64,000 bases of DNA, taken from contig NZ_FOEE01000012.1 of the NCBI RefSeq assembly GCF_900110555.1, positions 62,001-126,000 on the forward strand, written 5' to 3'. Origin of the DNA: Trujillonella endophytica (lineage in GTDB: Bacteria; Actinomycetota; Actinomycetes; Mycobacteriales; Geodermatophilaceae). Shown here piece after piece: positions 1 to 64,000 of the stretch; position 1 is the stretch's first letter; every line of letters starts with the position of its first letter. The position numbers and the translations under genes were made by a program. The notes under the pieces were generated by a model. The model had not been told where the DNA came from and ran no database searches. It saw nothing but the letters and a program-made list of their open reading frames with translations.

Positions 1-590
1 GCCGTCCGGTAGGAATCGAGGTACACCCGGTCGGCCGTGGCCACCACCTCTGTCGGCCAGAGGGCCCGGTAGGTGGGGCGGTAGGAGATCCAGTCATCGT
101 CGGGGATCTCGATCTCGTCTCGCCCGTCCTCGTCGCTGGGCGCGGCGGCCGGTGCGGGAGCGCGCAGTTCGACAGGGAGGTCGGTGAAGCGACGGTTCCT
201 GCCGCCGAGTTGCTCGATCGTCGGTGCGTGAACGGCCGTCTCGCCGTACCCGCTGATCAGGTGAAGGTTCGCACCGATCCGCTGGGCGAAGTCGAGGCTT
301 TCGTGGATGCCGTTGAGGTCCATGTCCTGGACTTCGCCGAAGTACACGTCGGTAATGCCTCGGGCCAATGACCATGCGCTGGCGGCATTGAGCAGCGTGT
401 TGGAACCCTGCGCCTTGCTGTAGAGGTCACGGGTCGCCCCGAGGCTGCGCAAGACGTCGGCAGCGAGGGAGTGGATCGACTTCGAGTTCGGGCGTGCGAT
501 GGCACGGATCGCCAGGGGAAGGTTGACGGCATCAACGAGGCCATCCAAGTCCTTGCCCCGCGGGGCTTCGTAGTGGAACAGCCCGGTCAT
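1..590 (-). CDS. Unrecognised fourth gene of the Tn7-like operon (partial, C-terminus outside window)
   Basis: The open frame starts with an ATG at 590 and runs off the left edge, giving about 196 residues. Its ATG overlaps the stop of the upstream ATPase gene as ATGA, so it is translationally coupled to it. In Tn7 and Tn5053-type elements this slot holds the target selector (TnsD/TniQ), but I see no TniQ zinc-binding Cys/His pattern here. The visible part has an N-terminal half rich in short helices, a segment reading VYFGEVQDMDLNGIHE, and an acidic, proline-rich stretch around residues 150-175. I do not recognise the family. Inference from position only: an accessory or target-choice factor for transposition. 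The missing C-terminus could change this. Confidence 0.7.
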   Translation of the reverse strand, partial: MTGLFHYEAPRGKDLDGLVDAVNLPLAIRAIARPNSKSIHSLAADVLRSLGATRDLYSKAQGSNTLLNAASAWSLARGITDVYFGEVQDMDLNGIHESLDFAQRIGANLHLISGYGETAVHAPTIEQLGGRNRRFTDLPVELRAPAPAAAPSDEDGRDEIEIPDDDWISYRPTYRALWPTEVVATADRVYLDSYRT

Positions 591-1387
591 GCGGCGACCT
601 GCTCATCGATGGAGACGATGGCATCGTCGAAATCCGTCTGCGTCGCTTCGGTGACGTCCCAGTCCTGCAGCGTTTCGAGGAGGTCGATCCAGCGGCGCAA
701 GTTGCCGCGGGCGAACTTGTCGTCCGCGTAGCGGATGACGTCGTCGGACACCCCGGCCAGCCGGTCGTCGAGCGCGCGGACGGTGTCGAACAGGTCTTGT
801 CCGTCGAGTTCATGAAAAGTGCGCCGGAGCCGGATTCGGGAGTCAAGCGGAGTGTTCTCCCGAACTGTTGCCATCGCGCCGTAGCCGACGAGGAGGAGCG
901 GAAAGCGCGGACGGGTGATGTCGTGGATGTACCGGGCCTCGGTCAGCCCCTTAATCCGTACGTTCTGCACCTCATCGAGGATCAGCAGGCCCCGCCATTC
1001 ACCGAGCGCGGTAGCGAGTTCCGCTTCCATCTCAGTCTTGTTGTCGCCGGACGGGTTGTGCCCGGTGACGGCCGTGATGCTGATCCGGAGGATGTCGAGT
1101 GGCGCCGGATTCTCCGGCATGACGGCGATGGCACTGGGGCGGTCGCACTTCTCCGCGGCCCACTGCGCGAACGTCGTCTTGCCAGTGCCGGGCGGCCCGT
1201 CGATCAGCCCGATTTTGTTCCTGCCGAGCAAGCCTGTCATCGCAGTCGCGGCAGACCGGAAACTGGGCGTGTGCACAAGTGGGTGATCAAGTTCAAGGCG
1301 AGGTGGCAAGACCAGTGCGGACATGTCCGGCCGCTGCTTACGGTCCCGCGTCGACCTACGACCCAGGTCACTCAGTTCAGTCGTCAT
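587..1387 (-). CDS. tnsC: TnsC/TniB-like AAA ATPase of a Tn7-like transposon
   Basis: A 266-residue AAA+ ATPase. Walker A is GPPGTGKT at residues 64-71 and Walker B is LLILDE ending at Asp138-Glu139. In Tn7-family transposition such proteins link the target selector to the transposase and license insertion. The ATG at 1387 (MTTELSD) lies 11 bp inside the end of the transposase gene, and the stop overlaps the next gene as ATGA. A TTG at 1399 would add four residues but is less likely. At 266 residues it is short, closer to TniB/IstB-like adaptors than to the roughly 550-residue Tn7 TnsC. The AAA identity is clear; the transposition role rests on the transposase next door. Confidence 0.88.
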   Translation of the reverse strand: MTTELSDLGRRSTRDRKQRPDMSALVLPPRLELDHPLVHTPSFRSAATAMTGLLGRNKIGLIDGPPGTGKTTFAQWAAEKCDRPSAIAVMPENPAPLDILRISITAVTGHNPSGDNKTEMEAELATALGEWRGLLILDEVQNVRIKGLTEARYIHDITRPRFPLLLVGYGAMATVRENTPLDSRIRLRRTFHELDGQDLFDTVRALDDRLAGVSDDVIRYADDKFARGNLRRWIDLLETLQDWDVTEATQTDFDDAIVSIDEQVAA

Positions 1388-3110
1388 TGATGCCACCAAA
1401 GTTCGAGCCAGGGCGCTTGCTGATGCGCTCCTTGGCGTGCTGGATCTTCTTTATGCGGCGCTTCTCCTCCGCCTTCGTCCGGGAGGGGGCCACCTGGCGC
1501 TTGAGTCGCTGCGGCGTCGTCGGATCGACTCGGTCGATCTCCACTGCTTCCGCGGGTTCCCCGTTTTGCTCTAGGCGCGGTTCAGTGCGGTCGCGACGGA
1601 AATCGAGAGCGGTGACGTTGGAGACAGCGTCGTCGACCGCCGCCTGCTGCTCGGTCGTCATGTCACCGTCGTAGGCGGCCTCGTCGCCGGTCGCGTGCTG
1701 GTGACGCCGGTCCTGAACGGCGGCGGCGTTGATCCGCTTGAGCAGGTCGAGGTCGCGCTCCCGGTTGCGCAGGATCGCCTGGCGCTGCGTCTCAGTCAGC
1801 AGCCTGCGGTCAAAGGCGCGGCAGATCCATGTGTCACCGTCGAAGACCTCGATGAACCGGGTCTCCCGGCTCAAGTAGCGGACGGTGACCTTGGCGCCCG
1901 TCTCCCGGTAGGCGTTCAACTCCGGGGCGAGGTAGTCGACGCCACGGAACCGGATGCCTTCACCGTTAATCGCCCGGTCGAAGGACGCGCGCATCATCAT
2001 CGCCCGCACCGTCTCCTCCGCGATCGGAGTCACCTCAGTGGGGTCGTCCCGCCACGCGACCAACGGGGGCTGGTCACCCAACCGCACCAGTCGGGTGGTG
2101 ACGTTCTGGGTCTCCAACCACTGGTCAAGGTGCTTCTGCAGCGACTCCATCGTCAGCACCATGTCCGGGTCGATCTCATCTGGAGTAGACGGGCAGAGAA
2201 GCGGTTGCCCGTCGTCGCCGTTACCGCCCTTGGTGTAGGCGGGCAGCGCAGCCAACAGTTGCTTGTTCAGGCCGCTGAAGGTGGACTCCGCCGGTCCGTT
2301 CTGATGCTTGTAGAACGCCTTGGTCGGGGCGATGACGACGCCGAGCATGACCGCGCCGCGGGTCACCGCCTCGGCGAAGTGCTCCCTGGCGTTGTCCAGC
2401 ACCAGTTGCACGGGCAGCCCGCCGACCGGGATGGTCTCGCCGTCGATGACGTATTCGCGTGTAGTGGCTGCGGTGGCGAGCAAGTCGCACATCGCGTCCT
2501 CATTCGGGCGGCCCGCGTACGCCACTGCGGCGAGCCGCATGGAGGTGGCGTTGTCCCGGACGATGCCGATCCAGGGGCGCACGACCTGGGCGCGCGAAAG
2601 GCTCACCCAGACGTCGGCCTGGGTCCAGTCCAGGTGCCAGGTGTGGTTGCGGTGCGGAGCCGTCATCGACAGGTACACCTGGTGCCGCCCCATCGCGTCC
2701 CAGCCGTGCAGGATGCCTTCGCGGATGCTCGGCGGCAGGTTCTTGAAGGCCCGGGCAAACGTCGGATACGACACCCGACCTGGGGAGTGCTCTTCCGGCC
2801 ACAGGAGGGCGTGAGCCGCCTTCAAGTTCAGCACAGACCTGACGGCCGTCAGATGATCCTCATCGATCTCGAACGGGTTGCCCTTGCGATGCGGCCCCGC
2901 CTCGTCTGTCGATGGCGTCTTCGGGATGCTCGCTGAGGCGGGCTCGGCGGCTCGCGCCTGGTAGTCAGCGATCCAGCGGCGCAGGCTCCGCGGCGCGATC
3001 CCGGCGTGCGAGGCGATCTGCTCGACGGCGAAGTTCGGCAGCACTCCGCCGTAGGTCGACTGATACGCCAGCGCAGCGCGCACGACCGCGTCCTTCTCGG
3101 TGTGGGTCAT
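1377..3110 (-). CDS. tnsB: TnsB/TniA-like DDE transposase (Mu/retroviral integrase fold)
   Basis: A 577-residue transposase. An N-terminal helix-turn-helix lies near residues 28-50. The catalytic core shows Asp161 (in HLDWTQ), Asp239 (in LVLDNA) and Glu275 (in NGPAEST), an exact D-D-35-E arrangement. The region after about residue 400 should be the Mu C-terminal beta-barrel and the ATPase-interacting tail. It would bind the element's ends and join 3' ends to target DNA. The start at 3110 (MTHTEKD) is chosen because it overlaps the upstream nuclease stop as ATGA; a longer frame upstream only reads through the nuclease gene. It is the most diagnostic gene of the element, and all catalytic residues are intact. 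Confidence 0.93.
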   Translation of the reverse strand: MTHTEKDAVVRAALAYQSTYGGVLPNFAVEQIASHAGIAPRSLRRWIADYQARAAEPASASIPKTPSTDEAGPHRKGNPFEIDEDHLTAVRSVLNLKAAHALLWPEEHSPGRVSYPTFARAFKNLPPSIREGILHGWDAMGRHQVYLSMTAPHRNHTWHLDWTQADVWVSLSRAQVVRPWIGIVRDNATSMRLAAVAYAGRPNEDAMCDLLATAATTREYVIDGETIPVGGLPVQLVLDNAREHFAEAVTRGAVMLGVVIAPTKAFYKHQNGPAESTFSGLNKQLLAALPAYTKGGNGDDGQPLLCPSTPDEIDPDMVLTMESLQKHLDQWLETQNVTTRLVRLGDQPPLVAWRDDPTEVTPIAEETVRAMMMRASFDRAINGEGIRFRGVDYLAPELNAYRETGAKVTVRYLSRETRFIEVFDGDTWICRAFDRRLLTETQRQAILRNRERDLDLLKRINAAAVQDRRHQHATGDEAAYDGDMTTEQQAAVDDAVSNVTALDFRRDRTEPRLEQNGEPAEAVEIDRVDPTTPQRLKRQVAPSRTKAEEKRRIKKIQHAKERISKRPGSNFGGINDD

Positions 3111-3715
3111 GCCGCGTCCTTCCGCAGGGTCGCGGCAGGGGAGTCGGTGAGCCGGTGAACTTCTCCGTCGGCGCTGATGAAGCGGGCCTCGCCGGGGTTC
3201 CGCAGGGGAAGGAATCGGACTCCGGCGAACCCGGAGTCCCACTTCTGAACGCCGAACTCCCGGTACCGCTGCGGCTGCGCGAGCATCGACGCGTCCACGT
3301 TCAGGCGCACCCACGCGGTCGTCTTCAACTCGTCAATGACGATCCCGAGTCCGGGAATCGACCAGACAAGGTCCACCCGTCCGCCGTCGAACGGGATCTC
3401 GGCGCCGAGGTAGTCGGCGTCCATATCCGGTGCGTACCGGTGCAGGTAGGCGCAAGCAAGGGACGTGATCTGGGCGCGGGCCTTCGCCAGGTTGCCGAAC
3501 ACCCTGGTGTCCCGGGCAGCCGCGTTCACCCACTCGGTTGCCCGCTGCGCGATGGCACCGGGCTGCTCGCCGCGATGCTCAGCGATCGCGGCAGCGCACT
3601 GGTGGACCAGCGAGCCGATCGCCACGTGCCAGTCGCTCATCCCCGGCCGCACCTCGCGAGGGGCCCTCAAAGAGGTTCCGTGCAGGCGCGCTGCAGTCAC
3701 GTGCCGGGCGGTCAT
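3107..3715 (-). CDS. PD-(D/E)XK nuclease in the TnsA position
   Basis: A 202-residue protein with a PD-(D/E)XK core: Glu106, Asp115 (in GGRVDLVW) and Glu129-x-Lys131 (in IDELKT). In Tn7, TnsA cuts the 5' ends so that the element moves by cut-and-paste. This protein sits where tnsA should be and is coupled to the transposase by ATGA. It lacks the H-x-PDF stretch I associate with actinobacterial TnsA-like subunits and looks more like a Cas4/RecB-type nuclease domain. Nuclease fold is a confident call; TnsA function is inferred from position. The start at 3715 overlaps the preceding small ORF's stop (ATGA); Met26 is an alternative. Confidence 0.75.
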   Translation of the reverse strand: MTARHVTAARLHGTSLRAPREVRPGMSDWHVAIGSLVHQCAAAIAEHRGEQPGAIAQRATEWVNAAARDTRVFGNLAKARAQITSLACAYLHRYAPDMDADYLGAEIPFDGGRVDLVWSIPGLGIVIDELKTTAWVRLNVDASMLAQPQRYREFGVQKWDSGFAGVRFLPLRNPGEARFISADGEVHRLTDSPAATLRKDAA

Positions 3716-3849
3716 GCCCGGGCTCCCAGCGCGATGGACGGTCCGACCTTCGTGGACTGCGCATGGCAGCGCACACGCTGGGTGGCTGTGCCGGTCACCG
3801 GCAGCCGCAGCGCGGTAAAGGTTGCGTTGGTGTTCCTATGGGTGGTCAT
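3712..3849 (-). CDS. Small ORF heading the transposition operon
   Basis: A 45-residue frame (MTTHRNTNATF...) preceded by a good ribosome-binding site (GGAG five bases upstream) whose TGA overlaps the nuclease ATG as ATGA. The same tight coupling recurs through the whole operon, which is the main reason to believe it is translated. It is basic and Thr-rich, with a single Cys and no recognised domain. The frame stays open upstream to an ATG at 4173, but that version would run through a palindrome that looks like an operator, so the short start is preferred. It may be a small cofactor or simply a leader that feeds ribosomes to the nuclease gene. Confidence 0.5.
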   Translation of the reverse strand: MTTHRNTNATFTALRLPVTGTATQRVRCHAQSTKVGPSIALGARA

Positions 3850-3881
3850 GGGCGCTCCGCTCAGATTGACGGTTGGGCGCC

Positions 3882-3900
3882 CCTGACCTGACTGGTCAGG
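3882..3900. promoter_or_regulatory. Palindromic operator candidate upstream of the transposition operon
   Basis: CCTGACC-TGACT-GGTCAGG is a perfect 7-bp inverted repeat with a 5-bp centre, 33 bp upstream of the first ATG of the minus-strand operon (3849). Position and symmetry suggest a binding site for a repressor or for an element protein. No regulator gene is visible beside it. Confidence 0.45.
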
Positions 3901-4302
3901 CAAATAGGAAGGCGTCAGGGCAGGGGTATGAGCCCGCCCATGCGAATGCGAAACCAACGCAGGAAACCTGTCGATCGCATCGCCTTGCCTCCCTTCGCTG
4001 TCAATATGGTCCGCACACTGAGAGGCACGGTAAGAATCCGAAGCGAGGTCTGCAATCTCCGGACAGGCGGATGTGCCCCGGAGGAGGTAGACCCCCGACA
4101 CTCCTCCGTCGCCGGAGGCGCAACCCGGCCCCGGTTGGGTGCTCCGGTCGCCCACTGTGAACTGATTCGCCATCGTGGTGCTCCTGCGTCGTCGAAAGGC
4201 CAGCGAGATTGCTGACGGCCCACAGGAAATCGTCCGAATCGGACACGTGGAGGTGAAAGTGCCGCCGGGTGCCGGTGCGCCGCCAGACTGCCTCTGACCG
4301 CG

Positions 4303-4479
4303 CGGCATTCGATGGCACTCATATCGCTGTGATCGCGGGCTCGGTCGGGAACGGTCGACCAGTCGCGATTCACGAAGCGGCAGGCCCAGTGGCCATTTCG
4401 GGGGAGTGGGGCTGCAGACCGACCAGCAACCGGCCGAAGTGGCACGTGACGGCACTCGCATGGCACTTCGTGGCACTCG
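4303..4479. repeat. Clustered GGCAC direct repeats, possible transposase-binding end
   Basis: The stretch 3850-4517 has no convincing gene. It contains repeats of the form TGGCAC-N5-GGCACTCG at 4440-4458 and 4461-4479 (start to start 21 bp, 15 of 19 bases identical). A weaker relative lies at 4303-4320. Within the pair, GGCAC recurs at 4441, 4451, 4462 and 4472, close to helical phasing. A variant GTGCCACTCGAC follows near 4536. Tn7-like ends carry several roughly 20-bp TnsB sites next to tnsA, so this may be the element's tnsA-proximal end. An operator array for the neighbouring genes is the alternative. No exact terminus or target duplication could be fixed. Confidence 0.4.
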
Positions 4480-4517
4480 ACAAGGCCGAACGGAAACGAC
4501 GAAGGGACCGCGCGGTG

Positions 4518-5087
4518 ATGATCAGACAGGCCGGTGTGCCACTCGACGACTCGATACCGCTCGACTCGCGGCCCCCACAGGACGAGCCGTCCTTTTCGCT
4601 AGAGGAGATTGGGCGCCGCACCGTCCTCGCTCGCGTCGCCGCCGACGGCACTCGCTGGTGCCGGTGCTGTGACAGCACGGCAGCCCCCGGCCCGACCTCC
4701 GCCTACTGCCCGGGACACGTCCGACAGCGCAACCCACTGCTGAAGCGGCTCCGCCGACAGGCCGAGCGCGAAGCCGCTGAGGCAGCCCGCGCCGCAGCAG
4801 CAGCGGCAGCACCGATTACCCCGGTCGTCCCGCACGGCATGGTGCTCGTTTCCCGAGAGGCGCTACGGCAGATCGGTGTCCGAGCCGCTGCGATGGCCAC
4901 CCACATCGCCCGCGCCTCCCGCCACTACCACGCCCTTCAGCAGGAAGGCCGCGATCCCGTGTGGCTGGACAACCTCATGTGGAGCGCCAAGGAACTCGAC
5001 GCCGCCATCGCCAGCGGAATCCTCAACGGAGACGTTCTTCCACCCCACAACGCCAGGCCCCAGCAGGCGACCGGCCGCAGCGCCTAG
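4518..5087 (+). CDS. Hypothetical protein with a Cys-rich putative zinc motif
   Basis: About 189 residues from the ATG at 4518 (MIRQAGVPLDD). A longer in-frame start at 4269 would place the GGCAC repeats inside the gene and is less attractive. The N-terminal third holds a C-x-C-C...C-x2-H cluster (WCRCCDS...AYCPGH), a plausible single zinc site. An Arg/Ala-rich helix (RRQAEREAAEAARAAAAAAA), probably a coiled coil, follows, then a helical C-terminal domain (WLDNLMWSAKELDAAI). I recognise no family. It lies between the transposition operon and the restriction genes, on the strand of the latter, and resembles small proteins common in actinobacterial mobile elements. The 285 bases after it, up to hsdM, hold no gene that I can see. 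Confidence 0.55.
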   Translation: MIRQAGVPLDDSIPLDSRPPQDEPSFSLEEIGRRTVLARVAADGTRWCRCCDSTAAPGPTSAYCPGHVRQRNPLLKRLRRQAEREAAEAARAAAAAAAPITPVVPHGMVLVSREALRQIGVRAAAMATHIARASRHYHALQQEGRDPVWLDNLMWSAKELDAAIASGILNGDVLPPHNARPQQATGRSA

Positions 5088-5372
5088 TTCATCCGGCGCC
5101 TCACGCCGTGTCAGTGCCTCGTCGTACCGTCCAGCCGGTCGCAGCCGGATGACCGACGGCTGCGGCAGCGGTCCCAGCGCGCATCGATCGCTCTGGAACC
5201 CGGGGGGCTCGGGCTGCATGACAGGCGGCCCGAGCCTTCCCGCACTCGGCCTGACCGCTAAACGGGCCCGCCGCGTCCTCGCCACTGACACCACCTGTCG
5301 GGGAGCGCAGTTACCGTCTCCACGTGCCGATACCAGCACGGTAGGTAACAACGGCAGGGGAGTGGTGGCGGA

Positions 5373-7118
5373 GTGACGCAGGTAGCAGGGTTCGGGGACA
5401 AGGTCGGCTTCATCTGGTCGGTCGCTGACCTGCTTCGGGGCGACTACAAGGCCCACGAGTACGGCCAGGTGATTCTGCCGCTGACCGTCCTACGACGGCT
5501 CGACTGCGTCTTGGAGCCCACCAAGGAAGCGGTGATCAAGCGCGCCGCCGAACTCGAAGGCAAGATCGAGAACCCGGAGCAGTTGCTCCTGCGTGCGGCC
5601 GGGCAGTCGTTCTACAACGTCAGCCCGCTGAACTTCGACCGCCTCCTCGAAGACGCCCCGAACATCGCGGAGAACCTCCGGACCTACATCCGTGGGTTCA
5701 GCACCGGTGCCGTGGAGGTCCTCGACAAGTACGGGTTCGACAACCACATCACCCGCCTCGACAACGCCGGACTGCTCTTGCACGTGATCAGCCGGTTCGC
5801 CGAAATCGACCTCCACCCAGACGCCGTTCCGAACGAGGCGATGGGCTACATCTTCGAAGAACTGCTCCGCAAGTTCTCCGAGATGAGCAACGAAACCGCT
5901 GGTGAGCACTTCACCCCGCGCGAAGTCATCCGGCTCATGGTCAACATCCTCTTCAGCGAGGACGACCAGGCGTTGCGCGGCAGTGCGCCGGTGCGGACGA
6001 TGTTCGACTGCGCTGCCGGAACCGGCGGCATGCTGACCGGGGGACAGGAGCACCTGGCGGAACAGAACGCGAAGGCTCGCCTGGAGGTCTTCGGTCAGGA
6101 ACTCAACCCGGAAACCTGGGCCATCGCCCGCTCCGACCTCATGATCAAGGGCCAGGACCCGACCCGCATCCGGCTCGGCAACAGCCTCTCCGACGACCAG
6201 TTCATCGGCCAGCGTTTCGACTACATGCTCGCGAACCCGCCCTTCGGCGTGGACTGGAAGCGCTCTGAGAAGCAACTGAAGGCCGAGCGTGATCAGTTGG
6301 GTGAGCGAGGCCGCTTCGGCGCAGGACTTCCTCGCGTCAGCGACGGCAGCCTCCTGTTCCTCCAGCACCTCATCAGCAAGATGAAGCCCGTCGAGGCAGA
6401 CGGTTCGGGAGGAAGCCGCATCTCCATCGTCTTCTCCGGCAGCCCCCTCTTCTCTGGCGGAGCAGGCAGCGGGGAAAGCGAGATTCGGCGCTGGATCATC
6501 GAGAACGACTGGCTCGAAGCCGTCGTCGCACTTCCGGACCAGTTGTTCTACAACACCGGCATCAACACCTACTTCTGGGTCGTCACCAATCGCAAGGCCG
6601 ATCACCGCAAGGGTAAGGTCGTCCTTCTCGACGCCCGCCAGGACTTTGCCAAGATGCGCAAGAGTCTCGGCGACAAGCGCAAGTACATCACCGATGCGCA
6701 GATCGTCGAACTCACGCGCCTGTACCACACCGCGCTCGACGAAGCGGCTGGCGACGACCGTGTGCGGGTTCTTCCGAATGAGGGGTTCGGCTACCAGCGC
6801 ATTGTCGTCGAGCGGCCGATGACCGATGAGAACGGCCAGCCCATCCGTAACCGTAAGGGCGTCGTCCCGAACCCGGATCTGCGGGACAGCGAGGTCGTCC
6901 CTCTAACCGACACTGTCGACGACTATCTGAAGCGCGAAGTCCTCCCGTACGCTCCTGACGCTTGGGTGGACGAGGCGAAGACGAAGATGGGCTACGAAAT
7001 CCCATTCTCGCGACACTTCTATCGCTACGAGGCTCCGCGGTCGATCTCGCTGATCGCTGATGACGTTGAGCGGGTCGAGGCTGAGATCCAGAAGGTCCTC
7101 GGACAGGTGGCTCGGTGA
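5373..7118 (+). CDS. hsdM: Type I restriction-modification methyltransferase subunit HsdM
   Basis: A 581-residue N6-adenine methyltransferase. An HsdM N-terminal helical domain (residues 1-150) precedes the catalytic domain with S-adenosylmethionine motif I (DCAAGTGG, about residue 211) and motif IV (NPPF, about residue 289). It pairs with HsdS to methylate the recognition sequence and is also needed for restriction by HsdR. The GTG start at 5373 is used; nearby in-frame GTGs are alternatives. The stop overlaps the hsdS GTG (GTGA), the first of several tight junctions in a plus-strand defence operon that includes hsdS, hsdR and a nuclease gene. Full length, with catalytic motifs intact. Confidence 0.95.
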   Translation: MTQVAGFGDKVGFIWSVADLLRGDYKAHEYGQVILPLTVLRRLDCVLEPTKEAVIKRAAELEGKIENPEQLLLRAAGQSFYNVSPLNFDRLLEDAPNIAENLRTYIRGFSTGAVEVLDKYGFDNHITRLDNAGLLLHVISRFAEIDLHPDAVPNEAMGYIFEELLRKFSEMSNETAGEHFTPREVIRLMVNILFSEDDQALRGSAPVRTMFDCAAGTGGMLTGGQEHLAEQNAKARLEVFGQELNPETWAIARSDLMIKGQDPTRIRLGNSLSDDQFIGQRFDYMLANPPFGVDWKRSEKQLKAERDQLGERGRFGAGLPRVSDGSLLFLQHLISKMKPVEADGSGGSRISIVFSGSPLFSGGAGSGESEIRRWIIENDWLEAVVALPDQLFYNTGINTYFWVVTNRKADHRKGKVVLLDARQDFAKMRKSLGDKRKYITDAQIVELTRLYHTALDEAAGDDRVRVLPNEGFGYQRIVVERPMTDENGQPIRNRKGVVPNPDLRDSEVVPLTDTVDDYLKREVLPYAPDAWVDEAKTKMGYEIPFSRHFYRYEAPRSISLIADDVERVEAEIQKVLGQVAR

Positions 7119-8374
7119 TCCGCCTCCGCTACCTGGCCGATGTCAATCCCTCTTGCCCGGCCTTCGAGACTCTAGGAACGGATGAGCAAGTTACCTTCAT
7201 GCCGTTGGAGTCGGTGTGGGCGGATGAACGCCTTGATCTGACGAGGACTCGCAGGAAGTCGGAGACCGCTACCGGCTACGTGCGCTTCCAGGAGGGGGAC
7301 ATTCTTGTCCCCAAGGTGACCCCCACGTTTCAGGCGGGCCGGTCAGCAATCGTCCCTCGCTTGGCAAACGGCGTTGGTGCTGGTTCCACAGAACTTCATG
7401 TCCTGCGCGCCCGGGAGGGGGCTGACGCGCGGTTTATTTGCTACGCAACGCAAACCTCTCGGTTCCTCACGGAAGGGGTCTCGCGGTTCCAAGGCGTCGC
7501 GGGGTTGCAGCGAGTCCCTGAGTTGTTCATTCGCGACTTCTCGGTGCCGGACCATGCTCTCGGCGAGCAGCGACGTATCGCTGACTTTCTCGATCAGCAG
7601 ATCCCCCTCCTTGACCGAGCGGTTGAGTTGCGCATGGAACAGGCTGCCCTGCTTCGTGAACGCCAGCGGGCCGGAGTTGCCCTTCTGCTCAGCGGTACGA
7701 GTACCGCGTCGCAGACGGTCATCCATCCAGTTCTGGGTCCAGTGAATGCGGCGTGGCCGATCCTGCGCCTGAAGCGCACTGTTCAACGCGCTGGCGTTGG
7801 CGTAGTTGTTAACCCGTCCTCGTACTTTGTAGAGGACGGGGGGGTTCCGTTCATCCATGGCGGAAACGTGCGTGAAGGGGCTTTCGACCTGACCAACGTC
7901 AAGCGCATCTCCGCTGAGGATAGCGATGCGTTGCATCGCTCGCGCCTTGCGCCCGGCGATGTCGTCGTCGTTCGCGCTGGCTACCCCGGCAGGGCCGCTG
8001 TGGTGCCGGAGCACCTCAGCGGCAGCAACTGTGCCTCTGTGCTTCTCTTCACCCCCAACGACGCTGTCGAGCCAAAGTGGTTGGAGACTTTCTTCAACAG
8101 TGAACAGGGTCGTTCGCAGGTGCGACTGGTTCAGTACGGCGCGGCGCAGGAACAGATCAATCTCGGCGATGTGGTTGAGTTCGTGCTGCCAGTCCCATCA
8201 CGGGATGAGCAGCGACTGTTCATGCGCGAACTGCAAGAGAAGCAGGACGACTTGGTGCGACTGGACCGGCTCATTAGTGAGTCTGTAACTCTGTTGCGCG
8301 AGCGTAAGCGCGCGCTGATCAGTGCTGCTGTGATGGGTGAGTTCGACGTGACGACGGCAAGGAGTGCGGCCTGA
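7115..8374 (+). CDS. hsdS: Type I restriction-modification specificity subunit HsdS
   Basis: A 419-residue specificity subunit. It has the usual two-fold layout: a target-recognition domain (about 1-150), a helical spacer with the LGEQRRIADFLDQQIPLLD signature (about 150-200), a second recognition domain (about 210-360) and a second helical spacer (DEQRLFMRELQEKQDDL, about 365-410). The two domains read the two halves of a bipartite DNA target. It starts with GTG inside the hsdM stop and its TGA overlaps the hsdR ATG. Base composition is visibly more A/T-rich than in hsdM and hsdR, as expected for a module that is swapped between systems. The target cannot be predicted from sequence. Confidence 0.93.
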   Translation: MIRLRYLADVNPSCPAFETLGTDEQVTFMPLESVWADERLDLTRTRRKSETATGYVRFQEGDILVPKVTPTFQAGRSAIVPRLANGVGAGSTELHVLRAREGADARFICYATQTSRFLTEGVSRFQGVAGLQRVPELFIRDFSVPDHALGEQRRIADFLDQQIPLLDRAVELRMEQAALLRERQRAGVALLLSGTSTASQTVIHPVLGPVNAAWPILRLKRTVQRAGVGVVVNPSSYFVEDGGVPFIHGGNVREGAFDLTNVKRISAEDSDALHRSRLAPGDVVVVRAGYPGRAAVVPEHLSGSNCASVLLFTPNDAVEPKWLETFFNSEQGRSQVRLVQYGAAQEQINLGDVVEFVLPVPSRDEQRLFMRELQEKQDDLVRLDRLISESVTLLRERKRALISAAVMGEFDVTTARSAA

Positions 8375-11300
8375 TGACGGCCGTTCACAGCGAAGGCGCG
8401 TTTGAGGCAGCGATAGAGGCCCACCTCGTGGCCAACGGCTGGGTCTCCGGCGTGCCCGGCAACTACCGTCGCGATCTCGGCCTGGACCCATCGGTCTTGT
8501 TCGACTTCGTCCGGGCATCGCAGCCGAAGGCGTGGGCCTCCCTCGTGCGGATTCACGGGTCTGATGCGCTCGCCGAGGCGAAGTTTCAGAAGCGACTGGC
8601 GGCGGAGATCGACTCGCGGGGCACGCTGGACGTGCTGCGCCGTGGGGTGGAAGACACGGGCGTCAAGGTGCGTCTGGCGTTCTTCAAGCCGGGGCACGCG
8701 CTTACTCCGAACCTGATGGCGCTGTACGACGCGAACCTCCTCGTGGTGACGCGGCAGGCCCACGCCATGGAGTCGAACCCACAGGACAGCCTGGACCTGC
8801 TGCTATCGATCAACGGTCTGCCGGTCGCGACGGCCGAGTTGAAGAACCACATCACCGGCCAAACGGTCGAGCACGCCAAGAAGCAGTACCGGACTGACCG
8901 CAACCCGCACGACCTGGTCTTCGCGAAGCGGACCGTCGTGCACTTCGCCGTCGACCCGGACCTGGTCTTCCTGACAACCCGACTGGAGGGCGAGGACTCC
9001 TTTTTCCTGCCGTTCAACCAGGGCTCCGGTGGTCCCGGCAAGCCGGGCGGCAAGGGCAACCCCGCGACGAGCACCGGCTACCGCACCAAGTACCTGTGGG
9101 ACGAGGTCTGGCAGCGCGACAACTGGCTCGACCTGTTCGCCCGGTTCATCCACGAGGAGAAGCCGGTCGCCAAGAAGGGCAGCAAGGCCGCGCAGCGCGG
9201 AAAGATCATCTTCCCGCGCTACCACCAGTGGGACGCGGTGTTGAGCCTCGTCGAGCACGCCTCCACCTACGGGCCGGGACGCAACTACCTACCGCAGCAC
9301 TCCGCCGGATCCGGTAAGAGCAACACCATCGCCTGGCTCGCGCACCGGCTGTCCACGCTGCACACCCCTGCCAACGCCGCCGAACTGACCGACCACGCCC
9401 GCCAGATCGGGCTAGGTCCGAACGAGCGCGTCTTCCACAAGATCGTCGTTGTGACCGACCGTGTTGTCCTCGACCGGCAGTTGCAGGACACGATCTTCCA
9501 GTTCGATCACACGCCCGGCCTCGTCGAGCGGGTCGACAAAAACAGCCAGCAGTTGGCCGACGCGCTGGCCGGGTCACGCGCGCAGATCATCATCACGACG
9601 CTTCAAAAGTTCCCGGTGATCGCGAAGGCCGCGACCGACCTGAACGGGAAGCGGTTCGCGGTCATCGTCGATGAGGCGCACTCGTCCCAGTCGGGGGAGT
9701 CGGCGAAAGACCTAAAGGCCGTGCTCGGGTCCCGCTCGGACGTGGCGGACCGGCTGGCCGACGAGTTGTCCGGCGGCGAGGTCACCGACGCCCTGTGGGA
9801 TGCCGCCGAGGAGTTCGATCGCGCCTTGGAGCAGGCCGGAGACGGTCAGGACGCGCTCGCGGCCAGCGTCGAGTCACTGCGGGAGTCCGCTGCGATGCGA
9901 GGGAAGCACGACAACCTGTCGTTCTTCGCCTTCACCGCGACCCCCAAGTACAAGACGCTGGAACTGTTCGGGGAGCGGATCGAGGACCCGAGCGTCGAAG
10001 GCGGAGTCCGGCTGGAGCCGTTCCACCTCTACTCGATGCGCCAGGCGATCGAAGAGGGCTTCATCCTCGACGTTCTCGCCAACTACGTCACCTACAAGAC
10101 CTACTTCAGGCTGGCCAACGGTCTCGGCACCGACGACCCGGAAGTCGAGAAGGGCAAGGCCAACGCCGCGCTCGCCCGGTTCGTCGCGCTGCACCCCTCG
10201 AACCTGTCGCAGAAGGCCGAGATCATCGTCGAGCACTTCCGCAAGATCACCCGGCACGCCATCAACGGCGAGGCGAAGGCCATGGTCGTGACCCGGTCCC
10301 GGCTGCACGCGGTCCGCTACAAGCAGTCCATCGAGAACTACATCGCCGAGAAGCGCTACACCGACATGCGCGCCCTCGTCGCGTTCTCCGGCAAGGTCGT
10401 CGACCCCGAGGGCAGCGGCATCGAGTACACCGAGTCGAACATGAACAAGGCGCCCGACGGCAAGACGATCCCCGAGACAGAGACCGCCAAGCGGTTCCAG
10501 GGCGACCCCGAGAACGGCTTCCCCGTCGGGGACTACCAGGTCCTCATCGTCGCGGAGAAGTACCAGACCGGCTTCGACGAGCCGCGCCTCCACACGATGT
10601 ACGTGGACAAGAAGTTGGACGGCGTCAAGGCAGTCCAGACCCTGTCCCGGCTCAACAGGATCATGCCCGGCAAGAACGGCACGTTCGTCCTCGACTTCGC
10701 CAACGAAGCCGAGGTGATCGCGGAGGCGTTTAAGGAGTTCTACGAGCAGTCCTGGACCGAGCCGACCGACCCGAACCTGCTGTTCAACCTGCGCACCCGG
10801 ATCCTCGCCGCCGGAGTCATCGACCCGACCGAGATGCGGACCCTCGTCGCCGCGCTGCTTACGACCGACCCCAAGCACCACGAGACGCTGTACGAGCAGA
10901 CCGACAACGCGGTCGTCCGCTACGACGCCATCGAAGACGGCGACGCCCGCGAGGACTTCCGCACCGCCCTCCGCGACTTCGTCCGGCTCTACGCCTTCCT
11001 CGGCCAGGTCGTGCCGTTCAACAGCGCCGAGTTGGAGGAGTTGTACTACTACGGCCGGATCCTGAGCACCCGACTGCCGAAGGACGACACCGACGAAGGC
11101 GGCGACATCGACCTCGGCAGCGCCGCCATCCTCACCCACATCCGCACCGAACTGGAAGCCGAGCAGAACGTCAGCCTTGCTGAAGGCGATGGCGTGCCCG
11201 TGCAGGGCATGCACGGCGGCGGCAGGGGAGCCCAACACCTGCCTGAGAAGGTCCGGTTCTCCTCCCTGATCGACGTGCTCAACGACAAGTTCGGGCTCAA

Positions 11301-11574
11301 CCTAGGACCCATCGATCAGATTTGGGTCGACCAGCAGATCGAGGTCTCCATCGCCGACCACGACTTGCGTGAGGTTGCCGCCGCCAACACGGAAGAGAAC
11401 TTCGCCTTTGAGTTCGACCGGCGCTTCGCCGACCTCTTGGAAGAGCGGCACAGCCTCAACGACGACTTGTTCCGCATGTTCTTCGACAAGCCGGAGTTCC
11501 AGGAAGCCCTCACCACCTGGGCGCGCCGCGAGGTCTACCGGCGCATTCAGGACGACCTGGGTGGCGCCGCATGA
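8374..11574 (+). CDS. hsdR: Type I restriction enzyme HsdR, translocase and nuclease subunit
   Basis: A 1066-residue restriction subunit. The N-terminal PD-(D/E)XK nuclease domain shows the ATAELKN motif near residue 153. A superfamily 2 motor follows with Walker A (SAGSGKS, about 310) and the DEAH box (VDEAHSS, about 432); later helicase motifs include FTATPK and KYQTGFDEP. The C-terminal part should bind HsdM/HsdS. It pulls DNA through the complex and cuts unmodified DNA far from the recognition site. The ATG overlaps the hsdS stop by one base (TGATG), and its own stop overlaps the next gene as ATGA. Full length for the family with no visible break. Confidence 0.95.
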   Translation: MTAVHSEGAFEAAIEAHLVANGWVSGVPGNYRRDLGLDPSVLFDFVRASQPKAWASLVRIHGSDALAEAKFQKRLAAEIDSRGTLDVLRRGVEDTGVKVRLAFFKPGHALTPNLMALYDANLLVVTRQAHAMESNPQDSLDLLLSINGLPVATAELKNHITGQTVEHAKKQYRTDRNPHDLVFAKRTVVHFAVDPDLVFLTTRLEGEDSFFLPFNQGSGGPGKPGGKGNPATSTGYRTKYLWDEVWQRDNWLDLFARFIHEEKPVAKKGSKAAQRGKIIFPRYHQWDAVLSLVEHASTYGPGRNYLPQHSAGSGKSNTIAWLAHRLSTLHTPANAAELTDHARQIGLGPNERVFHKIVVVTDRVVLDRQLQDTIFQFDHTPGLVERVDKNSQQLADALAGSRAQIIITTLQKFPVIAKAATDLNGKRFAVIVDEAHSSQSGESAKDLKAVLGSRSDVADRLADELSGGEVTDALWDAAEEFDRALEQAGDGQDALAASVESLRESAAMRGKHDNLSFFAFTATPKYKTLELFGERIEDPSVEGGVRLEPFHLYSMRQAIEEGFILDVLANYVTYKTYFRLANGLGTDDPEVEKGKANAALARFVALHPSNLSQKAEIIVEHFRKITRHAINGEAKAMVVTRSRLHAVRYKQSIENYIAEKRYTDMRALVAFSGKVVDPEGSGIEYTESNMNKAPDGKTIPETETAKRFQGDPENGFPVGDYQVLIVAEKYQTGFDEPRLHTMYVDKKLDGVKAVQTLSRLNRIMPGKNGTFVLDFANEAEVIAEAFKEFYEQSWTEPTDPNLLFNLRTRILAAGVIDPTEMRTLVAALLTTDPKHHETLYEQTDNAVVRYDAIEDGDAREDFRTALRDFVRLYAFLGQVVPFNSAELEELYYYGRILSTRLPKDDTDEGGDIDLGSAAILTHIRTELEAEQNVSLAEGDGVPVQGMHGGGRGAQHLPEKVRFSSLIDVLNDKFGLNLGPIDQIWVDQQIEVSIADHDLREVAAANTEENFAFEFDRRFADLLEERHSLNDDLFRMFFDKPEFQEALTTWARREVYRRIQDDLGGAA

Positions 11575-12938
11575 ATGGCGAGTTGGTCTTCACCGTTACC
11601 GGGGCGTCCGCGATCGCGGCGACACCGATCGGCCTGGCGGACGCCGGGCTGAAGGAGCGGCAGCACCTTCAGGAGTGGGTGATCGCGCACCCGCAGGTGC
11701 TCGGCCCCTCAGTGAAGATCGTCGCGTTCGAGTTCGGCAGTTGGACCGGCTACACGGGGGAGAAGGAGAAGGACCGCCTCGACGTCCTCGCCCTGGACAG
11801 TGACGGGCACCTGATCGTCGTCGAACTCAAGCGCGACAAGGCCCCAGACACCGTCGAGATGCAGGCGCTGAAGTACGCCGCGCTCGTGTCCCGGTTCACT
11901 CGCGACGACCTCGACAAGGTCCACGCCCGCTACCTGTCCAAGCAGACGGGCACCGACGTCAGCGTGGAGCAGGCAGCCGAAGAACTCGATGCCTGGGCGA
12001 CCATCACCGAGGAGTCCCTGCGCCTGCCGAGCGTCGTTCTAATGGCCTCAGACTTCCCGCCGACCGTCACCGCCACGGTGGTGTTCCTGCACCAGCAACT
12101 TGGCCTTGACATCAGGCTGCTGGCCTTCCAGGCGTATCAGACCGCCAACGACGTCCTCGTCACCGTGTCCCAGCACTATCCGCCGCCCGGCATCGAGGAG
12201 TTCGTGCTCTCCCCGGAGGTCAACGAACAGCAGAAGGCCAAGAGCACCAAGCAGAACAAGCAACGCGAGATTTCCACCGTCGCGCGGCTCATCGCCGCCG
12301 ACGTGCTCAGCCCCGACGAACGCCTCACATTCCGCGCCCCGTCGACCGACCTTCAGGAACAGATGGCGGACTGGCTCGACGCAGAACCCGGCCGCCGCCA
12401 CGCCACCTGGCAGGACGACGCCGCCGCACCCCTCGTCTGGGAAGCAGACGGCAAGTCGTACTCGCCGACCGGGCTGGCCCGGCTCATCTTGGAGGAGGCC
12501 GCAGGCAAGACATCCCAGGTGCAAGGTCCGCTGTACTGGGTGAACGAGTCCGTTCAGAGCCTCGTGGACCTCGCCGCGTCCTTGCCTCCGGCCGCAGACG
12601 TGCCTATTGAGGTGCACACCAGCAAACTGAGCGTGGCTCTCAAGCCGATCTGGGAGTCTTTCGACACCGACCTGATGCATTCCGCGTCGGACATCTCACG
12701 CCAATCCCGAGTGAAGTCGATCAAGTATTACCGCAAGAAGAAACTCTGCGACCTTCTCGTCCATGGCGACCATCTCAGCGTCTATATCCGGGGGCTCAGC
12801 GCGGCGCAGCACCCCATCGGACATGGCGTCGTCGTCGGCGGTACACCTCGCTACATCCACGCGCAGATCAAGACGCACGCGGACATCGCGCCGGTTCTCA
12901 ACCTGCTGAAACTGGTATACGACAAGCAGGAGGCGTAG
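11571..12938 (+). CDS. NucS-like PD-(D/E)XK nuclease coupled to hsdR
   Basis: A 455-residue protein whose ATG lies inside the hsdR stop (ATGA). Residues 28-100 carry a nuclease core: Asp71, Glu85-x-Lys87 and Gln98. The spacing D-x13-E-x-K-x10-Q is that of the NucS/DUF91 type. A middle helical region follows (a KAKSTKQNKQRE linker near 225-235). A C-terminal domain (about 340-455, YYRKKKLCDLLVHGDHLSVYIRG) resembles DUF5655-like modules. It is not a standard type I restriction subunit. Its coupling suggests a defence or repair role beside restriction, such as acting on cleaved DNA. Nuclease fold is a good call; the substrate is unknown. Confidence 0.75.
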   Translation: MNGELVFTVTGASAIAATPIGLADAGLKERQHLQEWVIAHPQVLGPSVKIVAFEFGSWTGYTGEKEKDRLDVLALDSDGHLIVVELKRDKAPDTVEMQALKYAALVSRFTRDDLDKVHARYLSKQTGTDVSVEQAAEELDAWATITEESLRLPSVVLMASDFPPTVTATVVFLHQQLGLDIRLLAFQAYQTANDVLVTVSQHYPPPGIEEFVLSPEVNEQQKAKSTKQNKQREISTVARLIAADVLSPDERLTFRAPSTDLQEQMADWLDAEPGRRHATWQDDAAAPLVWEADGKSYSPTGLARLILEEAAGKTSQVQGPLYWVNESVQSLVDLAASLPPAADVPIEVHTSKLSVALKPIWESFDTDLMHSASDISRQSRVKSIKYYRKKKLCDLLVHGDHLSVYIRGLSAAQHPIGHGVVVGGTPRYIHAQIKTHADIAPVLNLLKLVYDKQEA

Positions 12939-12981
12939 CAGGGGCAGAGGTCGCCGACCCTGTTCTGTCAGACCCTCCCCA

Positions 12982-12987
12982 TACCGT
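12982..12987 (+). promoter_or_regulatory. Possible -10 box for the CBASS operon (leaderless)
   Basis: TACCGT fits the actinobacterial TANNNT -10 pattern and ends six bases before the GTG of the CBASS effector gene, which would give a leaderless transcript. No clear -35 is present and no Shine-Dalgarno sequence precedes the GTG. Suggestive only. Confidence 0.3.
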
Positions 12988-12993
12988 CGGAGT

Positions 12994-14160
12994 GTGGCGA
13001 CATCGAAGGCGCGAGACACCTCGGTAAGACGGGGCGACATCAAGGATCCGGTACGCCTCGCCGTCTGGGCGCGGGCCGCCGGGTGCTGCGTCATGTGCTC
13101 CGCCAGCCTGCTCGGCAGTCGCGGATACCTGCACAGCGTCCTGGTCGGCGAACTGGCGCACAACGTCGGCGCCACCGCCACCCCCGGCTCACCGCGTGGC
13201 CTCACGGAAGACATCCCTGACCGGGAGGCGGAAGACAACCTCCTCCTGCTCTGCCATGGCTGTCACCGCCTGATCGATGACGAAGACCACGTCCCGTACT
13301 TCACGCCCGAGCGGCTCCGCTCGCTGAAGAAGACGCATGAGGACCGCGTCCGGATGGCAGCCACGAACGGCGGAATGCGCCGTACCGCAGCGCTGCGCGT
13401 CGGAGGCCGTGTGCGCGGTGCGACTGCCCTCGCCTCGCAGAGGCAGACGGCTGACGCGCTCCTGGTCGACGGATACCTCGGCCTCGTAGACAGTCGCTGG
13501 CGAGGCGACTTCCTGTGCGAGGTTCGCGGCGACCCGAGCCGTTCGACCTACTGGAAGGCGGCTCAGGAAGAGATCGACGACACCGTCCGGCTCATCGAGC
13601 AGTCAGTTGCCACCGGCGAGGTCGAGCACCTCTCTATCTTCGCGATCGCTCCGATCCCGCTGCTCGTGCACCTGGGCTCCCGGCTCGACGACAAGACCGA
13701 CACCCGGCTCTACCAGAAACACCGTGACGGCGATCAAGGGTGGCGCTGGGACGGATCCGCCCCCGTCTACGACTTCACGACCAGCGGCAACATCGGTTCG
13801 ACTCCGGTCAAGGAGGTCGTCCTCGCCGCGTCCCTAACGGCCGAGGTCCAGAAAACCAACCTCCCGGAACGACTCCAGGGGCTGCCCCACTTCGAGATCC
13901 GTCCCGAGGCAGATCGGTTCGGCCCCGGCCTCTTCTCGCACCCGGACACGCTGCGGAACTTCGCCGACCGGTGGCGGAGCCTGCTCGCCGAGGTGGAGGC
14001 CGCCTGCCCCGGCGCAACGAGGTGGCATCTGGTCGCCGCTGCGCCGCTGACTTCGGCTATCGAGATGGGCCGGGCCTTCATGCGCGGAGCGCAGCCGCCG
14101 ATCGATGTCTACGAGCGGCAGAACGAGACCTACACGGCCGTCGTGCAGGTCAACGAATGA
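12994..14160 (+). CDS. cap5: CBASS effector Cap5: HNH endonuclease-SAVED fusion
   Basis: A 388-residue two-domain effector. The N-terminal HNH domain has a zinc cluster (C-x2-C at 32/35 and C-x2-C at 87/90), with His56 (ELAHN), Asn82 and His91 as HNH residues. The rest (about 160-388) is a SAVED domain, a cyclic-oligonucleotide sensor, ending in the DVYERQ...YTAVVQV pattern of this fold. In CBASS, the second messenger made on phage infection binds SAVED, oligomerises the protein and unleashes DNA degradation. It lies 88 bp before the CD-NTase gene, on the same strand. The GTG at 12994 is used; an overlapping GTG at 12992 is out of frame. Confidence 0.92.
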   Translation: MATSKARDTSVRRGDIKDPVRLAVWARAAGCCVMCSASLLGSRGYLHSVLVGELAHNVGATATPGSPRGLTEDIPDREAEDNLLLLCHGCHRLIDDEDHVPYFTPERLRSLKKTHEDRVRMAATNGGMRRTAALRVGGRVRGATALASQRQTADALLVDGYLGLVDSRWRGDFLCEVRGDPSRSTYWKAAQEEIDDTVRLIEQSVATGEVEHLSIFAIAPIPLLVHLGSRLDDKTDTRLYQKHRDGDQGWRWDGSAPVYDFTTSGNIGSTPVKEVVLAASLTAEVQKTNLPERLQGLPHFEIRPEADRFGPGLFSHPDTLRNFADRWRSLLAEVEAACPGATRWHLVAAAPLTSAIEMGRAFMRGAQPPIDVYERQNETYTAVVQVNE

Positions 14161-14248
14161 GCGCAAGGCACGGGCCGAGCCTAAACGTCCATCACCGGAC
14201 GGGGACACCGGTCATCGCTACGCCAACCACTACAACGGGGGGAATCCG

Positions 14249-15277
14249 ATGAAGCACACCGACTACTTCGACAACTTCCTGAAGAACACCGTCAACCTCA
14301 GCCAGTTCAACCTCGACAAACTGGCTGACCGAGTGGACGCCATCTACGACGCCCTCAAGGCGGATCCAGACCTCGGACCCCGGATCATCAAGAAGATCCC
14401 ACAGGGATCCTGGGCGCAGGAGACCATCATCAGCCCCCAGAACGGCAAGCCGTTCGACGCGGACTTCATGCTCCAGATGCGCGAAGAAGACGACTGGTCA
14501 GACGACGTCGCGCAGTACATCAACGCCGTCTACAAGGTCATCGACAACCACTCGACCTACGGCGACATGCCGCACAACCGGAAGTGTCGCTGCGTCTACG
14601 TCGAGTACGCCAACAACAAGATGCACGTCGACATCGTCCCGTACCTGACTCTGGCCGACGGCCGCCAGGTCATCATCAACCGCGACGACAACGAGTTCGA
14701 GACGACGAACCCGACCGGCTTCACGCAGTGGATGAAAGACAAGGACAAGATCGCCGACCGTAACCTGCGCAAGGTGATCCGGCTCCTGAAGTTCCTGCGA
14801 GACCACAAGAACTCCTTCACAGGGACCAGGTCGATCCTCATCACCACGCTCCTGGGTGAGCAGGTCGCGGACTGGAAGAAGATCGCCGACCCCGGCTACT
14901 ACAGCGACCTACCCACCGCCCTGCTCCACATGGTCAGCGACCTCGACGCCTGGCTCCAAGAGCGCCCGACCAAGCCCTCCATCGCCGACCCCTCCAACCC
15001 GCTCGTCACCTTCGACCACCGGTGGTCCCAGGAGACCTACTCCTACTTCCGCGACCGCATCAACGTGCACGCCGCTGAGATCCAGGACGCCTGCGACGAG
15101 ACCGACGAAGAGACCAGCATCAAGAAGTGGCAGGACCTCTTCGGCGACGGGTTCCAGCCCCCAGCGACCTCAGCGGAAAGCACCAAGTTCGGTGACGCAG
15201 GGGCCGCCGGTGGAGCCAGCGGCACCACGGAACCGCCCGGCACGTCCTCATCCGGGCGCTCCGGCCGAGCCGGATAG
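14249..15277 (+). CDS. CBASS cyclic oligonucleotide synthase (CD-NTase)
   Basis: A 342-residue nucleotidyltransferase of the cGAS/DncV-like family. The signature is G53-S54 (QGSWAQ), Asp70 and Asp72 (FDADF) and Asp128 (KMHVDIV), the three metal-binding acids. It makes the messenger read by the SAVED effector encoded just upstream. The ATG at 14249 has a purine-rich RBS (GGGGGGA); a longer in-frame start overlaps the effector gene without support. The C-terminal 35 residues are a flexible Gly/Ser/Pro-rich tail ending in Gly. That is the form needed if Cap2 conjugates the CD-NTase through its C-terminus, as known for type II CBASS. I do not assign clade or product nucleotide. Confidence 0.92.
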   Translation: MKHTDYFDNFLKNTVNLSQFNLDKLADRVDAIYDALKADPDLGPRIIKKIPQGSWAQETIISPQNGKPFDADFMLQMREEDDWSDDVAQYINAVYKVIDNHSTYGDMPHNRKCRCVYVEYANNKMHVDIVPYLTLADGRQVIINRDDNEFETTNPTGFTQWMKDKDKIADRNLRKVIRLLKFLRDHKNSFTGTRSILITTLLGEQVADWKKIADPGYYSDLPTALLHMVSDLDAWLQERPTKPSIADPSNPLVTFDHRWSQETYSYFRDRINVHAAEIQDACDETDEETSIKKWQDLFGDGFQPPATSAESTKFGDAGAAGGASGTTEPPGTSSSGRSGRAG

Positions 15278-15304
15278 TCGAGGAGCCGAACGAGCAGGGG
15301 ACCA

Positions 15305-17050
15305 GTGGGCCAGAAGAAGCGTGCGCAGTTCACGGACTGGCAGAAGTCTGCCGTCCGTGAACTGCGCCGCGTCGCCGCAGCCTTTCCCGACGACTTCCGG
15401 CTCATCGGCGACCCCAAGCCCAACGGCCTCGGGCTCGTCGTAACGCGCGTCCGCCTGCGAACCGGCGACCTGCCCCGCGCCCCACTCGGCCTCCCGCTGC
15501 GGCAACACGAGGAGTTCCTCCTCGGAATCGGCCCGAACCGCCTCTCCCCACCCCTGATCGAGGTGGACCACGGCCGATTTCTAGGGCACGCCCATGTCCT
15601 CCTCGGTCGGCGGCTATGCACCTACCTCGACCCGTCGCGCGAGTGGAACCCACAGAAGGGATTCGCCAGCGCAATCGACAGGCTTCACAAGTGGCTGCGC
15701 GAGGCGGCAGCAGGCGAGTTCAACTCCGACTCAGCCCTGTTCCACGCGGTCGGAGGGGTGCTCCACCGCACCCCAGGGACGCCAACCATCGTCGTCCGAA
15801 GCGCGGGCAGCCCCCTAAAGGCGCGGCGGGCCTACCTCACCCTTCGCTCGTCGCACCGGCACGACCTCCACTACGAACGCAGCAGCCCGGATCAACAGCA
15901 GTCCATCGTCTTCGACGTAGGCGAGCCCCTACCCCTCGGCGCGGGCTCCCTGCTGCAAGAACTCCTCCTCGTCCTAGACACGGCCCCAACACGCGACACC
16001 TTCTTCGTGCCGCGCGCCGACCCCCAGTCACCCGCCTTCCTCATCGCACTCGCGGCTGCCGCCACCCGGAATCCAGAGGGCACACCGCAGACCTTCGTTC
16101 TCACGATCCCGCACCCCACCGGCGGACCGCCGCATCTCCTTGCTGGCCGGATTCCGGGCTCCGCCGCTGACGAACTTCGCCGCCTCGTCCGAGAGCGGCG
16201 CCACCCAACAATCGACATCAGCGCTGACATGCTCGACGAGAAAACCCCTGTGGAGTGGTGCACCGTGTCCGACGAGCGCGACAGCGTCACTACCCGACGC
16301 GACACCAACCGCCCAACCGGCGCTTTCCTCGGCAAGACCGTCCACATCTGGGGCTGCGGCGGGCTGGGATCCTGGATCGCCGAGTTCATCGCCCGCGCAG
16401 GCGCCAAGCGCCTCATCCTGTGCGACCCAGGAAGCATCAGCGGAGGACTACTGGTCCGGCAGAACTTCACCGAAGACAACGTCGGAGCCTCGAAAGCAGA
16501 AGCCCTCCGACAGCGCCTCCTAGCGATCCGCGACGACATCGAGGTCGAAGCACACGTCGGCCCGATCCCCGATGACCTCGCCACGCTTCTGCTCACCGCT
16601 GACCTGGTCATCGACGCGACGATCTCCCGCGCCATCGGACAAGGGCTCGACGAACTGGCACCTGCTGAGGACCGACCGATGTTCGCGCAGGTCGCCACAG
16701 ACGCCGGGACCAGCACCCTCGGTCTACTTACTGTCAGCGATCGGACCAACCCGAAGGGGCCGAACGCCATCGACCAGCAGATCGGCGACGCCGTCAGGGC
16801 AGCCGGGGACCTGGAGCCGTTCCACACCTTCTGGAAGGACGTCTCACCGCGAGACGAACTCATCCCAACCCGAGGCTGCTCGATCCCGACCTTTCACGGA
16901 TCAGCCGCCGACCTCGCCGCCGTCGCAGCCACCCTGACCTCCATGCTCGGGAACCACCTGGCGAGCACCGAGCCAGTGTCGGGCAGTCACCTCATCGCAT
17001 TGCCGCACTCACCCGCAGGCCCCTTCCGCCGGTTCATCCCGGCGGCGTAG
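15305..17050 (+). CDS. cap2: CBASS Cap2, ubiquitin-like E2-E1 fusion ligase
   Basis: A 581-residue fusion. The N-terminal part is an E2-like domain with likely catalytic Cys105 (RRLCTY, followed by DPSREW). The C-terminal part is an E1-like adenylation domain with the nucleotide loop GCGGLGS at 350-356, an acidic strand after it (LILCDPG), and likely active-site Cys525 (RGCSIPTFHGSAADL). In type II CBASS, Cap2 activates the CD-NTase C-terminus and attaches it to a target, priming messenger synthesis. It starts 27 bp after the CD-NTase stop with GTG. The usual partner Cap3, a JAB/JAMM deconjugating protease, is not found downstream or anywhere else in the window. Confidence 0.9.
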   Translation: MGQKKRAQFTDWQKSAVRELRRVAAAFPDDFRLIGDPKPNGLGLVVTRVRLRTGDLPRAPLGLPLRQHEEFLLGIGPNRLSPPLIEVDHGRFLGHAHVLLGRRLCTYLDPSREWNPQKGFASAIDRLHKWLREAAAGEFNSDSALFHAVGGVLHRTPGTPTIVVRSAGSPLKARRAYLTLRSSHRHDLHYERSSPDQQQSIVFDVGEPLPLGAGSLLQELLLVLDTAPTRDTFFVPRADPQSPAFLIALAAAATRNPEGTPQTFVLTIPHPTGGPPHLLAGRIPGSAADELRRLVRERRHPTIDISADMLDEKTPVEWCTVSDERDSVTTRRDTNRPTGAFLGKTVHIWGCGGLGSWIAEFIARAGAKRLILCDPGSISGGLLVRQNFTEDNVGASKAEALRQRLLAIRDDIEVEAHVGPIPDDLATLLLTADLVIDATISRAIGQGLDELAPAEDRPMFAQVATDAGTSTLGLLTVSDRTNPKGPNAIDQQIGDAVRAAGDLEPFHTFWKDVSPRDELIPTRGCSIPTFHGSAADLAAVAATLTSMLGNHLASTEPVSGSHLIALPHSPAGPFRRFIPAA

Positions 17051-17131
17051 TCAGCCGTGGGGTCGTCGTCGCACAGTGGTGAGATTCGGAGTGACACTCG
17101 AATGAGATTCGACAGCTGACGTAGTCCCCGC

Positions 17132-17171
17132 CCACCGGCCCGGCACCGCATCCGCGGTGCCGGGCCGGTGG
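17132..17171 (+). terminator. Hairpin downstream of the CBASS operon
   Basis: A perfect 16-bp inverted repeat (stems 17132-17147 and 17156-17171, 8-base loop), all G/C-rich, lies 81 bp after the cap2 stop. Actinobacterial terminators often lack a U-tract, as here. A weaker bulged hairpin (ATTCGGAGTG-A-CACTCGAAT) precedes it at about 17091-17110. Confidence 0.55.
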
Positions 17172-17194
17172 CGTCTCCGGACCGCTCCGGCACA

Positions 17195-17370
17195 GGGTGG
17201 CTCCCGGCCACAGAGTGGGACTCCGGAACCGGTGGCTCCCCGGCCACAGAGTGGGTCCCCGGGACCGGTGGGTCCCCGGCGACCGGTGGGTCCTCGGGAC
17301 CGGTAGGACTCCGGAACCGGTGGGTCCCCGGCATCGATGGGTCCCCGGGACCGGTGGGTCCCCGGCGACC
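17195..17370. repeat. Degenerate 17-18 bp tandem repeat (minisatellite)
   Basis: About seven or eight head-to-tail copies of a unit near GGTGGGTCCCCGGGACC. The best copies run from 17250 to 17370 and diverged ones precede them from about 17195. There is no spacer structure and no protein frame that I trust across it. It fills most of the 416-base gap between the defence island and the next gene. Function unknown; slippage during replication would explain it. Confidence 0.75.
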
Positions 17371-17466
17371 GGACTGTGCCGGTGGTTTCCCGGCGTTGCG
17401 GGTCCTGCAGCGCCCGCAATGTGGGAAGAACACCCGCAGGGTCGGCGTTGGCTGTGGTGCAGCAGC

Positions 17467-20444
<2,978 letters not shown>

Positions 20445-20454
20445 AGGGGTCGAG

Positions 20455-21654
20455 GTGGCCTACTACCGGCGGGTGGGCGACGTCCCGCCCAAGCGGCACA
20501 CGCAGTTCCGCCGTCCCGACGGCGGCCTGTACGCCGAGGAACTGGTCGGCGAGGAGGGGTTCTCCGCCGACTCCGCGCTGCTGTACCACCGGCACCTGCC
20601 CTCGGCGCTGGTCGACGCCCGCCCCTGGGAGTTGCCCGACCAGACCCTGACCCCGAACGCCCCCCTGCTGCCCCGGCACCTGCGCCTGCACGACGTCTTC
20701 CCCGGCGAGGAGCACAAGGCGGCCGACCCGGTCACCGGCCGGCGGCTGCTGCTGGGCAACGCCGACGTCGCCATCTCCTACGCCGTCAGCTCGCTGACCG
20801 GCCCGTACTACCGCAACGCGGTCGGCGACGAGTGCGTCTTCGTCGAGCGCGGCGCGGCCACCCTGGAGACGACGTTCGGCGCGCTGGACGTCGGCGCCGG
20901 CGACTTCGTCGTCGTCCCCCGCGGCATCACGCACCGCTGGGTGCCCACCGGCGACGAGCCGCTGCGCACCTACGTGATCGAGGCGGCCTCGCACGTCGCG
21001 CCGCCGCGGCGGTACCTGTCGCGGTACGGGCAGTTCCTCGAGTCCGCGCCGTACTGCGAGCGCGACCTGCGCGCCCCGGCACAGCCCCTGCTGGCCGAGG
21101 GGAGCGACGTCGAGGTGCACGTGAAGCACCGCGGTCCCGGCGGTCCGGCCGGCACCGTGCACGTGATCCCGCAGCACCCGTTCGACGTCGTCGGCTGGGA
21201 CGGCTGCCTGTACCCCTACGCGTTCGCCGTCGCCGACTTCGAGCCGATCACCGGGCGCATCCACCAGCCCCCGCCGGTGCACCAGGTGTTCGAGGGCAGC
21301 GGCTTCGTGATCTGCGCGTTCGTCCCGCGGAAGCTCGACTACCACCCGCTGGCGATCCCCGTGCCCTACTACCACGCCAACGTCGACAGCGACGAGGTCA
21401 TGTTCTACGTCGACGGCGACTACGCCGCCCGCAGGGGCTCGGGCATCGGCCGGGGGTCGGTGTCGCTGCACCCCGGCGGCCACACCCACGGGCCGCAGCC
21501 CGGCGCCGTCGAGGCCGCGCTCGGGACCGAGCGCTCCGACGAACTCGCCGTCATGGTCGACACCTTCCGGCCGCTGGAGCTCGGGGAGGGCGGGGTCGCC
21601 GCCGACGACGGCCGGTACGCGTGGACCTGGGCGGGGCGCGGGGGCCCGCCGTGA
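20455..21654 (+). CDS. hmgA: Homogentisate 1,2-dioxygenase
   Basis: A 399-residue cupin-type Fe(II) dioxygenase that opens the ring of homogentisate to 4-maleylacetoacetate. Family marks include the N-terminal PKRHTQFR segment, the metal-site region around PYYHANVDSDEVMFYVDGD, and the C-terminal SLHPGGHTHGPQPGA that carries conserved histidines. It is somewhat shorter than the 430-440 residues of proteobacterial and eukaryotic enzymes, as is common in actinobacteria. The GTG start at 20455 lies 10 bp after hpd; the stop overlaps fahA (GTGA). Confidence 0.96.
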   Translation: MAYYRRVGDVPPKRHTQFRRPDGGLYAEELVGEEGFSADSALLYHRHLPSALVDARPWELPDQTLTPNAPLLPRHLRLHDVFPGEEHKAADPVTGRRLLLGNADVAISYAVSSLTGPYYRNAVGDECVFVERGAATLETTFGALDVGAGDFVVVPRGITHRWVPTGDEPLRTYVIEAASHVAPPRRYLSRYGQFLESAPYCERDLRAPAQPLLAEGSDVEVHVKHRGPGGPAGTVHVIPQHPFDVVGWDGCLYPYAFAVADFEPITGRIHQPPPVHQVFEGSGFVICAFVPRKLDYHPLAIPVPYYHANVDSDEVMFYVDGDYAARRGSGIGRGSVSLHPGGHTHGPQPGAVEAALGTERSDELAVMVDTFRPLELGEGGVAADDGRYAWTWAGRGGPP

Positions 21655-22847
21655 CCGCCACCTGGCTCGACCTGCCCCCCGGCACCGGCTTCGGCCCGGC
21701 GAACCTGCCCTACGGCGTCTTCGCCACGGCCGGCACGGCACCGCGCACGGGGATCGCCATCGGCGACCGTGTCCTGGACCTGGCGGCGGCGACCGGCGAC
21801 CCGGTCCACGCCACGGGCTCGCTCAACGCCTTCCTGGCCCGCGGCCCGGCGGCGTGGCGGGACCTCCGCGCCGCGGTCACCGACTGGCTCACCGACGAGG
21901 CCCACCGAGCCCGGGTGGAACCCGCCCTCGTGCCCCGCGACGCCGTCACCCTGCACCTGCCGGTGGCGGTCGCCGACTACGTCGACTTCTACAGCTCCCG
22001 GCACCACGCGGAGAACCTCGGGCGGATCCTGCGGCCGGGCACGGAGCCGCTGGCGCCGAACTGGTGCCACCTGCCCGTCGGCTACCACGGCCGCGCCGGC
22101 ACCGTGCGCGTCTCGGGCACGCCCGTCGTCCGGCCGAGCGGTCAGCGCCGGGACGCGGGCGGCGCCGGGCCCACCGTCGGGCCGACGCGGCGGCTGGACA
22201 TGGAGGCCGAGGTCGGCTTCGTCGTCGGGGTGCCGTCCGAGCTGGGCACCCCGGTGCCGCTGGGGGCCTTCGCCGACCACGTGTTCGGCGTCTGCCTGGT
22301 CGACGACTGGTCGGCGCGCGACCTGCAGGCCTGGGAGTACGTGCCCCTCGGGCCGTTCCTCGGCAAGTCGTTCCTGACCTCGGTCTCCCCGTGGGTGGTG
22401 CCGCTGGCGGCGCTTGAGGCCGCGCGCGTGCCCGCCCCGGCGCGCGAGGTGCCGCTGCTCCCGTACCTCGACGACGGCCGGGACCCCTGGGGACTGGACC
22501 TGACGCTGGAGGTGCGGCTCAACGGGGAGCTGGTGAGCTGCCCGCCGGCCGCGCAGCTGTACTGGACGCCGGCGCAGCAGCTCGCGCACCTGACGGTCAA
22601 CGGGGCGGCGCTGCGGACCGGGGACCTGTACGCCTCCGGCACCGTGAGCGGGCCGCGGCGCGACCAGCTCGGCTCGTTCATGGAGCTGTCGGAGGGCGGC
22701 GCGGTGCCGCTGCGGCTCGCCGACGGCACGACCCGCACGTTCCTCGAGGACGGCGACGAGGTCACCGTCGGCGCCACGGCCCCGGGGACGGACGGCGGCC
22801 GCATCTCCCTCGGGGAGGTGACCGGACGGGTCGTGCCGGCGCGATGA
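21651..22847 (+). CDS. fahA: Fumarylacetoacetase
   Basis: A 398-residue hydrolase for the last step of homogentisate catabolism, splitting fumarylacetoacetate to fumarate and acetoacetate. The N-terminal SH3-like domain is followed by the FAH catalytic domain. Conserved stretches include DFYSSRHHAENLG (metal and catalytic His), PVGYHGRAGTV, LDMEAEVGFVVG, DDWSARDLQAWEYVPLGPF and the GTVSGP loop. The GTG at 21651 overlaps the hmgA stop. No maleylacetoacetate isomerase gene lies in this operon, so isomerisation is non-enzymatic, thiol-driven or encoded elsewhere. Confidence 0.96.
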   Translation: MTATWLDLPPGTGFGPANLPYGVFATAGTAPRTGIAIGDRVLDLAAATGDPVHATGSLNAFLARGPAAWRDLRAAVTDWLTDEAHRARVEPALVPRDAVTLHLPVAVADYVDFYSSRHHAENLGRILRPGTEPLAPNWCHLPVGYHGRAGTVRVSGTPVVRPSGQRRDAGGAGPTVGPTRRLDMEAEVGFVVGVPSELGTPVPLGAFADHVFGVCLVDDWSARDLQAWEYVPLGPFLGKSFLTSVSPWVVPLAALEAARVPAPAREVPLLPYLDDGRDPWGLDLTLEVRLNGELVSCPPAAQLYWTPAQQLAHLTVNGAALRTGDLYASGTVSGPRRDQLGSFMELSEGGAVPLRLADGTTRTFLEDGDEVTVGATAPGTDGGRISLGEVTGRVVPAR

Positions 22848-22906
22848 GCGTCCGGAGGGGACCGGCGACCCTGGCCGGTCCCGGCGAGCGGGAGGAGGGT
22901 CGGGCC

Positions 22907-23800
22907 ATGCTCGAGGAGGGGCAGCTGTACTCCCCGGTCGAGGAGCACGACGACGGGACCGTCACGGTCCACCTGGCGCCGAACCACCCCGGCGTGGCCG
23001 ACGCCGCGTACCTCGCACGCCGCGCGCAGATCGCCCGGCTCGCGCTGACCTGGCGGCCGGGCGAGCCGGTGCCGGTCGTCGACTACACCGACGCGGAGCA
23101 CGAGGTCTGGCGGGCGGTCTGCCGAGAGCTCACCGCCAAGCACCGGCGGCTGGCGCACTCGGCGTACCTGGAGGCCTGGGCGGCGGTCGACCTGCCGACC
23201 GACCGCGTCCCCCAGCTGGCCGAGGTGTCCGAGCGCGTGGGTGCACGCACCGGGTTCACCTTCGACCCCGCGCCGGGCCTGGTCCCGCTCCGGCAGTTCT
23301 ACGGGGCGCTGGCCGACCGCACGTTCCACTCCACGCAGTACCTGCGCCACCCCTCCCAGCCGCTGTACACCCCCGAGCCGGACCTCGTGCACGAGGTGAT
23401 CGGGCACGGCGTCTCGCTGGCCGCGCCGCCGATCGCCGAGCTGCACCGGCTCACCGGCGAGGCCGCCCGGCGTCTGCACGACGAGGACGCCCTGCGCTTC
23501 CTCGCGAAGGTCTTCTGGTTCACCTGCGAGTTCGGCGTCATCGCCGAGGGCGGCGAGCTCCGGTGCTACGGGGCCGGGCTGCTGTCGTCCTACGGCGAGA
23601 TCGAGGAGTTCCGCCGGGCCGACGTCCGCCCCCTGGATCTCCTCGAGATGGGCACGGCCGACTACGACATCACCCACTTCCAGCCGGTGCTGTACCGGGC
23701 CGACTCGCTGGCCCACCTCATGGACGTCGTCGGCGGCTTCTTCGCCACCATGGACGACGAGACGCCGGCCCGGCTCCGTGGCGCCCGGGCCGCGCCCTGA
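22907..23800 (+). CDS. phhA: Phenylalanine 4-monooxygenase (pterin-dependent)
   Basis: 297 residues; hydroxylates phenylalanine to tyrosine with tetrahydropterin and iron, feeding the pathway encoded just upstream. The iron site is HEVIGH at 162-167 (His162, His167) plus Glu208 (CEFGV). An ATG at 22844 overlaps the fahA stop (ATGA). The ATG at 22907 has a strong RBS (GGAGGAGGG, seven bases away), and its N-terminus (MLEEGQLYSPV) looks like the family, so it is preferred. It is the bacterial type, with a catalytic domain and no ACT regulatory domain. A CTGACC/GGTCAG inverted repeat at 23797-23816 straddles its stop and that of the convergent gene. Confidence 0.95.
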   Translation: MLEEGQLYSPVEEHDDGTVTVHLAPNHPGVADAAYLARRAQIARLALTWRPGEPVPVVDYTDAEHEVWRAVCRELTAKHRRLAHSAYLEAWAAVDLPTDRVPQLAEVSERVGARTGFTFDPAPGLVPLRQFYGALADRTFHSTQYLRHPSQPLYTPEPDLVHEVIGHGVSLAAPPIAELHRLTGEAARRLHDEDALRFLAKVFWFTCEFGVIAEGGELRCYGAGLLSSYGEIEEFRRADVRPLDLLEMGTADYDITHFQPVLYRADSLAHLMDVVGGFFATMDDETPARLRGARAAP

Positions 23801-23812
23801 CCCGCGGGCCGG

Positions 23813-24124
23813 TCAGCGCGTGACGTCGTCGACGTCGAAGTGGCTCATGGTCGCGCCGCCCGTGGCGAAGTTCGGCACGTCACCGGCTGCGGCCGCGCCG
23901 TCCGGCGACCCCATCCCCGCGGCGAACGCCTCGGCCGACTCGAAGTCGAGCGTCGCCACCAGGTAGGGCGCCGCCTCGTCGCCCAGGGCCTCGGCGTGCC
24001 CGGTCTCGAAGCGGACGATCCCCGGGATCTTGCGGGCCAGGGGGACGTGGACGTCGCGGTAGTGCCGGTCGAACGCGGCGGGGTCGGTCGGGCGGCCGTA
24101 CTGGACGAGCAGTCGGTGCGTCAC
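23813..24124 (-). CDS. EthD-family protein next to the Baeyer-Villiger monooxygenase
   Basis: A 103-residue ferredoxin-like alpha/beta-barrel protein of the EthD type: N-terminal VQYGRPTDPAAFDRHYRDVHVPLARKIPG, with the conserved HY...H segment, and a C-terminal FATGGATMSHFDV. GTG start at 24124 with RBS AGGAG six bases upstream. It lies 33 bp after the monooxygenase gene and is surely co-transcribed. EthD proteins accompany oxidative degradation genes, where their exact role is poorly known; an isomerase-like or accessory function is possible. Confidence 0.85.
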   Translation of the reverse strand: MTHRLLVQYGRPTDPAAFDRHYRDVHVPLARKIPGIVRFETGHAEALGDEAAPYLVATLDFESAEAFAAGMGSPDGAAAAGDVPNFATGGATMSHFDVDDVTR

Positions 24125-24157
24125 GAGGGTCTCCTGGGCGGTGTCGACGGAACGGGG

Positions 24158-25801
24158 TCAGCTCATGCGGAAGGCGGGGTAGCCGGCGGCGGCCTCGTCC
24201 GCGCACTTCTGCCGGTAGGTGCCGACGCCACCGATGTAGGAGAGCAGCCGCCGGGGCTTGCCGGGCACGTTGGACCCCATGTACCAGGAGTCCGTCTTCG
24301 TCACGAGGGTGGCGGCGGCGATCTCGTCGTGGTGCGCGACCCAGGCGTCCTGGCCCTCCCGCGTCGGCTCGATGACCGACTTCCCCTGCTCGCGCATGGT
24401 GCGGATCGTGTCGTTGATCCACTCGGTCTGCTGCTGCAGGCAGGTGGTCATGTTGCACAGTGCGGCCGACGGCGCGAGCGGGACCGCGGTGGTCAGCATG
24501 TTCGGGTAGCCCTCGATCATCAGGCCCATCGTGGTGCGGATGTCGCGGTGCCAGTCGTCGGCCAGGGACCGCCCGCCGCGACCGCGGATGTCGACGCGGG
24601 TCAGGGCGCCGGTCCCGGCGTCGAAGCCGGTCGCCAGGATGAGCACGTCGAGTTCGTGCACGCTGCCGTCCGCGAGCTCGATCCCCTCCGGGCGGACCCG
24701 CGCGACCGGGTTGTGCCGGATCCCGACCAGTTCCACGTTGTCCCGGTGGTAGACCTCGAGGTAGTTCCGCTCCAGCGGCACCCGGTGGGTGCCGAAGCCG
24801 TAGTCGGTGGGGACCAGGACGTCGATCAGCCGCTGGTCCTTCAGCCGGGCCCGCATCTTCTCCCGGACGAACTCCGACACCTCCTCGGAGACCTCCTCGG
24901 AGAAGAAGATCTCCCCGAAGCTCGCCAGCCACAGCTTCAGCGAGCCGTCCTCGTAGATCTCCTCGAGGATCTCCCGCCGCTGCTCGGGGGTGCACTCGGC
25001 CCAGACGTGCTCGAAGTCGTACTCGAACCCGGTGAAGGTGTTGGGAATGGTCTCCCGCAGCTCCTCGAAGCGGCCCTTGTACCAGGCCTGCTCGGTCTCG
25101 CCGTAGGCCGGGCTCTTCATCGGCAGCACGTACTGGGGGGTGCGCGCGAACACCGTCAGGTGGCCGACCTGGGCGGCGATGGTCTGGATGACCTGGATGC
25201 CGGTCGCCCCGATGCCCACGACGCCGACCCGCTTGCCGGCCAGCTCGACGCCCTCGGCCGGCCACCGGGAGGTGTGGACGACGGTGCCGCGGAAGGTGTC
25301 CTGGCCCTCGAACAGGTCCGCCATCGGGGCCGAGAGCATCCCGCCGCAGGTGATGAGGAACTGGGTGTCGACGGTGTCGCCCCGGTCGGTGCGGACGGTC
25401 CACCGGCCGCGGTCCTCGTCGTAGGTGGCGCTGGTGACGGTGGTGCCGAACTGGATGTCGCGACGGAGGTCGAGGCGGTCGGCGACGTAGTGCATCCAGC
25501 GCTCGATCTCCGGCTGACCGGGGAACTTCTCGCTCCAGCTCCAGTCCTTGTACAGCTCCTCGGAGAACAGGTACTGGTAGATGTAGCCCTCGCTGTCGAA
25601 GCGGGAGCCGGGGTAGCGGTTCCAGAACCAGGTCCCGCCGACGTCGTCCCCGGCCTCGATCGCGCGGACCCGCAGGCCCTGCTCGCGGAGCTGGTGCAAC
25701 TGGTACAGCCCGGCCACGCCGGCGCCGAGGACCAGCGCGTCGACCTCGAGGTCGGCTCGGGGCGTGGCGGCCGGGGACGGGGTCTCGAGTGCTGAGGTCA
25801 T
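24158..25801 (-). CDS. Type I Baeyer-Villiger flavin monooxygenase
   Basis: 547 residues. FAD-binding Rossmann motif GAGVAG near residue 27, the type I signature FRGTVVHTSRWP at 170-181, and a second, NADPH-binding Rossmann (GIGATGIQ near 197). It inserts oxygen next to a ketone to give an ester or lactone. The long C-terminal half (DSWYMGSNVPGKPR) resembles the cyclohexanone/phenylacetone monooxygenase group. The start MTSALE at 25801 removes a spurious upstream extension. It forms an operon with the EthD gene; upstream (25861-25910) is a symmetric array of GGTGTCC/GGACACC. A nearby alpha/beta hydrolase could cleave the ester product. The ketone substrate is unknown. Confidence 0.92.
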   Translation of the reverse strand: MTSALETPSPAATPRADLEVDALVLGAGVAGLYQLHQLREQGLRVRAIEAGDDVGGTWFWNRYPGSRFDSEGYIYQYLFSEELYKDWSWSEKFPGQPEIERWMHYVADRLDLRRDIQFGTTVTSATYDEDRGRWTVRTDRGDTVDTQFLITCGGMLSAPMADLFEGQDTFRGTVVHTSRWPAEGVELAGKRVGVVGIGATGIQVIQTIAAQVGHLTVFARTPQYVLPMKSPAYGETEQAWYKGRFEELRETIPNTFTGFEYDFEHVWAECTPEQRREILEEIYEDGSLKLWLASFGEIFFSEEVSEEVSEFVREKMRARLKDQRLIDVLVPTDYGFGTHRVPLERNYLEVYHRDNVELVGIRHNPVARVRPEGIELADGSVHELDVLILATGFDAGTGALTRVDIRGRGGRSLADDWHRDIRTTMGLMIEGYPNMLTTAVPLAPSAALCNMTTCLQQQTEWINDTIRTMREQGKSVIEPTREGQDAWVAHHDEIAAATLVTKTDSWYMGSNVPGKPRRLLSYIGGVGTYRQKCADEAAAGYPAFRMS

Positions 25802-25860
25802 CGCGGGAGCGCCTCTCTGTGGACTACCGCTCGGGGGCCCGGCCATCGTCGGCCCGGGCC

Positions 25861-25910
25861 GGTGTCCCGGCGGTGTCCCAAAACCGGACACCGCCGCCGA
25901 CCCGGACACC
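25861..25910. promoter_or_regulatory. Symmetric GGTGTCC / GGACACC operator array upstream of the monooxygenase
   Basis: Two GGTGTCC half-sites (25861, 25872) face two GGACACC half-sites (25886, 25904). The inner pair forms TGTCC-N7-GGACA with longer arms (GGCGGTGTCC / GGACACCGCC). The same TGTCC-N7-GGACA occurs before the alpha/beta-hydrolase gene at 27758-27774, on the other side of the regulator gene. Probable activator site for the AcoR/MimR-like protein. Confidence 0.6.
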
Positions 25911-25921
25911 GCCGGCGGGGC

Positions 25922-27703
25922 TCAGACGCTGATGCCGTAGTGCCGGATCTTGCGGTAGAGGGTCGACCGCGCCAGCCCCAGCTCGGCCGCCGCCGCGACC
26001 CGGTTGCCGCCCGTGGCGCGCAGGGCGGTCACGATCGCGTCGCGCTCGGCCTCGTCGACGGGGCGCAGCGCGGTGCGCGGCACGCTCGAGCAGTAGGTGG
26101 GCAGGTCCTGCGCCCGGATGCAGCCGACCGGGCGCACCCGCAGCGCCGCGGCCAGGGCCTCCCGCAGCTGCCGCACGTTGCCCGGCCAGCGGTAGCGGAG
26201 CACCAGCCGCATCGCCTCGTCGTCCAGCCGGATCCGGCGCTGCGGGGCGAGCTCGCCCAGCAGGCTCCGGACGAGCGCCGGGGCGTCGGCGGACCGGTGC
26301 CGCAGGGGCGGGACCGACGCCGACGCGGCGAACACGGCCAGCAGCGGGGACGGCGCCGCGCCGCCGGGAGCGGCCGTGGCGGCCAGGCCCTCGACCGGCC
26401 GCGCGCCGCCGCCCAGCCGGTCGAGGAGGGTCTGCGCGGCCGGCGGGGACAGCCGGTCGACGTCGCGGAGCACGTGCAGCTCGGCGCCGCGCCCGGCCCG
26501 GAGCAGGCGCTCGGCGACCGCGGCGGGCGCGGCCTCCACCTCCTCCGCCGCGACGAGGACGACCCGGCCCGCCGGGTGCACCCGCCGGTGGATGCCGGCG
26601 AGCAGGGTGGCCCGCCCCGAGCCCGGCTCGCCGAGGACGACGACGGGCACGTCCGCCCGCAGCGCCTCCTCGACGATGGCCGCGGCCGCCCGCCACGCTG
26701 GGCTGGTGCCGGCCTCGTCGGGGGCCGGCCCGCTCCCGGACGCGAGCGGCCGGGAAGTCCGCGTCGCCGAACCCGCCGGCGGGTGGTCGTCGTCGAGGAC
26801 CCTGACCACGCCGACGACGCCGGCGACGTCGCCGCCGGCCGAGACCGTGGACCGGCGGACGCGCACCGGCGTCCCGGACGGCAGGACCAGCCGGTCGTCG
26901 AGCCCGGCCGGCCCGCTCATCGCGAACCGCAGGTGGTCCTCGAGGGCCCCGCGGTCCGCGGGGCCGAGCAGGGTCTGCATCGCCGTGTTGGCCAGCACGA
27001 CCCGCCGGCCGACGGCGAGGACCGCGTCGTGACCCCGCGCGTCGACCCGCGAGTACAGCTCGAACAGCGCCTGCTGGACCCGGTCCCGGTCCAGGAGCAG
27101 GTTGCGCTCGATGCGCGCGGCCGCGGAGCGGACCAGCGAGAGCATCAGCGGCGTCGAGTCCTCGCTGCGGCAGCTGATGTCCAGCACGCCGTCGATGCGG
27201 CCGGTGAACGGGTCGCGGATCGGTGCGCCCGCGCAGGCGAACACCTGCAGCGGCTCGACGAAGTGCTCGGCGCCGACGATCTGCACGGACGTGCCGGACT
27301 CCAGGACCGTGCCGACGCCGTTGGTCCCGACCGTGTCCTCGGCGTAGCCGAAGCCGCGGGCGAAGTACACGCGGTCGAGGGCCCGGCCGATGCAGGAGTC
27401 GCTGTCCCGCCGGATCAGCAGCCGGGCGCGGTCGTCGGTCAGGGCGACGCACATCGGGGCGCCGGCGATCTCCTCGGCGAGCTGCTCGATCACCGGCTGC
27501 GCGCAGCGGATGAGCCGGGAGCCCAGATCGAGGTCCGTGGAGTAGGAGTGCGCGACCGCGCGGGGGTCGACGCCGCAGGAGAGGCTGCGCCGCCACGACG
27601 CCGCCACGTGGTCGGGGACGCCGCGCAGGGCCGGGTCCGCGTCCTCGATCAGGTGCACGCGTGCGCCGGTCAGTGACGGCGTCCGGTCCGAGCGCTCGGG
27701 CAT
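25922..27703 (-). CDS. AcoR/MimR-like GAF-HTH(Fis) transcriptional regulator
   Basis: A 593-residue regulator. The GAF sensor domain (about 60-200) carries GFGYAEDTVGTNGVGT and FACAGAPIRDPFTGRIDGVLD, typical of AcoR. A degenerate PAS/AAA middle part follows. The AAA Walker A reads GEPGSGRATLL, with the lysine replaced, and the sigma-54-contacting GAFTGA loop is missing. The C-terminus has PGNVRQLRE and a Fis-type helix-turn-helix (NRVAAAAELGLARSTLYRKIRHYGI). This is the sigma-54-independent form found in actinobacteria, where such proteins activate ketone, alcohol or monooxygenase genes. It sits between the monooxygenase and a divergent hydrolase, both with a shared inverted repeat upstream. 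Confidence 0.88.
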   Translation of the reverse strand: MPERSDRTPSLTGARVHLIEDADPALRGVPDHVAASWRRSLSCGVDPRAVAHSYSTDLDLGSRLIRCAQPVIEQLAEEIAGAPMCVALTDDRARLLIRRDSDSCIGRALDRVYFARGFGYAEDTVGTNGVGTVLESGTSVQIVGAEHFVEPLQVFACAGAPIRDPFTGRIDGVLDISCRSEDSTPLMLSLVRSAAARIERNLLLDRDRVQQALFELYSRVDARGHDAVLAVGRRVVLANTAMQTLLGPADRGALEDHLRFAMSGPAGLDDRLVLPSGTPVRVRRSTVSAGGDVAGVVGVVRVLDDDHPPAGSATRTSRPLASGSGPAPDEAGTSPAWRAAAAIVEEALRADVPVVVLGEPGSGRATLLAGIHRRVHPAGRVVLVAAEEVEAAPAAVAERLLRAGRGAELHVLRDVDRLSPPAAQTLLDRLGGGARPVEGLAATAAPGGAAPSPLLAVFAASASVPPLRHRSADAPALVRSLLGELAPQRRIRLDDEAMRLVLRYRWPGNVRQLREALAAALRVRPVGCIRAQDLPTYCSSVPRTALRPVDEAERDAIVTALRATGGNRVAAAAELGLARSTLYRKIRHYGISV

Positions 27704-27757
27704 GGCGGCTCCCTGTGTCTCACGTCACATCGTGGAGCAGGGGTCAAGGGCTGCAGA

Positions 27758-27774
27758 TGTCCTACTTCCGGACA
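27758..27774. promoter_or_regulatory. TGTCC-N7-GGACA site upstream of the alpha/beta hydrolase
   Basis: TGTCC at 27758-27762 and GGACA at 27770-27774 with a 7-bp centre, 75 bp upstream of the hydrolase ATG and 55 bp upstream of the divergent regulator gene. It matches the inner pair of the monooxygenase-upstream array in sequence and spacing. Confidence 0.55.
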
Positions 27775-27848
27775 CCTCGGCGGTCGGCGCCCCCGACACA
27801 GTCGGGCCGGCGCACCCCGCCGGCCCGGCGAGCTCCGGAGGAGAACCG

Positions 27849-28910
27849 ATGATCGAGAACCCGTTCTACGGCCCCGAGTTCCACGGCGAGTACGAGGTGG
27901 CGAGCGTCGGCCGCCTCGACCTCGAGGAGGGCGGGACGATCCCCGACTGCCGGCTGGCCTTCACCACCTGGGGCGAGCTGTCACCGGAGAAGGACAACGC
28001 CGTCCTCATCACCACCTGGTACTCCGGCACCCACCAGATCTGGCGCGACGCCTACGTGGGGGAGGGGCACGCCCTGGACCCCTCGCGGTGGTTCATCGTC
28101 GCGATCGACCAGATCGGCAGCGGGCTGTCGGTGTCGCCGCACAACGCCGACGGCGACAACGCGTCGATCGCGATGTCGAACTTCCCGCGGGTGCGCATCG
28201 GCGACGACGTGGTGGCCCAGGAGCGGCTGCTGCGCGAGCGGTTCGGCATCGAGCGCCTGCAGCTGGTGGTCGGCGGGTCGATGGGCGCCCAGCAGACCTA
28301 CGAGTGGGCGGTCCGCTTCCCGGAGAAGGTGCTGCGCGCGGCGCCGATCGCCGGCACGGCGCAGAACACCCCGCACGACCAGATCTTCGCCGACGTGCTG
28401 ATGGCGGCGATCACCTCCGACCCGGGCTTCGCCGACGGCGAGTACAAGTCGAACGCCGACGTGGTGGCGGGGCTGACCCGCCACGCCGACATCTGGGGGG
28501 TCATGGGGTTCTCCACCGAGGCCTGGAAGCTGGAGTTCTGGCGGGCGATGGAGTTCGACTCCAAGGAGGCCTTCCTCGACGGGTTCCTGCGTCCGTACTT
28601 CACCGCCATGGACCCGAACGACCTGCTGTGCATGGCCTGGAAGTGGCAGCACGGGGACGTCGCCCGCCACACCGGCGGCGACCTCGCGGCCGCCCTGGGG
28701 CGGATCACGGCGAAGACCTACGTCATGCCGATCGACGAGGACATGTTCTTCCCGCCCCGGGACTGCCGGGCCGAGCAGGAGCTGGTGCCGGGCGCCGAGC
28801 TGCGGGTGATCGAGGAGGTCCTCGGCCACCTCGGCCTGTTCGGCGTCGCGCCGAGCTACATGCCGCAGATCGACCGGCACCTCGGCGAGCTCCTCGCCAC
28901 CCGCGTCTGA
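27849..28910 (+). CDS. Alpha/beta hydrolase of the MetX (homoserine acetyltransferase-like) family
   Basis: 353 residues. The nucleophile elbow is GGSMGAQ with Ser144; Asp296 or Asp298 (PIDEDMFF) and His327 (GHLGLFG) complete the triad. The N-terminal FTTWGELSPEKDNAVLITTWYSGTH is typical of MetX-like proteins. The ATG at 27849 has a GGAGGAGA RBS. Context argues against methionine synthesis: it is divergent from an AcoR-like regulator and shares an operator-like repeat with the Baeyer-Villiger monooxygenase. A role in hydrolysing the ester that the monooxygenase produces, or an acyl transfer in the same ketone pathway, is more likely. That is inference from context. Confidence 0.85.
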   Translation: MIENPFYGPEFHGEYEVASVGRLDLEEGGTIPDCRLAFTTWGELSPEKDNAVLITTWYSGTHQIWRDAYVGEGHALDPSRWFIVAIDQIGSGLSVSPHNADGDNASIAMSNFPRVRIGDDVVAQERLLRERFGIERLQLVVGGSMGAQQTYEWAVRFPEKVLRAAPIAGTAQNTPHDQIFADVLMAAITSDPGFADGEYKSNADVVAGLTRHADIWGVMGFSTEAWKLEFWRAMEFDSKEAFLDGFLRPYFTAMDPNDLLCMAWKWQHGDVARHTGGDLAAALGRITAKTYVMPIDEDMFFPPRDCRAEQELVPGAELRVIEEVLGHLGLFGVAPSYMPQIDRHLGELLATRV

Positions 28911-28932
28911 GCGCCCGGGCCCGGTCCCGGCT

Positions 28933-29220
28933 TCAGCCGCCGGGCAGCCGGTCGTCGCGCGGTGCCGCACGTCGGCGCCGGGACCGGGCGCGCCAGAGCA
29001 CGAGGCCCGCGGCCGTGGCCGTGGCGACGGCGAGGCCCGCGACGACGGCGCCGAACAGGACCAGCAGGATCGCGGCCCACATGCCGCCGACCAGCACGGC
29101 CGGCAGCTGCTCGACCGCTCGCTCCTCCGGGGGCGGGCGGGTGTACGCGGGGTCCTCGGCGCCGGCGGGGTGTTGTTGCTGGATCTCGTCCCACATACGC
29201 CGTTCGAAGCTGCTGAGCAC
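28933..29220 (-). CDS. DUF3040-type small membrane protein
   Basis: 95 residues. Begins VLSSFERRMWDEIQQQ, the N-terminal pattern of actinobacterial DUF3040 proteins, followed by a Pro-rich linker and one long or two short membrane helices (about 40-75, VGGMWAAILLVLFGAVVAGLAVATATAAG), then a basic tail. The GTG at 29220 has an ideal RBS (AGGAGG, six bases away), better than the internal ATG at residue 9. The stop faces the convergent hydrolase gene across 22 bp. Function of the family is unknown. Confidence 0.8.
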   Translation of the reverse strand: MLSSFERRMWDEIQQQHPAGAEDPAYTRPPPEERAVEQLPAVLVGGMWAAILLVLFGAVVAGLAVATATAAGLVLWRARSRRRRAAPRDDRLPGG

Positions 29221-29466
29221 GGTGTACCTCCTGGGCTCCACCCTGCCCGCGCACCGCGACGCCGACCAGGGCCGACGCCGGTCAGCCGCGGCGCCCCGGA
29301 CTGCCGGTCGTCGGCAAGGCTCCCGGCCGCTCCCGCCGGTGCGCCGCCGCGGGATGTGCACCGGTCGGCAACCGCTCCGCGCCCGTCGTTTCAGCGGACG
29401 GCGGATCGGCTAGAGGCGCACGGCGGCGGGGAACGCCCCCGCGCACCGAGCGCCACGAGGAGCCGC

Positions 29467-30225
29467 ATGGCCGCGATCCCGGGACCGACCGCGCTGTGGC
29501 TGGTGCGGCACGGGGAGAGCCAGGGCAACGTCGCCGACGCCCGCGCCGGCCAGGCCGGCGCCGCGCGGCTCGAGCTCGACGTCCGTGACCCCGACGTGCC
29601 GCTGTCGGACGCCGGCCGCCGCCAGGCCGAGGCGCTGGGCACCTGGCTGCGCGACCTGCCGGCCGACCGGCGCCCCACCGTCCTGCTCAGCTCCCCGTTC
29701 ACCCGCGCCGCCGACACGCTGCGGATCGCGGCGGACACCGCCGGCCTCGACCTGCCGATCCGCTACGACGAGCGGCTCCGGGAGCGGGACTTCGGCGCCT
29801 TCGACGGCATGACCGGCGCCGGCATCCGCGCCGAGTACCCCGAGGAGGCGCAGCGGCGCGACCTGCTCGGCAAGTTCTACTACCGCCCCCCGGGCGGCGA
29901 GAGCTGGGCCGACGTCGCGCTACGGGTCCGCAGCGTGCTGCTGGGCGCGCGCCTGGACTCGCCCGGCGAGCGGCTGCTGGTCGGCTCGCACCAGGCGGTC
30001 GTCATGGTCTTCCGCTACGTCCTTCAGGAGCTGACCGAGCCCGAGCTGCTGGAGCTCGCCCGGCGCGAACCGGTCGCCAACTGCTCGGTGACCAGCTACG
30101 AGGCCGACGCCGACGGCGTGCTCCGGCTCGCCGAGTCGGGCGCCGTGGGCCACCTCGCCCGCGCCGAGGAACCCGTCACCGAGGAGGAGCCCGTGCCCGG
30201 AGAGCCCGGTGTCGCCCGTGCCTGA
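29467..30225 (+). CDS. Histidine phosphatase (phosphoglycerate mutase-like) family protein
   Basis: 252 residues. The catalytic RHGES motif is at about residues 14-18 (LWLVRHGESQGN), the second catalytic His lies in the VGSHQAVVM segment near 177, and Glu in RLRERDFGAFDG is the likely proton donor. It removes phosphate from a small molecule or protein; the substrate is not apparent. The C-terminal 25 residues are acidic and low-complexity. The ATG at 29467 is chosen over longer frames with no coding character. The stop lies inside the next gene, so the two are translationally linked. Confidence 0.88.
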   Translation: MAAIPGPTALWLVRHGESQGNVADARAGQAGAARLELDVRDPDVPLSDAGRRQAEALGTWLRDLPADRRPTVLLSSPFTRAADTLRIAADTAGLDLPIRYDERLRERDFGAFDGMTGAGIRAEYPEEAQRRDLLGKFYYRPPGGESWADVALRVRSVLLGARLDSPGERLLVGSHQAVVMVFRYVLQELTEPELLELARREPVANCSVTSYEADADGVLRLAESGAVGHLARAEEPVTEEEPVPGEPGVARA

Positions 30226-31114
30226 CCGCGCGGACGACCACGAGCACGACCTCGTCACCCCGCAGCTGCTGCGCGGCTGGCGGCTGCCGGCGCCCACCGG
30301 CGGGAAGGAGTCACGCGGCCGGATCCTGATCGTGGGCGGCAGCGCGGAGGTCCCGGGCGCGGTGCTGCTGGCGGCCGAGGCGGCGATGCGCGCCGGCGCC
30401 GGCAAGCTCCAGGTCGCGACCGCGGCCAGCGTTGCCAGCATCCTGTCGGTCGCCCTGCCCGAGGCGCTGGTCCGCGGGCTGCCGGAGACGTCGAGCGGGG
30501 CGCTCGCCGCGGACGGCGTCGACCGGCTCGAGGACCTCGTGGAGGGCGCCTCCGCCGTGCTCGTCGGGCCGGGCATGACCGACGTCGAGGAGGCCCGGCG
30601 GCTCACCGACCGGCTGCTGCCCTCCCTGGACTGCCCCGTCGTCCTCGACGCCCTCGGCATCGCCAGCGTGACCGCCGACCCGGGCTGCCTGCAGCGGCTG
30701 GCGGGCCGGGCCGTGCTCACCCCCAACCCCAGCGAGCTGGCGCTGACCCTGCACCGGGACCAGGCGGAGGTGGACGACGACCTCGCCGGCGCGGCGCTGG
30801 AGCTGGCGCGGCGGACCGGCGTTCCCGTCGCGGTGGGCGGCGTGACCTCGTGGGTCGCCTCGCCCGGGGGCTCCCTCTGGCGCGACGAGAGCGGCGGCGC
30901 CGGGCTCGGCGTGTCCGGCTCCGGCGACGTCCGCGCCGGGGTCACCGCCGGCCTGCTGGCCCGCGGCGCCGAGCCCGAGCAGGCCGCCGTGTGGGCCGCC
31001 CACCTGCACGGCCGGGCGGGGGAGCGGCTGGCCGCGGCGGTCGGTGGCCTGGGCTTCCTCGCCCGCGAGCTCCCCGCGGAGATCCCGCGCGTCCTGGCCG
31101 AGCTCGAGATCTGA
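30209..31114 (+). CDS. nnrD: ADP-dependent NAD(P)H-hydrate dehydratase
   Basis: 301 residues of the ribokinase-like CARKD fold. Motifs: GRILIVGGSAEVPGAVLLAAEAAMRAGAGKL near 38-68, VLVGPGM near 118, LTPNPSELAL near 175, and SGSGDVRAG near 234, where most relatives have GTGDVLAG. It repairs hydrated NADH/NADPH by ATP- or ADP-driven dehydration. The epimerase partner domain (NnrE) is absent, so this is the single-domain form. The GTG at 30209 has GGAGAG upstream and overlaps the phosphatase gene by 17 bp. Confidence 0.92.
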   Translation: MSPVPDRADDHEHDLVTPQLLRGWRLPAPTGGKESRGRILIVGGSAEVPGAVLLAAEAAMRAGAGKLQVATAASVASILSVALPEALVRGLPETSSGALAADGVDRLEDLVEGASAVLVGPGMTDVEEARRLTDRLLPSLDCPVVLDALGIASVTADPGCLQRLAGRAVLTPNPSELALTLHRDQAEVDDDLAGAALELARRTGVPVAVGGVTSWVASPGGSLWRDESGGAGLGVSGSGDVRAGVTAGLLARGAEPEQAAVWAAHLHGRAGERLAAAVGGLGFLARELPAEIPRVLAELEI

Positions 31115-31649
31115 CCGGCCGCTACGCGCCGCCGAACGGCCGGGCGGACGCCGAGATCATCGGGTGCACCTCCGCCGTCAGCCCTCGTGGACGTCGACGG
31201 TGTGCTGCCGGTCGCTCGCGACCGTCGCGGCCTGGCGGATCGGCGGACGGCGCAGGCGAGTACCGCTGCCCCCGCTCGGCGAAGGGCCGTCGTCACCTGC
31301 CCTCCCCCGCAGCGCTCGCGGGCGGCACGGTCGGCCTCCACGAGGCGCCGGGCGCCGCCCAGGGCCGACGCCCACATCCCGTCCAAGCGTCTGCGCGGAG
31401 GGTGGCGGCCGTCAGCGCGGTCGGTGACTCTGCGTGACATCCGGACCCGGCGTGGCGGCTCGCCGGCGGGAAGAACCTGTTCACCTGCTCGGGGGGGAGT
31501 GCGTATGGTGACCGACCGCAGCGTCGACGGGCTCGGACACCCGGCACCGCCGGCCGCTGCGGCGCGGCACGGACGAGCGGCAGCCCGCCCTCGACCGCGG
31601 CCGGGGTCCTGGCGGCGGGGGTCGGGACGGCCCCGGCGGGGCGCCGGCC
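31115..31649. other. Gap without a convincing gene
   Basis: About 535 bases between nnrD and a small minus-strand gene. Open frames exist on both strands but are Arg/Pro-rich with no family resemblance or good start site. The best start, an ATG at 31505 after a G-rich run, leads into a low-complexity frame that overlaps the small membrane-protein gene. I see no clear promoter, repeat or RNA. Confidence 0.5.
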
Positions 31650-31811
31650 TCACCGCCGCGAGTCCTTCCGCACCCACCCCCAGGCCGCGGTCAGCAGGAG
31701 GAGGACGAGCCCCACCATGAGCAGCAGGAAGAGACCTTTGACGACGGCTCCGATGATCGCGACCACGAGCCAGACGACGATCAGGACGCCGATGACGGCG
31801 AGCAGGGGCAC
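31650..31811 (-). CDS. Small hydrophobic membrane protein
   Basis: 53 residues with two membrane helices: residues 3-24 (LLAVIGVLIVVWLVVAIIGA) and 26-46 (GLFLLLMVGLVLLLLTAAWG), and a basic end (VRKDSRR). GTG at 31811 with GGAGG five bases upstream. Tiny two-helix proteins of this kind, often annotated as hydrophobic protein, are common in actinobacteria; the role is unknown. It stands alone, facing away from the PAP2 operon. Confidence 0.68.
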   Translation of the reverse strand: MPLLAVIGVLIVVWLVVAIIGAVVKGLFLLLMVGLVLLLLTAAWGWVRKDSRR

Positions 31812-31971
31812 GGGCACCTCCGAGGACGAGCGGGAACGCCCCCGACCCTAGGGGCGGCCGGGGGAGCGGGGCACGGATGCGGCTCCGCGACGTCTCGTAC
31901 GGTCAAGGTCGGACACCGATCGGCCGATGGGGACGGAGAGAGCGCTGGGACGACGAGAAGGAGGAGCAGGC

Positions 31972-32829
31972 GTGACCGAGATCGCCGCCGTCCGCGGATC
32001 GCGGACGTTCGGCTCCAGGGACCGGTTCGGCGACCTGGCCCTCGGCCTCGACGGCGACGCCGTCCCGGGGTACGGAGGCCGATCCCGGCTGCGCGGCCCG
32101 GTGGGCCTGACCTGGTGGTCGGAGATCCTGCTGCTCGCCGTGCTCTATGCGCTCTACTCCCTGGTCCGCAACAGCGTGGGTGACGTCAGCACGATCGCCT
32201 TCGAGAACGCGACCGCGATCCTGCACCTCGAGGACGCCTGGAACCTGGCGTTCGAGCGGGGCCTCAACGACTGGGTCCAGGGCTCCGGCGTGCTCGCCGC
32301 CCTGGTCGCCGTCCACTACGCCACGCTGCACTTCCTCGTGACCCCCGCCGTCCTGGTCTGGCTGTACCGCCGGAGGCGCGCGGAGTACCGGGTCGTCAGC
32401 GGGGCGCTCATGGCCACCACGGCCGTGGCGCTGCTCGGCTTCTACTTCATGCCGACCGCCCCGCCGCGGCTGATGAGCGGCGAGGACTTCGTCGACGTGA
32501 TGAGCCAGACCGCGAGCTGGGGGTGGTGGCCGGCCTCCGGCGCGCCGGCCAGCGACGCGATCAGCAACCAGTTCGCCGCGATGCCCTCGCTGCACTGCGC
32601 GTGGGCGCTGTGGTGCGGCATCGTGTTGGCCGTGATGGTGCGCCGTACCTGGGTCCGCGTGGTCGGGGTGCTCTACCCGCTGAGCACCTTCTTCGTCGTC
32701 ATGGGCTCGGGCAACCACTTCCTCCTCGACGTGCTCGCCGGCGCGGTGCTCCTGCTCGTCGTCGGTGGGGTGGTCGTGCTCGGGGCCCGGCAGGTGCAGA
32801 ACCGGCGGACGACGGCCGCCACGGCGTGA
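31972..32829 (+). CDS. PAP2_3 / inositolphosphotransferase-like membrane protein, copy A
   Basis: 285 residues. An N-terminal cytoplasmic stretch of about 40 residues precedes several membrane helices. The phosphatase/transferase motifs are TAPPRLM, AMPSLHCAWA (PSxH motif) and STFFVVMGSGNHFLLDVLAG (His and Asp). This is the Aur1/inositolphosphotransferase-like branch of PAP2, which moves or removes phospho-head groups on lipids. The GTG at 31972 has a GAAGGAGGAG RBS. Its stop overlaps the next gene (GTGA). A near-identical arrangement follows at 34736, so this is one half of a duplicated two-gene unit. Confidence 0.87.
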   Translation: MTEIAAVRGSRTFGSRDRFGDLALGLDGDAVPGYGGRSRLRGPVGLTWWSEILLLAVLYALYSLVRNSVGDVSTIAFENATAILHLEDAWNLAFERGLNDWVQGSGVLAALVAVHYATLHFLVTPAVLVWLYRRRRAEYRVVSGALMATTAVALLGFYFMPTAPPRLMSGEDFVDVMSQTASWGWWPASGAPASDAISNQFAAMPSLHCAWALWCGIVLAVMVRRTWVRVVGVLYPLSTFFVVMGSGNHFLLDVLAGAVLLLVVGGVVVLGARQVQNRRTTAATA

Positions 32830-34427
32830 CCGCGGTCGCGGCGCTCCCCGCGACCGCTCGCTCCCGGGCCGCGCGACTCCTCGCGACCTACGCCCCCGTG
32901 CCCGCCGCCGCCGCGGCGGCGGCGGCGATGGGCCTGTTCGACACGCCCGTCGGCGACCTGCAGGCGGCGATCGCCCGCGAGCAGGCCGCGGAGTCCGGCG
33001 TCGGCGTCACGTACTGGTTCAGCTGGTACGGCGGGCTGTCCCCGGGCAGCTACTCCTCGCTCGTGCCCGCCCTCTCCCGGGGCATCGGCTCGTTCGGCCT
33101 CCTCGTGCTCGCCACGCTCGCGGTCACGGCGCTGGGTGGTCCGCTCGCCCGGGACACCGCGCGCCCCGCCCTGCTCCGGTGGTGCATCTGCGCCGCGGCC
33201 GTGAGCAACATGTTCGCCGGGCGGGTGGCCTTCGGGGTCGCCGCGGCGGTCGCCCTCGCCGCGGTGCTGGCGCTCACGCGGGGCCGGGTGGTCCTCGGCG
33301 GACTGCTGATGGCCGTCTCCGGGCTGGCGAGCCCGCTCGCGCCGGCCTTCGCGGGGCTGGTCACGGTCCCCCTCCTGCTCGCCGGGGGCCACCGGTCGCC
33401 CCCGGTGCGCAGCCTGCTGCTGGGCGCCGGGGCCGGCGTCGCCCTCCCCGTCGTCCTGTTCGGCACCGGGGGGTCGCAGCCCTTCGGCGGCGTCACGTTC
33501 GTCTGGGGGATCCTCGCGGGGCTCGCCGCCTACCCCGCGCTGCGGACGACGGAGCAGCGGTGGCTGCTGCCGCTGGTCGCCCCGGTCACCGTCGTCCTCG
33601 CCGTCGTCCCGAACGGCGTGGGCTCCAACCTCGGCCGGTTCTTCTCGCTCGTGCTGCCGTGCGTGCTGATCGTCTGGTCGCGCTGGGGTGGCGTGCGCCT
33701 GCTGGCCGCCCTCCTCCCCGCGCTGGTCTGGCTGGTGCAGAACCCGGTGCACGACCAGCTCGTCGCCGTCGAGGGCGGCTACGCGGCCGAGGACTACACC
33801 TCGCTGCGCGACGCCCTGCTCGCGCGCGGGGACCTCGAGGGGCACCGGGTCGAACTGCTGGACAGCAGCAGCCACGTCGGGTCCCACGAGCTCGGGTCGT
33901 CGGTGTGGCTGGCGCGGGGCTGGGAGAACCAGACGGAGTCGCGCTACCACGACTCGCTGTTCGACGAGGAGATGCCGTCGGCGGCCGACTACCGCCGCTG
34001 GCTGGCGGACAACGCCGTCGCCTACATCGCGGTCGCGGCCGACCCGCTGACGAACTTCCGCACCCGGGCGGTGCTGGGGCTCATCGACGCCGACCTGCCC
34101 TACCTGACCCGCGTGTGGGCCGACGAGCGGTGGACCCTCTACCGCGTCGAGGACCCGGCGCCCATCGTGCCGCCGCCGCTGACGCTGGTGGAGGCGGCGC
34201 CGTCGCGGATGGTCGTCGACGTCCCCGACACCGCCGAGCACCACCTGCAGATCCGCCCCAACCGGTACCTGGTCGCGCGGAGCGAGGCCGATCCCGGGGT
34301 CACGGCCTGCTTCACGCCGACCCCCGACGACTGGGTCACCCTCCGGGCGCCGGTGCCGGGCCGGTACGTGCTGGAGGGGGAGTTCTCGCTCGACGCCGCC
34401 CTGGGCGGTGCGCCGGACGAGTGCTGA
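32826..34427 (+). CDS. Polytopic membrane protein paired with PAP2, copy A
   Basis: 533 residues, GTG start overlapping the PAP2 stop. About 8-10 membrane helices fill residues 1-300, and a soluble domain fills 310-533. Between helices 1 and 2 is a conserved loop (DLQAAIAREQAAESG...YWFSWYGG.SPGSYSSL). The layout (acidic residue in the first loop, many helices, C-terminal soluble domain) is reminiscent of GT-C glycosyltransferases such as arabinosyl- or mannosyltransferases, but no signature proves it. The soluble part includes RGWENQTESRYHDSLF and LPYLTRVW.DE.W.LYRV. Coupling to a PAP2 protein suggests a shared polyprenyl- or lipid-linked substrate. Family not identified. Confidence 0.75.
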   Translation: MTAVAALPATARSRAARLLATYAPVPAAAAAAAAMGLFDTPVGDLQAAIAREQAAESGVGVTYWFSWYGGLSPGSYSSLVPALSRGIGSFGLLVLATLAVTALGGPLARDTARPALLRWCICAAAVSNMFAGRVAFGVAAAVALAAVLALTRGRVVLGGLLMAVSGLASPLAPAFAGLVTVPLLLAGGHRSPPVRSLLLGAGAGVALPVVLFGTGGSQPFGGVTFVWGILAGLAAYPALRTTEQRWLLPLVAPVTVVLAVVPNGVGSNLGRFFSLVLPCVLIVWSRWGGVRLLAALLPALVWLVQNPVHDQLVAVEGGYAAEDYTSLRDALLARGDLEGHRVELLDSSSHVGSHELGSSVWLARGWENQTESRYHDSLFDEEMPSAADYRRWLADNAVAYIAVAADPLTNFRTRAVLGLIDADLPYLTRVWADERWTLYRVEDPAPIVPPPLTLVEAAPSRMVVDVPDTAEHHLQIRPNRYLVARSEADPGVTACFTPTPDDWVTLRAPVPGRYVLEGEFSLDAALGGAPDEC

Positions 34428-34735
34428 CCGGGGCCGGCGGGGGGCGCGCCGGGGGCGACGAGCACACCGACACGGGTGGTCCTCGCATAGGGTGACCCTC
34501 CACCGCGCCGACGGTCCCCGACGGGTCCGCCCGGCGTGGTGTGCGGTGCGGCGGCCGGTCCGCTGCCCGCGAGCGGGGACCCGGTCTGCCGGCCGGGCGC
34601 GCGCCACGTGCTCCCGCGGCAGGGGCCGCGCCGGTGCGGACCCCCGCCGGGTGCACCTCGGGAACCGTCCCCGGACGGACGCGAGCGGCGCCCCGGGCGC
34701 CCCGCGGGGGCGCGGGAAACGGAGAGGGAGTGGGC
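34428..34735. other. Intergenic spacer between the two copies of the PAP2 unit
   Basis: 308 bases with no believable gene. A CATAGGGT near 34486-34493 resembles a -10 box and may start a separate transcript for copy B. The start of copy B is preceded by GGAGAGGGAG. Nothing else was recognised. Confidence 0.4.
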
Positions 34736-35581
34736 GTGACCGACACCGTGGCCGTCGGCGGGACCGAGGTTCGCCTGGACCGCTCCGACTCCTCGCACGT
34801 CGTCGGCGCCCCCGAACCGGCGCGCCTCGCCCGCTTCCTGCCGGGGCTGCCCACGCTCGTCGGACTGTTCGAGTTCGTGCTGCTCTACGGGCTGTACAAG
34901 TTCTACTCGTCGATCCGCAACGGGGTCGGCTGGGAGGACCGCGCGACCGCCTACGAGACCGGGGCGGCGATCCTGCGCGTCCAGGACGCCCTGTTCCTGT
35001 CGTGGGAGCGGCCGCTCAACCACTGGGTGGCGAGCTCCGACGTCCTGTCCGCCGTGGTGGCGGTGCACTACCAGAGCTTCCACTTCTGGCTGACGCCGCT
35101 GGTGCTCATCTGGCTCTACCGGCGCCGCCGTGCCCACTACCGGGTGGCCAGCGCCATCTGGATGGGGACGACCTTCCTCGCGCTGATCGGCTTCTACCTG
35201 CTGCCGACCGCGCCGCCGCGGCTGATGGCCGGGGAGGGTTTCGTCGACGTCATGCGCGAGACCTCGACGTGGGGCTGGTGGGCGACCTCCGGCGCGCCGG
35301 GGCCGGAGATGATCAGCAACCAGTTCGCCGCGATGCCGTCGCTGCACTGCGCCTGGGCGGCCTGGTGCGGCGCCGTGGTCTACCTCCTGGTGCGCCGCAC
35401 GTGGGTGCGCGTCCTGGCGGTGGGGTACCCGCTGAGCACGTTCGTCGTGGTGATGGCGACCGCCAACCACTACCTGCTCGACATCGTCGCCGGGGTGGCC
35501 CTGCTCGTGCTCGTCGCCGGGCTCGTCGTGCTCGTCGACCGGCAACTGCGGGCCAGGCGGGAGCAGGCGGCGCCGGCGTGA
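34736..35581 (+). CDS. PAP2_3 / inositolphosphotransferase-like membrane protein, copy B
   Basis: 281 residues, clearly a paralogue of the protein at 31972. Shared blocks include LIWLYRRRRA.YRV, GFY..PTAPPRLM, TWGWWA.SGAP, ISNQFAAMPSLHCAWA.WCG and YPLSTF.VVM...NH.LLD. The catalytic His residues and the Asp are kept. The N-terminal 45 residues are unrelated between the two, so they have diverged fastest. The GTG at 34736 has a GGAGAGGGAG RBS. The stop overlaps the next gene as GTGA, repeating the pairing of copy A exactly. Confidence 0.87.
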   Translation: MTDTVAVGGTEVRLDRSDSSHVVGAPEPARLARFLPGLPTLVGLFEFVLLYGLYKFYSSIRNGVGWEDRATAYETGAAILRVQDALFLSWERPLNHWVASSDVLSAVVAVHYQSFHFWLTPLVLIWLYRRRRAHYRVASAIWMGTTFLALIGFYLLPTAPPRLMAGEGFVDVMRETSTWGWWATSGAPGPEMISNQFAAMPSLHCAWAAWCGAVVYLLVRRTWVRVLAVGYPLSTFVVVMATANHYLLDIVAGVALLVLVAGLVVLVDRQLRARREQAAPA

Positions 35582-37176
35582 CCGCGCTCGCCGGGCCGTC
35601 CGCCGGCGTCCGGCGGCCGCTCGGGCCGGCCGCGGCGGCGCTGGGGCCGCTGGTGGCCGTCGCCGTGGCGGCCACCGTCATGTGGCTGCTCGACCCGCCC
35701 GTCGCCGACCTGCAGGCCGCGCTGGCGCGCGAGCAGGCGGCGGACGCCGGTGCCGGCCTCACCTACTGGTTCAACTGGTACGGCGGCATCTCGCCCGGGA
35801 GCTACTCCTCGGTGGTGCCGTTCCTGTCCCAGCTGGTCGGCTCGCGGACGCTGGCGCTGGTCGCGCCGCTGGCCGTCGTCGCCCTGGCCCTGCCGCTGTC
35901 GCGCGGCACCGCGCACCCGGCCCTCTTCCGCTGGGCCGTCGCCGCCGCGGCGATGAGCAACCTGCTGGCCGGCCGGGTGGCGTTCGCCGTGGGTGCGGCG
36001 GTCGGCCTGGCGGCCGTGCTGGCCCTGCGGGAGCGGCGCGCCGTCCTCGGGGCCGCCCTCCTGGTCGTCGCCGGCCTGGCCAGCCCGCTGGTGCCGGCGT
36101 TCGCCGGCCTGCTGACGCTCCCCCTCCTCGCCGACGGCGGCCGCCGGTCGCGGCCGGTGGTGGCCTCGCTGGCCGGCGCGGGGCTCGGGGTGCTCGTGCC
36201 GTTCGCGCTGTTCGGCGCGCCCGGCGCCTACCAGTTCCCGTGGACGACGCTGGCCCTCACGGCGGGTCTCGCGCTCGTGGTCTGGCCGGCGCTGTGGCGC
36301 ACCGGGCAGCACTGGCTGGTCCCGCTCACGGTGGCCGCCGCGCTCGTGCTGTTCGTCGTCCCCACCGGCGTCGGCGCCAACATGGGCCGGTTCACCTACC
36401 TCGTGTTGCCGTGCGCGGTGCTCGCCTGGTCGCGCTGGCGGCCCCGGCCGCTGCTGCTGCTCCTGGTCCCGGTGCTGTGCTGGTCGGTGTTCGCGGCGGG
36501 CCGGGACGAGGTCGCCGCCCTGGACGACGGCTACGGCGCCGAGGACTACGAGCCGCTGCGCGCCGAGCTGCTGGGCCGCCCCGACCTCACCGGGTACCGG
36601 GTCGAGGTGGTCGACAACTGGTCGCGCGCCGGCTCGCACTCCCTCGGCCCGGACATCGCGCTGGCCCGCGGCTGGGAGGACCAGACCGACAACTTCCACA
36701 ACGCCGTCCTCTTCGAGCCGGGGGCGCTGGACGCGGCGGGCTACCGGGGGTGGCTGGACGACAACGCGGTCGCCTACGTGGCGGTCGCCGCCGACCCGCT
36801 CGCCCGGGCGGAGCAGGAGGCGGAGCTGGTGGAGTCCGGCCTGCCCTACCTGACCCGGGTCTGGCACGACGAGAACTGGAGCCTCTACCGGGTCCAAAAC
36901 GCTCGCCCCATCGTGCCGGCCCCCCTCGTGCTGCTCTCGGCCTCGCCCGCGGAGCTGGTCGTCGAGGTCCCCGACGTCGCGGCACACCCCGTGCAGGTGC
37001 GGCCCAACCGGTACCTGGTGGCCCGCAGCGTCGCCGATCCGGACGTCACGGCGTGCCTGCTGCCGACCGAGGACGGCTGGATCACGCTGCAGGCGCCGGT
37101 GCCGGGCACCTACGTCCTCGCCGGCGACCTGTCCCTGACCGGCGTCGTGGGCCGCGACTCGGACAGCTGCGGCTAG
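35578..37176 (+). CDS. Polytopic membrane protein paired with PAP2, copy B
   Basis: 532 residues, one shorter than copy A and alike throughout. Both share DLQAA.AREQAA, YW F.WYGG.SPGSYSS, AGRVAF, GLASPL.PAFAGL, PLL..GG, YLTRVW..E.W.LYRV, QVRPNRYLVARS.ADP.VTAC and the APVPG.YVL end. Helices fill about 1-310, with a soluble C-terminal domain after that. Strong conservation of the last 60 residues argues that the soluble domain matters for function. See copy A for possible roles; no catalytic motif is proven. Confidence 0.75.
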   Translation: MTALAGPSAGVRRPLGPAAAALGPLVAVAVAATVMWLLDPPVADLQAALAREQAADAGAGLTYWFNWYGGISPGSYSSVVPFLSQLVGSRTLALVAPLAVVALALPLSRGTAHPALFRWAVAAAAMSNLLAGRVAFAVGAAVGLAAVLALRERRAVLGAALLVVAGLASPLVPAFAGLLTLPLLADGGRRSRPVVASLAGAGLGVLVPFALFGAPGAYQFPWTTLALTAGLALVVWPALWRTGQHWLVPLTVAAALVLFVVPTGVGANMGRFTYLVLPCAVLAWSRWRPRPLLLLLVPVLCWSVFAAGRDEVAALDDGYGAEDYEPLRAELLGRPDLTGYRVEVVDNWSRAGSHSLGPDIALARGWEDQTDNFHNAVLFEPGALDAAGYRGWLDDNAVAYVAVAADPLARAEQEAELVESGLPYLTRVWHDENWSLYRVQNARPIVPAPLVLLSASPAELVVEVPDVAAHPVQVRPNRYLVARSVADPDVTACLLPTEDGWITLQAPVPGTYVLAGDLSLTGVVGRDSDSCG

Positions 37177-37188
37177 CCGACCGGGCGG

Positions 37189-37923
37189 TCAGCGGCGCCG
37201 GGTGACCACGAGCGCGGTGACGAGCACGGCGGCCAGGCAGCCGAGCTGCAGCACCGGCGCGGTCAGCGGGGCCACCTCGATCAGCAGCGCGCCGGCGGCG
37301 GCGCCGACGACCAGGCCGGAGAGGATCTCCAGGCTGCCCCGGATCTCGCGCAGCCCCTTGCCCGAGGCCAGCTTCATGACGACGGTCGTGAGCGTGCCGG
37401 TCAGGTAGGTGGTCGACAGCCCGTTGACGCCGAAGCGCTGCACCGTGCTGCTCTGCACCCCGAGCGCGGCGGCCATGACGAACAGCAGGACCTGGGTGAG
37501 GACCGGACCGGGCTCCCCGCCGCTGATCCACCAGCCGATCGCGTAGACCGACAGCATCCCCAGCTCCACGGCCAGCCCCACGGTCACCGGGCGGGGCCAC
37601 ACCGCGTCGCCCGGCCGGGCTCCGCCGGCCAGCCGGGCCCCCAGCCACACCCCGATGCAGAAGGCGACGATCGCGCCGCCGCTGGCGATCGCGAGCGCGC
37701 CGTCGGTCGTGCTGGCCGAGGCACCGAGGATCACCAGGTTGCCGGTCATGACGCTGGTGAAGGCCCCGCCGAGGGCGAGCAGGCCGATCGCGTCGGTGGC
37801 GCCGCTGACGATCGCGAGGACGACGACGAGCCACTGGCGCAGGCCCGTGGTCATGCGGTCGACCGGGCCGGGGGCCTCGGCGACGGCGGCCGGCGGGGGA
37901 GGGGCGGTGGCGGGTCCGGGCAC
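37189..37923 (-). CDS. DUF1275 (YoaK-like) membrane protein
   Basis: About 244 residues from a GTG at 37923 with AGGGAG upstream. An ATG at 37989 and an ATG at 37854 are alternatives; the first has no usable RBS. Six or so membrane helices. The family pattern SGATDAIGLLALGGAFTSVMTGNLVILG is at the start of the membrane domain. The C-terminal half has GVQSSTVQRFGVNGLSTTYLTGTLT. DUF1275 proteins are putative transporters or permeases of unknown substrate. The gene is convergent with the PAP2 operon and divergent from the di-iron oxidase operon. Confidence 0.83.
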   Translation of the reverse strand: MPGPATAPPPPAAVAEAPGPVDRMTTGLRQWLVVVLAIVSGATDAIGLLALGGAFTSVMTGNLVILGASASTTDGALAIASGGAIVAFCIGVWLGARLAGGARPGDAVWPRPVTVGLAVELGMLSVYAIGWWISGGEPGPVLTQVLLFVMAAALGVQSSTVQRFGVNGLSTTYLTGTLTTVVMKLASGKGLREIRGSLEILSGLVVGAAAGALLIEVAPLTAPVLQLGCLAAVLVTALVVTRRR

Positions 37924-37992
37924 GGGGAGCAGTCTCCCTGACCGCGCAAGCACGTCGGCTTGGACGAAGTGCCCACGAACGGAGCGCATCCC

Positions 37993-37999
37993 TGTGCAC
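37993..37999. promoter_or_regulatory. TGTGCAC motif upstream of the di-iron oxidase operon
   Basis: CTGTGCACC in the divergent region upstream of 38085. The same TGTGCAC core recurs in the HbpS-PucR and MFS-permease intergenic regions (45217 and 48474). Candidate site for the PucR regulator of this locus. A TTGACC right after it could be a -35 box. Confidence 0.4.
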
Positions 38000-38084
38000 C
38001 TTGACCGTGATGCGGGTCCCGCGCCGGGGTCAGACTTGCTGCATCAGCCACCCACGTGGAGCCGACGGAAGAGAAGGCGAATCC

Positions 38085-38825
38085 ATGACCCAGACTCTCG
38101 CTCCCACCCAGCTGCTCGGCCCCGAGGAGTTCCGCGCCGCGATGCTGGACGCGATCAAGGGCCGCGAGGCCAGCAACGCGTCGTTCAGCAAGGCGTGGGC
38201 AGACGGCAAGCTCGAGCGCCACCACTTCGCCCGCTGGGCCGAGAACCACTACCAGTACGTCGGCCCCTTCGCCGACTACCTCGGCATCGTGTACGCCAAC
38301 ACCCCGGACACCTGCACCGAGGCGAAGGACTTCCTCCTCCAGAACATGTACGAGGAGGAGCTGGCCGACATCCGCCACACCGACCTGCTCATCCGCTTCG
38401 GTGAGGCCTGCGGCACCACCAAGGAGCGCATCGAGGACCCGAACAACGCCAACGCCGTGACCCGCGGCCTGCAGGCGTGGTGCTACGCCACCGCCTACCG
38501 CGAGCACTTCGTGGTGGCCACCGCGGCCCTGGTCGTCGGCCTGGAGTCGCAGGTCCCCGACATCTACAAGAAGCAGATCGTCCCGCTGCGCGAGACCTAC
38601 GGCTTCACCGAGGACGAGATCGAGTTCTTCGACCTGCACATCACCTCGGACGTCGTCCACGGCGAGCGCGGGTTCCAGATCGTGCTGGAGAACGCCACCA
38701 CCGTCGAGCTGCAGCAGCGCTGCCTGCAGTTCATCCGCTGGGGCGCGGAGATGCGCTTCAGCTACACCAAGTCGCTCTTCGACTCCTATGTCGCGCCCGA
38801 CCTCGAGGCCGCGGCCAAGGCCTGA
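38085..38825 (+). CDS. Haem-oxygenase-like di-iron oxidase/oxygenase (PqqC/CADD-like)
   Basis: 246 residues, an all-helical TenA/PqqC-like fold. The six ligands of the haem-oxygenase-like di-iron oxidase (HDO) family are all visible: Glu91-x6-His98 (EELADIRH), Glu154 (GLESQVPDIY) and His185-x3-Asp189-x2-His192 (HITSDVVH). This separates it from cofactor-less PqqC; no other PQQ genes are near. HDO enzymes use O2 to cleave C-C or C-N bonds or hydroxylate N. ATG at 38085. It heads a plus-strand operon with a Rieske ferredoxin and a ferredoxin reductase, which could supply electrons. The substrate is unknown; an amine or amino-acid derivative would fit the gamma-glutamyl enzyme downstream. Confidence 0.85.
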   Translation: MTQTLAPTQLLGPEEFRAAMLDAIKGREASNASFSKAWADGKLERHHFARWAENHYQYVGPFADYLGIVYANTPDTCTEAKDFLLQNMYEEELADIRHTDLLIRFGEACGTTKERIEDPNNANAVTRGLQAWCYATAYREHFVVATAALVVGLESQVPDIYKKQIVPLRETYGFTEDEIEFFDLHITSDVVHGERGFQIVLENATTVELQQRCLQFIRWGAEMRFSYTKSLFDSYVAPDLEAAAKA

Positions 38826-38842
38826 CCCCACCGGCCGGCCAC

Positions 38843-38884
38843 GAGCGGGGTGCCGGGGACGCACCCGTCCCCGGCACCCCGCTC
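38843..38884 (+). terminator. Perfect 19-bp hairpin between the oxidase and first Rieske gene
   Basis: Stems 38843-38861 and 38866-38884 are exact complements around a CACC loop, 18 bp after the oxidase stop and 52 bp before the Rieske ATG. No T-run follows. It may act as a partial terminator or protect the 3' end of a short oxidase mRNA, giving more oxidase than downstream enzymes. Confidence 0.6.
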
Positions 38885-38935
38885 GGCGTTGACCGACCTC
38901 GCCCGACCGCCGTCCCGAGACCCCCGGAGGAACCC

Positions 38936-39316
38936 ATGAGCGAGTGGGTGCACGTCGCCGAGCTCAAGGAGCTCACCCGGCGCAAGAAGAAGCAGGTGAT
39001 CGTCGACGGCAGGCCCGTGGCGCTGTTCCTCATCGACGGGGAGGTGTTCGCGCTGGACGACGTGTGCGTGCACAAGGAGCGGTTCCTGACCAAGGGCACG
39101 ATCCTCGACGGCCAGGTGATCTGCCCCGGGCACCAGTGGAAGTTCGACCCGCGCAGCGGCCGTCCCGAGGACCAGCCCGGGTGCCAGGCGACCTGGCCGG
39201 TGCAGGTCTCGGACTCCGGCGCCGTCCTGGTGGGCACCGTCCCCGCCACGCCGCGCGAGAGCAGCGGCCTGGAGGACACCCCCGACGTCGCCGCGGCCGG
39301 GAGCGAGCGGCCGTGA
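38936..39316 (+). CDS. Rieske [2Fe-2S] ferredoxin
   Basis: 126 residues. The Rieske cluster ligands are Cys44-x-His46 (CVHKERF) and Cys63-x2-His66 (CPGHQWKFD). The C-terminal 25 residues (ESSGLEDTPDVAAAGSERP) lie beyond the fold and look disordered. The ATG at 38936 follows CGGAGGAA. The stop overlaps the reductase gene (GTGA). Expected role: a soluble electron carrier between the FAD reductase that follows and an oxygenase, most simply the di-iron oxidase at the head of the operon. Confidence 0.9.
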   Translation: MSEWVHVAELKELTRRKKKQVIVDGRPVALFLIDGEVFALDDVCVHKERFLTKGTILDGQVICPGHQWKFDPRSGRPEDQPGCQATWPVQVSDSGAVLVGTVPATPRESSGLEDTPDVAAAGSERP

Positions 39317-40545
39317 CCGCCGAGCAGACCGTCGTCGTCGTCGGCGCCGGCCACGTGGCCGCCGCCCTCGTCAAGGCCGCCCGCCGGCGGGGTTTCGCCG
39401 GCCCGCTGGTGATCCTCGGCGACGAGCCGACCGGCCCCTACCAGCGGCCCATGCTGTCCAAGGAGCGCCTGGCCGGCGCCGGGGAGAGCGGCCTGTGGCT
39501 GCTGGACCCCCAGTGGTGCGCGGCCAACGACGTCACCCTGCGGACCGGCTCCCCGGTCGAGCGGGTCGACGCCGCCACCTCCTCGGTGCTCCTCGCCGAC
39601 GGCGGCAGCATCCCCGCCGACCTCGTCGTCCTCGCCACGGGTGGCCGCCCCCGGCAGCTGCCCGGCGTCGAGGGCGACCGCATCCACACCATCCGCACGC
39701 TCGCCGACAGCGACCGCCTGCGCGAGCGGCTCGCGCCCGGCCGGCGCATCGGCGTCCTGGGCGCGGGCTTCCTCGGCACCGAGGTCGCGGCCGCGGCGGT
39801 CGGTCGCGGGGCCGAGGTCGTCGTGTTCGACGTCGCCCCGGTGATCCTGGCCCGCGGCGTCGGCGCCGACATCGGCACCGCCGTCCAGGCGCTGCACGCC
39901 GGCAAGGGCGTGCAGTTCCGGCTCGGGCAGGGCATCGAGTCGGTCCGGGCCACGGCCGACGGCGTCACCGTGACGACCGCGGCCGGCGCCGAGACCGTCG
40001 ACGACCTGGTGGTCTGCATCGGCATCGAGCCGAACACCGAGGTCGCCGTCCGGTCCGGCCTCGTCGTCGGCAACGGCGTCGAGGTCGACGCGGAGTGCCG
40101 CACCTCGGTCCCCACGGTGTTCGCCGCCGGCGACGTCGCCGCCCACGACCACCCCCGGTACGGCCGGCTGCGCGTCGAGCACGTCGACGTCGCCCAGCAG
40201 CAGGCCGCCGCGATCGGGAAGACGATCGCCGGCAGGCCGACGACGTTCGCCGACCCCCACTGGTTCTGGACCGATCAGTACGACATCAACATCCAGGGCC
40301 TCGGCCTGGGGGGCATCCGCCCCGACGACCGGATGGTCGCCCGCGGCGACCTGTCCGCGCTGGACGGGACCGTGTTCTGGCTGCGCGGGGGCCTGCTGGT
40401 CGCCGCGGCCACGGTCGAGCGCGGCGAGGACGTCTCGGTGGCCCGCGAGCTGATCGACCTGGAGATCCCCGTGCGAGCCGAGCAGCTCGCCGACGAGGGG
40501 GTCGAGCTCGACGAGCTGCTCGACTCCGAGGAGGTCAACGCCTGA
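39313..40545 (+). CDS. FAD-dependent ferredoxin reductase
   Basis: 410 residues of the rubredoxin/ferredoxin reductase type. FAD-binding VVVVGAGHVAAALVKAARR at the N-terminus, NAD(P)H-binding GVLGAGFLGTEVAAAAV near 155, the AAGDVAAHDHP FAD motif near 272, and a reductase C-terminal domain (WFWTDQYDINIQGLG). It should move electrons from NAD(P)H to the adjacent Rieske ferredoxin. GTG start within the ferredoxin stop; its own stop overlaps the aldehyde dehydrogenase ATG by one base (TGATG). An acidic tail (EGVELDELLDSEEVNA) closes it. Confidence 0.93.
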   Translation: MTAEQTVVVVGAGHVAAALVKAARRRGFAGPLVILGDEPTGPYQRPMLSKERLAGAGESGLWLLDPQWCAANDVTLRTGSPVERVDAATSSVLLADGGSIPADLVVLATGGRPRQLPGVEGDRIHTIRTLADSDRLRERLAPGRRIGVLGAGFLGTEVAAAAVGRGAEVVVFDVAPVILARGVGADIGTAVQALHAGKGVQFRLGQGIESVRATADGVTVTTAAGAETVDDLVVCIGIEPNTEVAVRSGLVVGNGVEVDAECRTSVPTVFAAGDVAAHDHPRYGRLRVEHVDVAQQQAAAIGKTIAGRPTTFADPHWFWTDQYDINIQGLGLGGIRPDDRMVARGDLSALDGTVFWLRGGLLVAAATVERGEDVSVARELIDLEIPVRAEQLADEGVELDELLDSEEVNA

Positions 40546-42011
40546 TGAGCACCACCACCCCGACGGTCGCCGTGCGCAACCTGGTCGACGGCCAGTGGAC
40601 CGACTCGGTCACCGGCCGCACGGCCGAGCGGCGCAACCCGGCCGACGAGCGCGACCTGGTCAGCACCTATCCCGAGTCCGACGCGAAGGACGCCGAGGCC
40701 GCCGTCGCCGGCGTGCGCGCCGGCTGGCACGAGTGGGCCGCGAAGACCCCGGAGCAGCGCGGCGCGGTCCTGGAGAAGGCCGCCACGGTGCTCGAGGGCC
40801 GGCGCGCGAGCCTGGTCGAGGAGCTCGTCCGCGAGGAGGGCAAGACGCGCGCCGAGGCGACCATGGAGGTCTCGCGCACGCCGATGAACCTGCGCTTCTA
40901 CGCGGGCGAGGCGCTGCGGACCACCGGGTCGACCATCCCCAGCAGCGACGGCAGCCTGCTGTTCACCTGGCGGGGGCCGGTCGGCGTCGTCGCGGCGATC
41001 ACCCCGTGGAACTTCCCGCTGAACATCCCCTCCCGCAAGCTCGGCCCGGCGCTGGCCGCCGGCAACGGCGTGGTGTTCAAGCCCAGCGAGGTCACCCCGC
41101 TGCTGGGCACCCGGCTGGTCGAGGCCCTGCTCGAGGGGGGCGTGCCGGCGGGCGCCCTCGCCGTCCTGCACGGCGGCGCCGAGGTGTCGAAGGCGCTGGT
41201 CGCCGACGACGGACTCGACGCGATCACCTTCACCGGCTCCACCGCGGTGGGGGAGTCGATCCACTCCGTGGTGCGCGCCAGCCAGCGCACGCAGCTGGAG
41301 ATGGGCGGCAAGAACCCCATGATCGTGCTCGAGGACGCCGATCTCGACCGGGCTGCCACCCTCATCGCCAAGGGTGCCTTCGGCCTCGCCGGCCAGGCGT
41401 GCACGGGCACCAGCCGCGTCCTGGTCCACGCCGACGTGCACGACGCCCTGGTGGAGCGGGTGGCCGCGAAGGCGGAGAAGCTGCGCGTGGGCAACGGCCT
41501 GACCGACGGCGTCGACGCCGGCCCGCAGGCCACCGCCCGGCAGCGGGACAACGTCGTCGGGCACATCCGGCGCGCGCTCGACGCCGGCTCCCGCCTGGTC
41601 ACGGGCGGCCCCGAGGCCCCCGAGGGCGCGGACCTCGCGCACGGCCACTTCGTCCGCCCGACCGTCTTCACCGACGTCGACCCGGGCTCCGCGCTGGCGA
41701 CCGAGGAGGTCTTCGGCCCGGTGCTCGCGGTGCTGCGCGTGGGGTCGTTCGACGAGGCGATCCAGGTCGCGGGCGCCACGCGGTACGGCCTGTCGGCCGG
41801 CATCGTGACCAACGACCTGGCCCGGGCGATGCGCTTCGCTCGCGAGGTGCCCGCCGGCCTGGTGAAGATCAACCAGACCACCACCGGGCAGTCGATGAAC
41901 GCGCCCTTCGGGGGGCTGAAGGACAGCAGCACGCAGACGTCCAAGGAGCAGGCGGGAGAAGCGATGATGACCTTCTACACGGCCGACAAGACGGTGTACC
42001 TGAGCGCATGA
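40545..42011 (+). CDS. NAD(P)-dependent aldehyde dehydrogenase
   Basis: 488 residues, full length. Catalytic Cys286 (GQACTGTSR) and general base Glu252 (LEMGGKNP); cofactor region TPWNFPLN and FTGSTAVG. It resembles the group acting on semialdehydes such as 2,5-dioxovalerate or succinate semialdehyde and on other omega-aldehydes, but the substrate is not fixed by sequence. In the operon it would oxidise an aldehyde released by the oxidase or by deamination. ATG at 40545; the stop overlaps the next gene (ATGA). Confidence 0.94.
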   Translation: MSTTTPTVAVRNLVDGQWTDSVTGRTAERRNPADERDLVSTYPESDAKDAEAAVAGVRAGWHEWAAKTPEQRGAVLEKAATVLEGRRASLVEELVREEGKTRAEATMEVSRTPMNLRFYAGEALRTTGSTIPSSDGSLLFTWRGPVGVVAAITPWNFPLNIPSRKLGPALAAGNGVVFKPSEVTPLLGTRLVEALLEGGVPAGALAVLHGGAEVSKALVADDGLDAITFTGSTAVGESIHSVVRASQRTQLEMGGKNPMIVLEDADLDRAATLIAKGAFGLAGQACTGTSRVLVHADVHDALVERVAAKAEKLRVGNGLTDGVDAGPQATARQRDNVVGHIRRALDAGSRLVTGGPEAPEGADLAHGHFVRPTVFTDVDPGSALATEEVFGPVLAVLRVGSFDEAIQVAGATRYGLSAGIVTNDLARAMRFAREVPAGLVKINQTTTGQSMNAPFGGLKDSSTQTSKEQAGEAMMTFYTADKTVYLSA

Positions 42012-42451
42012 GCACTCCGGAGAACACCAAGCCCACGCCGGCCACCGACGAGGAACTCGCCGCGGCCAGCACCGAGTGCCAGTTCGTGCGGATCTGCCGC
42101 AAGGGGCAGGTCCCCGAGGGGTACGTGCGCCGCTTCTACGCCGAGACCGACAAGGGCCAGCTCGAGATCGCGGTGGCCCGCCTCGACGGCAAGGCGTACG
42201 CGACCTCCAACTACTGCACCCACCTGGACTGCCTGCTGAGCTCCGGGAAGCTGCAGGACGACGGCATCCGCTGCTCGTGCCACAACAGCGTCTTCGACCT
42301 GGAGACCGGCGCGCCGATCCAGCCGCCGGCGACCGAGCCGATCCGCACCTACCCGGTGCGCGAGGAGGACGGCCAGGTCCTGGTCGGCGTCTCCGAGCGC
42401 GACGTGCTCGAGGGCGGGCCCCGCCGGCGGAAGCCGCCGGCGGCCGGCTGA
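42008..42451 (+). CDS. Second Rieske [2Fe-2S] protein
   Basis: 147 residues. Ligands Cys70-x-His72 (CTHLDC) and Cys89-x2-His92 (CSCHNSVFD); Cys75 and Cys91 are extra cysteines near the cluster, as in Rieske proteins with a disulphide. The N-terminal 40 residues are additional and the C-terminal 15 are basic. It is not a copy of the first Rieske protein. Having two Rieske proteins in one operon is unusual: one may serve the oxidase, the other a second acceptor. ATG overlaps the dehydrogenase stop (ATGA); the stop overlaps the next ATG by one base. Confidence 0.88.
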   Translation: MSTPENTKPTPATDEELAAASTECQFVRICRKGQVPEGYVRRFYAETDKGQLEIAVARLDGKAYATSNYCTHLDCLLSSGKLQDDGIRCSCHNSVFDLETGAPIQPPATEPIRTYPVREEDGQVLVGVSERDVLEGGPRRRKPPAAG

Positions 42452-44079
42452 TGGCGGTCGGCAGCGGCACCTGGTCGCCGGCGGAGGAAGCCGGACGCGG
42501 GCCGACCGTCGCGACCGGCGGGATGGTCACCAGCAGCTCGCCGGCGGTGAGCCGGCTCGGTGCGGACGTGCTCGCACGCGGGGGCAACGCCGTGGACGCC
42601 GCCCTCGCGATGACGGCCATGGCCTGGCTGACCCTGCCCGGCCAGTGCGGCATCGGCGGGGACGCCTTCGCCGTCGTCCGCGAGCCCGACGGGCGGGTCT
42701 GGACGGTCAACGGCAGCGGCTACGGCCCCGACGGCGCGTCGGCCGAGGCCTACCTCGACGAGGGGCTGACGGCGCTGCCGCTGGGCGGGGCCCGGTCGGT
42801 CGCCGTCCCGGGGGCGATGGGCGCGCTCGCCACGCTGCACGCCACCGGTGCCACCCGCTCCCTCGCCGAGCTGTGGGCGCCGGTGGTCGCCGCCGCCCGC
42901 GCCGGGGTGCCCTGCTCGGTCAAGAACCGCGCCGACGTCACGGAGCACGCCGGGTCGATCGTCCGCGACGAGGGGCTCAGCCGCTGGCTGATGCCGGGCG
43001 GCCGGGTGCCCGCCGTCGGCGACCTGCTCCCGGCGCCGGAGCTGGCGGACTGCATCGAGATGCTCGCCGGCGACCCCCTGGCGCTGTACCGCGGGGAGCT
43101 GGCCGAGCGCGCCGTCGCCCTGCTGCGGGCCGGCGGGGCGCCGTTCTCCGGGGACGAGTGGGCCGACGCGGCCGCCGTCCCGGTGCTCGACCCGATCGTC
43201 GCGCCCTACGGGGACCTGCTGGTCCACCAGACGCCGCCGCCCACCCCCGGCTGGATGGTGCTCCAGCAGGCCGGGCTGCTCGACGGCGACCTGGCCGGGC
43301 CGCCGACCCTCGGCGCGGAGGCGGTGCACCGGATGGCGCTGGCCGCCCGCCGCGCCTTCCGCGACCGCTACGAGCGCTGCGGCTCCGACACCGATCAGTG
43401 GCGCACGCTGCTGGACCCCGCACACCTCGCCCGGACCCGGGCGGAGCTCAGCCGAGAGCCCGCGGTGGCCGGGATGGGCGTGGGCATGGCCGGTGACACC
43501 ACGAGTTGCGTCGCCGTCGACGCCGACGGCCGCGCGGTCAGCGCCATCTCGTCGCTGGCGTTCACCTACGGTGCCCGCATCTCGATCCCCGGCACGCAGA
43601 TCGCGCTGAACAACCGGCTCGGCCGCGGCGCCTACCTGGTGGCGGGGCACCCCAACGCGCTGGCGCCCCGGCGCAAGCCCCTGCACACGCTCAACGCCTG
43701 GCTGGTCACCGACCGCGCCGGCGGGCTGCGGCACGTGGGCAACACCCCCGGCGGCGACGGCCAGGTGCAGTGGAACATGCAGCTGATCTCGCACCTGGTC
43801 GACGGCGGGCTCGACCCGCAGGCCGCCGTCGGCGCGCCCCGGTTCACCGTCCACCCCGGCAGCGACGCCGACGCGGTGGGCAGCCCGGAGACGCTGCAGG
43901 TGGAGAGCCGGCTGGGGGCTGACACGATCGCCGGCCTCACCGACCGCGGCCACGTCGTCCAGGACATGGGCGGCTGGGGTGCCGGCGGCAGCGGTCTCGT
44001 GGTGTCGGTCGACGACCGGCGCGGTGTGCTGCTCGGCGGCGCCGACCCGCGGCAGGACGGGGTGGCGCTCGGTGTCTGA
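42451..44079 (+). CDS. Gamma-glutamyltransferase family protein (Ntn hydrolase)
   Basis: 542 residues. Autoprocessing site at Thr350-Thr351 (GDTTSCVAVD), giving a large subunit (1-349) and a small subunit starting with the nucleophile Thr. The usual His after TT is Ser here. The N-terminal GGMVTSSSPAVSRLGADVLARGGNAVDAALAM and GIGGDAFAVV are typical. No signal peptide, so it is cytoplasmic, unlike classical export-type enzymes. This points to hydrolysis of gamma-glutamyl intermediates or a related amide rather than glutathione turnover outside the cell. Overlaps both neighbours, so it is an integral part of the operon. Confidence 0.9.
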   Translation: MAVGSGTWSPAEEAGRGPTVATGGMVTSSSPAVSRLGADVLARGGNAVDAALAMTAMAWLTLPGQCGIGGDAFAVVREPDGRVWTVNGSGYGPDGASAEAYLDEGLTALPLGGARSVAVPGAMGALATLHATGATRSLAELWAPVVAAARAGVPCSVKNRADVTEHAGSIVRDEGLSRWLMPGGRVPAVGDLLPAPELADCIEMLAGDPLALYRGELAERAVALLRAGGAPFSGDEWADAAAVPVLDPIVAPYGDLLVHQTPPPTPGWMVLQQAGLLDGDLAGPPTLGAEAVHRMALAARRAFRDRYERCGSDTDQWRTLLDPAHLARTRAELSREPAVAGMGVGMAGDTTSCVAVDADGRAVSAISSLAFTYGARISIPGTQIALNNRLGRGAYLVAGHPNALAPRRKPLHTLNAWLVTDRAGGLRHVGNTPGGDGQVQWNMQLISHLVDGGLDPQAAVGAPRFTVHPGSDADAVGSPETLQVESRLGADTIAGLTDRGHVVQDMGGWGAGGSGLVVSVDDRRGVLLGGADPRQDGVALGV

Positions 44080-44509
44080 GGACCGCGCGACCAGCGCCGT
44101 CCCGCCGCAGGGGGCCTACGTCCCCGCGGTGGTCCACGGCGGCATGGTGTGGACGGCGGGGATGACGCCGCGCCGCAACGGGCAGCTGCTCGTGCGCGGC
44201 ACGGTGGGCCGGGAGGTCGACGTCGCCACCGCGCGAGAGGCGGCCGGGATCGCGGCCGGCAACACGCTGACCGCCGTCGCCGAGGCCCTCGGCTCGCTCG
44301 ACGCGGTGGAGCGGGCCGTGAAGCTGACGGTGTTCATCGCCGCCGTCGACGGCTTCACCGAGCACGCGGCGGTGGCCGACGGCGCCTCGGCGGTGCTGCT
44401 CGAGCGGCTGGGTGACCGCGGTGTCGTGGCCCGCGCCGCGATCGGGGTGGCCACGCTGCCCTCCGGGGCGCCGGTCGAGGTCGAGCTGCTGGCCGCCGTC
44501 CGCCGCTGA
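44072..44509 (+). CDS. RidA/YjgF family enamine/imine deaminase
   Basis: 145 residues. The family core GMVWTAGMTPRR and AIGVATLPSGAPVEVELLAAV are present, with the conserved Arg just before the latter. RidA proteins hydrolyse reactive enamines and imines that arise from amine or amino-acid metabolism. This is another hint that the operon handles a nitrogen-containing substrate. The GTG at 44072 overlaps the preceding gene by 8 bp. Last gene of the operon; a hairpin-forming repeat follows directly. Confidence 0.9.
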   Translation: MSEDRATSAVPPQGAYVPAVVHGGMVWTAGMTPRRNGQLLVRGTVGREVDVATAREAAGIAAGNTLTAVAEALGSLDAVERAVKLTVFIAAVDGFTEHAAVADGASAVLLERLGDRGVVARAAIGVATLPSGAPVEVELLAAVRR

Positions 44510-44523
44510 TCCGTTCTGGACGG

Positions 44524-44610
44524 GCAATTCCGCGCTTCTGCCCGGGGCAATTCCGCGCTTCTGCACGGAGCAATTCCGCGCTTCTGCACGGAGCAGAAGC
44601 GCGGAATTGC
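44524..44610. repeat. REP-like element: three direct and one inverted 18-bp unit
   Basis: GCAATTCCGCGCTTCTGC occurs at 44524, 44547 and 44570 and inverted at 44593, an exact 23-bp period. The third and fourth units form a perfect 18-bp hairpin with a 5-base loop. It lies between two convergent genes and could stop transcription from both sides. A related element is found at 51650-51691, again between convergent genes, so it appears to be a dispersed family in this genome. Confidence 0.85.
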
Positions 44611-44620
44611 CCCGGGGGGC

Positions 44621-45082
44621 TCAGGGGCGCTCGCCGACGCCCACCGTCGCGATGTGGTCGGCGAAGCCCTGCAGCGCCGCGGCGCCGACGGCCTTGTCCT
44701 GCTCGCCGTTGCCACCGCTGATGCCGACGCCGCCGACGACCTGGCCGTCGTGCAGGATCGGGAAGCCGCCGACGAAGATCGCGAACTTGCCCGGCAGCAT
44801 CTGGTTGATCCCGAAGGCCTCGTTGCCCGGCAGGGCGGGGCCGTTGGGCGGCTCGTTGAACAGGTGCGTGGCGCGCTCGTGACCGGCAGCGGTGAACGCC
44901 TTGGCGATCGAGATCTCCACGCCGGTCAGCCGGGCGCCGGGCAGCCGGTGCAGGGCCACGACGTTGCCGCCGTCGTCCACCACGCAGATGGTCTGCTTGA
45001 CGCCGATCTCCTCGGCCTTGGCACGGGCGGCCTGCAGCACGGGCAGCGCGTCGTCGAGGGTGATCCGGAAGACCTGGTGCAC
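44621..45082 (-). CDS. HbpS/GlcG-family protein
   Basis: 153 residues with the GlcG/HbpS fold: ALPVLQAARAKAEEIGVKQTICVVDDGGNVVALHRL, a middle KAFTAAGHERAT, and the C-terminal GGFPILHDGQVVGGVGISGG. The GTG at 45082 with GGAGGAG seven bases upstream is preferred over a longer frame into the divergent promoter region. Members bind haem or small cofactors or act as accessory proteins in catabolic loci. It is convergent with the RidA gene and divergent from the PucR gene, likely under the same control. Confidence 0.85.
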   Translation of the reverse strand: MHQVFRITLDDALPVLQAARAKAEEIGVKQTICVVDDGGNVVALHRLPGARLTGVEISIAKAFTAAGHERATHLFNEPPNGPALPGNEAFGINQMLPGKFAIFVGGFPILHDGQVVGGVGISGGNGEQDKAVGAAALQGFADHIATVGVGERP

Positions 45083-45216
45083 GGGGGTTCTCCTCCTCCG
45101 ACCTGGGGCCGGGTCGACTGCCGTCCCCAGGACGGGCGAGGACGGCGTACCCCCACACTCCTGCGCCGAAATCCCGCCAGCAATGGTGACACTGCCCCCC
45201 GCGCCGGGTATGCAGT

Positions 45217-45223
45217 TGTGCAC
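45217..45223. promoter_or_regulatory. TGTGCAC motif between the HbpS-like and PucR genes
   Basis: TTGTGCACT, 21 bp before the pucR-type ATG and in the divergent promoter region. Shares its core with sites at 37993 and 48474. Consistent with autoregulation by the PucR protein. Confidence 0.4.
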
Positions 45224-45243
45224 TCTGACCGAAGGAGCGCGCC

Positions 45244-46947
45244 ATGCCGCACGCCCACTCCGACGCCGCGCTCACCCTGGCCCGCCTGCTGCAGGAACCA
45301 GCGCTGCGCCGGGCACGGATCCATGCCGGCCGCGCGGGCGCGGTGACCCGCCTGGAGTGGGCCACCCCGTGGGGTGCGGCGCTGGCGGAGGAGGAGCCGC
45401 TGGCCGGCGTCCTCGTGCACGCGCACGCCGCCGACCTCGCCGCGGACGGCACGCCGCTGGCCGAGGCCGCCGCCCGCCTGGCCGCGCGGGGTGCCGCCGC
45501 GCTGCTCCTGGACGGGCACGAGGCCGGGCCCGACGACGCCGCGGCCGCCTGCCGGCTCCCGCTGGCCACGATGTCGGACACCGTCGCCTTCGCCACCGTC
45601 AGCCGGCTGGTCGCCGATCTCACCCTCGCCCGCGAGACCCACGACCTCCGCTACGGGCTCACCGTCCACCGGGCCCTGGCCGAGCTGCTCTACCGGGGTG
45701 CCGAGCTGGCGGCGCTGTGCAGCCAGATGTCGCGGATGTCCCAGCGTCCGGTCGCGGTCTTCGACAGCTCGGGGGCGCTGGCCGCGCTCGAGCAGCCGCA
45801 GCCGCGGCTGGTCGACCCCGACGCGCTGGTCGCGGCGTTCGGCGCCCAGGCCGAGGCGCTCGGCACGGTGGGGGAGCCCCGCGAGCTGCACCCGCGGCTG
45901 GCGGGGCTCGTCCTCGCCGAGCGGGAGCTGGCGTGCGTGCTGACCCCGATCGTGCTCGGCGGCCGGCACGACGGCTGGATCGTGCTGCTCGAGGAGAGCG
46001 ACGACCCGCATCCGCACGACCTGGCACAGCACCGGGTCCTCGTGGAGCAGGCCGCACCGATCGTGGGCACCGAGATGCTCCGGCTGCGCAGCGTGCAACG
46101 GGCCAAGGAGCAGGCACGGGGGGACTTCGTGCACGGCCTGCTGCACGGCCGGTTCGCCACGCTCGAGGACATCAGCGCCCGCGCGGCGCACTACGAGTTC
46201 CCCGTGCGGTCGTGGTTCGGCGTGGTCGTCGCCTCGGGGGTGACCACGGCCGCGGACGTCGACTCGCCCACCCGCCTGCAGGGGATCGCGTTGCAGGCGG
46301 CCCGGCTGCTGCCCGAGCAGGACCGGCACACCCAGGCCGCGATGGTCGGGGACGTGCTCGTCGTCGTCCGGGAGGCCGCCCGCCGCGGGACCATGGGGAC
46401 GCCGGACATGGCCGTGGCGACGATCGGCGAGTACGCCACCGCTCTGCACCGCTACCTGTCCCGCCGCAAGGACCAGGGGGGCCGGCCCGTGCGGGTGGCG
46501 TACGGCCGCCCCGCGGTGGGAGCCCTCGCCATCCCCGACAGCTACCGCGAGGCGCGGTTGGCCCACGGGCTGCAGGGCCGGCTCGAGCTGGCGCCGGTCT
46601 GCGGCTACCAGGAGCTGCGGGTGCACGCGGTGCTGGAGGAGGTGGCCGCCAGCCGCACCGGCCGCTCCTACGCCACCGACGTCCTGGCGCCGCTGCGCGA
46701 CCCGTCGGCGGGGGAGCTGGAGGCGACCGTGCTCGCCTACGTGTCCGCGGGGGGCAACGTCAACGCCGCCGCCCGCGACCTGCACATCCACCGCAACACG
46801 ATGCTCTACAAGCTGGACCGGGCCTCGCGCCTGCTCGGCATGGACCTGCGGCAGGCGGAGAACCAGTTCGCCGTCTGGCTGGCGCACACCCTCGACCTGC
46901 TCGCCGAGACCGGCGCGGAGGTGGACCGGGTGGTCCGCCCGGCGTGA
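45244..46947 (+). CDS. PucR/CdaR-family transcriptional regulator
   Basis: 567 residues. A PucR-type N-terminal sensory region (about 1-140), a GAF-like middle, a GGDEF-like CdaR region (about 290-450) and the C-terminal PucR helix-turn-helix (AGGNVNAAARDLHIHRNTMLYKLDRASRLLG, about 502-535). Such regulators activate purine, allantoin, amino-acid or amine catabolism when the substrate appears. It lies in the middle of the oxidase/gamma-glutamyl locus and is the obvious local regulator. ATG at 45244 with AAGGAG seven bases upstream. Confidence 0.92.
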   Translation: MPHAHSDAALTLARLLQEPALRRARIHAGRAGAVTRLEWATPWGAALAEEEPLAGVLVHAHAADLAADGTPLAEAAARLAARGAAALLLDGHEAGPDDAAAACRLPLATMSDTVAFATVSRLVADLTLARETHDLRYGLTVHRALAELLYRGAELAALCSQMSRMSQRPVAVFDSSGALAALEQPQPRLVDPDALVAAFGAQAEALGTVGEPRELHPRLAGLVLAERELACVLTPIVLGGRHDGWIVLLEESDDPHPHDLAQHRVLVEQAAPIVGTEMLRLRSVQRAKEQARGDFVHGLLHGRFATLEDISARAAHYEFPVRSWFGVVVASGVTTAADVDSPTRLQGIALQAARLLPEQDRHTQAAMVGDVLVVVREAARRGTMGTPDMAVATIGEYATALHRYLSRRKDQGGRPVRVAYGRPAVGALAIPDSYREARLAHGLQGRLELAPVCGYQELRVHAVLEEVAASRTGRSYATDVLAPLRDPSAGELEATVLAYVSAGGNVNAAARDLHIHRNTMLYKLDRASRLLGMDLRQAENQFAVWLAHTLDLLAETGAEVDRVVRPA

Positions 46948-46962
46948 GCCCTCGCCCGGGGG

Positions 46963-48381
46963 TCAGCCGGCCACGGGCGCCGTCGCCGGTGCCGGCGCGG
47001 CGTCGGGCACCTCGCGCCCGGCGAAGCTGAGCGCGAGGCCGCCGAGCGCGATCGCGGCGCAGCCGCCGAACAACCAGGACAGGTGGCCGGGGTAGGCCGC
47101 GGCCACGCCGGCGGCGCCGACGGAGGCGCCGACGAACCGCATCATGTTGAACAGGCCCAGCCCCGCGCCCTTCTGGCCGGCCGGCGAGCGGGTGGCGCCG
47201 GTGAGCGACGGGGTCTGCACCAGGGCCACGCCCAGGCCGGCGACGACGAGCAGCACGCCGAAGGCCGGCACCGAGGTCGACCGGTTGCCGAGGAGCACCG
47301 CGAGCAGCACGGAGACGCCGAGCAGGACCAGCAGGCCGGTGCGCAGCACCGGGCGCGGGCCGATGCGGTCCGACAGCCGCCCGACCAGCGGGGCGGAGAC
47401 CGCCCACACCACCGGCAGCAGGAAGACCAGCAGCCCGGTGGCCGTGCCGGACAGGTCCACGACGCCGGTCAGGTGCAGCGGCACGGCGACCAGCAACGAG
47501 AACAGCGTCACCTGCTGCACGAACACCCCGGTGGCGCTGCGCAGCCAGCGCATCTCGACCAGCAGCCGCGGGTCGATGAAGCCGTCGGGGCGCCGCAGCC
47601 CGGAGACGACGAAGCCGACGAGAGCGAGGACGCCGAGGGCGACGGCCGCGAGCGGCGCCCACCCCGGCACGTCCTGCGGCGCGATCGTCACCGCCGTCAT
47701 CAGGGCCGCCACGCCGAGGGTGAGGGAGCCGACCCCGCGGACGTCGATCGGCACCCGCTCGCCGCGCTCGCGCGGCATCATCGTCGCGGCCAGGACCAGG
47801 ACCCCCACGGTGACCGGCAGCAGCACCCAGAAGATGGCGCGCCAGCCCAGTGCGTCGGCGAGCAGGCCGCCGACCGGCGGTCCCACCGCCTGGCCGATGC
47901 CGTTGGCCGCACCCCATGCGCCCATGACGCGGCTGCGCCGGTCGTCGGGCCAGGTGCGGGCCAGGGTGCCCATGACCGCGACGGGAACCAGGGCGCAGCC
48001 CAGCCCCTGGACGGCGCGGAAGGCGACCAGGACGGGCAGCGTGGGGGAGAGGGCGGCGCCCAGGGTGCCGACCAGGAGCACCGACATGGCGAGCACGAGC
48101 GTGCGCCGCCGGCCCAGGCGGTCGCTGATCCAGCCGGTGACCGGCATGGCCACGGCCAGGACGAGGACCGTCGCCGAGGCGACCAGCACGCCCTGGCTCA
48201 CGGGGGCGGTGAAGCCGTCGGTGATCTGGCGCAGCGGAACGTTGACGACGTTGTTGCTGACGGTCCCGAGGAAGGTCGCGCCGAGCAGTGCGGCCAACAG
48301 CCAACCCGCCCGCGGCGGTAGCGCGCCGCCCCCGCTGGGTACCGCGGGACGGGGGATCCGCGCCTGTCGCATCGAGGTCAC
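46963..48381 (-). CDS. MFS drug/metabolite efflux transporter (DHA2-like)
   Basis: 472 residues with about 12-14 membrane helices. Motif A GWISDRLGRRRT follows helix 2, and RAVQGLGCALVPVAVMG is the motif B region. The VGPPVGGLLADALGWRAIF segment is typical of QacA/EmrB-like antiporters. The GTG at 48381 or the ATG at 48372 may be the start. It is convergent with the PucR gene and divergent from the permease at 48556, and so could export a product or toxic intermediate of the locus. Substrate unknown. Confidence 0.88.
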   Translation of the reverse strand: MTSMRQARIPRPAVPSGGGALPPRAGWLLAALLGATFLGTVSNNVVNVPLRQITDGFTAPVSQGVLVASATVLVLAVAMPVTGWISDRLGRRRTLVLAMSVLLVGTLGAALSPTLPVLVAFRAVQGLGCALVPVAVMGTLARTWPDDRRSRVMGAWGAANGIGQAVGPPVGGLLADALGWRAIFWVLLPVTVGVLVLAATMMPRERGERVPIDVRGVGSLTLGVAALMTAVTIAPQDVPGWAPLAAVALGVLALVGFVVSGLRRPDGFIDPRLLVEMRWLRSATGVFVQQVTLFSLLVAVPLHLTGVVDLSGTATGLLVFLLPVVWAVSAPLVGRLSDRIGPRPVLRTGLLVLLGVSVLLAVLLGNRSTSVPAFGVLLVVAGLGVALVQTPSLTGATRSPAGQKGAGLGLFNMMRFVGASVGAAGVAAAYPGHLSWLFGGCAAIALGGLALSFAGREVPDAAPAPATAPVAG

Positions 48382-48471
48382 CGAACGTCCTCCCCGTGTC
48401 GTGCCGGCCCCCAGCGTGTCAACAGACCGGAAACGTTCCTACGGCACGCTGCACATTCCACGGTGGGTGAG

Positions 48472-48481
48472 ATGTGCACAT
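48472..48481. promoter_or_regulatory. ATGTGCACAT palindrome between two transporter genes
   Basis: A perfect 10-bp palindrome in the divergent MFS-permease region, centred on the same GTGCAC core found before the oxidase operon and before the PucR gene. It is the most symmetric of the three copies. Confidence 0.45.
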
Positions 48482-48555
48482 CGTTCATGGACGGTCCCCG
48501 CCCGTTCGGGGACGTTGCTCTCCATCACATTGGGCTCACACCCGTAGGGGCGTCG

Positions 48556-50229
48556 ATGCAACTCGAAGCAGCGCACTGGGTCTTCCTGGCCGGGGTCGTC
48601 GTCATCCTCGCCACGATGATCATGCGCAAGAACATCGTGGTCCCGGCAGTCGTGGCCACCTTCCTCACGGCGCTGGTGTACTCCGGCAGCCTGGCCACGG
48701 GGCTGTCGGCGGTCTTCAACGCCAGCCTCGTGGCGGCGACCAGCCTCTTCAACATCTTCCTGATCATCGCCATGGTGACGGCGATGCTCCGGTCGCTGGA
48801 GGGGCTGGGGGCCGACCGGCGCATGGTGGCGCCGTTCCGGCCCCTCATGCGCAACGGCCACCTGGCGTTCTGGACGCTGGTGATCGTCACGTACTTCATC
48901 TCGCTGTTCTTCTGGCCGACGCCCGCGGTGCCGCTCATCGGTGCGGTGCTGGTCCCGGTGGCGATCCGCGCCGGGCTGCGGCCGCTTGCCGCCGGCTTCA
49001 CGATCGCGATCGCCGGCCAGGGCATGGCGCTGTCGTCGGACTACGTCATCCGCGTCGCGCCCGGCCTGTCGGCCACCGCGGCCAACGCCGACCCGAACGT
49101 CGTCGCCGACCGGGCCTTCGTGATGTCGCTGATCGTGGGCGGGATCGCGCTGGCCATCGGGTACGCGATGGAGGTCCGCAAGATGCGGCGGCCGGCCGAC
49201 CAGTGGCTGGACGACTGGGAGACCGCCGCCGAGCGGGGTCTGCGGTCCGCGGACGCCGAGTCCGGCGCCGACGTGCCCGAGGGCCCGGGTGGCGGCGTGA
49301 CCGCCGGGGGCGGCGGGGCCGTCGGCGGAGGCGGTACGGCCGGTCGTCCGGGCGGCCCCGGCGGCGGCACGGCCGTCGAGGAGCGCGAGCTCGTCGGCAC
49401 GGCGGTGCCGCTGAACGAGGCCGGCGAGCCGCGACTGGTCGGGCACGGCCTCTCGCTGCGCGGCACCCCGGCGGGGGAGCCGGTCCCGGCGGAGGCACAC
49501 ACCGTGCACCCGGTGGACAAGCCCGCGGCGTCGAAGTTCTTCGCGCTCTTCGTGCCGCTGGCCTACGCGGCCCTGATCGTCTACCTGATCGTCGCCAGCG
49601 TCTCGGACTCCGTGCCGGACCTGCAGGGCGGTGACGCCGCGGCCCTCGTCGGCGGGATCGCGCTGCTGACGATGTTCGGCGCCGCGTTCGCCCGCAACCG
49701 CCACACGTTCATGGAAACCTCCGCCGAGCACATCGTCGACGGCCTCGTCTTCGCCTTCAAGGCGATGGGCGTCGTGCTCCCGATCGCCGGATTCTTCTTC
49801 CTCGGCAATGGCGAGTTCTCCGCCCAGATCATGGGCCTGGGCGAGGAGACCGGGCCGGCGTTCCTGTACGACCTGGTCGTCAAGGGGCAGGACCAGCTGC
49901 CGTCCAGCGGCATGATCACCGCCTTCGGCATCCTGCTCGTCGGCCTGATCGCCGGCCTGGAGGGCTCCGGCTTCTCGGGTCTGCCGCTCACCGGCTCCCT
50001 GGCCGGCTCCCTCTCCGAGGGCGCCGGGGTCAGCAGCCCGACGCTGGCGGCCATCGGCCAGATGGGCAACATCTGGTCCGGCGGCGGCACGCTGGTCGCG
50101 TGGTCCTCGCTGCTGGCGGTCGCCGGCTTCTGCCGGGTGCCCGCGGTCGAACTGGCCCGGCGGTGCTTCCTGCCGGTCATGGCCGGGCTGGTCGTCTCCA
50201 CCGTGGTGGCGGTGGTGGTCTTCGGCTGA
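48556..50229 (+). CDS. Polytopic membrane permease, probable substrate uptake
   Basis: 557 residues from the ATG at 48556 (RBS TAGGGG); an in-frame start at 48463 would add 31 residues over the palindrome. Two membrane halves, about 5-6 helices each (1-210 and 320-557), are split by a long cytoplasmic loop (about 215-335). That loop includes a Gly-rich low-complexity run (GGGVTAGGGGAVGGGG). The C-terminal half has GMITAFGILLVGLIAGLEGSGFSGLPLTGSLA, reminiscent of transporters in the ion-transporter superfamily, but I cannot name the family. Position beside the PucR/oxidase locus with a shared upstream motif suggests it imports the substrate. Confidence 0.65.
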   Translation: MQLEAAHWVFLAGVVVILATMIMRKNIVVPAVVATFLTALVYSGSLATGLSAVFNASLVAATSLFNIFLIIAMVTAMLRSLEGLGADRRMVAPFRPLMRNGHLAFWTLVIVTYFISLFFWPTPAVPLIGAVLVPVAIRAGLRPLAAGFTIAIAGQGMALSSDYVIRVAPGLSATAANADPNVVADRAFVMSLIVGGIALAIGYAMEVRKMRRPADQWLDDWETAAERGLRSADAESGADVPEGPGGGVTAGGGGAVGGGGTAGRPGGPGGGTAVEERELVGTAVPLNEAGEPRLVGHGLSLRGTPAGEPVPAEAHTVHPVDKPAASKFFALFVPLAYAALIVYLIVASVSDSVPDLQGGDAAALVGGIALLTMFGAAFARNRHTFMETSAEHIVDGLVFAFKAMGVVLPIAGFFFLGNGEFSAQIMGLGEETGPAFLYDLVVKGQDQLPSSGMITAFGILLVGLIAGLEGSGFSGLPLTGSLAGSLSEGAGVSSPTLAAIGQMGNIWSGGGTLVAWSSLLAVAGFCRVPAVELARRCFLPVMAGLVVSTVVAVVVFG

Positions 50230-50233
50230 CCCC

Positions 50234-50305
50234 GCCCGGCATCGCGCCGGGCACCCCCTGGGACGCAGCAGCCCCGGGCCGCGATCGGCGGGCCGGGGCT
50301 GCTGC
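50234..50305 (+). terminator. Two hairpins after the permease gene
   Basis: A 7-bp GCCCGGC/GCCGGGC hairpin (50234-50252) is followed by a 13-bp perfect stem (50265-50277 with 50293-50305) whose loop can pair further. They lie directly after the permease stop and before the end of a convergent small gene, so they may serve both strands. Confidence 0.6.
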
Positions 50306-50362
50306 CTGTCCGGGGTGGGACGGGCCCGGCCGGCGGAGTCGCGGTGGCTGAGGCGCGGCGGC

Positions 50363-50581
50363 TCAGGAGCGGCGGGGCCGGTGCGGCGGCGCGGTGCTGA
50401 ACGCGTGCCGCCAGAGGACGCGGATGGCGTGCGCCGCGAAGACCACGCCCACCACCGGCCCGAGGACGCGCCAGACGGCGGGGGCGTCCAGCGCGACGGG
50501 CAGTACGCCCAGCACCAGGGCGACCACGACCGCGCTCCCGATCGTCCGCACCACGTCCGCGCGGGGCGCCCCGTCGTCCAT
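50363..50581 (-). CDS. Small two-helix membrane protein
   Basis: 72 residues (MDDGAPRADVV...). Two membrane helices at about 13-30 (IGSAVVVALVLGVLPVAL) and 38-58 (VLGPVVGVVFAAHAIRVLW), then a basic Pro/Arg-rich end. The ATG at 50581 has a weak RBS; upstream in-frame starts lack coding character. No recognised family. Convergent with the permease gene. Confidence 0.55.
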   Translation of the reverse strand: MDDGAPRADVVRTIGSAVVVALVLGVLPVALDAPAVWRVLGPVVGVVFAAHAIRVLWRHAFSTAPPHRPRRS

Positions 50582-50660
50582 GGATCGAGTGTTACCGATG
50601 GGTTCCGCATCGGTCTGTGACCTGAGTCTCACTGGGGGTCGGGTGTGCGCAGGGTCATGC

Positions 50661-51626
50661 ATGGGGGGCAGGCTGGCGATCGTGCCGCTGGACGACGTCG
50701 CCGACGAGCTGTACGCGGGGGACCCGGACGAGTTCGTGGCGGACCGCAACGCGCGGGCGGCCGAGGCGAGGGCCGACGGGGACCGCGTCCTGGCCAAGGA
50801 GATCGCCGCCCTGCCCAAACCGTCGACCGCGGCGTGGGTGGTGAACGTGCTGGTGCGGGCGCACCGTGACGAGATCGAAGCGCTCGTCGAGCTGGGCGGG
50901 CTGCTGCGGGAGGCGCAGGAGTCCCTCGCCGGCGACCAGCTGCGGGCGCTCAACGCACAGCGGGGGCAGCTGCTGTCGGCGCTGACCCGCCAGGCCGCCG
51001 CCCGCGCCCGCGAGCGCGGACGCCCGGTGAGCACCGCCGTCGCCGGGCAGGTCGAGGAGACCCTCCGGGCCGCGATGGCCGATCCCGGGGCGGGGGAGGC
51101 CGTGCTGGGCGGCCGGCTCAGCTCACCGCTGAGCTACAGCGGCATGGGCGGGGTGACCGGCGTGCGGCCGCAGCTGAGGGTGGTGCGCGAGCCGGCGCCC
51201 GCGCCGCCGAGGCGCAGCCGGGCGGGCGAGGACCGTGGGGACGGCGACCGGCGGGCCCGCGAGGAGGAGCGCCTGCGGGAGCGGGAGGAGGCGGCCCGGC
51301 GCGCGGCCGAGGAGCAGCACCGGCGCGAGGTCGCGCAGGCGCGGGAGGAGGCGACCGCCGCCGCGGAGCTGGCGGAGGAGACCGCCGTCCGCGCCGAGGA
51401 GGAGCGGGACCGCGCGGGCGAGCTCGACGAGCGGCACGAGCGCCTCCGGGCCCGCGTCGAGGAGCTGAGCGTCGAGCTGGCCCGGGCCGAGGAGGAGGCC
51501 GGGGAGGCCGCCGCCGAACTCCGCCGGGCCGAGCGGCACCGGACGACGGCGGAGCGGCAGGCCCGTGACGCCGCCGCCGCCCGGGACCGCGCCCTGGCCC
51601 GCCTGCGGGAGCTCGAGGAGGGCTGA
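50661..51626 (+). CDS. Coiled-coil protein of unknown function
   Basis: 321 residues. An N-terminal helical domain (about 1-150) includes DDVADELYAGDPDEFVADRNARAAEARADGDRVLAKEIAALPKPSTAAWVVN, a pattern I have the impression of from uncharacterised actinobacterial proteins. After a Pro-rich hinge (EPAPAPPRRSR) comes a long charged coiled coil (about 195-321) dominated by Arg, Glu and Ala. ATG at 50661; GTG at 50682 is an alternative. It may be a structural or scaffold protein. No enzymatic motif. Confidence 0.7.
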   Translation: MGGRLAIVPLDDVADELYAGDPDEFVADRNARAAEARADGDRVLAKEIAALPKPSTAAWVVNVLVRAHRDEIEALVELGGLLREAQESLAGDQLRALNAQRGQLLSALTRQAAARARERGRPVSTAVAGQVEETLRAAMADPGAGEAVLGGRLSSPLSYSGMGGVTGVRPQLRVVREPAPAPPRRSRAGEDRGDGDRRAREEERLREREEAARRAAEEQHRREVAQAREEATAAAELAEETAVRAEEERDRAGELDERHERLRARVEELSVELARAEEEAGEAAAELRRAERHRTTAERQARDAAAARDRALARLRELEEG

Positions 51627-51649
51627 CCCGCGGCCCGGCCCGACCCGGG

Positions 51650-51691
51650 GCAGGAGCGCACAATTGCCCCGGGGCAGGAGCGCGGAATTGC
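51650..51691. repeat. REP-like element, second locus
   Basis: Two direct copies of an 18-bp unit (GCAGGAGCGCACAATTGC at 51650, GCAGGAGCGCGGAATTGC at 51674) flanked by CCCCGGGG. They are close relatives of the inverted unit at 44593. The element sits between two convergent genes, as at 44.5 kb. Confidence 0.75.
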
Positions 51692-51705
51692 CCCGGGCAG
51701 GGGCG

Positions 51706-52227
51706 TCAGCCCATCGTCTTCTGGCCGTCCAGGGACTCCCGCAGGATGTCCGCGTGCCCGGCGTGCTGGGCGGTCTCGGCCACGATGTGGAGGAACACCC
51801 GGCGGGCCGAGCGGCGCGCACCCGGCTCGAACCACGGCGCCTCCGGCAGCGGGTGGTCGGCGTCGAGGTCGGGGAGGGTGGCGACGAGCTCGTCCGTGCG
51901 GGCGGCCACGGCGTCGTAGCCGGCCAGGACGTCGGCAAGGGTCTCGCCGGGCTCCATCCGCCACTCGGCCTCCCAGCGGGCCATTTGCTCCGGGTCGTCG
52001 GGCCCGCCCATCACCGACGGGCCGTGCTCGATGAAGTCGGCCCAGCTGCGCTCGGTGTGCGCCACGTGCTTGATCAGGGCGCCGAGGGTCAGCTCGCTGG
52101 CGGTGGTGCGCTGCCGGGCCTGCTCCTCGGTGAGCCCCTGCACGGTGTAGCGCAGGAACCAGCGGTGGGCGCGCAGCGTCTCGAGCAGGTCGGCGCGCTC
52201 GCGGGTCAGGGTGCTGGTGGTCGTCAT
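51706..52227 (-). CDS. DinB-family protein
   Basis: 173 residues, a four-helix bundle of the DinB/DUF664 type. Likely metal-binding histidines are in LIKHVAHTERSW (near 53-57) and in HIVAETAQHAGHADILRE (near 148-158). Members include metal-dependent thiol transferases (bacillithiol and mycothiol S-transferases); actinobacteria use mycothiol, so this could be a mycothiol-dependent enzyme, though this is only family-based. ATG at 52227. Divergent from the WYL regulator, which may control it. Confidence 0.87.
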   Translation of the reverse strand: MTTTSTLTRERADLLETLRAHRWFLRYTVQGLTEEQARQRTTASELTLGALIKHVAHTERSWADFIEHGPSVMGGPDDPEQMARWEAEWRMEPGETLADVLAGYDAVAARTDELVATLPDLDADHPLPEAPWFEPGARRSARRVFLHIVAETAQHAGHADILRESLDGQKTMG

Positions 52228-52317
52228 GGTCGGTGCCTTCCGCGGTCGGGGTCGATGGGACCAGCCTCGCGATCATCGGTGCCAGTTGCTGACCGCAATG
52301 GCGGAGAATCTGGAATC

Positions 52318-53439
52318 GTGGCCGACACCGGGAACCGCACGCTGCGCCTGCTCTCCCTGATGCAGGACCGCCGGCACTGGGCCGGCTCGGACCTCGCCGA
52401 CCGGCTGGGCGTCTCGTTGCGCACCCTGCGCCGCGACGTCGAGCGGCTGCGCGACCTCGGCTATCCGGTGGAGGCAGGCCCGGGGGTCGGCGGCGGCTAC
52501 CGGCTGGCGCCCGGGGCGTCGCTGCCTCCCCTGGTGCTCGACGACGAGGAGGCGGTCGCGCTGACCGTCGGCCTGCAGGCCGCGGCGCAGGCAGCCGTCG
52601 CGGGCATGGCGGAGTCGTCGGTGCGGGCGCTGGCCAAGATCGTGCCGGTGCTGCCGCCGCGACTGCGCCGTCGCGTCGACGCGCTGGCCGCCGCCACGGC
52701 TCCGGTCCCCTGGCACGGGGGAGAGACCGCCGTCGACCCCGCCGTCCTCACGACGGTCGCGCAGGCCTGCCGGGACACCGTCCGGCTCTCGTTCGACTAC
52801 ACCGCGGCGAGCGGCGAGCGCAGCGAGCGGCTGGTCGAGCCGTTCCGGCTGGTCCCGCTGCGCCGTCGCTGGTACCTCGTCGCCTACGACACCGGCCGCG
52901 GGGACTGGCGCAGCTTCCGGCTGGACCGGCTGACCGGCCCGCACGCGACCGGCGCCCGGTTCGCCCCCCGCCGGCTGCCGGCCGGTGACGCCGTCGCGTT
53001 CGTGCAGGCCGGTCTGGGTGCGCGCCCGGGGACGCCGGTGACCGCGCTGGTGGCGGCGCCGGCGGAGGACGTCCGCCGGCGGATCGGCCGGTGGGCGACC
53101 GTGACCGACGACGGCGCGGGCGGCAGCCGGGTGTCGATGGAGTCCGACGCCCTGGAGTGGGCCCTGTTCGCGCTGGGGGCGGCGGAGGCGGACTTCACCG
53201 TCGTCGAACCGCCGGAGCTGGTGGAGCGGGCGCGCGCCTGGGGCGAGCGGTTCGTCCGCGCCGCGGGCCGGCCGGTCCTGCCGGAGCACCCGTCCCCCGC
53301 GGTCAGTCCGCGAGCAGCTGCAGGAGCCGGTTCCGGTCGGGACCCGGGGGCGGAGGTGGTGGCGCCGGCGGAGGTCCGGCCAGCTTCTCGGCGATCTCCG
53401 GCCGGCCCAGCACGTCCCGCGCCGGGGCCAGGCAGTTGA
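52318..53439 (+). CDS. WYL-domain transcriptional regulator (HTH_11/DeoR-like)
   Basis: 373 residues. The N-terminal winged helix (RTLRLLSLMQDRRHWAGSDLADRLGVSLRTLRRDVERLRDLGYPVEA) is followed by the WYL domain (FRLVPLRRRWYLVAYDTGRGDWRSFRLDR, near 180-210) and a C-terminal WCX domain. These sense small ligands or nucleic acid. GTG at 52318. The last 45 residues are low-complexity (Pro/Ala/Arg) and overlap the convergent FAD monooxygenase gene by 137 bp, an unusually large antisense overlap. The true end could be affected by a sequence error, or the tail may be a late extension. Confidence 0.85.
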   Translation: MADTGNRTLRLLSLMQDRRHWAGSDLADRLGVSLRTLRRDVERLRDLGYPVEAGPGVGGGYRLAPGASLPPLVLDDEEAVALTVGLQAAAQAAVAGMAESSVRALAKIVPVLPPRLRRRVDALAAATAPVPWHGGETAVDPAVLTTVAQACRDTVRLSFDYTAASGERSERLVEPFRLVPLRRRWYLVAYDTGRGDWRSFRLDRLTGPHATGARFAPRRLPAGDAVAFVQAGLGARPGTPVTALVAAPAEDVRRRIGRWATVTDDGAGGSRVSMESDALEWALFALGAAEADFTVVEPPELVERARAWGERFVRAAGRPVLPEHPSPAVSPRAAAGAGSGRDPGAEVVAPAEVRPASRRSPAGPARPAPGPGS

Positions 53440-54700
53440 TGACCTCGACCATCGCCCGGAAGACGTCGGCGTCCTGCATCCCGACGGCCTGCACGGTGCT
53501 CCAGACCGGGTCGGCCTGCGGCGGCGGCGTCCCCTCGGCGCACGCCCGCATCTCGGCGACGCGGAACCGGTCGTTGGCCACCTGCGACCGGTAGAGGTAC
53601 TCGACCCCGGCCCGGATGCCCTCGTCGAAGGCCGTGGCAAGCGTGGCCGGGTCGCCGAGGTGGGCCGCGACCACGGTTCTCAGCAGCTGGGCCTGCACGA
53701 GCCCCACGCTCAGGCCGCGCCCGGCGGAGGGGTTCGTGCACGCCCAGGCGTCGCCGACGGCGAGGTAGCCGGTGACGATCGGGTCGCCGTCCACGACCAG
53801 GCTCCGGTGGCAGTCGAGGATCCCGGCCATCGCCAGGACGCCGTCCAGCGGGGCCCCGTCCAGCCAGTGGGCCTGCAGCGGGAGGGCGGAGACGACGCGG
53901 GTGAAGGCGTCGGGCGAGCGCAACTGCTTGAGCGGGGCGTCGCCGGAGAGCCCGAACAGCGTCACCGACCAGGTGTCGTTGTCGCCGTCGAGGGTGAGCA
54001 CGGAGATGCTGCCCGCCGGCATGAGCGTCGGGCCCATCCGCGGCGGCCGCCGCGGGCCGGTGAAATACCGGGTGTAGTAGACGAAGCCGCGGTCCTCGGC
54101 CTCCACCTCCGGTGGCCGCGCGCCGATGCCCGTCAGCCAGTCTGCGGCGGGCGTGCGCCGGCCGGTCGCGTCGACCACGAGGTCGGCGGGCAGCTCGTCG
54201 CCGGTCGTCGTCCGCACGCCGGTCACGTGCGGCACCCCGGCGACGGCGGACGGGCCCGCGACCAGGCCGGCCACGCGCACCCCGCGGCGCACGGTGAGGC
54301 CGGGTTGCTCCGCCGCGGCCGTCGCCACCACGGACTCGACCACCGGACGGCGGCCGGTGATGAAACGCAGCCGTTCGTCGCCGGGGCGGGGCGCGCGGTC
54401 GGCGATCGACGGGGGCAGCGGGTCCAGGAAGTCCACCCACACGCACCCCGCGGCGAGCAGCCGGTCGGTGAGGCCGGGCAGCTCCCGGTCGGCGACCTCG
54501 CGGAAGCGGGCGAAGAGGTTGTGCGGCTGGCGGAACTGGGCCACGCCGCGCCGCCGCCACGCCGCCCACGCCTCGTCCGGGGTCACGGGCGCGCCGTCGG
54601 GGTCGCCCTCCAGGACGGTCACCTCATGGCCGTCGCGGGCGAGCATCATCCCCGCGCACAGCCCGATGACGCTGCCCCCGCAGATCACGATCCCGGCCAT
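53303..54700 (-). CDS. FAD-dependent monooxygenase-like oxidoreductase
   Basis: 465 residues. N-terminal dinucleotide fold GGSVIGLCAGMMLARDGHEVTVLE, DATGRRTPAADWL near 180, and the C-terminal FAD motif GYLAVGDAWACTNPSAGRGLSVGLVQA near 320. It fits aromatic hydroxylase/squalene-epoxidase-like flavoproteins or halogenase relatives. A Pro-rich linker (PPPAPPPPPPGP) ends it. Substrate unknown and no partner enzyme is nearby. The stop lies 137 bp inside the tail of the WYL regulator gene on the other strand. Confidence 0.83.
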   Translation of the reverse strand: MAGIVICGGSVIGLCAGMMLARDGHEVTVLEGDPDGAPVTPDEAWAAWRRRGVAQFRQPHNLFARFREVADRELPGLTDRLLAAGCVWVDFLDPLPPSIADRAPRPGDERLRFITGRRPVVESVVATAAAEQPGLTVRRGVRVAGLVAGPSAVAGVPHVTGVRTTTGDELPADLVVDATGRRTPAADWLTGIGARPPEVEAEDRGFVYYTRYFTGPRRPPRMGPTLMPAGSISVLTLDGDNDTWSVTLFGLSGDAPLKQLRSPDAFTRVVSALPLQAHWLDGAPLDGVLAMAGILDCHRSLVVDGDPIVTGYLAVGDAWACTNPSAGRGLSVGLVQAQLLRTVVAAHLGDPATLATAFDEGIRAGVEYLYRSQVANDRFRVAEMRACAEGTPPPQADPVWSTVQAVGMQDADVFRAMVEVINCLAPARDVLGRPEIAEKLAGPPPAPPPPPPGPDRNRLLQLLAD

Positions 54701-54755
54701 GTCCGACCTCCCCGGACCCCGTGGCGTGCTGCCACGGTGCCGGGCTCCCGACGGG

Positions 54756-54785
54756 GCCGGACAGGGCCCTTCGGCTCTGTCCGGC
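54756..54785 (-). terminator. Hairpin after the GGDEF gene
   Basis: Stems 54756-54768 and 54773-54785 pair at 12 of 13 positions around a 4-base loop, three bases beyond the stop of the minus-strand GGDEF gene and upstream of nothing on that strand for about 55 bp. Likely its terminator. Confidence 0.6.
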
Positions 54786-54787
54786 GA

Positions 54788-55714
54788 TCAGGCCGTGCGG
54801 GCGCGCTTGGCCCGGTAGAGCTCCGCGTCGGCACGCCGGAGCAGGTCGTCGACGGTGTCGCCGGGGCGGACGGTGGCGGTGCCCACCGACCAGGACGCGG
54901 GGTGGACGGCGTGCAGCCGGGCGAGCAGCTCGCGGCCGGCGGCGGCGTCGGTGCCGGGCAGGCAGAGCACGAACTCGTCACCGCCGTGCCGGCCGAGCAG
55001 GTCGGCGCCGCGCAGCTCCCGGCTCCAGGCCAGCGCCAGCGAGCGCAGCAGGTCGTCGCCGGCGGAGTGGCCGTCCTCGTCGTTGACGGCCTTGAAGTGG
55101 TCCAGGTCCAGGACGGCGACGGTGAGCGGCTCACCGCTGCGCTGCGCGTGCGCCAGGTCGCGCGCCGCCTCCGCGCCCCAGCTGCGGCGGTTGGCGACGC
55201 CCGTCAGGGGATCGGTGCCGGCGGCGTGCCGCAGCTGGGCGGACATGCGCAGCTGCGCCTCGCTCAGCACGACCACCGTGGTCACCGTGGTCAGCCAGGG
55301 CGCGGCGAGCCCGGCCGGCACGGAGGCGACGGCGCCCGCGGTCGCCCAGGTGAGCAGGAGCGCGACGTGGGTGCGGGCCGCCCGCGGGGGCAGGAAGTGG
55401 CCGGTGAAGACGCCGACGGCGACCATGGCCGGGCCGAGGCCGACGACGCCCGCGGCGGTGACGGACTGCCAGGCGAGCGCGCCGACGAGCGCGCTCACGG
55501 TGCCCAGCGCGAGGTGCACGCCCGGGTCGGGGAGGTCCGCCCGGCGGAGCCACAGCAGCGCCGAGGCGCCGACGCCGACGACGGCGAGGACCGCGAGCAG
55601 GGCGACGGGGGAGTGCGGGTGCATCGGCCAGAGCGCGCCGACGGCGCACAGCAGACCGCTCACGCCGTAGAGCAGCGCGAGCAGGCCCACGCCCGTGGCC
55701 CGGTCTCCGTGCAC
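54788..55714 (-). CDS. Membrane-bound diguanylate cyclase
   Basis: 308 residues. About six membrane helices (1-145) precede a GGDEF domain (about 150-305) with DPLTGVANRR at its start and an intact RHGGDEFVLCLPG active site, so it should make cyclic di-GMP. No inhibitory RxxD site was identified with certainty. The GTG at 55714 has AGGAG upstream. The frame reads much further upstream into the protease gene, but that is antisense-like noise. Signal sensing would be through the membrane part. Confidence 0.9.
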   Translation of the reverse strand: MHGDRATGVGLLALLYGVSGLLCAVGALWPMHPHSPVALLAVLAVVGVGASALLWLRRADLPDPGVHLALGTVSALVGALAWQSVTAAGVVGLGPAMVAVGVFTGHFLPPRAARTHVALLLTWATAGAVASVPAGLAAPWLTTVTTVVVLSEAQLRMSAQLRHAAGTDPLTGVANRRSWGAEAARDLAHAQRSGEPLTVAVLDLDHFKAVNDEDGHSAGDDLLRSLALAWSRELRGADLLGRHGGDEFVLCLPGTDAAAGRELLARLHAVHPASWSVGTATVRPGDTVDDLLRRADAELYRAKRARTA

Positions 55715-55818
55715 GTCCTTCTCCTGTCGTCCCGGACAGCATCGGCCGGGACGGGGAGGTGCTGCACCACGAGCGGCCCGACCAACCCCCACGGGGTGAG
55801 CCGGGACCGATCCCCGGT

Positions 55819-56754
55819 TCAGCCGGTGAGCTCCGTGGGGACGGCGACGACGTCGACCATGGCGCCGTTGCGGTGCACGGTGACGGGCAGGGGGACGCCG
55901 ACGGCCTCGGCGAACAGCAGGCGCTGCAGACTCTGCGCCTCGGCCACCGGCGCGCGGCCGGCCTCGAGCACGAGATCGCCGGCGTGCAGCCCGGCCCGGT
56001 CCGCGGGGGAGCCCGGGACGACGTCGAGCACGCGCAGCCCCCGGCGGCGGCCGGTCCGGGCGGCGAGCTCCGCCGGCAGCGGTGCCGGGCTGCTGACGAG
56101 GCCCAGGTAGGCCCGCCGCACACGCCCGTCGGCGACCAGGGTCGCGACGATCCGCCGCGTCGTCTCGTTGACCGGCACGGCGAGGCCCAGCCCCCACCCG
56201 GCGACCGCGGTGTTGATGCCGACCACCCGGCCGGCGGAGTCGGCCAGGGCGCCCCCGGAGTTGCCGGGGTTGAGCGCGGCGTCGGTCTGGATGACGTCCT
56301 CCACCACCCGCGCCGCCCGGCCGTCCCGGGTGGGCAGCGAGCGACCCAGGCCGCTGACCACCCCCGCGGTCACCGAGCCGGCGAGGCCGAGCGGGTTGCC
56401 GACCGCGACGACGAGCTGGCCCACCCGCAGGCCGGCCGCGTCGCCGAGCTCGGCGGGGGCGGGCACCGCGGCGCGGGCGCGGACCACGGCGAGGTCGGAC
56501 AGCGGGTCGACGCCGACGACGTCCACCTCGCTCTCCGAGCCGTCGGAGAACAGCGCGAGGGCCGTGCGCCCCTGCCCCACCACGTGGGCGTTGGTGACGA
56601 GCAGCCGATCGCCCGGGACCACCACCGCCGAGCCCGCGCCGCCGCGACCGCGGGGTCCGGGGACCAGCAGGGCGGCGACGTGCGGGGCCAGCTCGGCGGC
56701 GACGGCGGTGACCGTGGCCGAGTACGCGTCGAGTGCGGTGGTGTCCGGGTCCAC
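55819..56754 (-). CDS. Trypsin-like serine protease with PDZ domain (HtrA-like)
   Basis: 311 residues. The catalytic triad is visible: His in VTNAHVVG (near 55), Asp in DPLSDLAVV (near 86) and Ser in NPGNSGGAL (near 167). A PDZ domain covers about 220-305 (PGSPADRAGLHAGDLVLEAGRAPV). No signal peptide or membrane anchor is visible, so it is probably cytoplasmic, unlike most DegP/HtrA enzymes. The GTG at 56754 has GGAGG five bases upstream. Role: protein quality control, inferred from family. Confidence 0.9.
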   Translation of the reverse strand: MDPDTTALDAYSATVTAVAAELAPHVAALLVPGPRGRGGAGSAVVVPGDRLLVTNAHVVGQGRTALALFSDGSESEVDVVGVDPLSDLAVVRARAAVPAPAELGDAAGLRVGQLVVAVGNPLGLAGSVTAGVVSGLGRSLPTRDGRAARVVEDVIQTDAALNPGNSGGALADSAGRVVGINTAVAGWGLGLAVPVNETTRRIVATLVADGRVRRAYLGLVSSPAPLPAELAARTGRRRGLRVLDVVPGSPADRAGLHAGDLVLEAGRAPVAEAQSLQRLLFAEAVGVPLPVTVHRNGAMVDVVAVPTELTG

Positions 56755-56865
56755 GGCGGCCTCCGGGTCGATTACGTGCTTACGACCTCCAGTGAACGCC
56801 GCTTCCGAGCTTTCGCGCCGCCGCTCCGCCGAGGGCGAACACGAGGTCTCGGGGCGGGGGACCGC

Positions 56866-58308
56866 TCAGGCGGACCGGCGCGCCGTGGCGTCGTCCGGGC
56901 CGGCTGCGGCCGGCTTCTTGCTGCCACCGGTCTTGGCGACCGAGAAGTCCGGCCCCAGCTGCTCCAGTGCCAGCCGGCCGTAGACCTGCTGCTGCGTGGC
57001 CACCCGCTGCGAGCGTCCGCGCCCCAGGAAGCTGATCAGCCAGTGGAAGACCGTCGTGATGCGGCTCTTGAAGCCGACGATGTACATGAGGTGCACGACG
57101 AGCCACAGCACCCAGGCGATGAAGCCCTCGAACTTGAACCGGCCGATGTCGGCGACCGCGGAGAACCGGGAGATCGTCGCCATCGAGCCCTTGTCGAAGT
57201 AGCGGAACGGCGGCTGCGCCGGCTTGCCCGAGAGGCGGCCGACGATGGACTTCGCCGCGTACCGGCCGCCCTGGATGGCGACCTGCGCGACGCCGGGCAG
57301 CTTGTCCAGCGCCATCATGTCGCCGACGACGTGGACCTCGGGGTGGCCGGGCAGCGTGAGGTCGGGCAGCACCGCGATGCGGCCGGCGCGGTCGACCTCG
57401 GCCCCGGACTGCTCGCCGAGCACCCGGCCCAGCTCGGAGGCCTGCACGCCCGCGGCCCAGATCTTCGTGGCGGCGGGGATCCGGCGGATCACGCCGTCGG
57501 GGTCCTTCACCTCGAGGCCGTCGGCGTCGACGTCGGTGACCATGGCGCCCAGCTGCACCTCCACGCCCATGCCGTTGAGCTGGCGGCGGGCGCGGTCGCC
57601 CAGCTTCTCGCCGAAGGAGGGCAGCACCTGGGGCGCGGCGTCCAGCAGGACGATCCGCGCCTGCGAGGTGTCGATGTTGCGGAAGTCCTTGCGCAGCGTG
57701 CGGCGGGCGAGCTCGGCGATCTGGCCGGCCATCTCCACGCCGGTGGGGCCCGCGCCGACGACGACGAAGGTCATCAGCCGGTCGATCTCCCGCTGCGAGG
57801 TGGCGATCTCGGCCAGCTCGAAGGCGCCGAAGATCCGGCCGCGCAGCTCGAGCGCGTCGTCGATGCTCTTCATGCCGGGGGCGAACTCGGCGAAGTGGTC
57901 GTTGCCGAAGTAGGACTGGCCGGCGCCGGCGGCGACGATCAGCTCGTCGTAGGGGTGCACGGTGGTGCGGCCCAGCACCGTGGAGGTCACCGTCCGGGCC
58001 GCCAGGTCGATCCCGGTGACCTCGCCGAGCACCACGCGGGCGTTGCGCTGCCCGCGCAGGATCTCGCGCGTGGCCGGGGCGATCTCGCCCTCCGACAGGA
58101 TCCCGGTGGCCACCTGGTACAGCAGCGGCTGGAAGAGGTGGTGGCTGGTCTTGGCGACGACGGTCACGTCGACCGGAGCGCGCTTGAGCGCCTTGGCGGC
58201 GAACAGGCCGCCGAACCCCGAGCCGACGATGACGACGCGGGGTCGGCCGGACGTGCTGGTCGCCGCGGCGGTGTGGTCCGCGGAGCTGGCCTCTGGTGAT
58301 GTCGTCAT
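56866..58308 (-). CDS. ndh: Type II NADH dehydrogenase
   Basis: 480 residues. FAD-binding IVGSGFGGLFAAKALKRA at the N-terminus, NADH-binding VVGAGPTGVEMAGQIAEL near 170-190, and the conserved AQVAIQGGRYAAKSI near 320. The C-terminal part has hydrophobic/amphipathic helices (FEGFIAWVLWLVVHLMYIVGFKSRITTVFHWLISFLG) that bind the membrane, and a charged tail. It oxidises NADH and reduces quinone without pumping protons. ATG at 58308 with GGAG five bases upstream. Stands alone; the 230 bases upstream hold no gene. Confidence 0.95.
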   Translation of the reverse strand: MTTSPEASSADHTAAATSTSGRPRVVIVGSGFGGLFAAKALKRAPVDVTVVAKTSHHLFQPLLYQVATGILSEGEIAPATREILRGQRNARVVLGEVTGIDLAARTVTSTVLGRTTVHPYDELIVAAGAGQSYFGNDHFAEFAPGMKSIDDALELRGRIFGAFELAEIATSQREIDRLMTFVVVGAGPTGVEMAGQIAELARRTLRKDFRNIDTSQARIVLLDAAPQVLPSFGEKLGDRARRQLNGMGVEVQLGAMVTDVDADGLEVKDPDGVIRRIPAATKIWAAGVQASELGRVLGEQSGAEVDRAGRIAVLPDLTLPGHPEVHVVGDMMALDKLPGVAQVAIQGGRYAAKSIVGRLSGKPAQPPFRYFDKGSMATISRFSAVADIGRFKFEGFIAWVLWLVVHLMYIVGFKSRITTVFHWLISFLGRGRSQRVATQQQVYGRLALEQLGPDFSVAKTGGSKKPAAAGPDDATARRSA

Positions 58309-58538
58309 GGCGACTCCATCCTCCCACTCGAACTGGGGCGACGTCCGCCACCGACCGGGGCGACTCGGGTCACGGTGGACTCCTACCCCGCCCGCGGTCC
58401 CTCACGCGGGTGTGTCCGGGATCTCGCCGGATCGCGCCCGGCCAGGGCCCCCGGTGGACCGGCGGGATGTGTGCTCCCCGAGTGGTCCCCGTCGTGCTGG
58501 CGGACGTGGCTCGCGGACCCAGCGGACGGCAGCGGAGG

Positions 58539-58973
58539 TCAGGCCCGGCGGCGGGAGAGGGTCAGGACGGCGAGCACGGTGAGCACCACCAGCGCGGCCA
58601 CCTCGACGACGACCGTCTCGCCCCACAGGTCCGCCGCGGGGGACTCGACGAAGTCGAACAGGCCGGGGGCCCGGCCGAACAGCTCCACGCTGGACAGCAG
58701 GATCGCCGCCAGCGACCCGGCCGCGAACAGCGCGCCCAGGACCGCCGCGGCGGGCAGGATCCGCGGCGGGGCGACCACGAGGAGCAGCGCGCCGGCGAAG
58801 CCGACGACGGCCTGGAGCAGGAACGCCGGGCCGATCACGTCGATGGAGTCGTAGCCGTCCTGCCAGAGGTACAGGTGGATGCCGGCGATCGCGGCCAGCA
58901 GCGCGGCGCCGGCCAGCCGCAGCAGCGCGGTCGCGGTGCCGCCGCCCCGCTTCTGCGCGAGGGTCTCGGTCAT
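58539..58973 (-). CDS. Four-helix membrane protein linked to a cupredoxin lipoprotein
   Basis: 144 residues with four membrane helices (about 18-36, 45-68, 74-94, 116-140). No recognised family. The ATG overlaps the stop of the upstream cupredoxin gene (ATGA), so the two act together. A membrane partner for an extracellular copper protein, or an anchoring protein, is a reasonable guess only. Confidence 0.72.
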   Translation of the reverse strand: MTETLAQKRGGGTATALLRLAGAALLAAIAGIHLYLWQDGYDSIDVIGPAFLLQAVVGFAGALLLVVAPPRILPAAAVLGALFAAGSLAAILLSSVELFGRAPGLFDFVESPAADLWGETVVVEVAALVVLTVLAVLTLSRRRA

Positions 58974-59473
58974 GTGACGGTCACCGTCACCTCCATGCCC
59001 ATGGCGCGGTGGTTGCCGACCGAGCAGTAGAAGACGTACTCGCCGGGCTCCAGCGTGACGGTGAGCGAGGTCGTCTGGCCGGGGCCGATCGTGTCGGTGC
59101 CGCCGACGTCGGCACCGTCGCGCTCCACCACGAGGTCGTGGGTGCCGCTGCCCTCGTTGGTCAGCTCGATCGTGTAGTCGCCGGCCGCGATCTCGGTGGA
59201 CGGCAGCTCGAAGTCGAAGTCGACGGAGGTGACGGCGAGGGTGCCCGCGGGCTGCTCCTCCGAGCCGCTCTGCGTCGCGCCGCCGCCGGGTGCACCGCTC
59301 GCGGTCTCGCTCGCGCTCGTCGACGCGGCGGAGGTGCTGCTCTCGGACGCGGCGGAGCCGCCGTCGTCGTCGTCGTCCCCGCCGCCGCAGGCGGCCAGCA
59401 GGCCGAGGGCGGCGGCGAGGATGCCGGCCCGCACGCGGCGGACTCGAGGGGTGGAACCGGTCGGACGGGTCAC
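58970..59473 (-). CDS. Secreted cupredoxin-like lipoprotein
   Basis: 167 residues. Lipoprotein signal with lipobox LLAAC near residue 28, then an Asp/Ser-rich linker (GGGDDDDDGG...SSTSAASTSASE) and a cupredoxin domain. Copper ligands are a His in SGTHDLVV, and Cys, His and Met in FYCSVGNHRAMGM. The protein would be tethered outside the cell and shuttle electrons or bind copper. The GTG at 59473 has GAGGAGG five bases upstream. Its stop overlaps the membrane-protein gene that follows. Confidence 0.9.
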   Translation of the reverse strand: MTRPTGSTPRVRRVRAGILAAALGLLAACGGGDDDDDGGSAASESSTSAASTSASETASGAPGGGATQSGSEEQPAGTLAVTSVDFDFELPSTEIAAGDYTIELTNEGSGTHDLVVERDGADVGGTDTIGPGQTTSLTVTLEPGEYVFYCSVGNHRAMGMEVTVTVT

Positions 59474-59607
59474 GGGGGCCTCCTCGCGTGCCAGAGCGGC
59501 GCCGGGCAGCGCCCCTCCACCGCGATCCTGCAACCTTGAAGCAGTTCCCGGAACCCTCGTCCAGGGATCTCCCAGGCAACCGTGACCTCGGGGAGGCCGG
59601 GGGCGGG

Positions 59608-60120
59608 TCAGGCCGCGCGGGCGGCCCGGCGCGCCTCGCGGGCGGCCTGCTTGGCCTGCCTGTCCGCGTACCGGCGGGCCTTCTTCACCGTCACCCGCGG
59701 GGTGCGGTCGACCACGCCGCGGGTCATCAGCCCGACGCCGATGCCGAGCAGCCAGACGTCCTTGGCGACGGCCAGCCCCTCCGGGGTCGGCGCGAGGCTG
59801 CCCTCCTTCCGCATGCCCGGCGTCTTCAGGTAGAGGCCGAGCAGGCCGCCGGAGAAGCCGGTGAGCAGCGCGCCCGCGACGAACGTGGGCACGAAGGGGG
59901 TGAGCAGCGCGGCGCCGATGCCGATCTCGGTGGCCGCCAGGCCCTTGGCGAACTGCTCCGGGGCGATCCCCTTCAGGAAGGGGTAGGTGCCCGACGCGAA
60001 GCCGTGCAGCCCGGCCGCGGCCTCCGCGTCGGCCCCGCGCTTGCCGAGGCCGCTGTTGAGGATGAACGCGCCGGCGGACAGCCGCGGGCCGATCTCGGCC
60101 AGGGTGATGGGCAGACCCAT
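59608..60120 (-). CDS. DoxX-like membrane protein
   Basis: 170 residues. Starts MGLPITLAEIGPRLSAGAFILNSGLGK, the opening helix of DoxX-like proteins, with about four membrane helices to residue 145 and a strongly basic tail (KKARRYADRQAKQAAREARRAARAA) on the cytoplasmic side. Members are linked to redox balance or detoxification complexes; the exact role here is unknown. ATG at 60120. Confidence 0.8.
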   Translation of the reverse strand: MGLPITLAEIGPRLSAGAFILNSGLGKRGADAEAAAGLHGFASGTYPFLKGIAPEQFAKGLAATEIGIGAALLTPFVPTFVAGALLTGFSGGLLGLYLKTPGMRKEGSLAPTPEGLAVAKDVWLLGIGVGLMTRGVVDRTPRVTVKKARRYADRQAKQAAREARRAARAA

Positions 60121-60192
60121 GGGGACACCTCGTTCGTCGCAGGGGAGGGCCGGCCGGCCCCGGTCGCCCGGTCCAGTGCCCTCCCCGGCGCG

Positions 60193-60229
60193 GGTCAACC
60201 CTCCGGCGCCGGGCGCCGGAGGGTCGACC
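60193..60229 (-). terminator. Long palindromic hairpin after the helicase gene
   Basis: A 13-bp perfect stem (60198-60210 with 60212-60224) continues as GGGTC/GACCC after one mismatch. It begins 8 bp beyond the stop of the minus-strand helicase gene. Strong terminator candidate. Confidence 0.7.
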
Positions 60230-60236
60230 CGATCGG

Positions 60237-61841
60237 TCAGCGGGAGCCGCGGCGGGAGCGACCGCTGAACGACGACGGCGAGTGGGTGCCGGCGCGCGCG
60301 GCGAGCTCGGCGCGGGTCCGCGCGGGGCCGGCGGTGCGGCTGCCGCCGCCGCGGCTCCCGGACGCCGGTGCGGCCGAGCCGCTGCCGGCGGTCGCGCCGC
60401 CGCCACCGGAGCGACGACGACGGCCGGTCCCGCTGCCCTGCGGCTGCGGTGCCGGCGCGGGGGCCGGCTCGACGTAGGGCGCGGCCGGGCCGGTGAGCGC
60501 GGTGATCTCCCGCGCGCCGGGCTTGATCGCCGAGACCTCGGGGGTGATCCCGGCCTGGCGGGCGAGCGTGCGCACCTCGCCGGCCTGGTCCGGGGTGGCG
60601 ATGGTGACGACCGCGCCCTCGGCCCCGGCCCGCGCGGTGCGGCCCGAGCGGTGCAGGTAGGCCTTGTGCTCGGCCGGCGGGTCCACGTGCACGACGATCG
60701 CCACGTCGTCGACGTGGATGCCGCGGGCGGCGATGTCGGTCGCGCACAGCACCCGGGTCTCGCCGGTGCTGAACGCCTCGAGGTTGCGCTCGCGGGCGTT
60801 CTGGCTCAGGTTGCCGTGCAGGTCGACGGCGGGCACGCCGGCGGCGGTGAGCTGCTTGGCCAGCTTCTTGGCCTGGTGCTTGGTGCGGGTGAACAGGACG
60901 GTCCGGCCGAGGCCGGAGGCCAGCTCCTGGACGATCCGCGCCTTGTCGGCGGCGTCCACGCGGAAGACGTGGTGGGTCATCGTCGACACCGGCGCGACGG
61001 CCGGGTCGACCGAGTGCGTCGTCGGGTTGCTCAGGTAGCGCCGGACCAGGACGTCGACACCGTTGTCCAGCGTCGCGGAGAAGAGCATCCGCTGGCCGAC
61101 CTTCGGGGTGCGGTCCATGATCCTCTTGACGCCGGGCAGGAAGCCGAGGTCGGCCATGTGGTCGGCCTCGTCGAGGATCGTGACCTCGATCGCGCCGAGG
61201 TCGCAGTGGCCCTGCTGGATCAGGTCCTCGAGCCGGCCCGGGCAGGCGATGACGACGTCGAGCCCGCCGGCCAGCGCCTGCACCTGCGGGTTCTGGCCGA
61301 CGCCGCCGAAGATCGTGGTGGTCTTCATGCCGAGCGCGCGGGCCATCGGGTCGACGACGGCGGCGACCTGGTTGGCCAGCTCACGGGTCGGCACGAGGAT
61401 CAGCGAGCGGGGGCGCTTGGGCTGCCGCCGGCTGTCCGACGCCGCGAGCCGGGCCACCAGCGGGATGCTGAAGGCCAGGGTCTTGCCCGAGCCCGTGCGG
61501 CCGCGGCCGAGCACGTCCCGGCCGGCGAGGCTGTCGGGCAGCGTGGCGACCTGGATCGGGAACGGCGCGGTGATGCCGCTGGCGGTGAGCACCTCGACCA
61601 TCGGGGCGGGCACGCCGAGGGCGGCGAACGTGGTGTCGGTGGGCAGCACGGTGGCGTCGGCCCCGACGGGGACGACGACGGGCGCGGCCGGGCGGGCGGC
61701 CGGCGCGGACTGCGCGGTCTGCGCGGTCTGCGCCTGGTCGCCGGCGGGGCGGGTGCCGCGGCCGCGGCCGCCGCGGGAACGGCGGGGGCGGCCGTCGCCG
61801 GTGGGACCGGCGGGGGCAGGGGTGTTCTGGGCGGAGCTCAT
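60237..61841 (-). CDS. DEAD-box RNA helicase
   Basis: 534 residues. Helicase motifs in order: Q-motif FPIQ (near 93), Walker A GRTGSGKT, PTRELA, DEAD (TILDEADHMADLG), SAT (LFSATLD), and HRSGRTARAG. The N-terminal 55 residues are Arg/Gly/Ala-rich and the C-terminal 90 residues are Arg/Gly/Ser-rich (GRRRRSGGGG...), typical RNA-binding flanks of RhlE/CsdA-like helicases. It unwinds RNA duplexes, for example in ribosome assembly or cold adaptation. ATG at 61841; an upstream in-frame extension is an unlikely coding region. Confidence 0.94.
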   Translation of the reverse strand: MSSAQNTPAPAGPTGDGRPRRSRGGRGRGTRPAGDQAQTAQTAQSAPAARPAAPVVVPVGADATVLPTDTTFAALGVPAPMVEVLTASGITAPFPIQVATLPDSLAGRDVLGRGRTGSGKTLAFSIPLVARLAASDSRRQPKRPRSLILVPTRELANQVAAVVDPMARALGMKTTTIFGGVGQNPQVQALAGGLDVVIACPGRLEDLIQQGHCDLGAIEVTILDEADHMADLGFLPGVKRIMDRTPKVGQRMLFSATLDNGVDVLVRRYLSNPTTHSVDPAVAPVSTMTHHVFRVDAADKARIVQELASGLGRTVLFTRTKHQAKKLAKQLTAAGVPAVDLHGNLSQNARERNLEAFSTGETRVLCATDIAARGIHVDDVAIVVHVDPPAEHKAYLHRSGRTARAGAEGAVVTIATPDQAGEVRTLARQAGITPEVSAIKPGAREITALTGPAAPYVEPAPAPAPQPQGSGTGRRRRSGGGGATAGSGSAAPASGSRGGGSRTAGPARTRAELAARAGTHSPSSFSGRSRRGSR

Positions 61842-62040
61842 CAGGACGACTTCCTCGACGATCGAGTGGCCGCACGAGCACCCGGCGATCGGCGCGTGCC
61901 GGCTCGTCTGCTCGGGGAGCAGGGCAGCGCGCACGTCGTCAGCGGGACGTCGGACAGCCGGGCGCACCTCGGTGGCGCAGCCTCAGCCCGACGTCGCATC
62001 CGCACTACCCCGGATGGGCAGCGGATCGGCGCCGGTCTCC

Positions 62041-63111
62041 TTACTCAACCAGACGCAGGGCCGCGGACTGCCCACCGAGGGGGGAGTGTCCGGTCACATC
62101 GGGTGAGGAGGGCCCGCCCCGGCCGGTGCCGCGGTAGCTGCGCCGGTAGGCCCCGGGGGCGACGCCGATCGCCGCCCGCAGGTGCTGGCGCAGCGAGGCG
62201 GGGGTGCCGAAGCCGGCGTCGGCGGCGACCCGGTCGACGGAGGCGTCGGTGGACTCCAGCAGCTGCCGGGCCAGGGCCAGGCGCTGGGCGGCCAGCCAGC
62301 GCAGCGGCGAGATGCCGGTCTCCTCCCGGAAGCGGCGGGTGAAGGTCCGCACGCTCATCCGGGCGTGCGCGGCGAGGTCGGCCAGGGTGAGCGGCTCGCC
62401 CAGGCGCTCACCCGCCCACGCGCGGGTCGCGGCCGTGCCCGCCCCGCCGGACTCGGGCAGCGGGCGCTCGACGAACTGCGCCTGGCCACCCTCCCGCCAC
62501 GGCGCGACGACGTTGCGCCGCGCCGCCCGGTTGGCCACCTCGCCACCGTGGTCGCGGCGGACCAGGTGCAGCAGCAGGTCGATGCCGGCGGCGTTGCCGG
62601 CGGAGGTGAGCACGTCGCCGTCGTCGACGAACAGCACGCCGGCGTCCAACCGCACGGTCGGGAAGTTCCGGCGGAAGGCCTCGGCGTGCATCCAGTGCGT
62701 GGTGGCCGGCCGGCCGTCCAGCAGCCCGGCCGCGGCCAGCACGAAGGCGCCGGTGCAGATGGAGACCAGGCGGGCGCCCCCGGCCGCGGCGCCGCGCAGG
62801 GCCTCGGCGAGCTCGGGGGGCACCCGGCCCTCGGTCATGGCCGGGCCGCCGAACACCCCGGGGACGACGACGGTGCGCGCGGTCTCCAGCACCGAGGCGT
62901 CGTGCTCGGGCAGCACGCGGAAGCCGGCCGAGGTGCGCACGGGGCCGCCGTCGAGCGTGGCGACCCGGACCCGGTACAGCGGGCGCTCGGCCGCGTCGAC
63001 CGCCGACCCCAGCAGTCGGTGGGGGAGCCCGAGCTCGAAGGCGATGCAGTTCGGCAGGGCGAGGACGACGACCTCGTGCCGCTCGGGGTCCTCGGCACGG
63101 GATCGGGGCAT
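62041..63111 (-). CDS. GlxA-type AraC-family regulator (DJ-1/PfpI sensor plus HTH)
   Basis: 356 residues. An N-terminal DJ-1/PfpI-like domain (about 10-185) has VSICTGAFVLAAAGLLDGRPATTHW, with Cys at the nucleophile elbow. It is followed by an AraC HTH (about 225-325: MSVRTFTRRFREETGISPLRWLAAQRL and VDRVAADAGFGTPASLRQHLR). Family members regulate catabolic or stress genes. The ATG at 63111 with AGGA seven bases upstream is preferred over the ATG at 63129. Divergent from an MFS gene 71 bp away, its likely target. Confidence 0.92.
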   Translation of the reverse strand: MPRSRAEDPERHEVVVLALPNCIAFELGLPHRLLGSAVDAAERPLYRVRVATLDGGPVRTSAGFRVLPEHDASVLETARTVVVPGVFGGPAMTEGRVPPELAEALRGAAAGGARLVSICTGAFVLAAAGLLDGRPATTHWMHAEAFRRNFPTVRLDAGVLFVDDGDVLTSAGNAAGIDLLLHLVRRDHGGEVANRAARRNVVAPWREGGQAQFVERPLPESGGAGTAATRAWAGERLGEPLTLADLAAHARMSVRTFTRRFREETGISPLRWLAAQRLALARQLLESTDASVDRVAADAGFGTPASLRQHLRAAIGVAPGAYRRSYRGTGRGGPSSPDVTGHSPLGGQSAALRLVE

Positions 63112-63182
63112 GGCCGGATCCTGACACATGTTGGCCGTCGGGCCACTCGTGCCGGGGCCGGGCGTCGGGGAGGCTGTCCGCC

Positions 63183-64000
63183 GTGACGACCACCGCGGCG
63201 CCGTCCTCCGGCCCGCCCTCCACGCCGCCGACCGTCCGGGCCGCGGCGGCCCGGCGCATCCACCCGGCGTGGTGGGTCGCCGCGGTGACCTTCCTGGCGC
63301 TGGTGGGCGCGGCGGCCTTCCGCGCGGTGCCGGGCGTGCTCATCGACCCGCTGCGCGACGAGTTCGGCTGGTCGGTGTCGACCATCTCGGCCGCCGTCGC
63401 GGTGAACATGGCGCTCTACGGGCTCACCGCGCCGTTCGCCGCCGCGCTCATGGAGCGGTTCGGCATCCGCCGGGTGGTCGTGCTCGCGCTGCTGGTCGTC
63501 GCGCTCGGCAGCGGCCTGACCGTGTTCATGACGGCGAGCTGGCAGCTGGTGCTCCTGTGGGGCGTGCTGGTCGGGCTGGGCACCGGGTCGATGGCGCTGT
63601 CGCTGGTCGCGACCGTGACCGGGCGCTGGTTCGTCGCCCGCCGCGGGCTGGTGTCCGGCGTCCTCACCGCCGGCGGCGCCGCCGGTCAGCTGGTCTTCCT
63701 GCCGCTGGTGGCCTGGATCGACGCGAACTGGGGGTGGCGGGCGGCGTCGCTGGGCACCACGGCCGCCGCGCTGGCCGTCGTCCCCCTGGTGGCGTGGCTG
63801 CTGCGGGACCGCCCGCGCGACGTCGGGGCCGTGCCGTACGGCGGCACGGCGGCCGACGACGTGGACCCGGTCCGCGCCGGCGCCGCGCGCACCGCCGTCC
63901 TGGGGCTGCAGGTGGCGGCGCGGTCGCGGGCCTTCTGGCTGCTCGCCGGCGGGTTCTTCATCTGCGGCCTGTCGACCAACGGGCTGGTGCAGCCGCACTT
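63183..64000 (+). CDS. MFS transporter (partial, cut by window end)
   Basis: Frame from GTG at 63183 to the window end, 272 residues seen. After a Pro-rich N-terminus come about six membrane helices and the start of the second half: FRAVPGVLIDPLRDEFGWSVSTIS after helix 1, MERFGIRRVVVLALL as motif A, and WFVARRGLVSGVLTAGGAAGQLVF. This resembles monocarboxylate/oxalate-formate type MFS carriers. Transcribed away from the GlxA-type regulator and probably controlled by it. The C-terminal part is outside the window. Confidence 0.88.
   Translation, partial: MTTTAAPSSGPPSTPPTVRAAAARRIHPAWWVAAVTFLALVGAAAFRAVPGVLIDPLRDEFGWSVSTISAAVAVNMALYGLTAPFAAALMERFGIRRVVVLALLVVALGSGLTVFMTASWQLVLLWGVLVGLGTGSMALSLVATVTGRWFVARRGLVSGVLTAGGAAGQLVFLPLVAWIDANWGWRAASLGTTAAALAVVPLVAWLLRDRPRDVGAVPYGGTAADDVDPVRAGAARTAVLGLQVAARSRAFWLLAGGFFICGLSTNGLVQPH

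Follow-up and report, generated by a model that had tools for sequence, protein, structure and literature searches.

The locus considered here raises the question of whether a di-iron oxidase of the HDO family, encoded beside two Rieske proteins and a ferredoxin reductase, could be the oxygenase of a single catabolic operon and, if so, what that operon consumes. The window, i.e. the whole 64,000-nucleotide stretch that was analysed, carries seven linked plus-strand genes at 38085-44509, each at the position first read (Table 1), and Pfam matches agree with the families originally named for the HDO, the two Rieske proteins, the reductase, the aldehyde dehydrogenase (ALDH) and the gamma-glutamyltransferase (GGT)-like enzyme. 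The stop-start overlaps claimed for the set hold for six genes, Rieske-1 to Rid, which are joined by five overlaps, whereas the HDO gene stands apart by a gap of 110 bp. The surrounding PucR regulator, HbpS-like protein and two transporters are all present at 44621-50229. The repeat cluster beyond the Rid gene comprises three direct copies at 23-nt spacing and one inverted copy, and is possibly a bidirectional terminator. A DUF1275-like ORF cluster, named by eye from sequence likeness, was seen in 8 of 20 sampled loci.

Table 1. Features of the locus, in positions of the window
Feature	Position	Strand	Basis
DUF1275 membrane protein, divergent from HDO, optional neighbour	37189-37989	-	PF06912 7.7e-28
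HDO-family di-iron oxidase	38085-38825	+	Pfam Haem_oxygenas_2 PF14518 3.7e-34
Rieske-1, soluble Rieske ferredoxin	38936-39316	+	PF00355 3.1e-17
FAD-dependent NAD(P)H:ferredoxin reductase with Reductase_C domain	39313-40545	+	Pyr_redox_2 PF07992 and PF14759
Aldehyde dehydrogenase (ALDH)	40545-42011	+	Aldedh PF00171 5.8e-150
Rieske-2, second soluble Rieske protein	42008-42451	+	PF00355 9.9e-18
GGT-fold Ntn hydrolase	42451-44079	+	G_glu_transpept PF01019 1.1e-85
Rid-superfamily protein	44072-44509	+	Ribonuc_L-PSP PF01042 and PF14588, both over cut-off
Repeat cluster between Rid and HbpS genes	44524-44616	.	Repeat search
HbpS/GlcG-like protein	44621-45223	-	PF03928 5.6e-35
PucR-type transcriptional regulator	45244-46947	+	HTH_30 6e-18, GGDEF_2 2.2e-10
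MFS transporter, DHA2 type	46963-48381	-	PF07690 3.6e-51
Orphan membrane transporter	48463-50229	+	Predicted fold (AlphaFold2, Foldseek)

All six metal ligands attributed to the oxidase (E91, H98, E154, H185, D189 and H192) are intact and invariant, being identical in 29/29 rows of an alignment of the window with 28 of 80 fetched loci and kept in 5/5 rows when three Cupriavidus sequences and one from Caballeronia are aligned. The AlphaFold2 model (pLDDT 89.8) has a heme-oxygenase-like helical fold, which together with the set of three histidine and three carboxylate ligands places the protein in the HDO superfamily. Its best PDB match is CtCADD (TM 0.79/0.90), with UndA, HrmI and BesC also matched, and no solved structure is nearer than CADD in sequence or in fold. 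This nearness speaks for the HDO being a self-sacrificing pABA synthase (CADD/PabS) or a PqqC-type cofactor enzyme, in an operon that is not one pathway; yet the protein reaches 87.1 bits against a cut-off of 200 for TIGR04305 (CADD/PabS) and 41.7 against 240 for TIGR02111 (PqqC), and Ser35, a serine in 29/29 and 5/5 rows, aligns with CtCADD Tyr27, which we take to be the sacrificial tyrosine of CADD. These features, and linkage to catabolic-type genes, disfavour either identity, and we regard it as extremely improbable.

A genome scan found 507 stretches that encode an HDO relative, with a sporadic distribution of the gene; the best 80 of the 507, which are close relatives, were fetched, and 62 of these have at least 8.5 kb on both sides of the oxidase (full-flank loci). 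With any tblastn match in the fetched stretch at E 1e-6 counted as presence, the set of HDO, Rieske and GGT genes recurs: Rieske-1, Rieske-2, the ferredoxin reductase and Rid are matched in 62/62 full-flank loci, the GGT-like protein in 60/62 and the ALDH in 61/62, the last by a match that may be a paralogue. For the two loci without a GGT-like match, a substitute was not found in three ORFs tried. The HDO, Rieske-1 and reductase genes adjoin on one strand, in that order, in 78/80 loci. In 13 rearranged loci Rieske-2 lies directly 3' of the reductase, forming a contiguous HDO-Rieske-reductase-Rieske block, with the ALDH, GGT-like and Rid genes elsewhere in the fetched stretch or not found. Because of this co-localisation in relatives, the gene set, a conserved one of soil bacteria, is no chance neighbourhood. 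Divergent actinobacterial HDOs (73% and 61% identical) keep an adjoining Rieske gene and a Rid gene.

The redox proteins resemble those of a Rieske dioxygenase. Both Rieske proteins carry the CxH...CxxH motif (at residue 44 in Rieske-1 and residue 70 in Rieske-2); Rieske-1 is AndAb-like and the reductase AndAa-like (5e-93), each under the cut-off of its model. An FAD reductase and a Rieske ferredoxin, as in class IIB systems, are thus both encoded, but among the 11 proteins that make up the cassette in the window Pfam found no Rieske oxygenase alpha subunit, which leaves the HDO as the only evident O2-activating candidate. The loci of Cupriavidus and Caballeronia gave no Rieske or FAD-reductase match; there the orthologous oxidase occurs with ALDH and HbpS genes and, in place of the Rieske chain, a BenC-type [2Fe-2S]/FAD reductase (Fer2-FAD-NAD in Cupriavidus, best model BenC/AntC, the Caballeronia counterpart being 58% identical). 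Judged by sequence, the redox chain of these bacteria is different, not lost. Given the conserved linkage and this different reductase, the HDO is predicted most likely to act as terminal oxygenase, fed by NAD(P)H, in a catabolic operon.

Instead, the two Rieske proteins and the reductase could serve another oxygenase or, with an HDO that draws on no outside electrons, could protect or reactivate it, the linkage then reflecting co-regulation only. According to a review of HDOs (PMC13108848), none studied to date requires a protein effector such as other diiron oxygenases use, and the divergent locus G127 (HDO 73% identical) has no reductase match within its 19.5 kb, the best match lying megabases away, so that not every locus has to have a dedicated chain. 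The 78/80 adjacency, the four-gene block of the 13 rearranged loci and the different [2Fe-2S] chain in another phylum nevertheless make such other roles rather improbable, and the linkage, which extends to two proteobacterial genera with their own chain, supports the dedicated NAD(P)H-FAD-Rieske chain of the original prediction as belonging to the HDO.

The remaining enzymes suggest what might follow oxygenation. The ALDH is closest to 2,5-dioxovalerate/alpha-ketoglutaric semialdehyde dehydrogenases (motifs LEMGG and QACT; best NCBIfam models NF052305 and NF042993, both under cut-off). The GGT-like protein belongs to its family by PF01019, but scores 194.8 bits against the 357.85 of TIGR00066 (gamma-glutamyltransferase). 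Its T350 stands at the nucleophile position, aligned with what is presumably the catalytic Thr391 of E. coli GGT, and is invariant in 14/14 rows. Equally invariant in 14/14 rows are S89, A370, R389, R392, H412 and T413, which replace R114, N411, Q430, D433, S462 and S463 of E. coli GGT, residues that we take to bind the gamma-glutamyl group. Since all six positions compared are replaced, gamma-glutamyl transfer appears unlikely, and the protein is probably an amidohydrolase, not a gamma-glutamyltransferase. The protein first called RidA falls in the Rid superfamily by both Pfam cut-offs (PF01042, 48.4 over 27.3 bits; PF14588, 42.3 over 35 bits), but not in the RidA type, with 34.8 bits against 106.25 for TIGR00004; its nearest solved structure is PA0814 (9bk9), an Arg of which aligns with R121, and we propose it as a putative imine/enamine hydrolase.

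In Cupriavidus, the cluster consists of OCD, HDO, ALDH, HbpS and reductase genes with a GntR regulator. The OCD/mu-crystallin protein (best model Delta1-pyrroline/piperideine-2-carboxylate reductase) is 52% identical to that of Caballeronia, and no GGT or Rid match was found within the 10-12 kb flanks of either genus. No hydrolase was identified in the Cupriavidus locus; that of Caballeronia encodes an alpha/beta hydrolase. By predicted family, the imine step would thus fall to Rid in actinobacteria versus the OCD/mu-crystallin protein in Cupriavidus, and the hydrolase step to a GGT-fold protein versus the alpha/beta hydrolase in Caballeronia. The G127 GGT-like protein is just 27% identical to that of the window.

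Several flanking genes travel with the oxidase. The HbpS-like gene accompanies the HDO in 59/62 full-flank loci and in Cupriavidus, Caballeronia and G127, and its product has a median identity of 79%, second only to the HDO. The PucR-type gene is found in 60/62 full-flank loci (the PucR domain of the regulator, at 5.1e-05, is under cut-off) and the MFS transporter gene in 58/62 (its TIGR00711 match is under cut-off). The orphan transporter has no match in Pfam or NCBIfam; its AlphaFold2 model (pLDDT 74.9) gave weak Foldseek matches to MleN, TRAP, INDY and DiT1, which suggest an elevator-type fold, and we propose it as a putative uptake system. In the plasmid collection it occurs in the six records with the HDO cluster and on one Arthrobacter plasmid, where its relative stands beside luciferase-like monooxygenase, flavin reductase, amidase, ALDH and Rid genes, a set that, as we take it, resembles pyridine-ring cleavage pathways.

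Our proposal, which we hold to be about evenly balanced between right and wrong, is that the operon provides a multicomponent HDO oxygenase together with downstream catabolic steps for a nitrogen-containing organic acid. Its observed basis is which genes are present, that their active-site motifs are intact, that their linkage is conserved and that another phylum has a different redox chain. The compound would be sensed by the PucR-type protein and imported by the orphan transporter. The di-iron HDO would draw its electrons from NAD(P)H by way of the FAD reductase and Rieske proteins, activate O2 and oxidatively cleave a C-C or C-N bond, leaving a semialdehyde with an enamine or imine as well as an amide or formamide still in place. 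Oxidation of that aldehyde might then fall to the ALDH and cleavage of the amide to the GGT-fold Ntn hydrolase, and the Rid protein might hydrolyse the imine or enamine, releasing an amine and a 2-oxo acid, for which 2-oxoglutarate would fit the ALDH type. Pyridine-ring cleavage by TgnABCDE and Pyr likewise runs from an oxygenase through an ALDH and an amidase to the release of an amine, with flavin monooxygenases there in place of the HDO and Rieske chain here. The oxygen-dependent route for an amine or amino-acid-like compound that was originally proposed survives as the likeliest reading, as a route for an amine or nitrogen-containing acid.

As substrate class we prefer, as a tentative guess, a pyridine or N-methylpyridinium carboxylate. 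Within it, homarine (N-methylpicolinate) is the best single candidate, with a low chance of being right that overlaps that of the class. Mgd acts on N-methylglutamate, and the homarine catabolism genes are said to have been named homABCDER (Nat Microbiol, 2026). As a special case of our proposal, the operon could be the actinobacterial form of that pathway: the five Cupriavidus genes and regulator equal the count in the name, and a ketimine reductase yielding N-methylglutamate would fit chemically. A 2026 paper, as cited in PMC13390433, describes homarine catabolism in environmental bacteria as a conserved pathway, with Mgd taking part. The two systems, possibly of the same chemistry, are however likened by gene count and chemistry, not by gene families, and no orthologue from Ruegeria or another marine bacterium was found, the plasmid collection containing none outside Cupriavidus and Caballeronia; we rate this identity as unlikely.

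A non-aromatic amine or amino acid could also be consumed with no ring opened, the HDO desaturating or cleaving it as BesC or UndA might, Rid clearing the enamine and the ALDH oxidising the released aldehyde. Rid and OCD-type families, which handle imines, are present, as is a PucR-type regulator, a form of control associated with nitrogen compounds. Characterised HDOs mostly act on amino and fatty acids (PMC13108848). By itself this leaves unexplained both the conserved amide-hydrolase-type enzyme and the transporter common to the luciferase-monooxygenase/amidase cluster, and we place it on the unlikely side.

A bolder extension of our proposal, which we consider rather doubtful, is a new class of multicomponent oxygenase: an HDO would have taken over the electron chain of a Rieske dioxygenase and would cleave an N-heteroaromatic carboxylate for carbon and nitrogen acquisition. 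It would be the first catabolic HDO, with the HbpS-like protein as a conserved, so far unrecognised partner and the orphan transporter family as uptake system. If our proposal for the operon holds, HDOs would enter nutrient breakdown, could receive electrons from a Rieske chain and would offer a tractable system whose partners differ from phylum to phylum, and a role would be found for the conserved HbpS-like protein and for the orphan transporter. With 507 stretches encoding an HDO relative, the compound consumed may be a common natural one.

Among known systems, AndAa/AndAb of anthranilate dioxygenase, the electron chain of class IIB Rieske oxygenases, shares the FAD reductase with C-terminal domain and the small Rieske ferredoxin, but scores here are under the model cut-offs and the HDO stands where the alpha subunit would. 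The GGT-like protein has family and Thr nucleophile position in common with the GGT-related acylases/hydrolases 2nlz and 2i3o and presumably with the oxamate amidohydrolase HpxW, and differs in two invariant arginines, R389 and R392, at positions that are glutamyl-binding in GGT. CADD/PabS, closest in sequence and fold and with the aligned ligand positions kept, differs in the serine at the sacrificial tyrosine position, the score far under the family cut-off and the gene context, which is of catabolic type here. In the mangotoxin system MboA/MboB, the HDO has its own NADH-flavin-Fe2S2 partner, and PMC13185094 (2026) terms the two perhaps the first dedicated pair of this kind; the original remark that no described case of such a pairing was known is therefore outdated. 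A redox partner beside the HDO, as in MboAB, is found here in 78/80 loci and, as the other chain, in Cupriavidus and Caballeronia, the Cupriavidus reductase likewise having flavin, NAD and 2Fe-2S domains. The likeness is one of system, a NAD(P)H-flavin-Fe2S2 supply in the same cluster; the HDOs described in PMC13108848 and PMC13185094 come from biosynthesis, and MboAB is biosynthetic, acts on a tripeptide and has one reductase and no Rieske chain, whereas the proposed catabolic system here has an FAD reductase and two Rieske proteins.

The seven plus-strand genes gathered around a heme-oxygenase-like di-iron oxidase (HDO, PF14518) form a real operon, as the original prediction had rightly observed, and one that is conserved. 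They run in the order HDO, Rieske-1, FAD ferredoxin reductase, ALDH, Rieske-2, GGT-like (a G_glu_transpept-family protein) and Rid, with a stop-start overlap at five junctions and the HDO gene set apart, 110 bp upstream of the other six. All seven proteins were assigned a Pfam family, while no NCBIfam model listed for them attains its curated cut-off (25 of 40 models were considered for the reductase and 25 of 44 for the ALDH). Below cut-off, the reductase and Rieske-1 are nearest to the anthranilate dioxygenase chain, AndAa and AndAb, and the ALDH to 2,5-dioxovalerate dehydrogenases. Around the operon lie genes for an HbpS-like protein, a PucR-type regulator, a DHA2-type MFS protein and a 588-residue membrane protein, the orphan transporter, for which Pfam and NCBIfam gave no family match.

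Features of the window and of stretches fetched from other genomes
Feature	Stretch	Position	Strand	Remarks
HDO gene	window	38085-38825	+
Seven-gene operon	window	38085-44509	+
Repeats	window	44524-44616		between Rid and HbpS genes; three direct copies, 23-nt spacing, then an inverted copy; could fold into long hairpins
18-mer similar to the repeat	window	51674-51691
HbpS-like gene	window	44621-45223
Defence island	window	5373-17050		lower-GC part
Type I restriction-modification genes	window	within 5373-17050		methylase, specificity and restriction subunit; first in island
Candidate defence protein	window	within 5373-17050		after type I restriction-modification genes
CBASS set	window	within 5373-17050		SAVED-type effector, SMODS cyclase, E1-E2 protein
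Orphan-transporter homologue cluster	L099 (Arthrobacter sulfonylureivorans plasmid p1)	10284-21624
Genes near HDO cluster	L100 (Caballeronia sp. SBC2)	1-6061
Distant HDO with succinate dehydrogenase genes	L104 (genome G135)	6092-10228

A scan of genome contigs yielded 507 HDO relatives, the best 80 of which were kept; all 80 are actinobacterial by record titles, with 19 named genera, and 62 carry at least 8.5 kb on each side of the HDO. The neighbourhood search proposed with the original prediction shows that the gene set recurs, each of the six other operon genes being found in 60-62 of these 62 full-flank loci, where presence means a tblastn match at E 1e-6 anywhere in the stretch. Rieske-1, the reductase, Rieske-2 and Rid are present in every one, the ALDH in 61 (where the match may be to a paralogue), the GGT-like protein and PucR in 60 each, HbpS in 59 and the MFS protein in 58. 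The orphan transporter was found in at least 48, a lower bound where the gene sits outside the 9 kb that was fetched, which is the case for the window too. In 78/80 loci the HDO, Rieske-1 and reductase genes stand side by side on one strand, the two exceptions being a contig end and a locus with a gap in which no Rieske-1 was detected. The full seven-gene order of the window is found again in 53/80. At 13 loci Rieske-2 directly follows the reductase, and the ALDH, GGT-like and Rid genes either gave no match or occupy other places in the stretch, for the most part across the HDO. A replacement for the GGT-like protein was sought at two loci (L089 and L092), where none of the three ORFs tried has a family. 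The least changed proteins are the HDO (median identity 82%) and HbpS (79%), and the most changed are PucR (40%), MFS (45%) and the reductase (46%). The HbpS-like protein and its orthologues, nearly as conserved as the HDO, accompany it across phyla. Among ORFs flanking the cassette at 20 sampled loci, a DUF1275-like cluster occurs in 8 and is the sole cluster in more than five; a second transporter copy occurs in 3, and the remaining clusters, which include shadow frames, each occur in 2 to 5.

The six metal ligands claimed for the oxidase are all present and are invariant in 29/29 alignment rows, one from the window and the others from 28 loci out of the 80 fetched; they are kept as well in 5/5 rows of an alignment that adds four proteobacterial HDOs. 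The AlphaFold2 model (pLDDT 89.8) is matched best by CtCADD (TM 0.79/0.90), with PqqC, UndA, HrmI and BesC also matching. Identity with CADD, a self-sacrificing pABA synthase, is rejected on a score far below the family cut-off and on a serine, in all rows, at the position of the sacrificial CADD tyrosine, Tyr27; PqqC is likewise rejected on a score far below its cut-off.

The distribution of the gene is sporadic. A close HDO orthologue (86-96% identity) occurs in 4/96 nearest relatives, and HDO relatives in 13/396 genomes of an order sample that partly overlaps with these and in 2/395 other genomes of an even phylum sample, one of them at 32% identity only. A search for a phage origin gave no HDO match at E 1e-5 among 50,697 phage records, and none of nine pattern matches on viral contigs was confirmed. 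At the second PF14518 gene of the source genome (L105), tblastn with the window proteins returned no match at E 1e-4, and five ORFs, at least one in the wrong frame, had no Pfam match; the empty tblastn, which is not a full test, would fit an HDO lacking such a chain. In two actinobacterial genomes with more divergent HDOs, G127 (73%) and G563 (61%, a 4.6-kb contig), there is a Rieske gene and a Rid gene near the HDO. Near the G127 HDO there are also HbpS, a luciferase-like monooxygenase, OCD, ALDH and a GGT-family protein that shares just 27% identity with the one in the window, and no reductase was found close by. The distant HDO of G135 (about 30-32%) lies directly before, and overlaps, an SdhB-type gene, and upstream of it are two genes for membrane subunits of succinate dehydrogenase; its function seems to be unrelated.

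Among 72,556 plasmid records, six hold an HDO orthologue (four Cupriavidus, two Caballeronia); at a loose limit 19 further records match at 20-29% identity, 12 annotated PqqC and some partial. Downstream of its HDO, Caballeronia sp. SBC1 has genes for ALDH, HbpS, a 2Fe-2S reductase, an OCD-family protein and an MFS protein; upstream are an alpha/beta hydrolase, a GntR regulator and two genes with a 2Fe-2S-binding annotation, which a scan of one of them confirmed as Fer2. The Cupriavidus metallidurans CH34 cluster comprises the orphan transporter, OCD, HDO, ALDH, HbpS, a Fer2-FAD-NAD reductase and GntR. Below cut-off, its reductase is nearest to BenC/AntC and its OCD protein to Delta1-pyrroline/piperideine-2-carboxylate reductase (58 and 52% identical, respectively, to the Caballeronia proteins). 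The HDO flanks in both genera gave no match to the Rieske, FAD-reductase, GGT or Rid proteins of the window. Near the HDO cluster of Caballeronia sp. SBC2 are genes annotated as ring-hydroxylating dioxygenase alpha and beta, amidase and SDR, a set that resembles an indole-acetate (iac-type) catabolic cluster.

The GGT-like protein keeps Thr at the nucleophile position (T350) and has S, A, R, R, H and T, invariant in 14/14 sequences, at E. coli GGT R114, N411, Q430, D433, S462 and S463, the gamma-glutamyl-binding residues. This loss disfavours a true gamma-glutamylation pathway. From its sequence, the protein is better read as a putative amide hydrolase, perhaps with an acidic substrate. For the Rid protein, the nearest solved structure is PA0814. 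The orphan transporter model (AlphaFold2, pLDDT 74.9) weakly matches the elevator-type carboxylate transporters MleN, TRAP and INDY, which hints at an organic acid as cargo. On the Arthrobacter plasmid, a homologue of this transporter lies beside luciferase-like monooxygenase, flavin reductase, amidase, ALDH and Rid genes, possibly a breakdown set for an N-heterocycle or amide, whose logic resembles that of pyridine-ring cleavage pathways.

The simplest meaning of the linkage would be that a dedicated NAD(P)H chain serves the HDO, given that the linkage survives in rearranged operons and that another [2Fe-2S] chain takes its place in another phylum. The GGT-like and Rid proteins, the transporter and the Arthrobacter cluster together suggest catabolism of an N-containing carboxylate, which would be opened oxidatively, with an aldehyde oxidised, an amide hydrolysed and an imine hydrolysed; in the proteobacterial version the OCD protein would reduce the imine instead. 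We found no described function for this operon in the literature searched and, largely at the level of listings, no HDO with a Rieske chain or in a catabolic setting. Conserved homarine catabolism is the subject of a 2026 paper (Ferrer-Gonzalez et al., Nat Microbiol 11:1531; cited in PMC13390433), which could describe the same gene set; the word homarine is absent from the main text of PMC9870897. In the sections drawn on from one review, the HDOs covered are biosynthetic and those studied require no protein effector, and the mangotoxin HDO MboA requires its redox partner MboB for its second step (PMC13108848). According to PMC13185094, MboAB may be the first case of an HDO paired with a dedicated redox partner. 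Since MboAB is already published, the pairing of an HDO with a dedicated redox partner is as such no longer new, and the original interpretation is to that extent only partly right.
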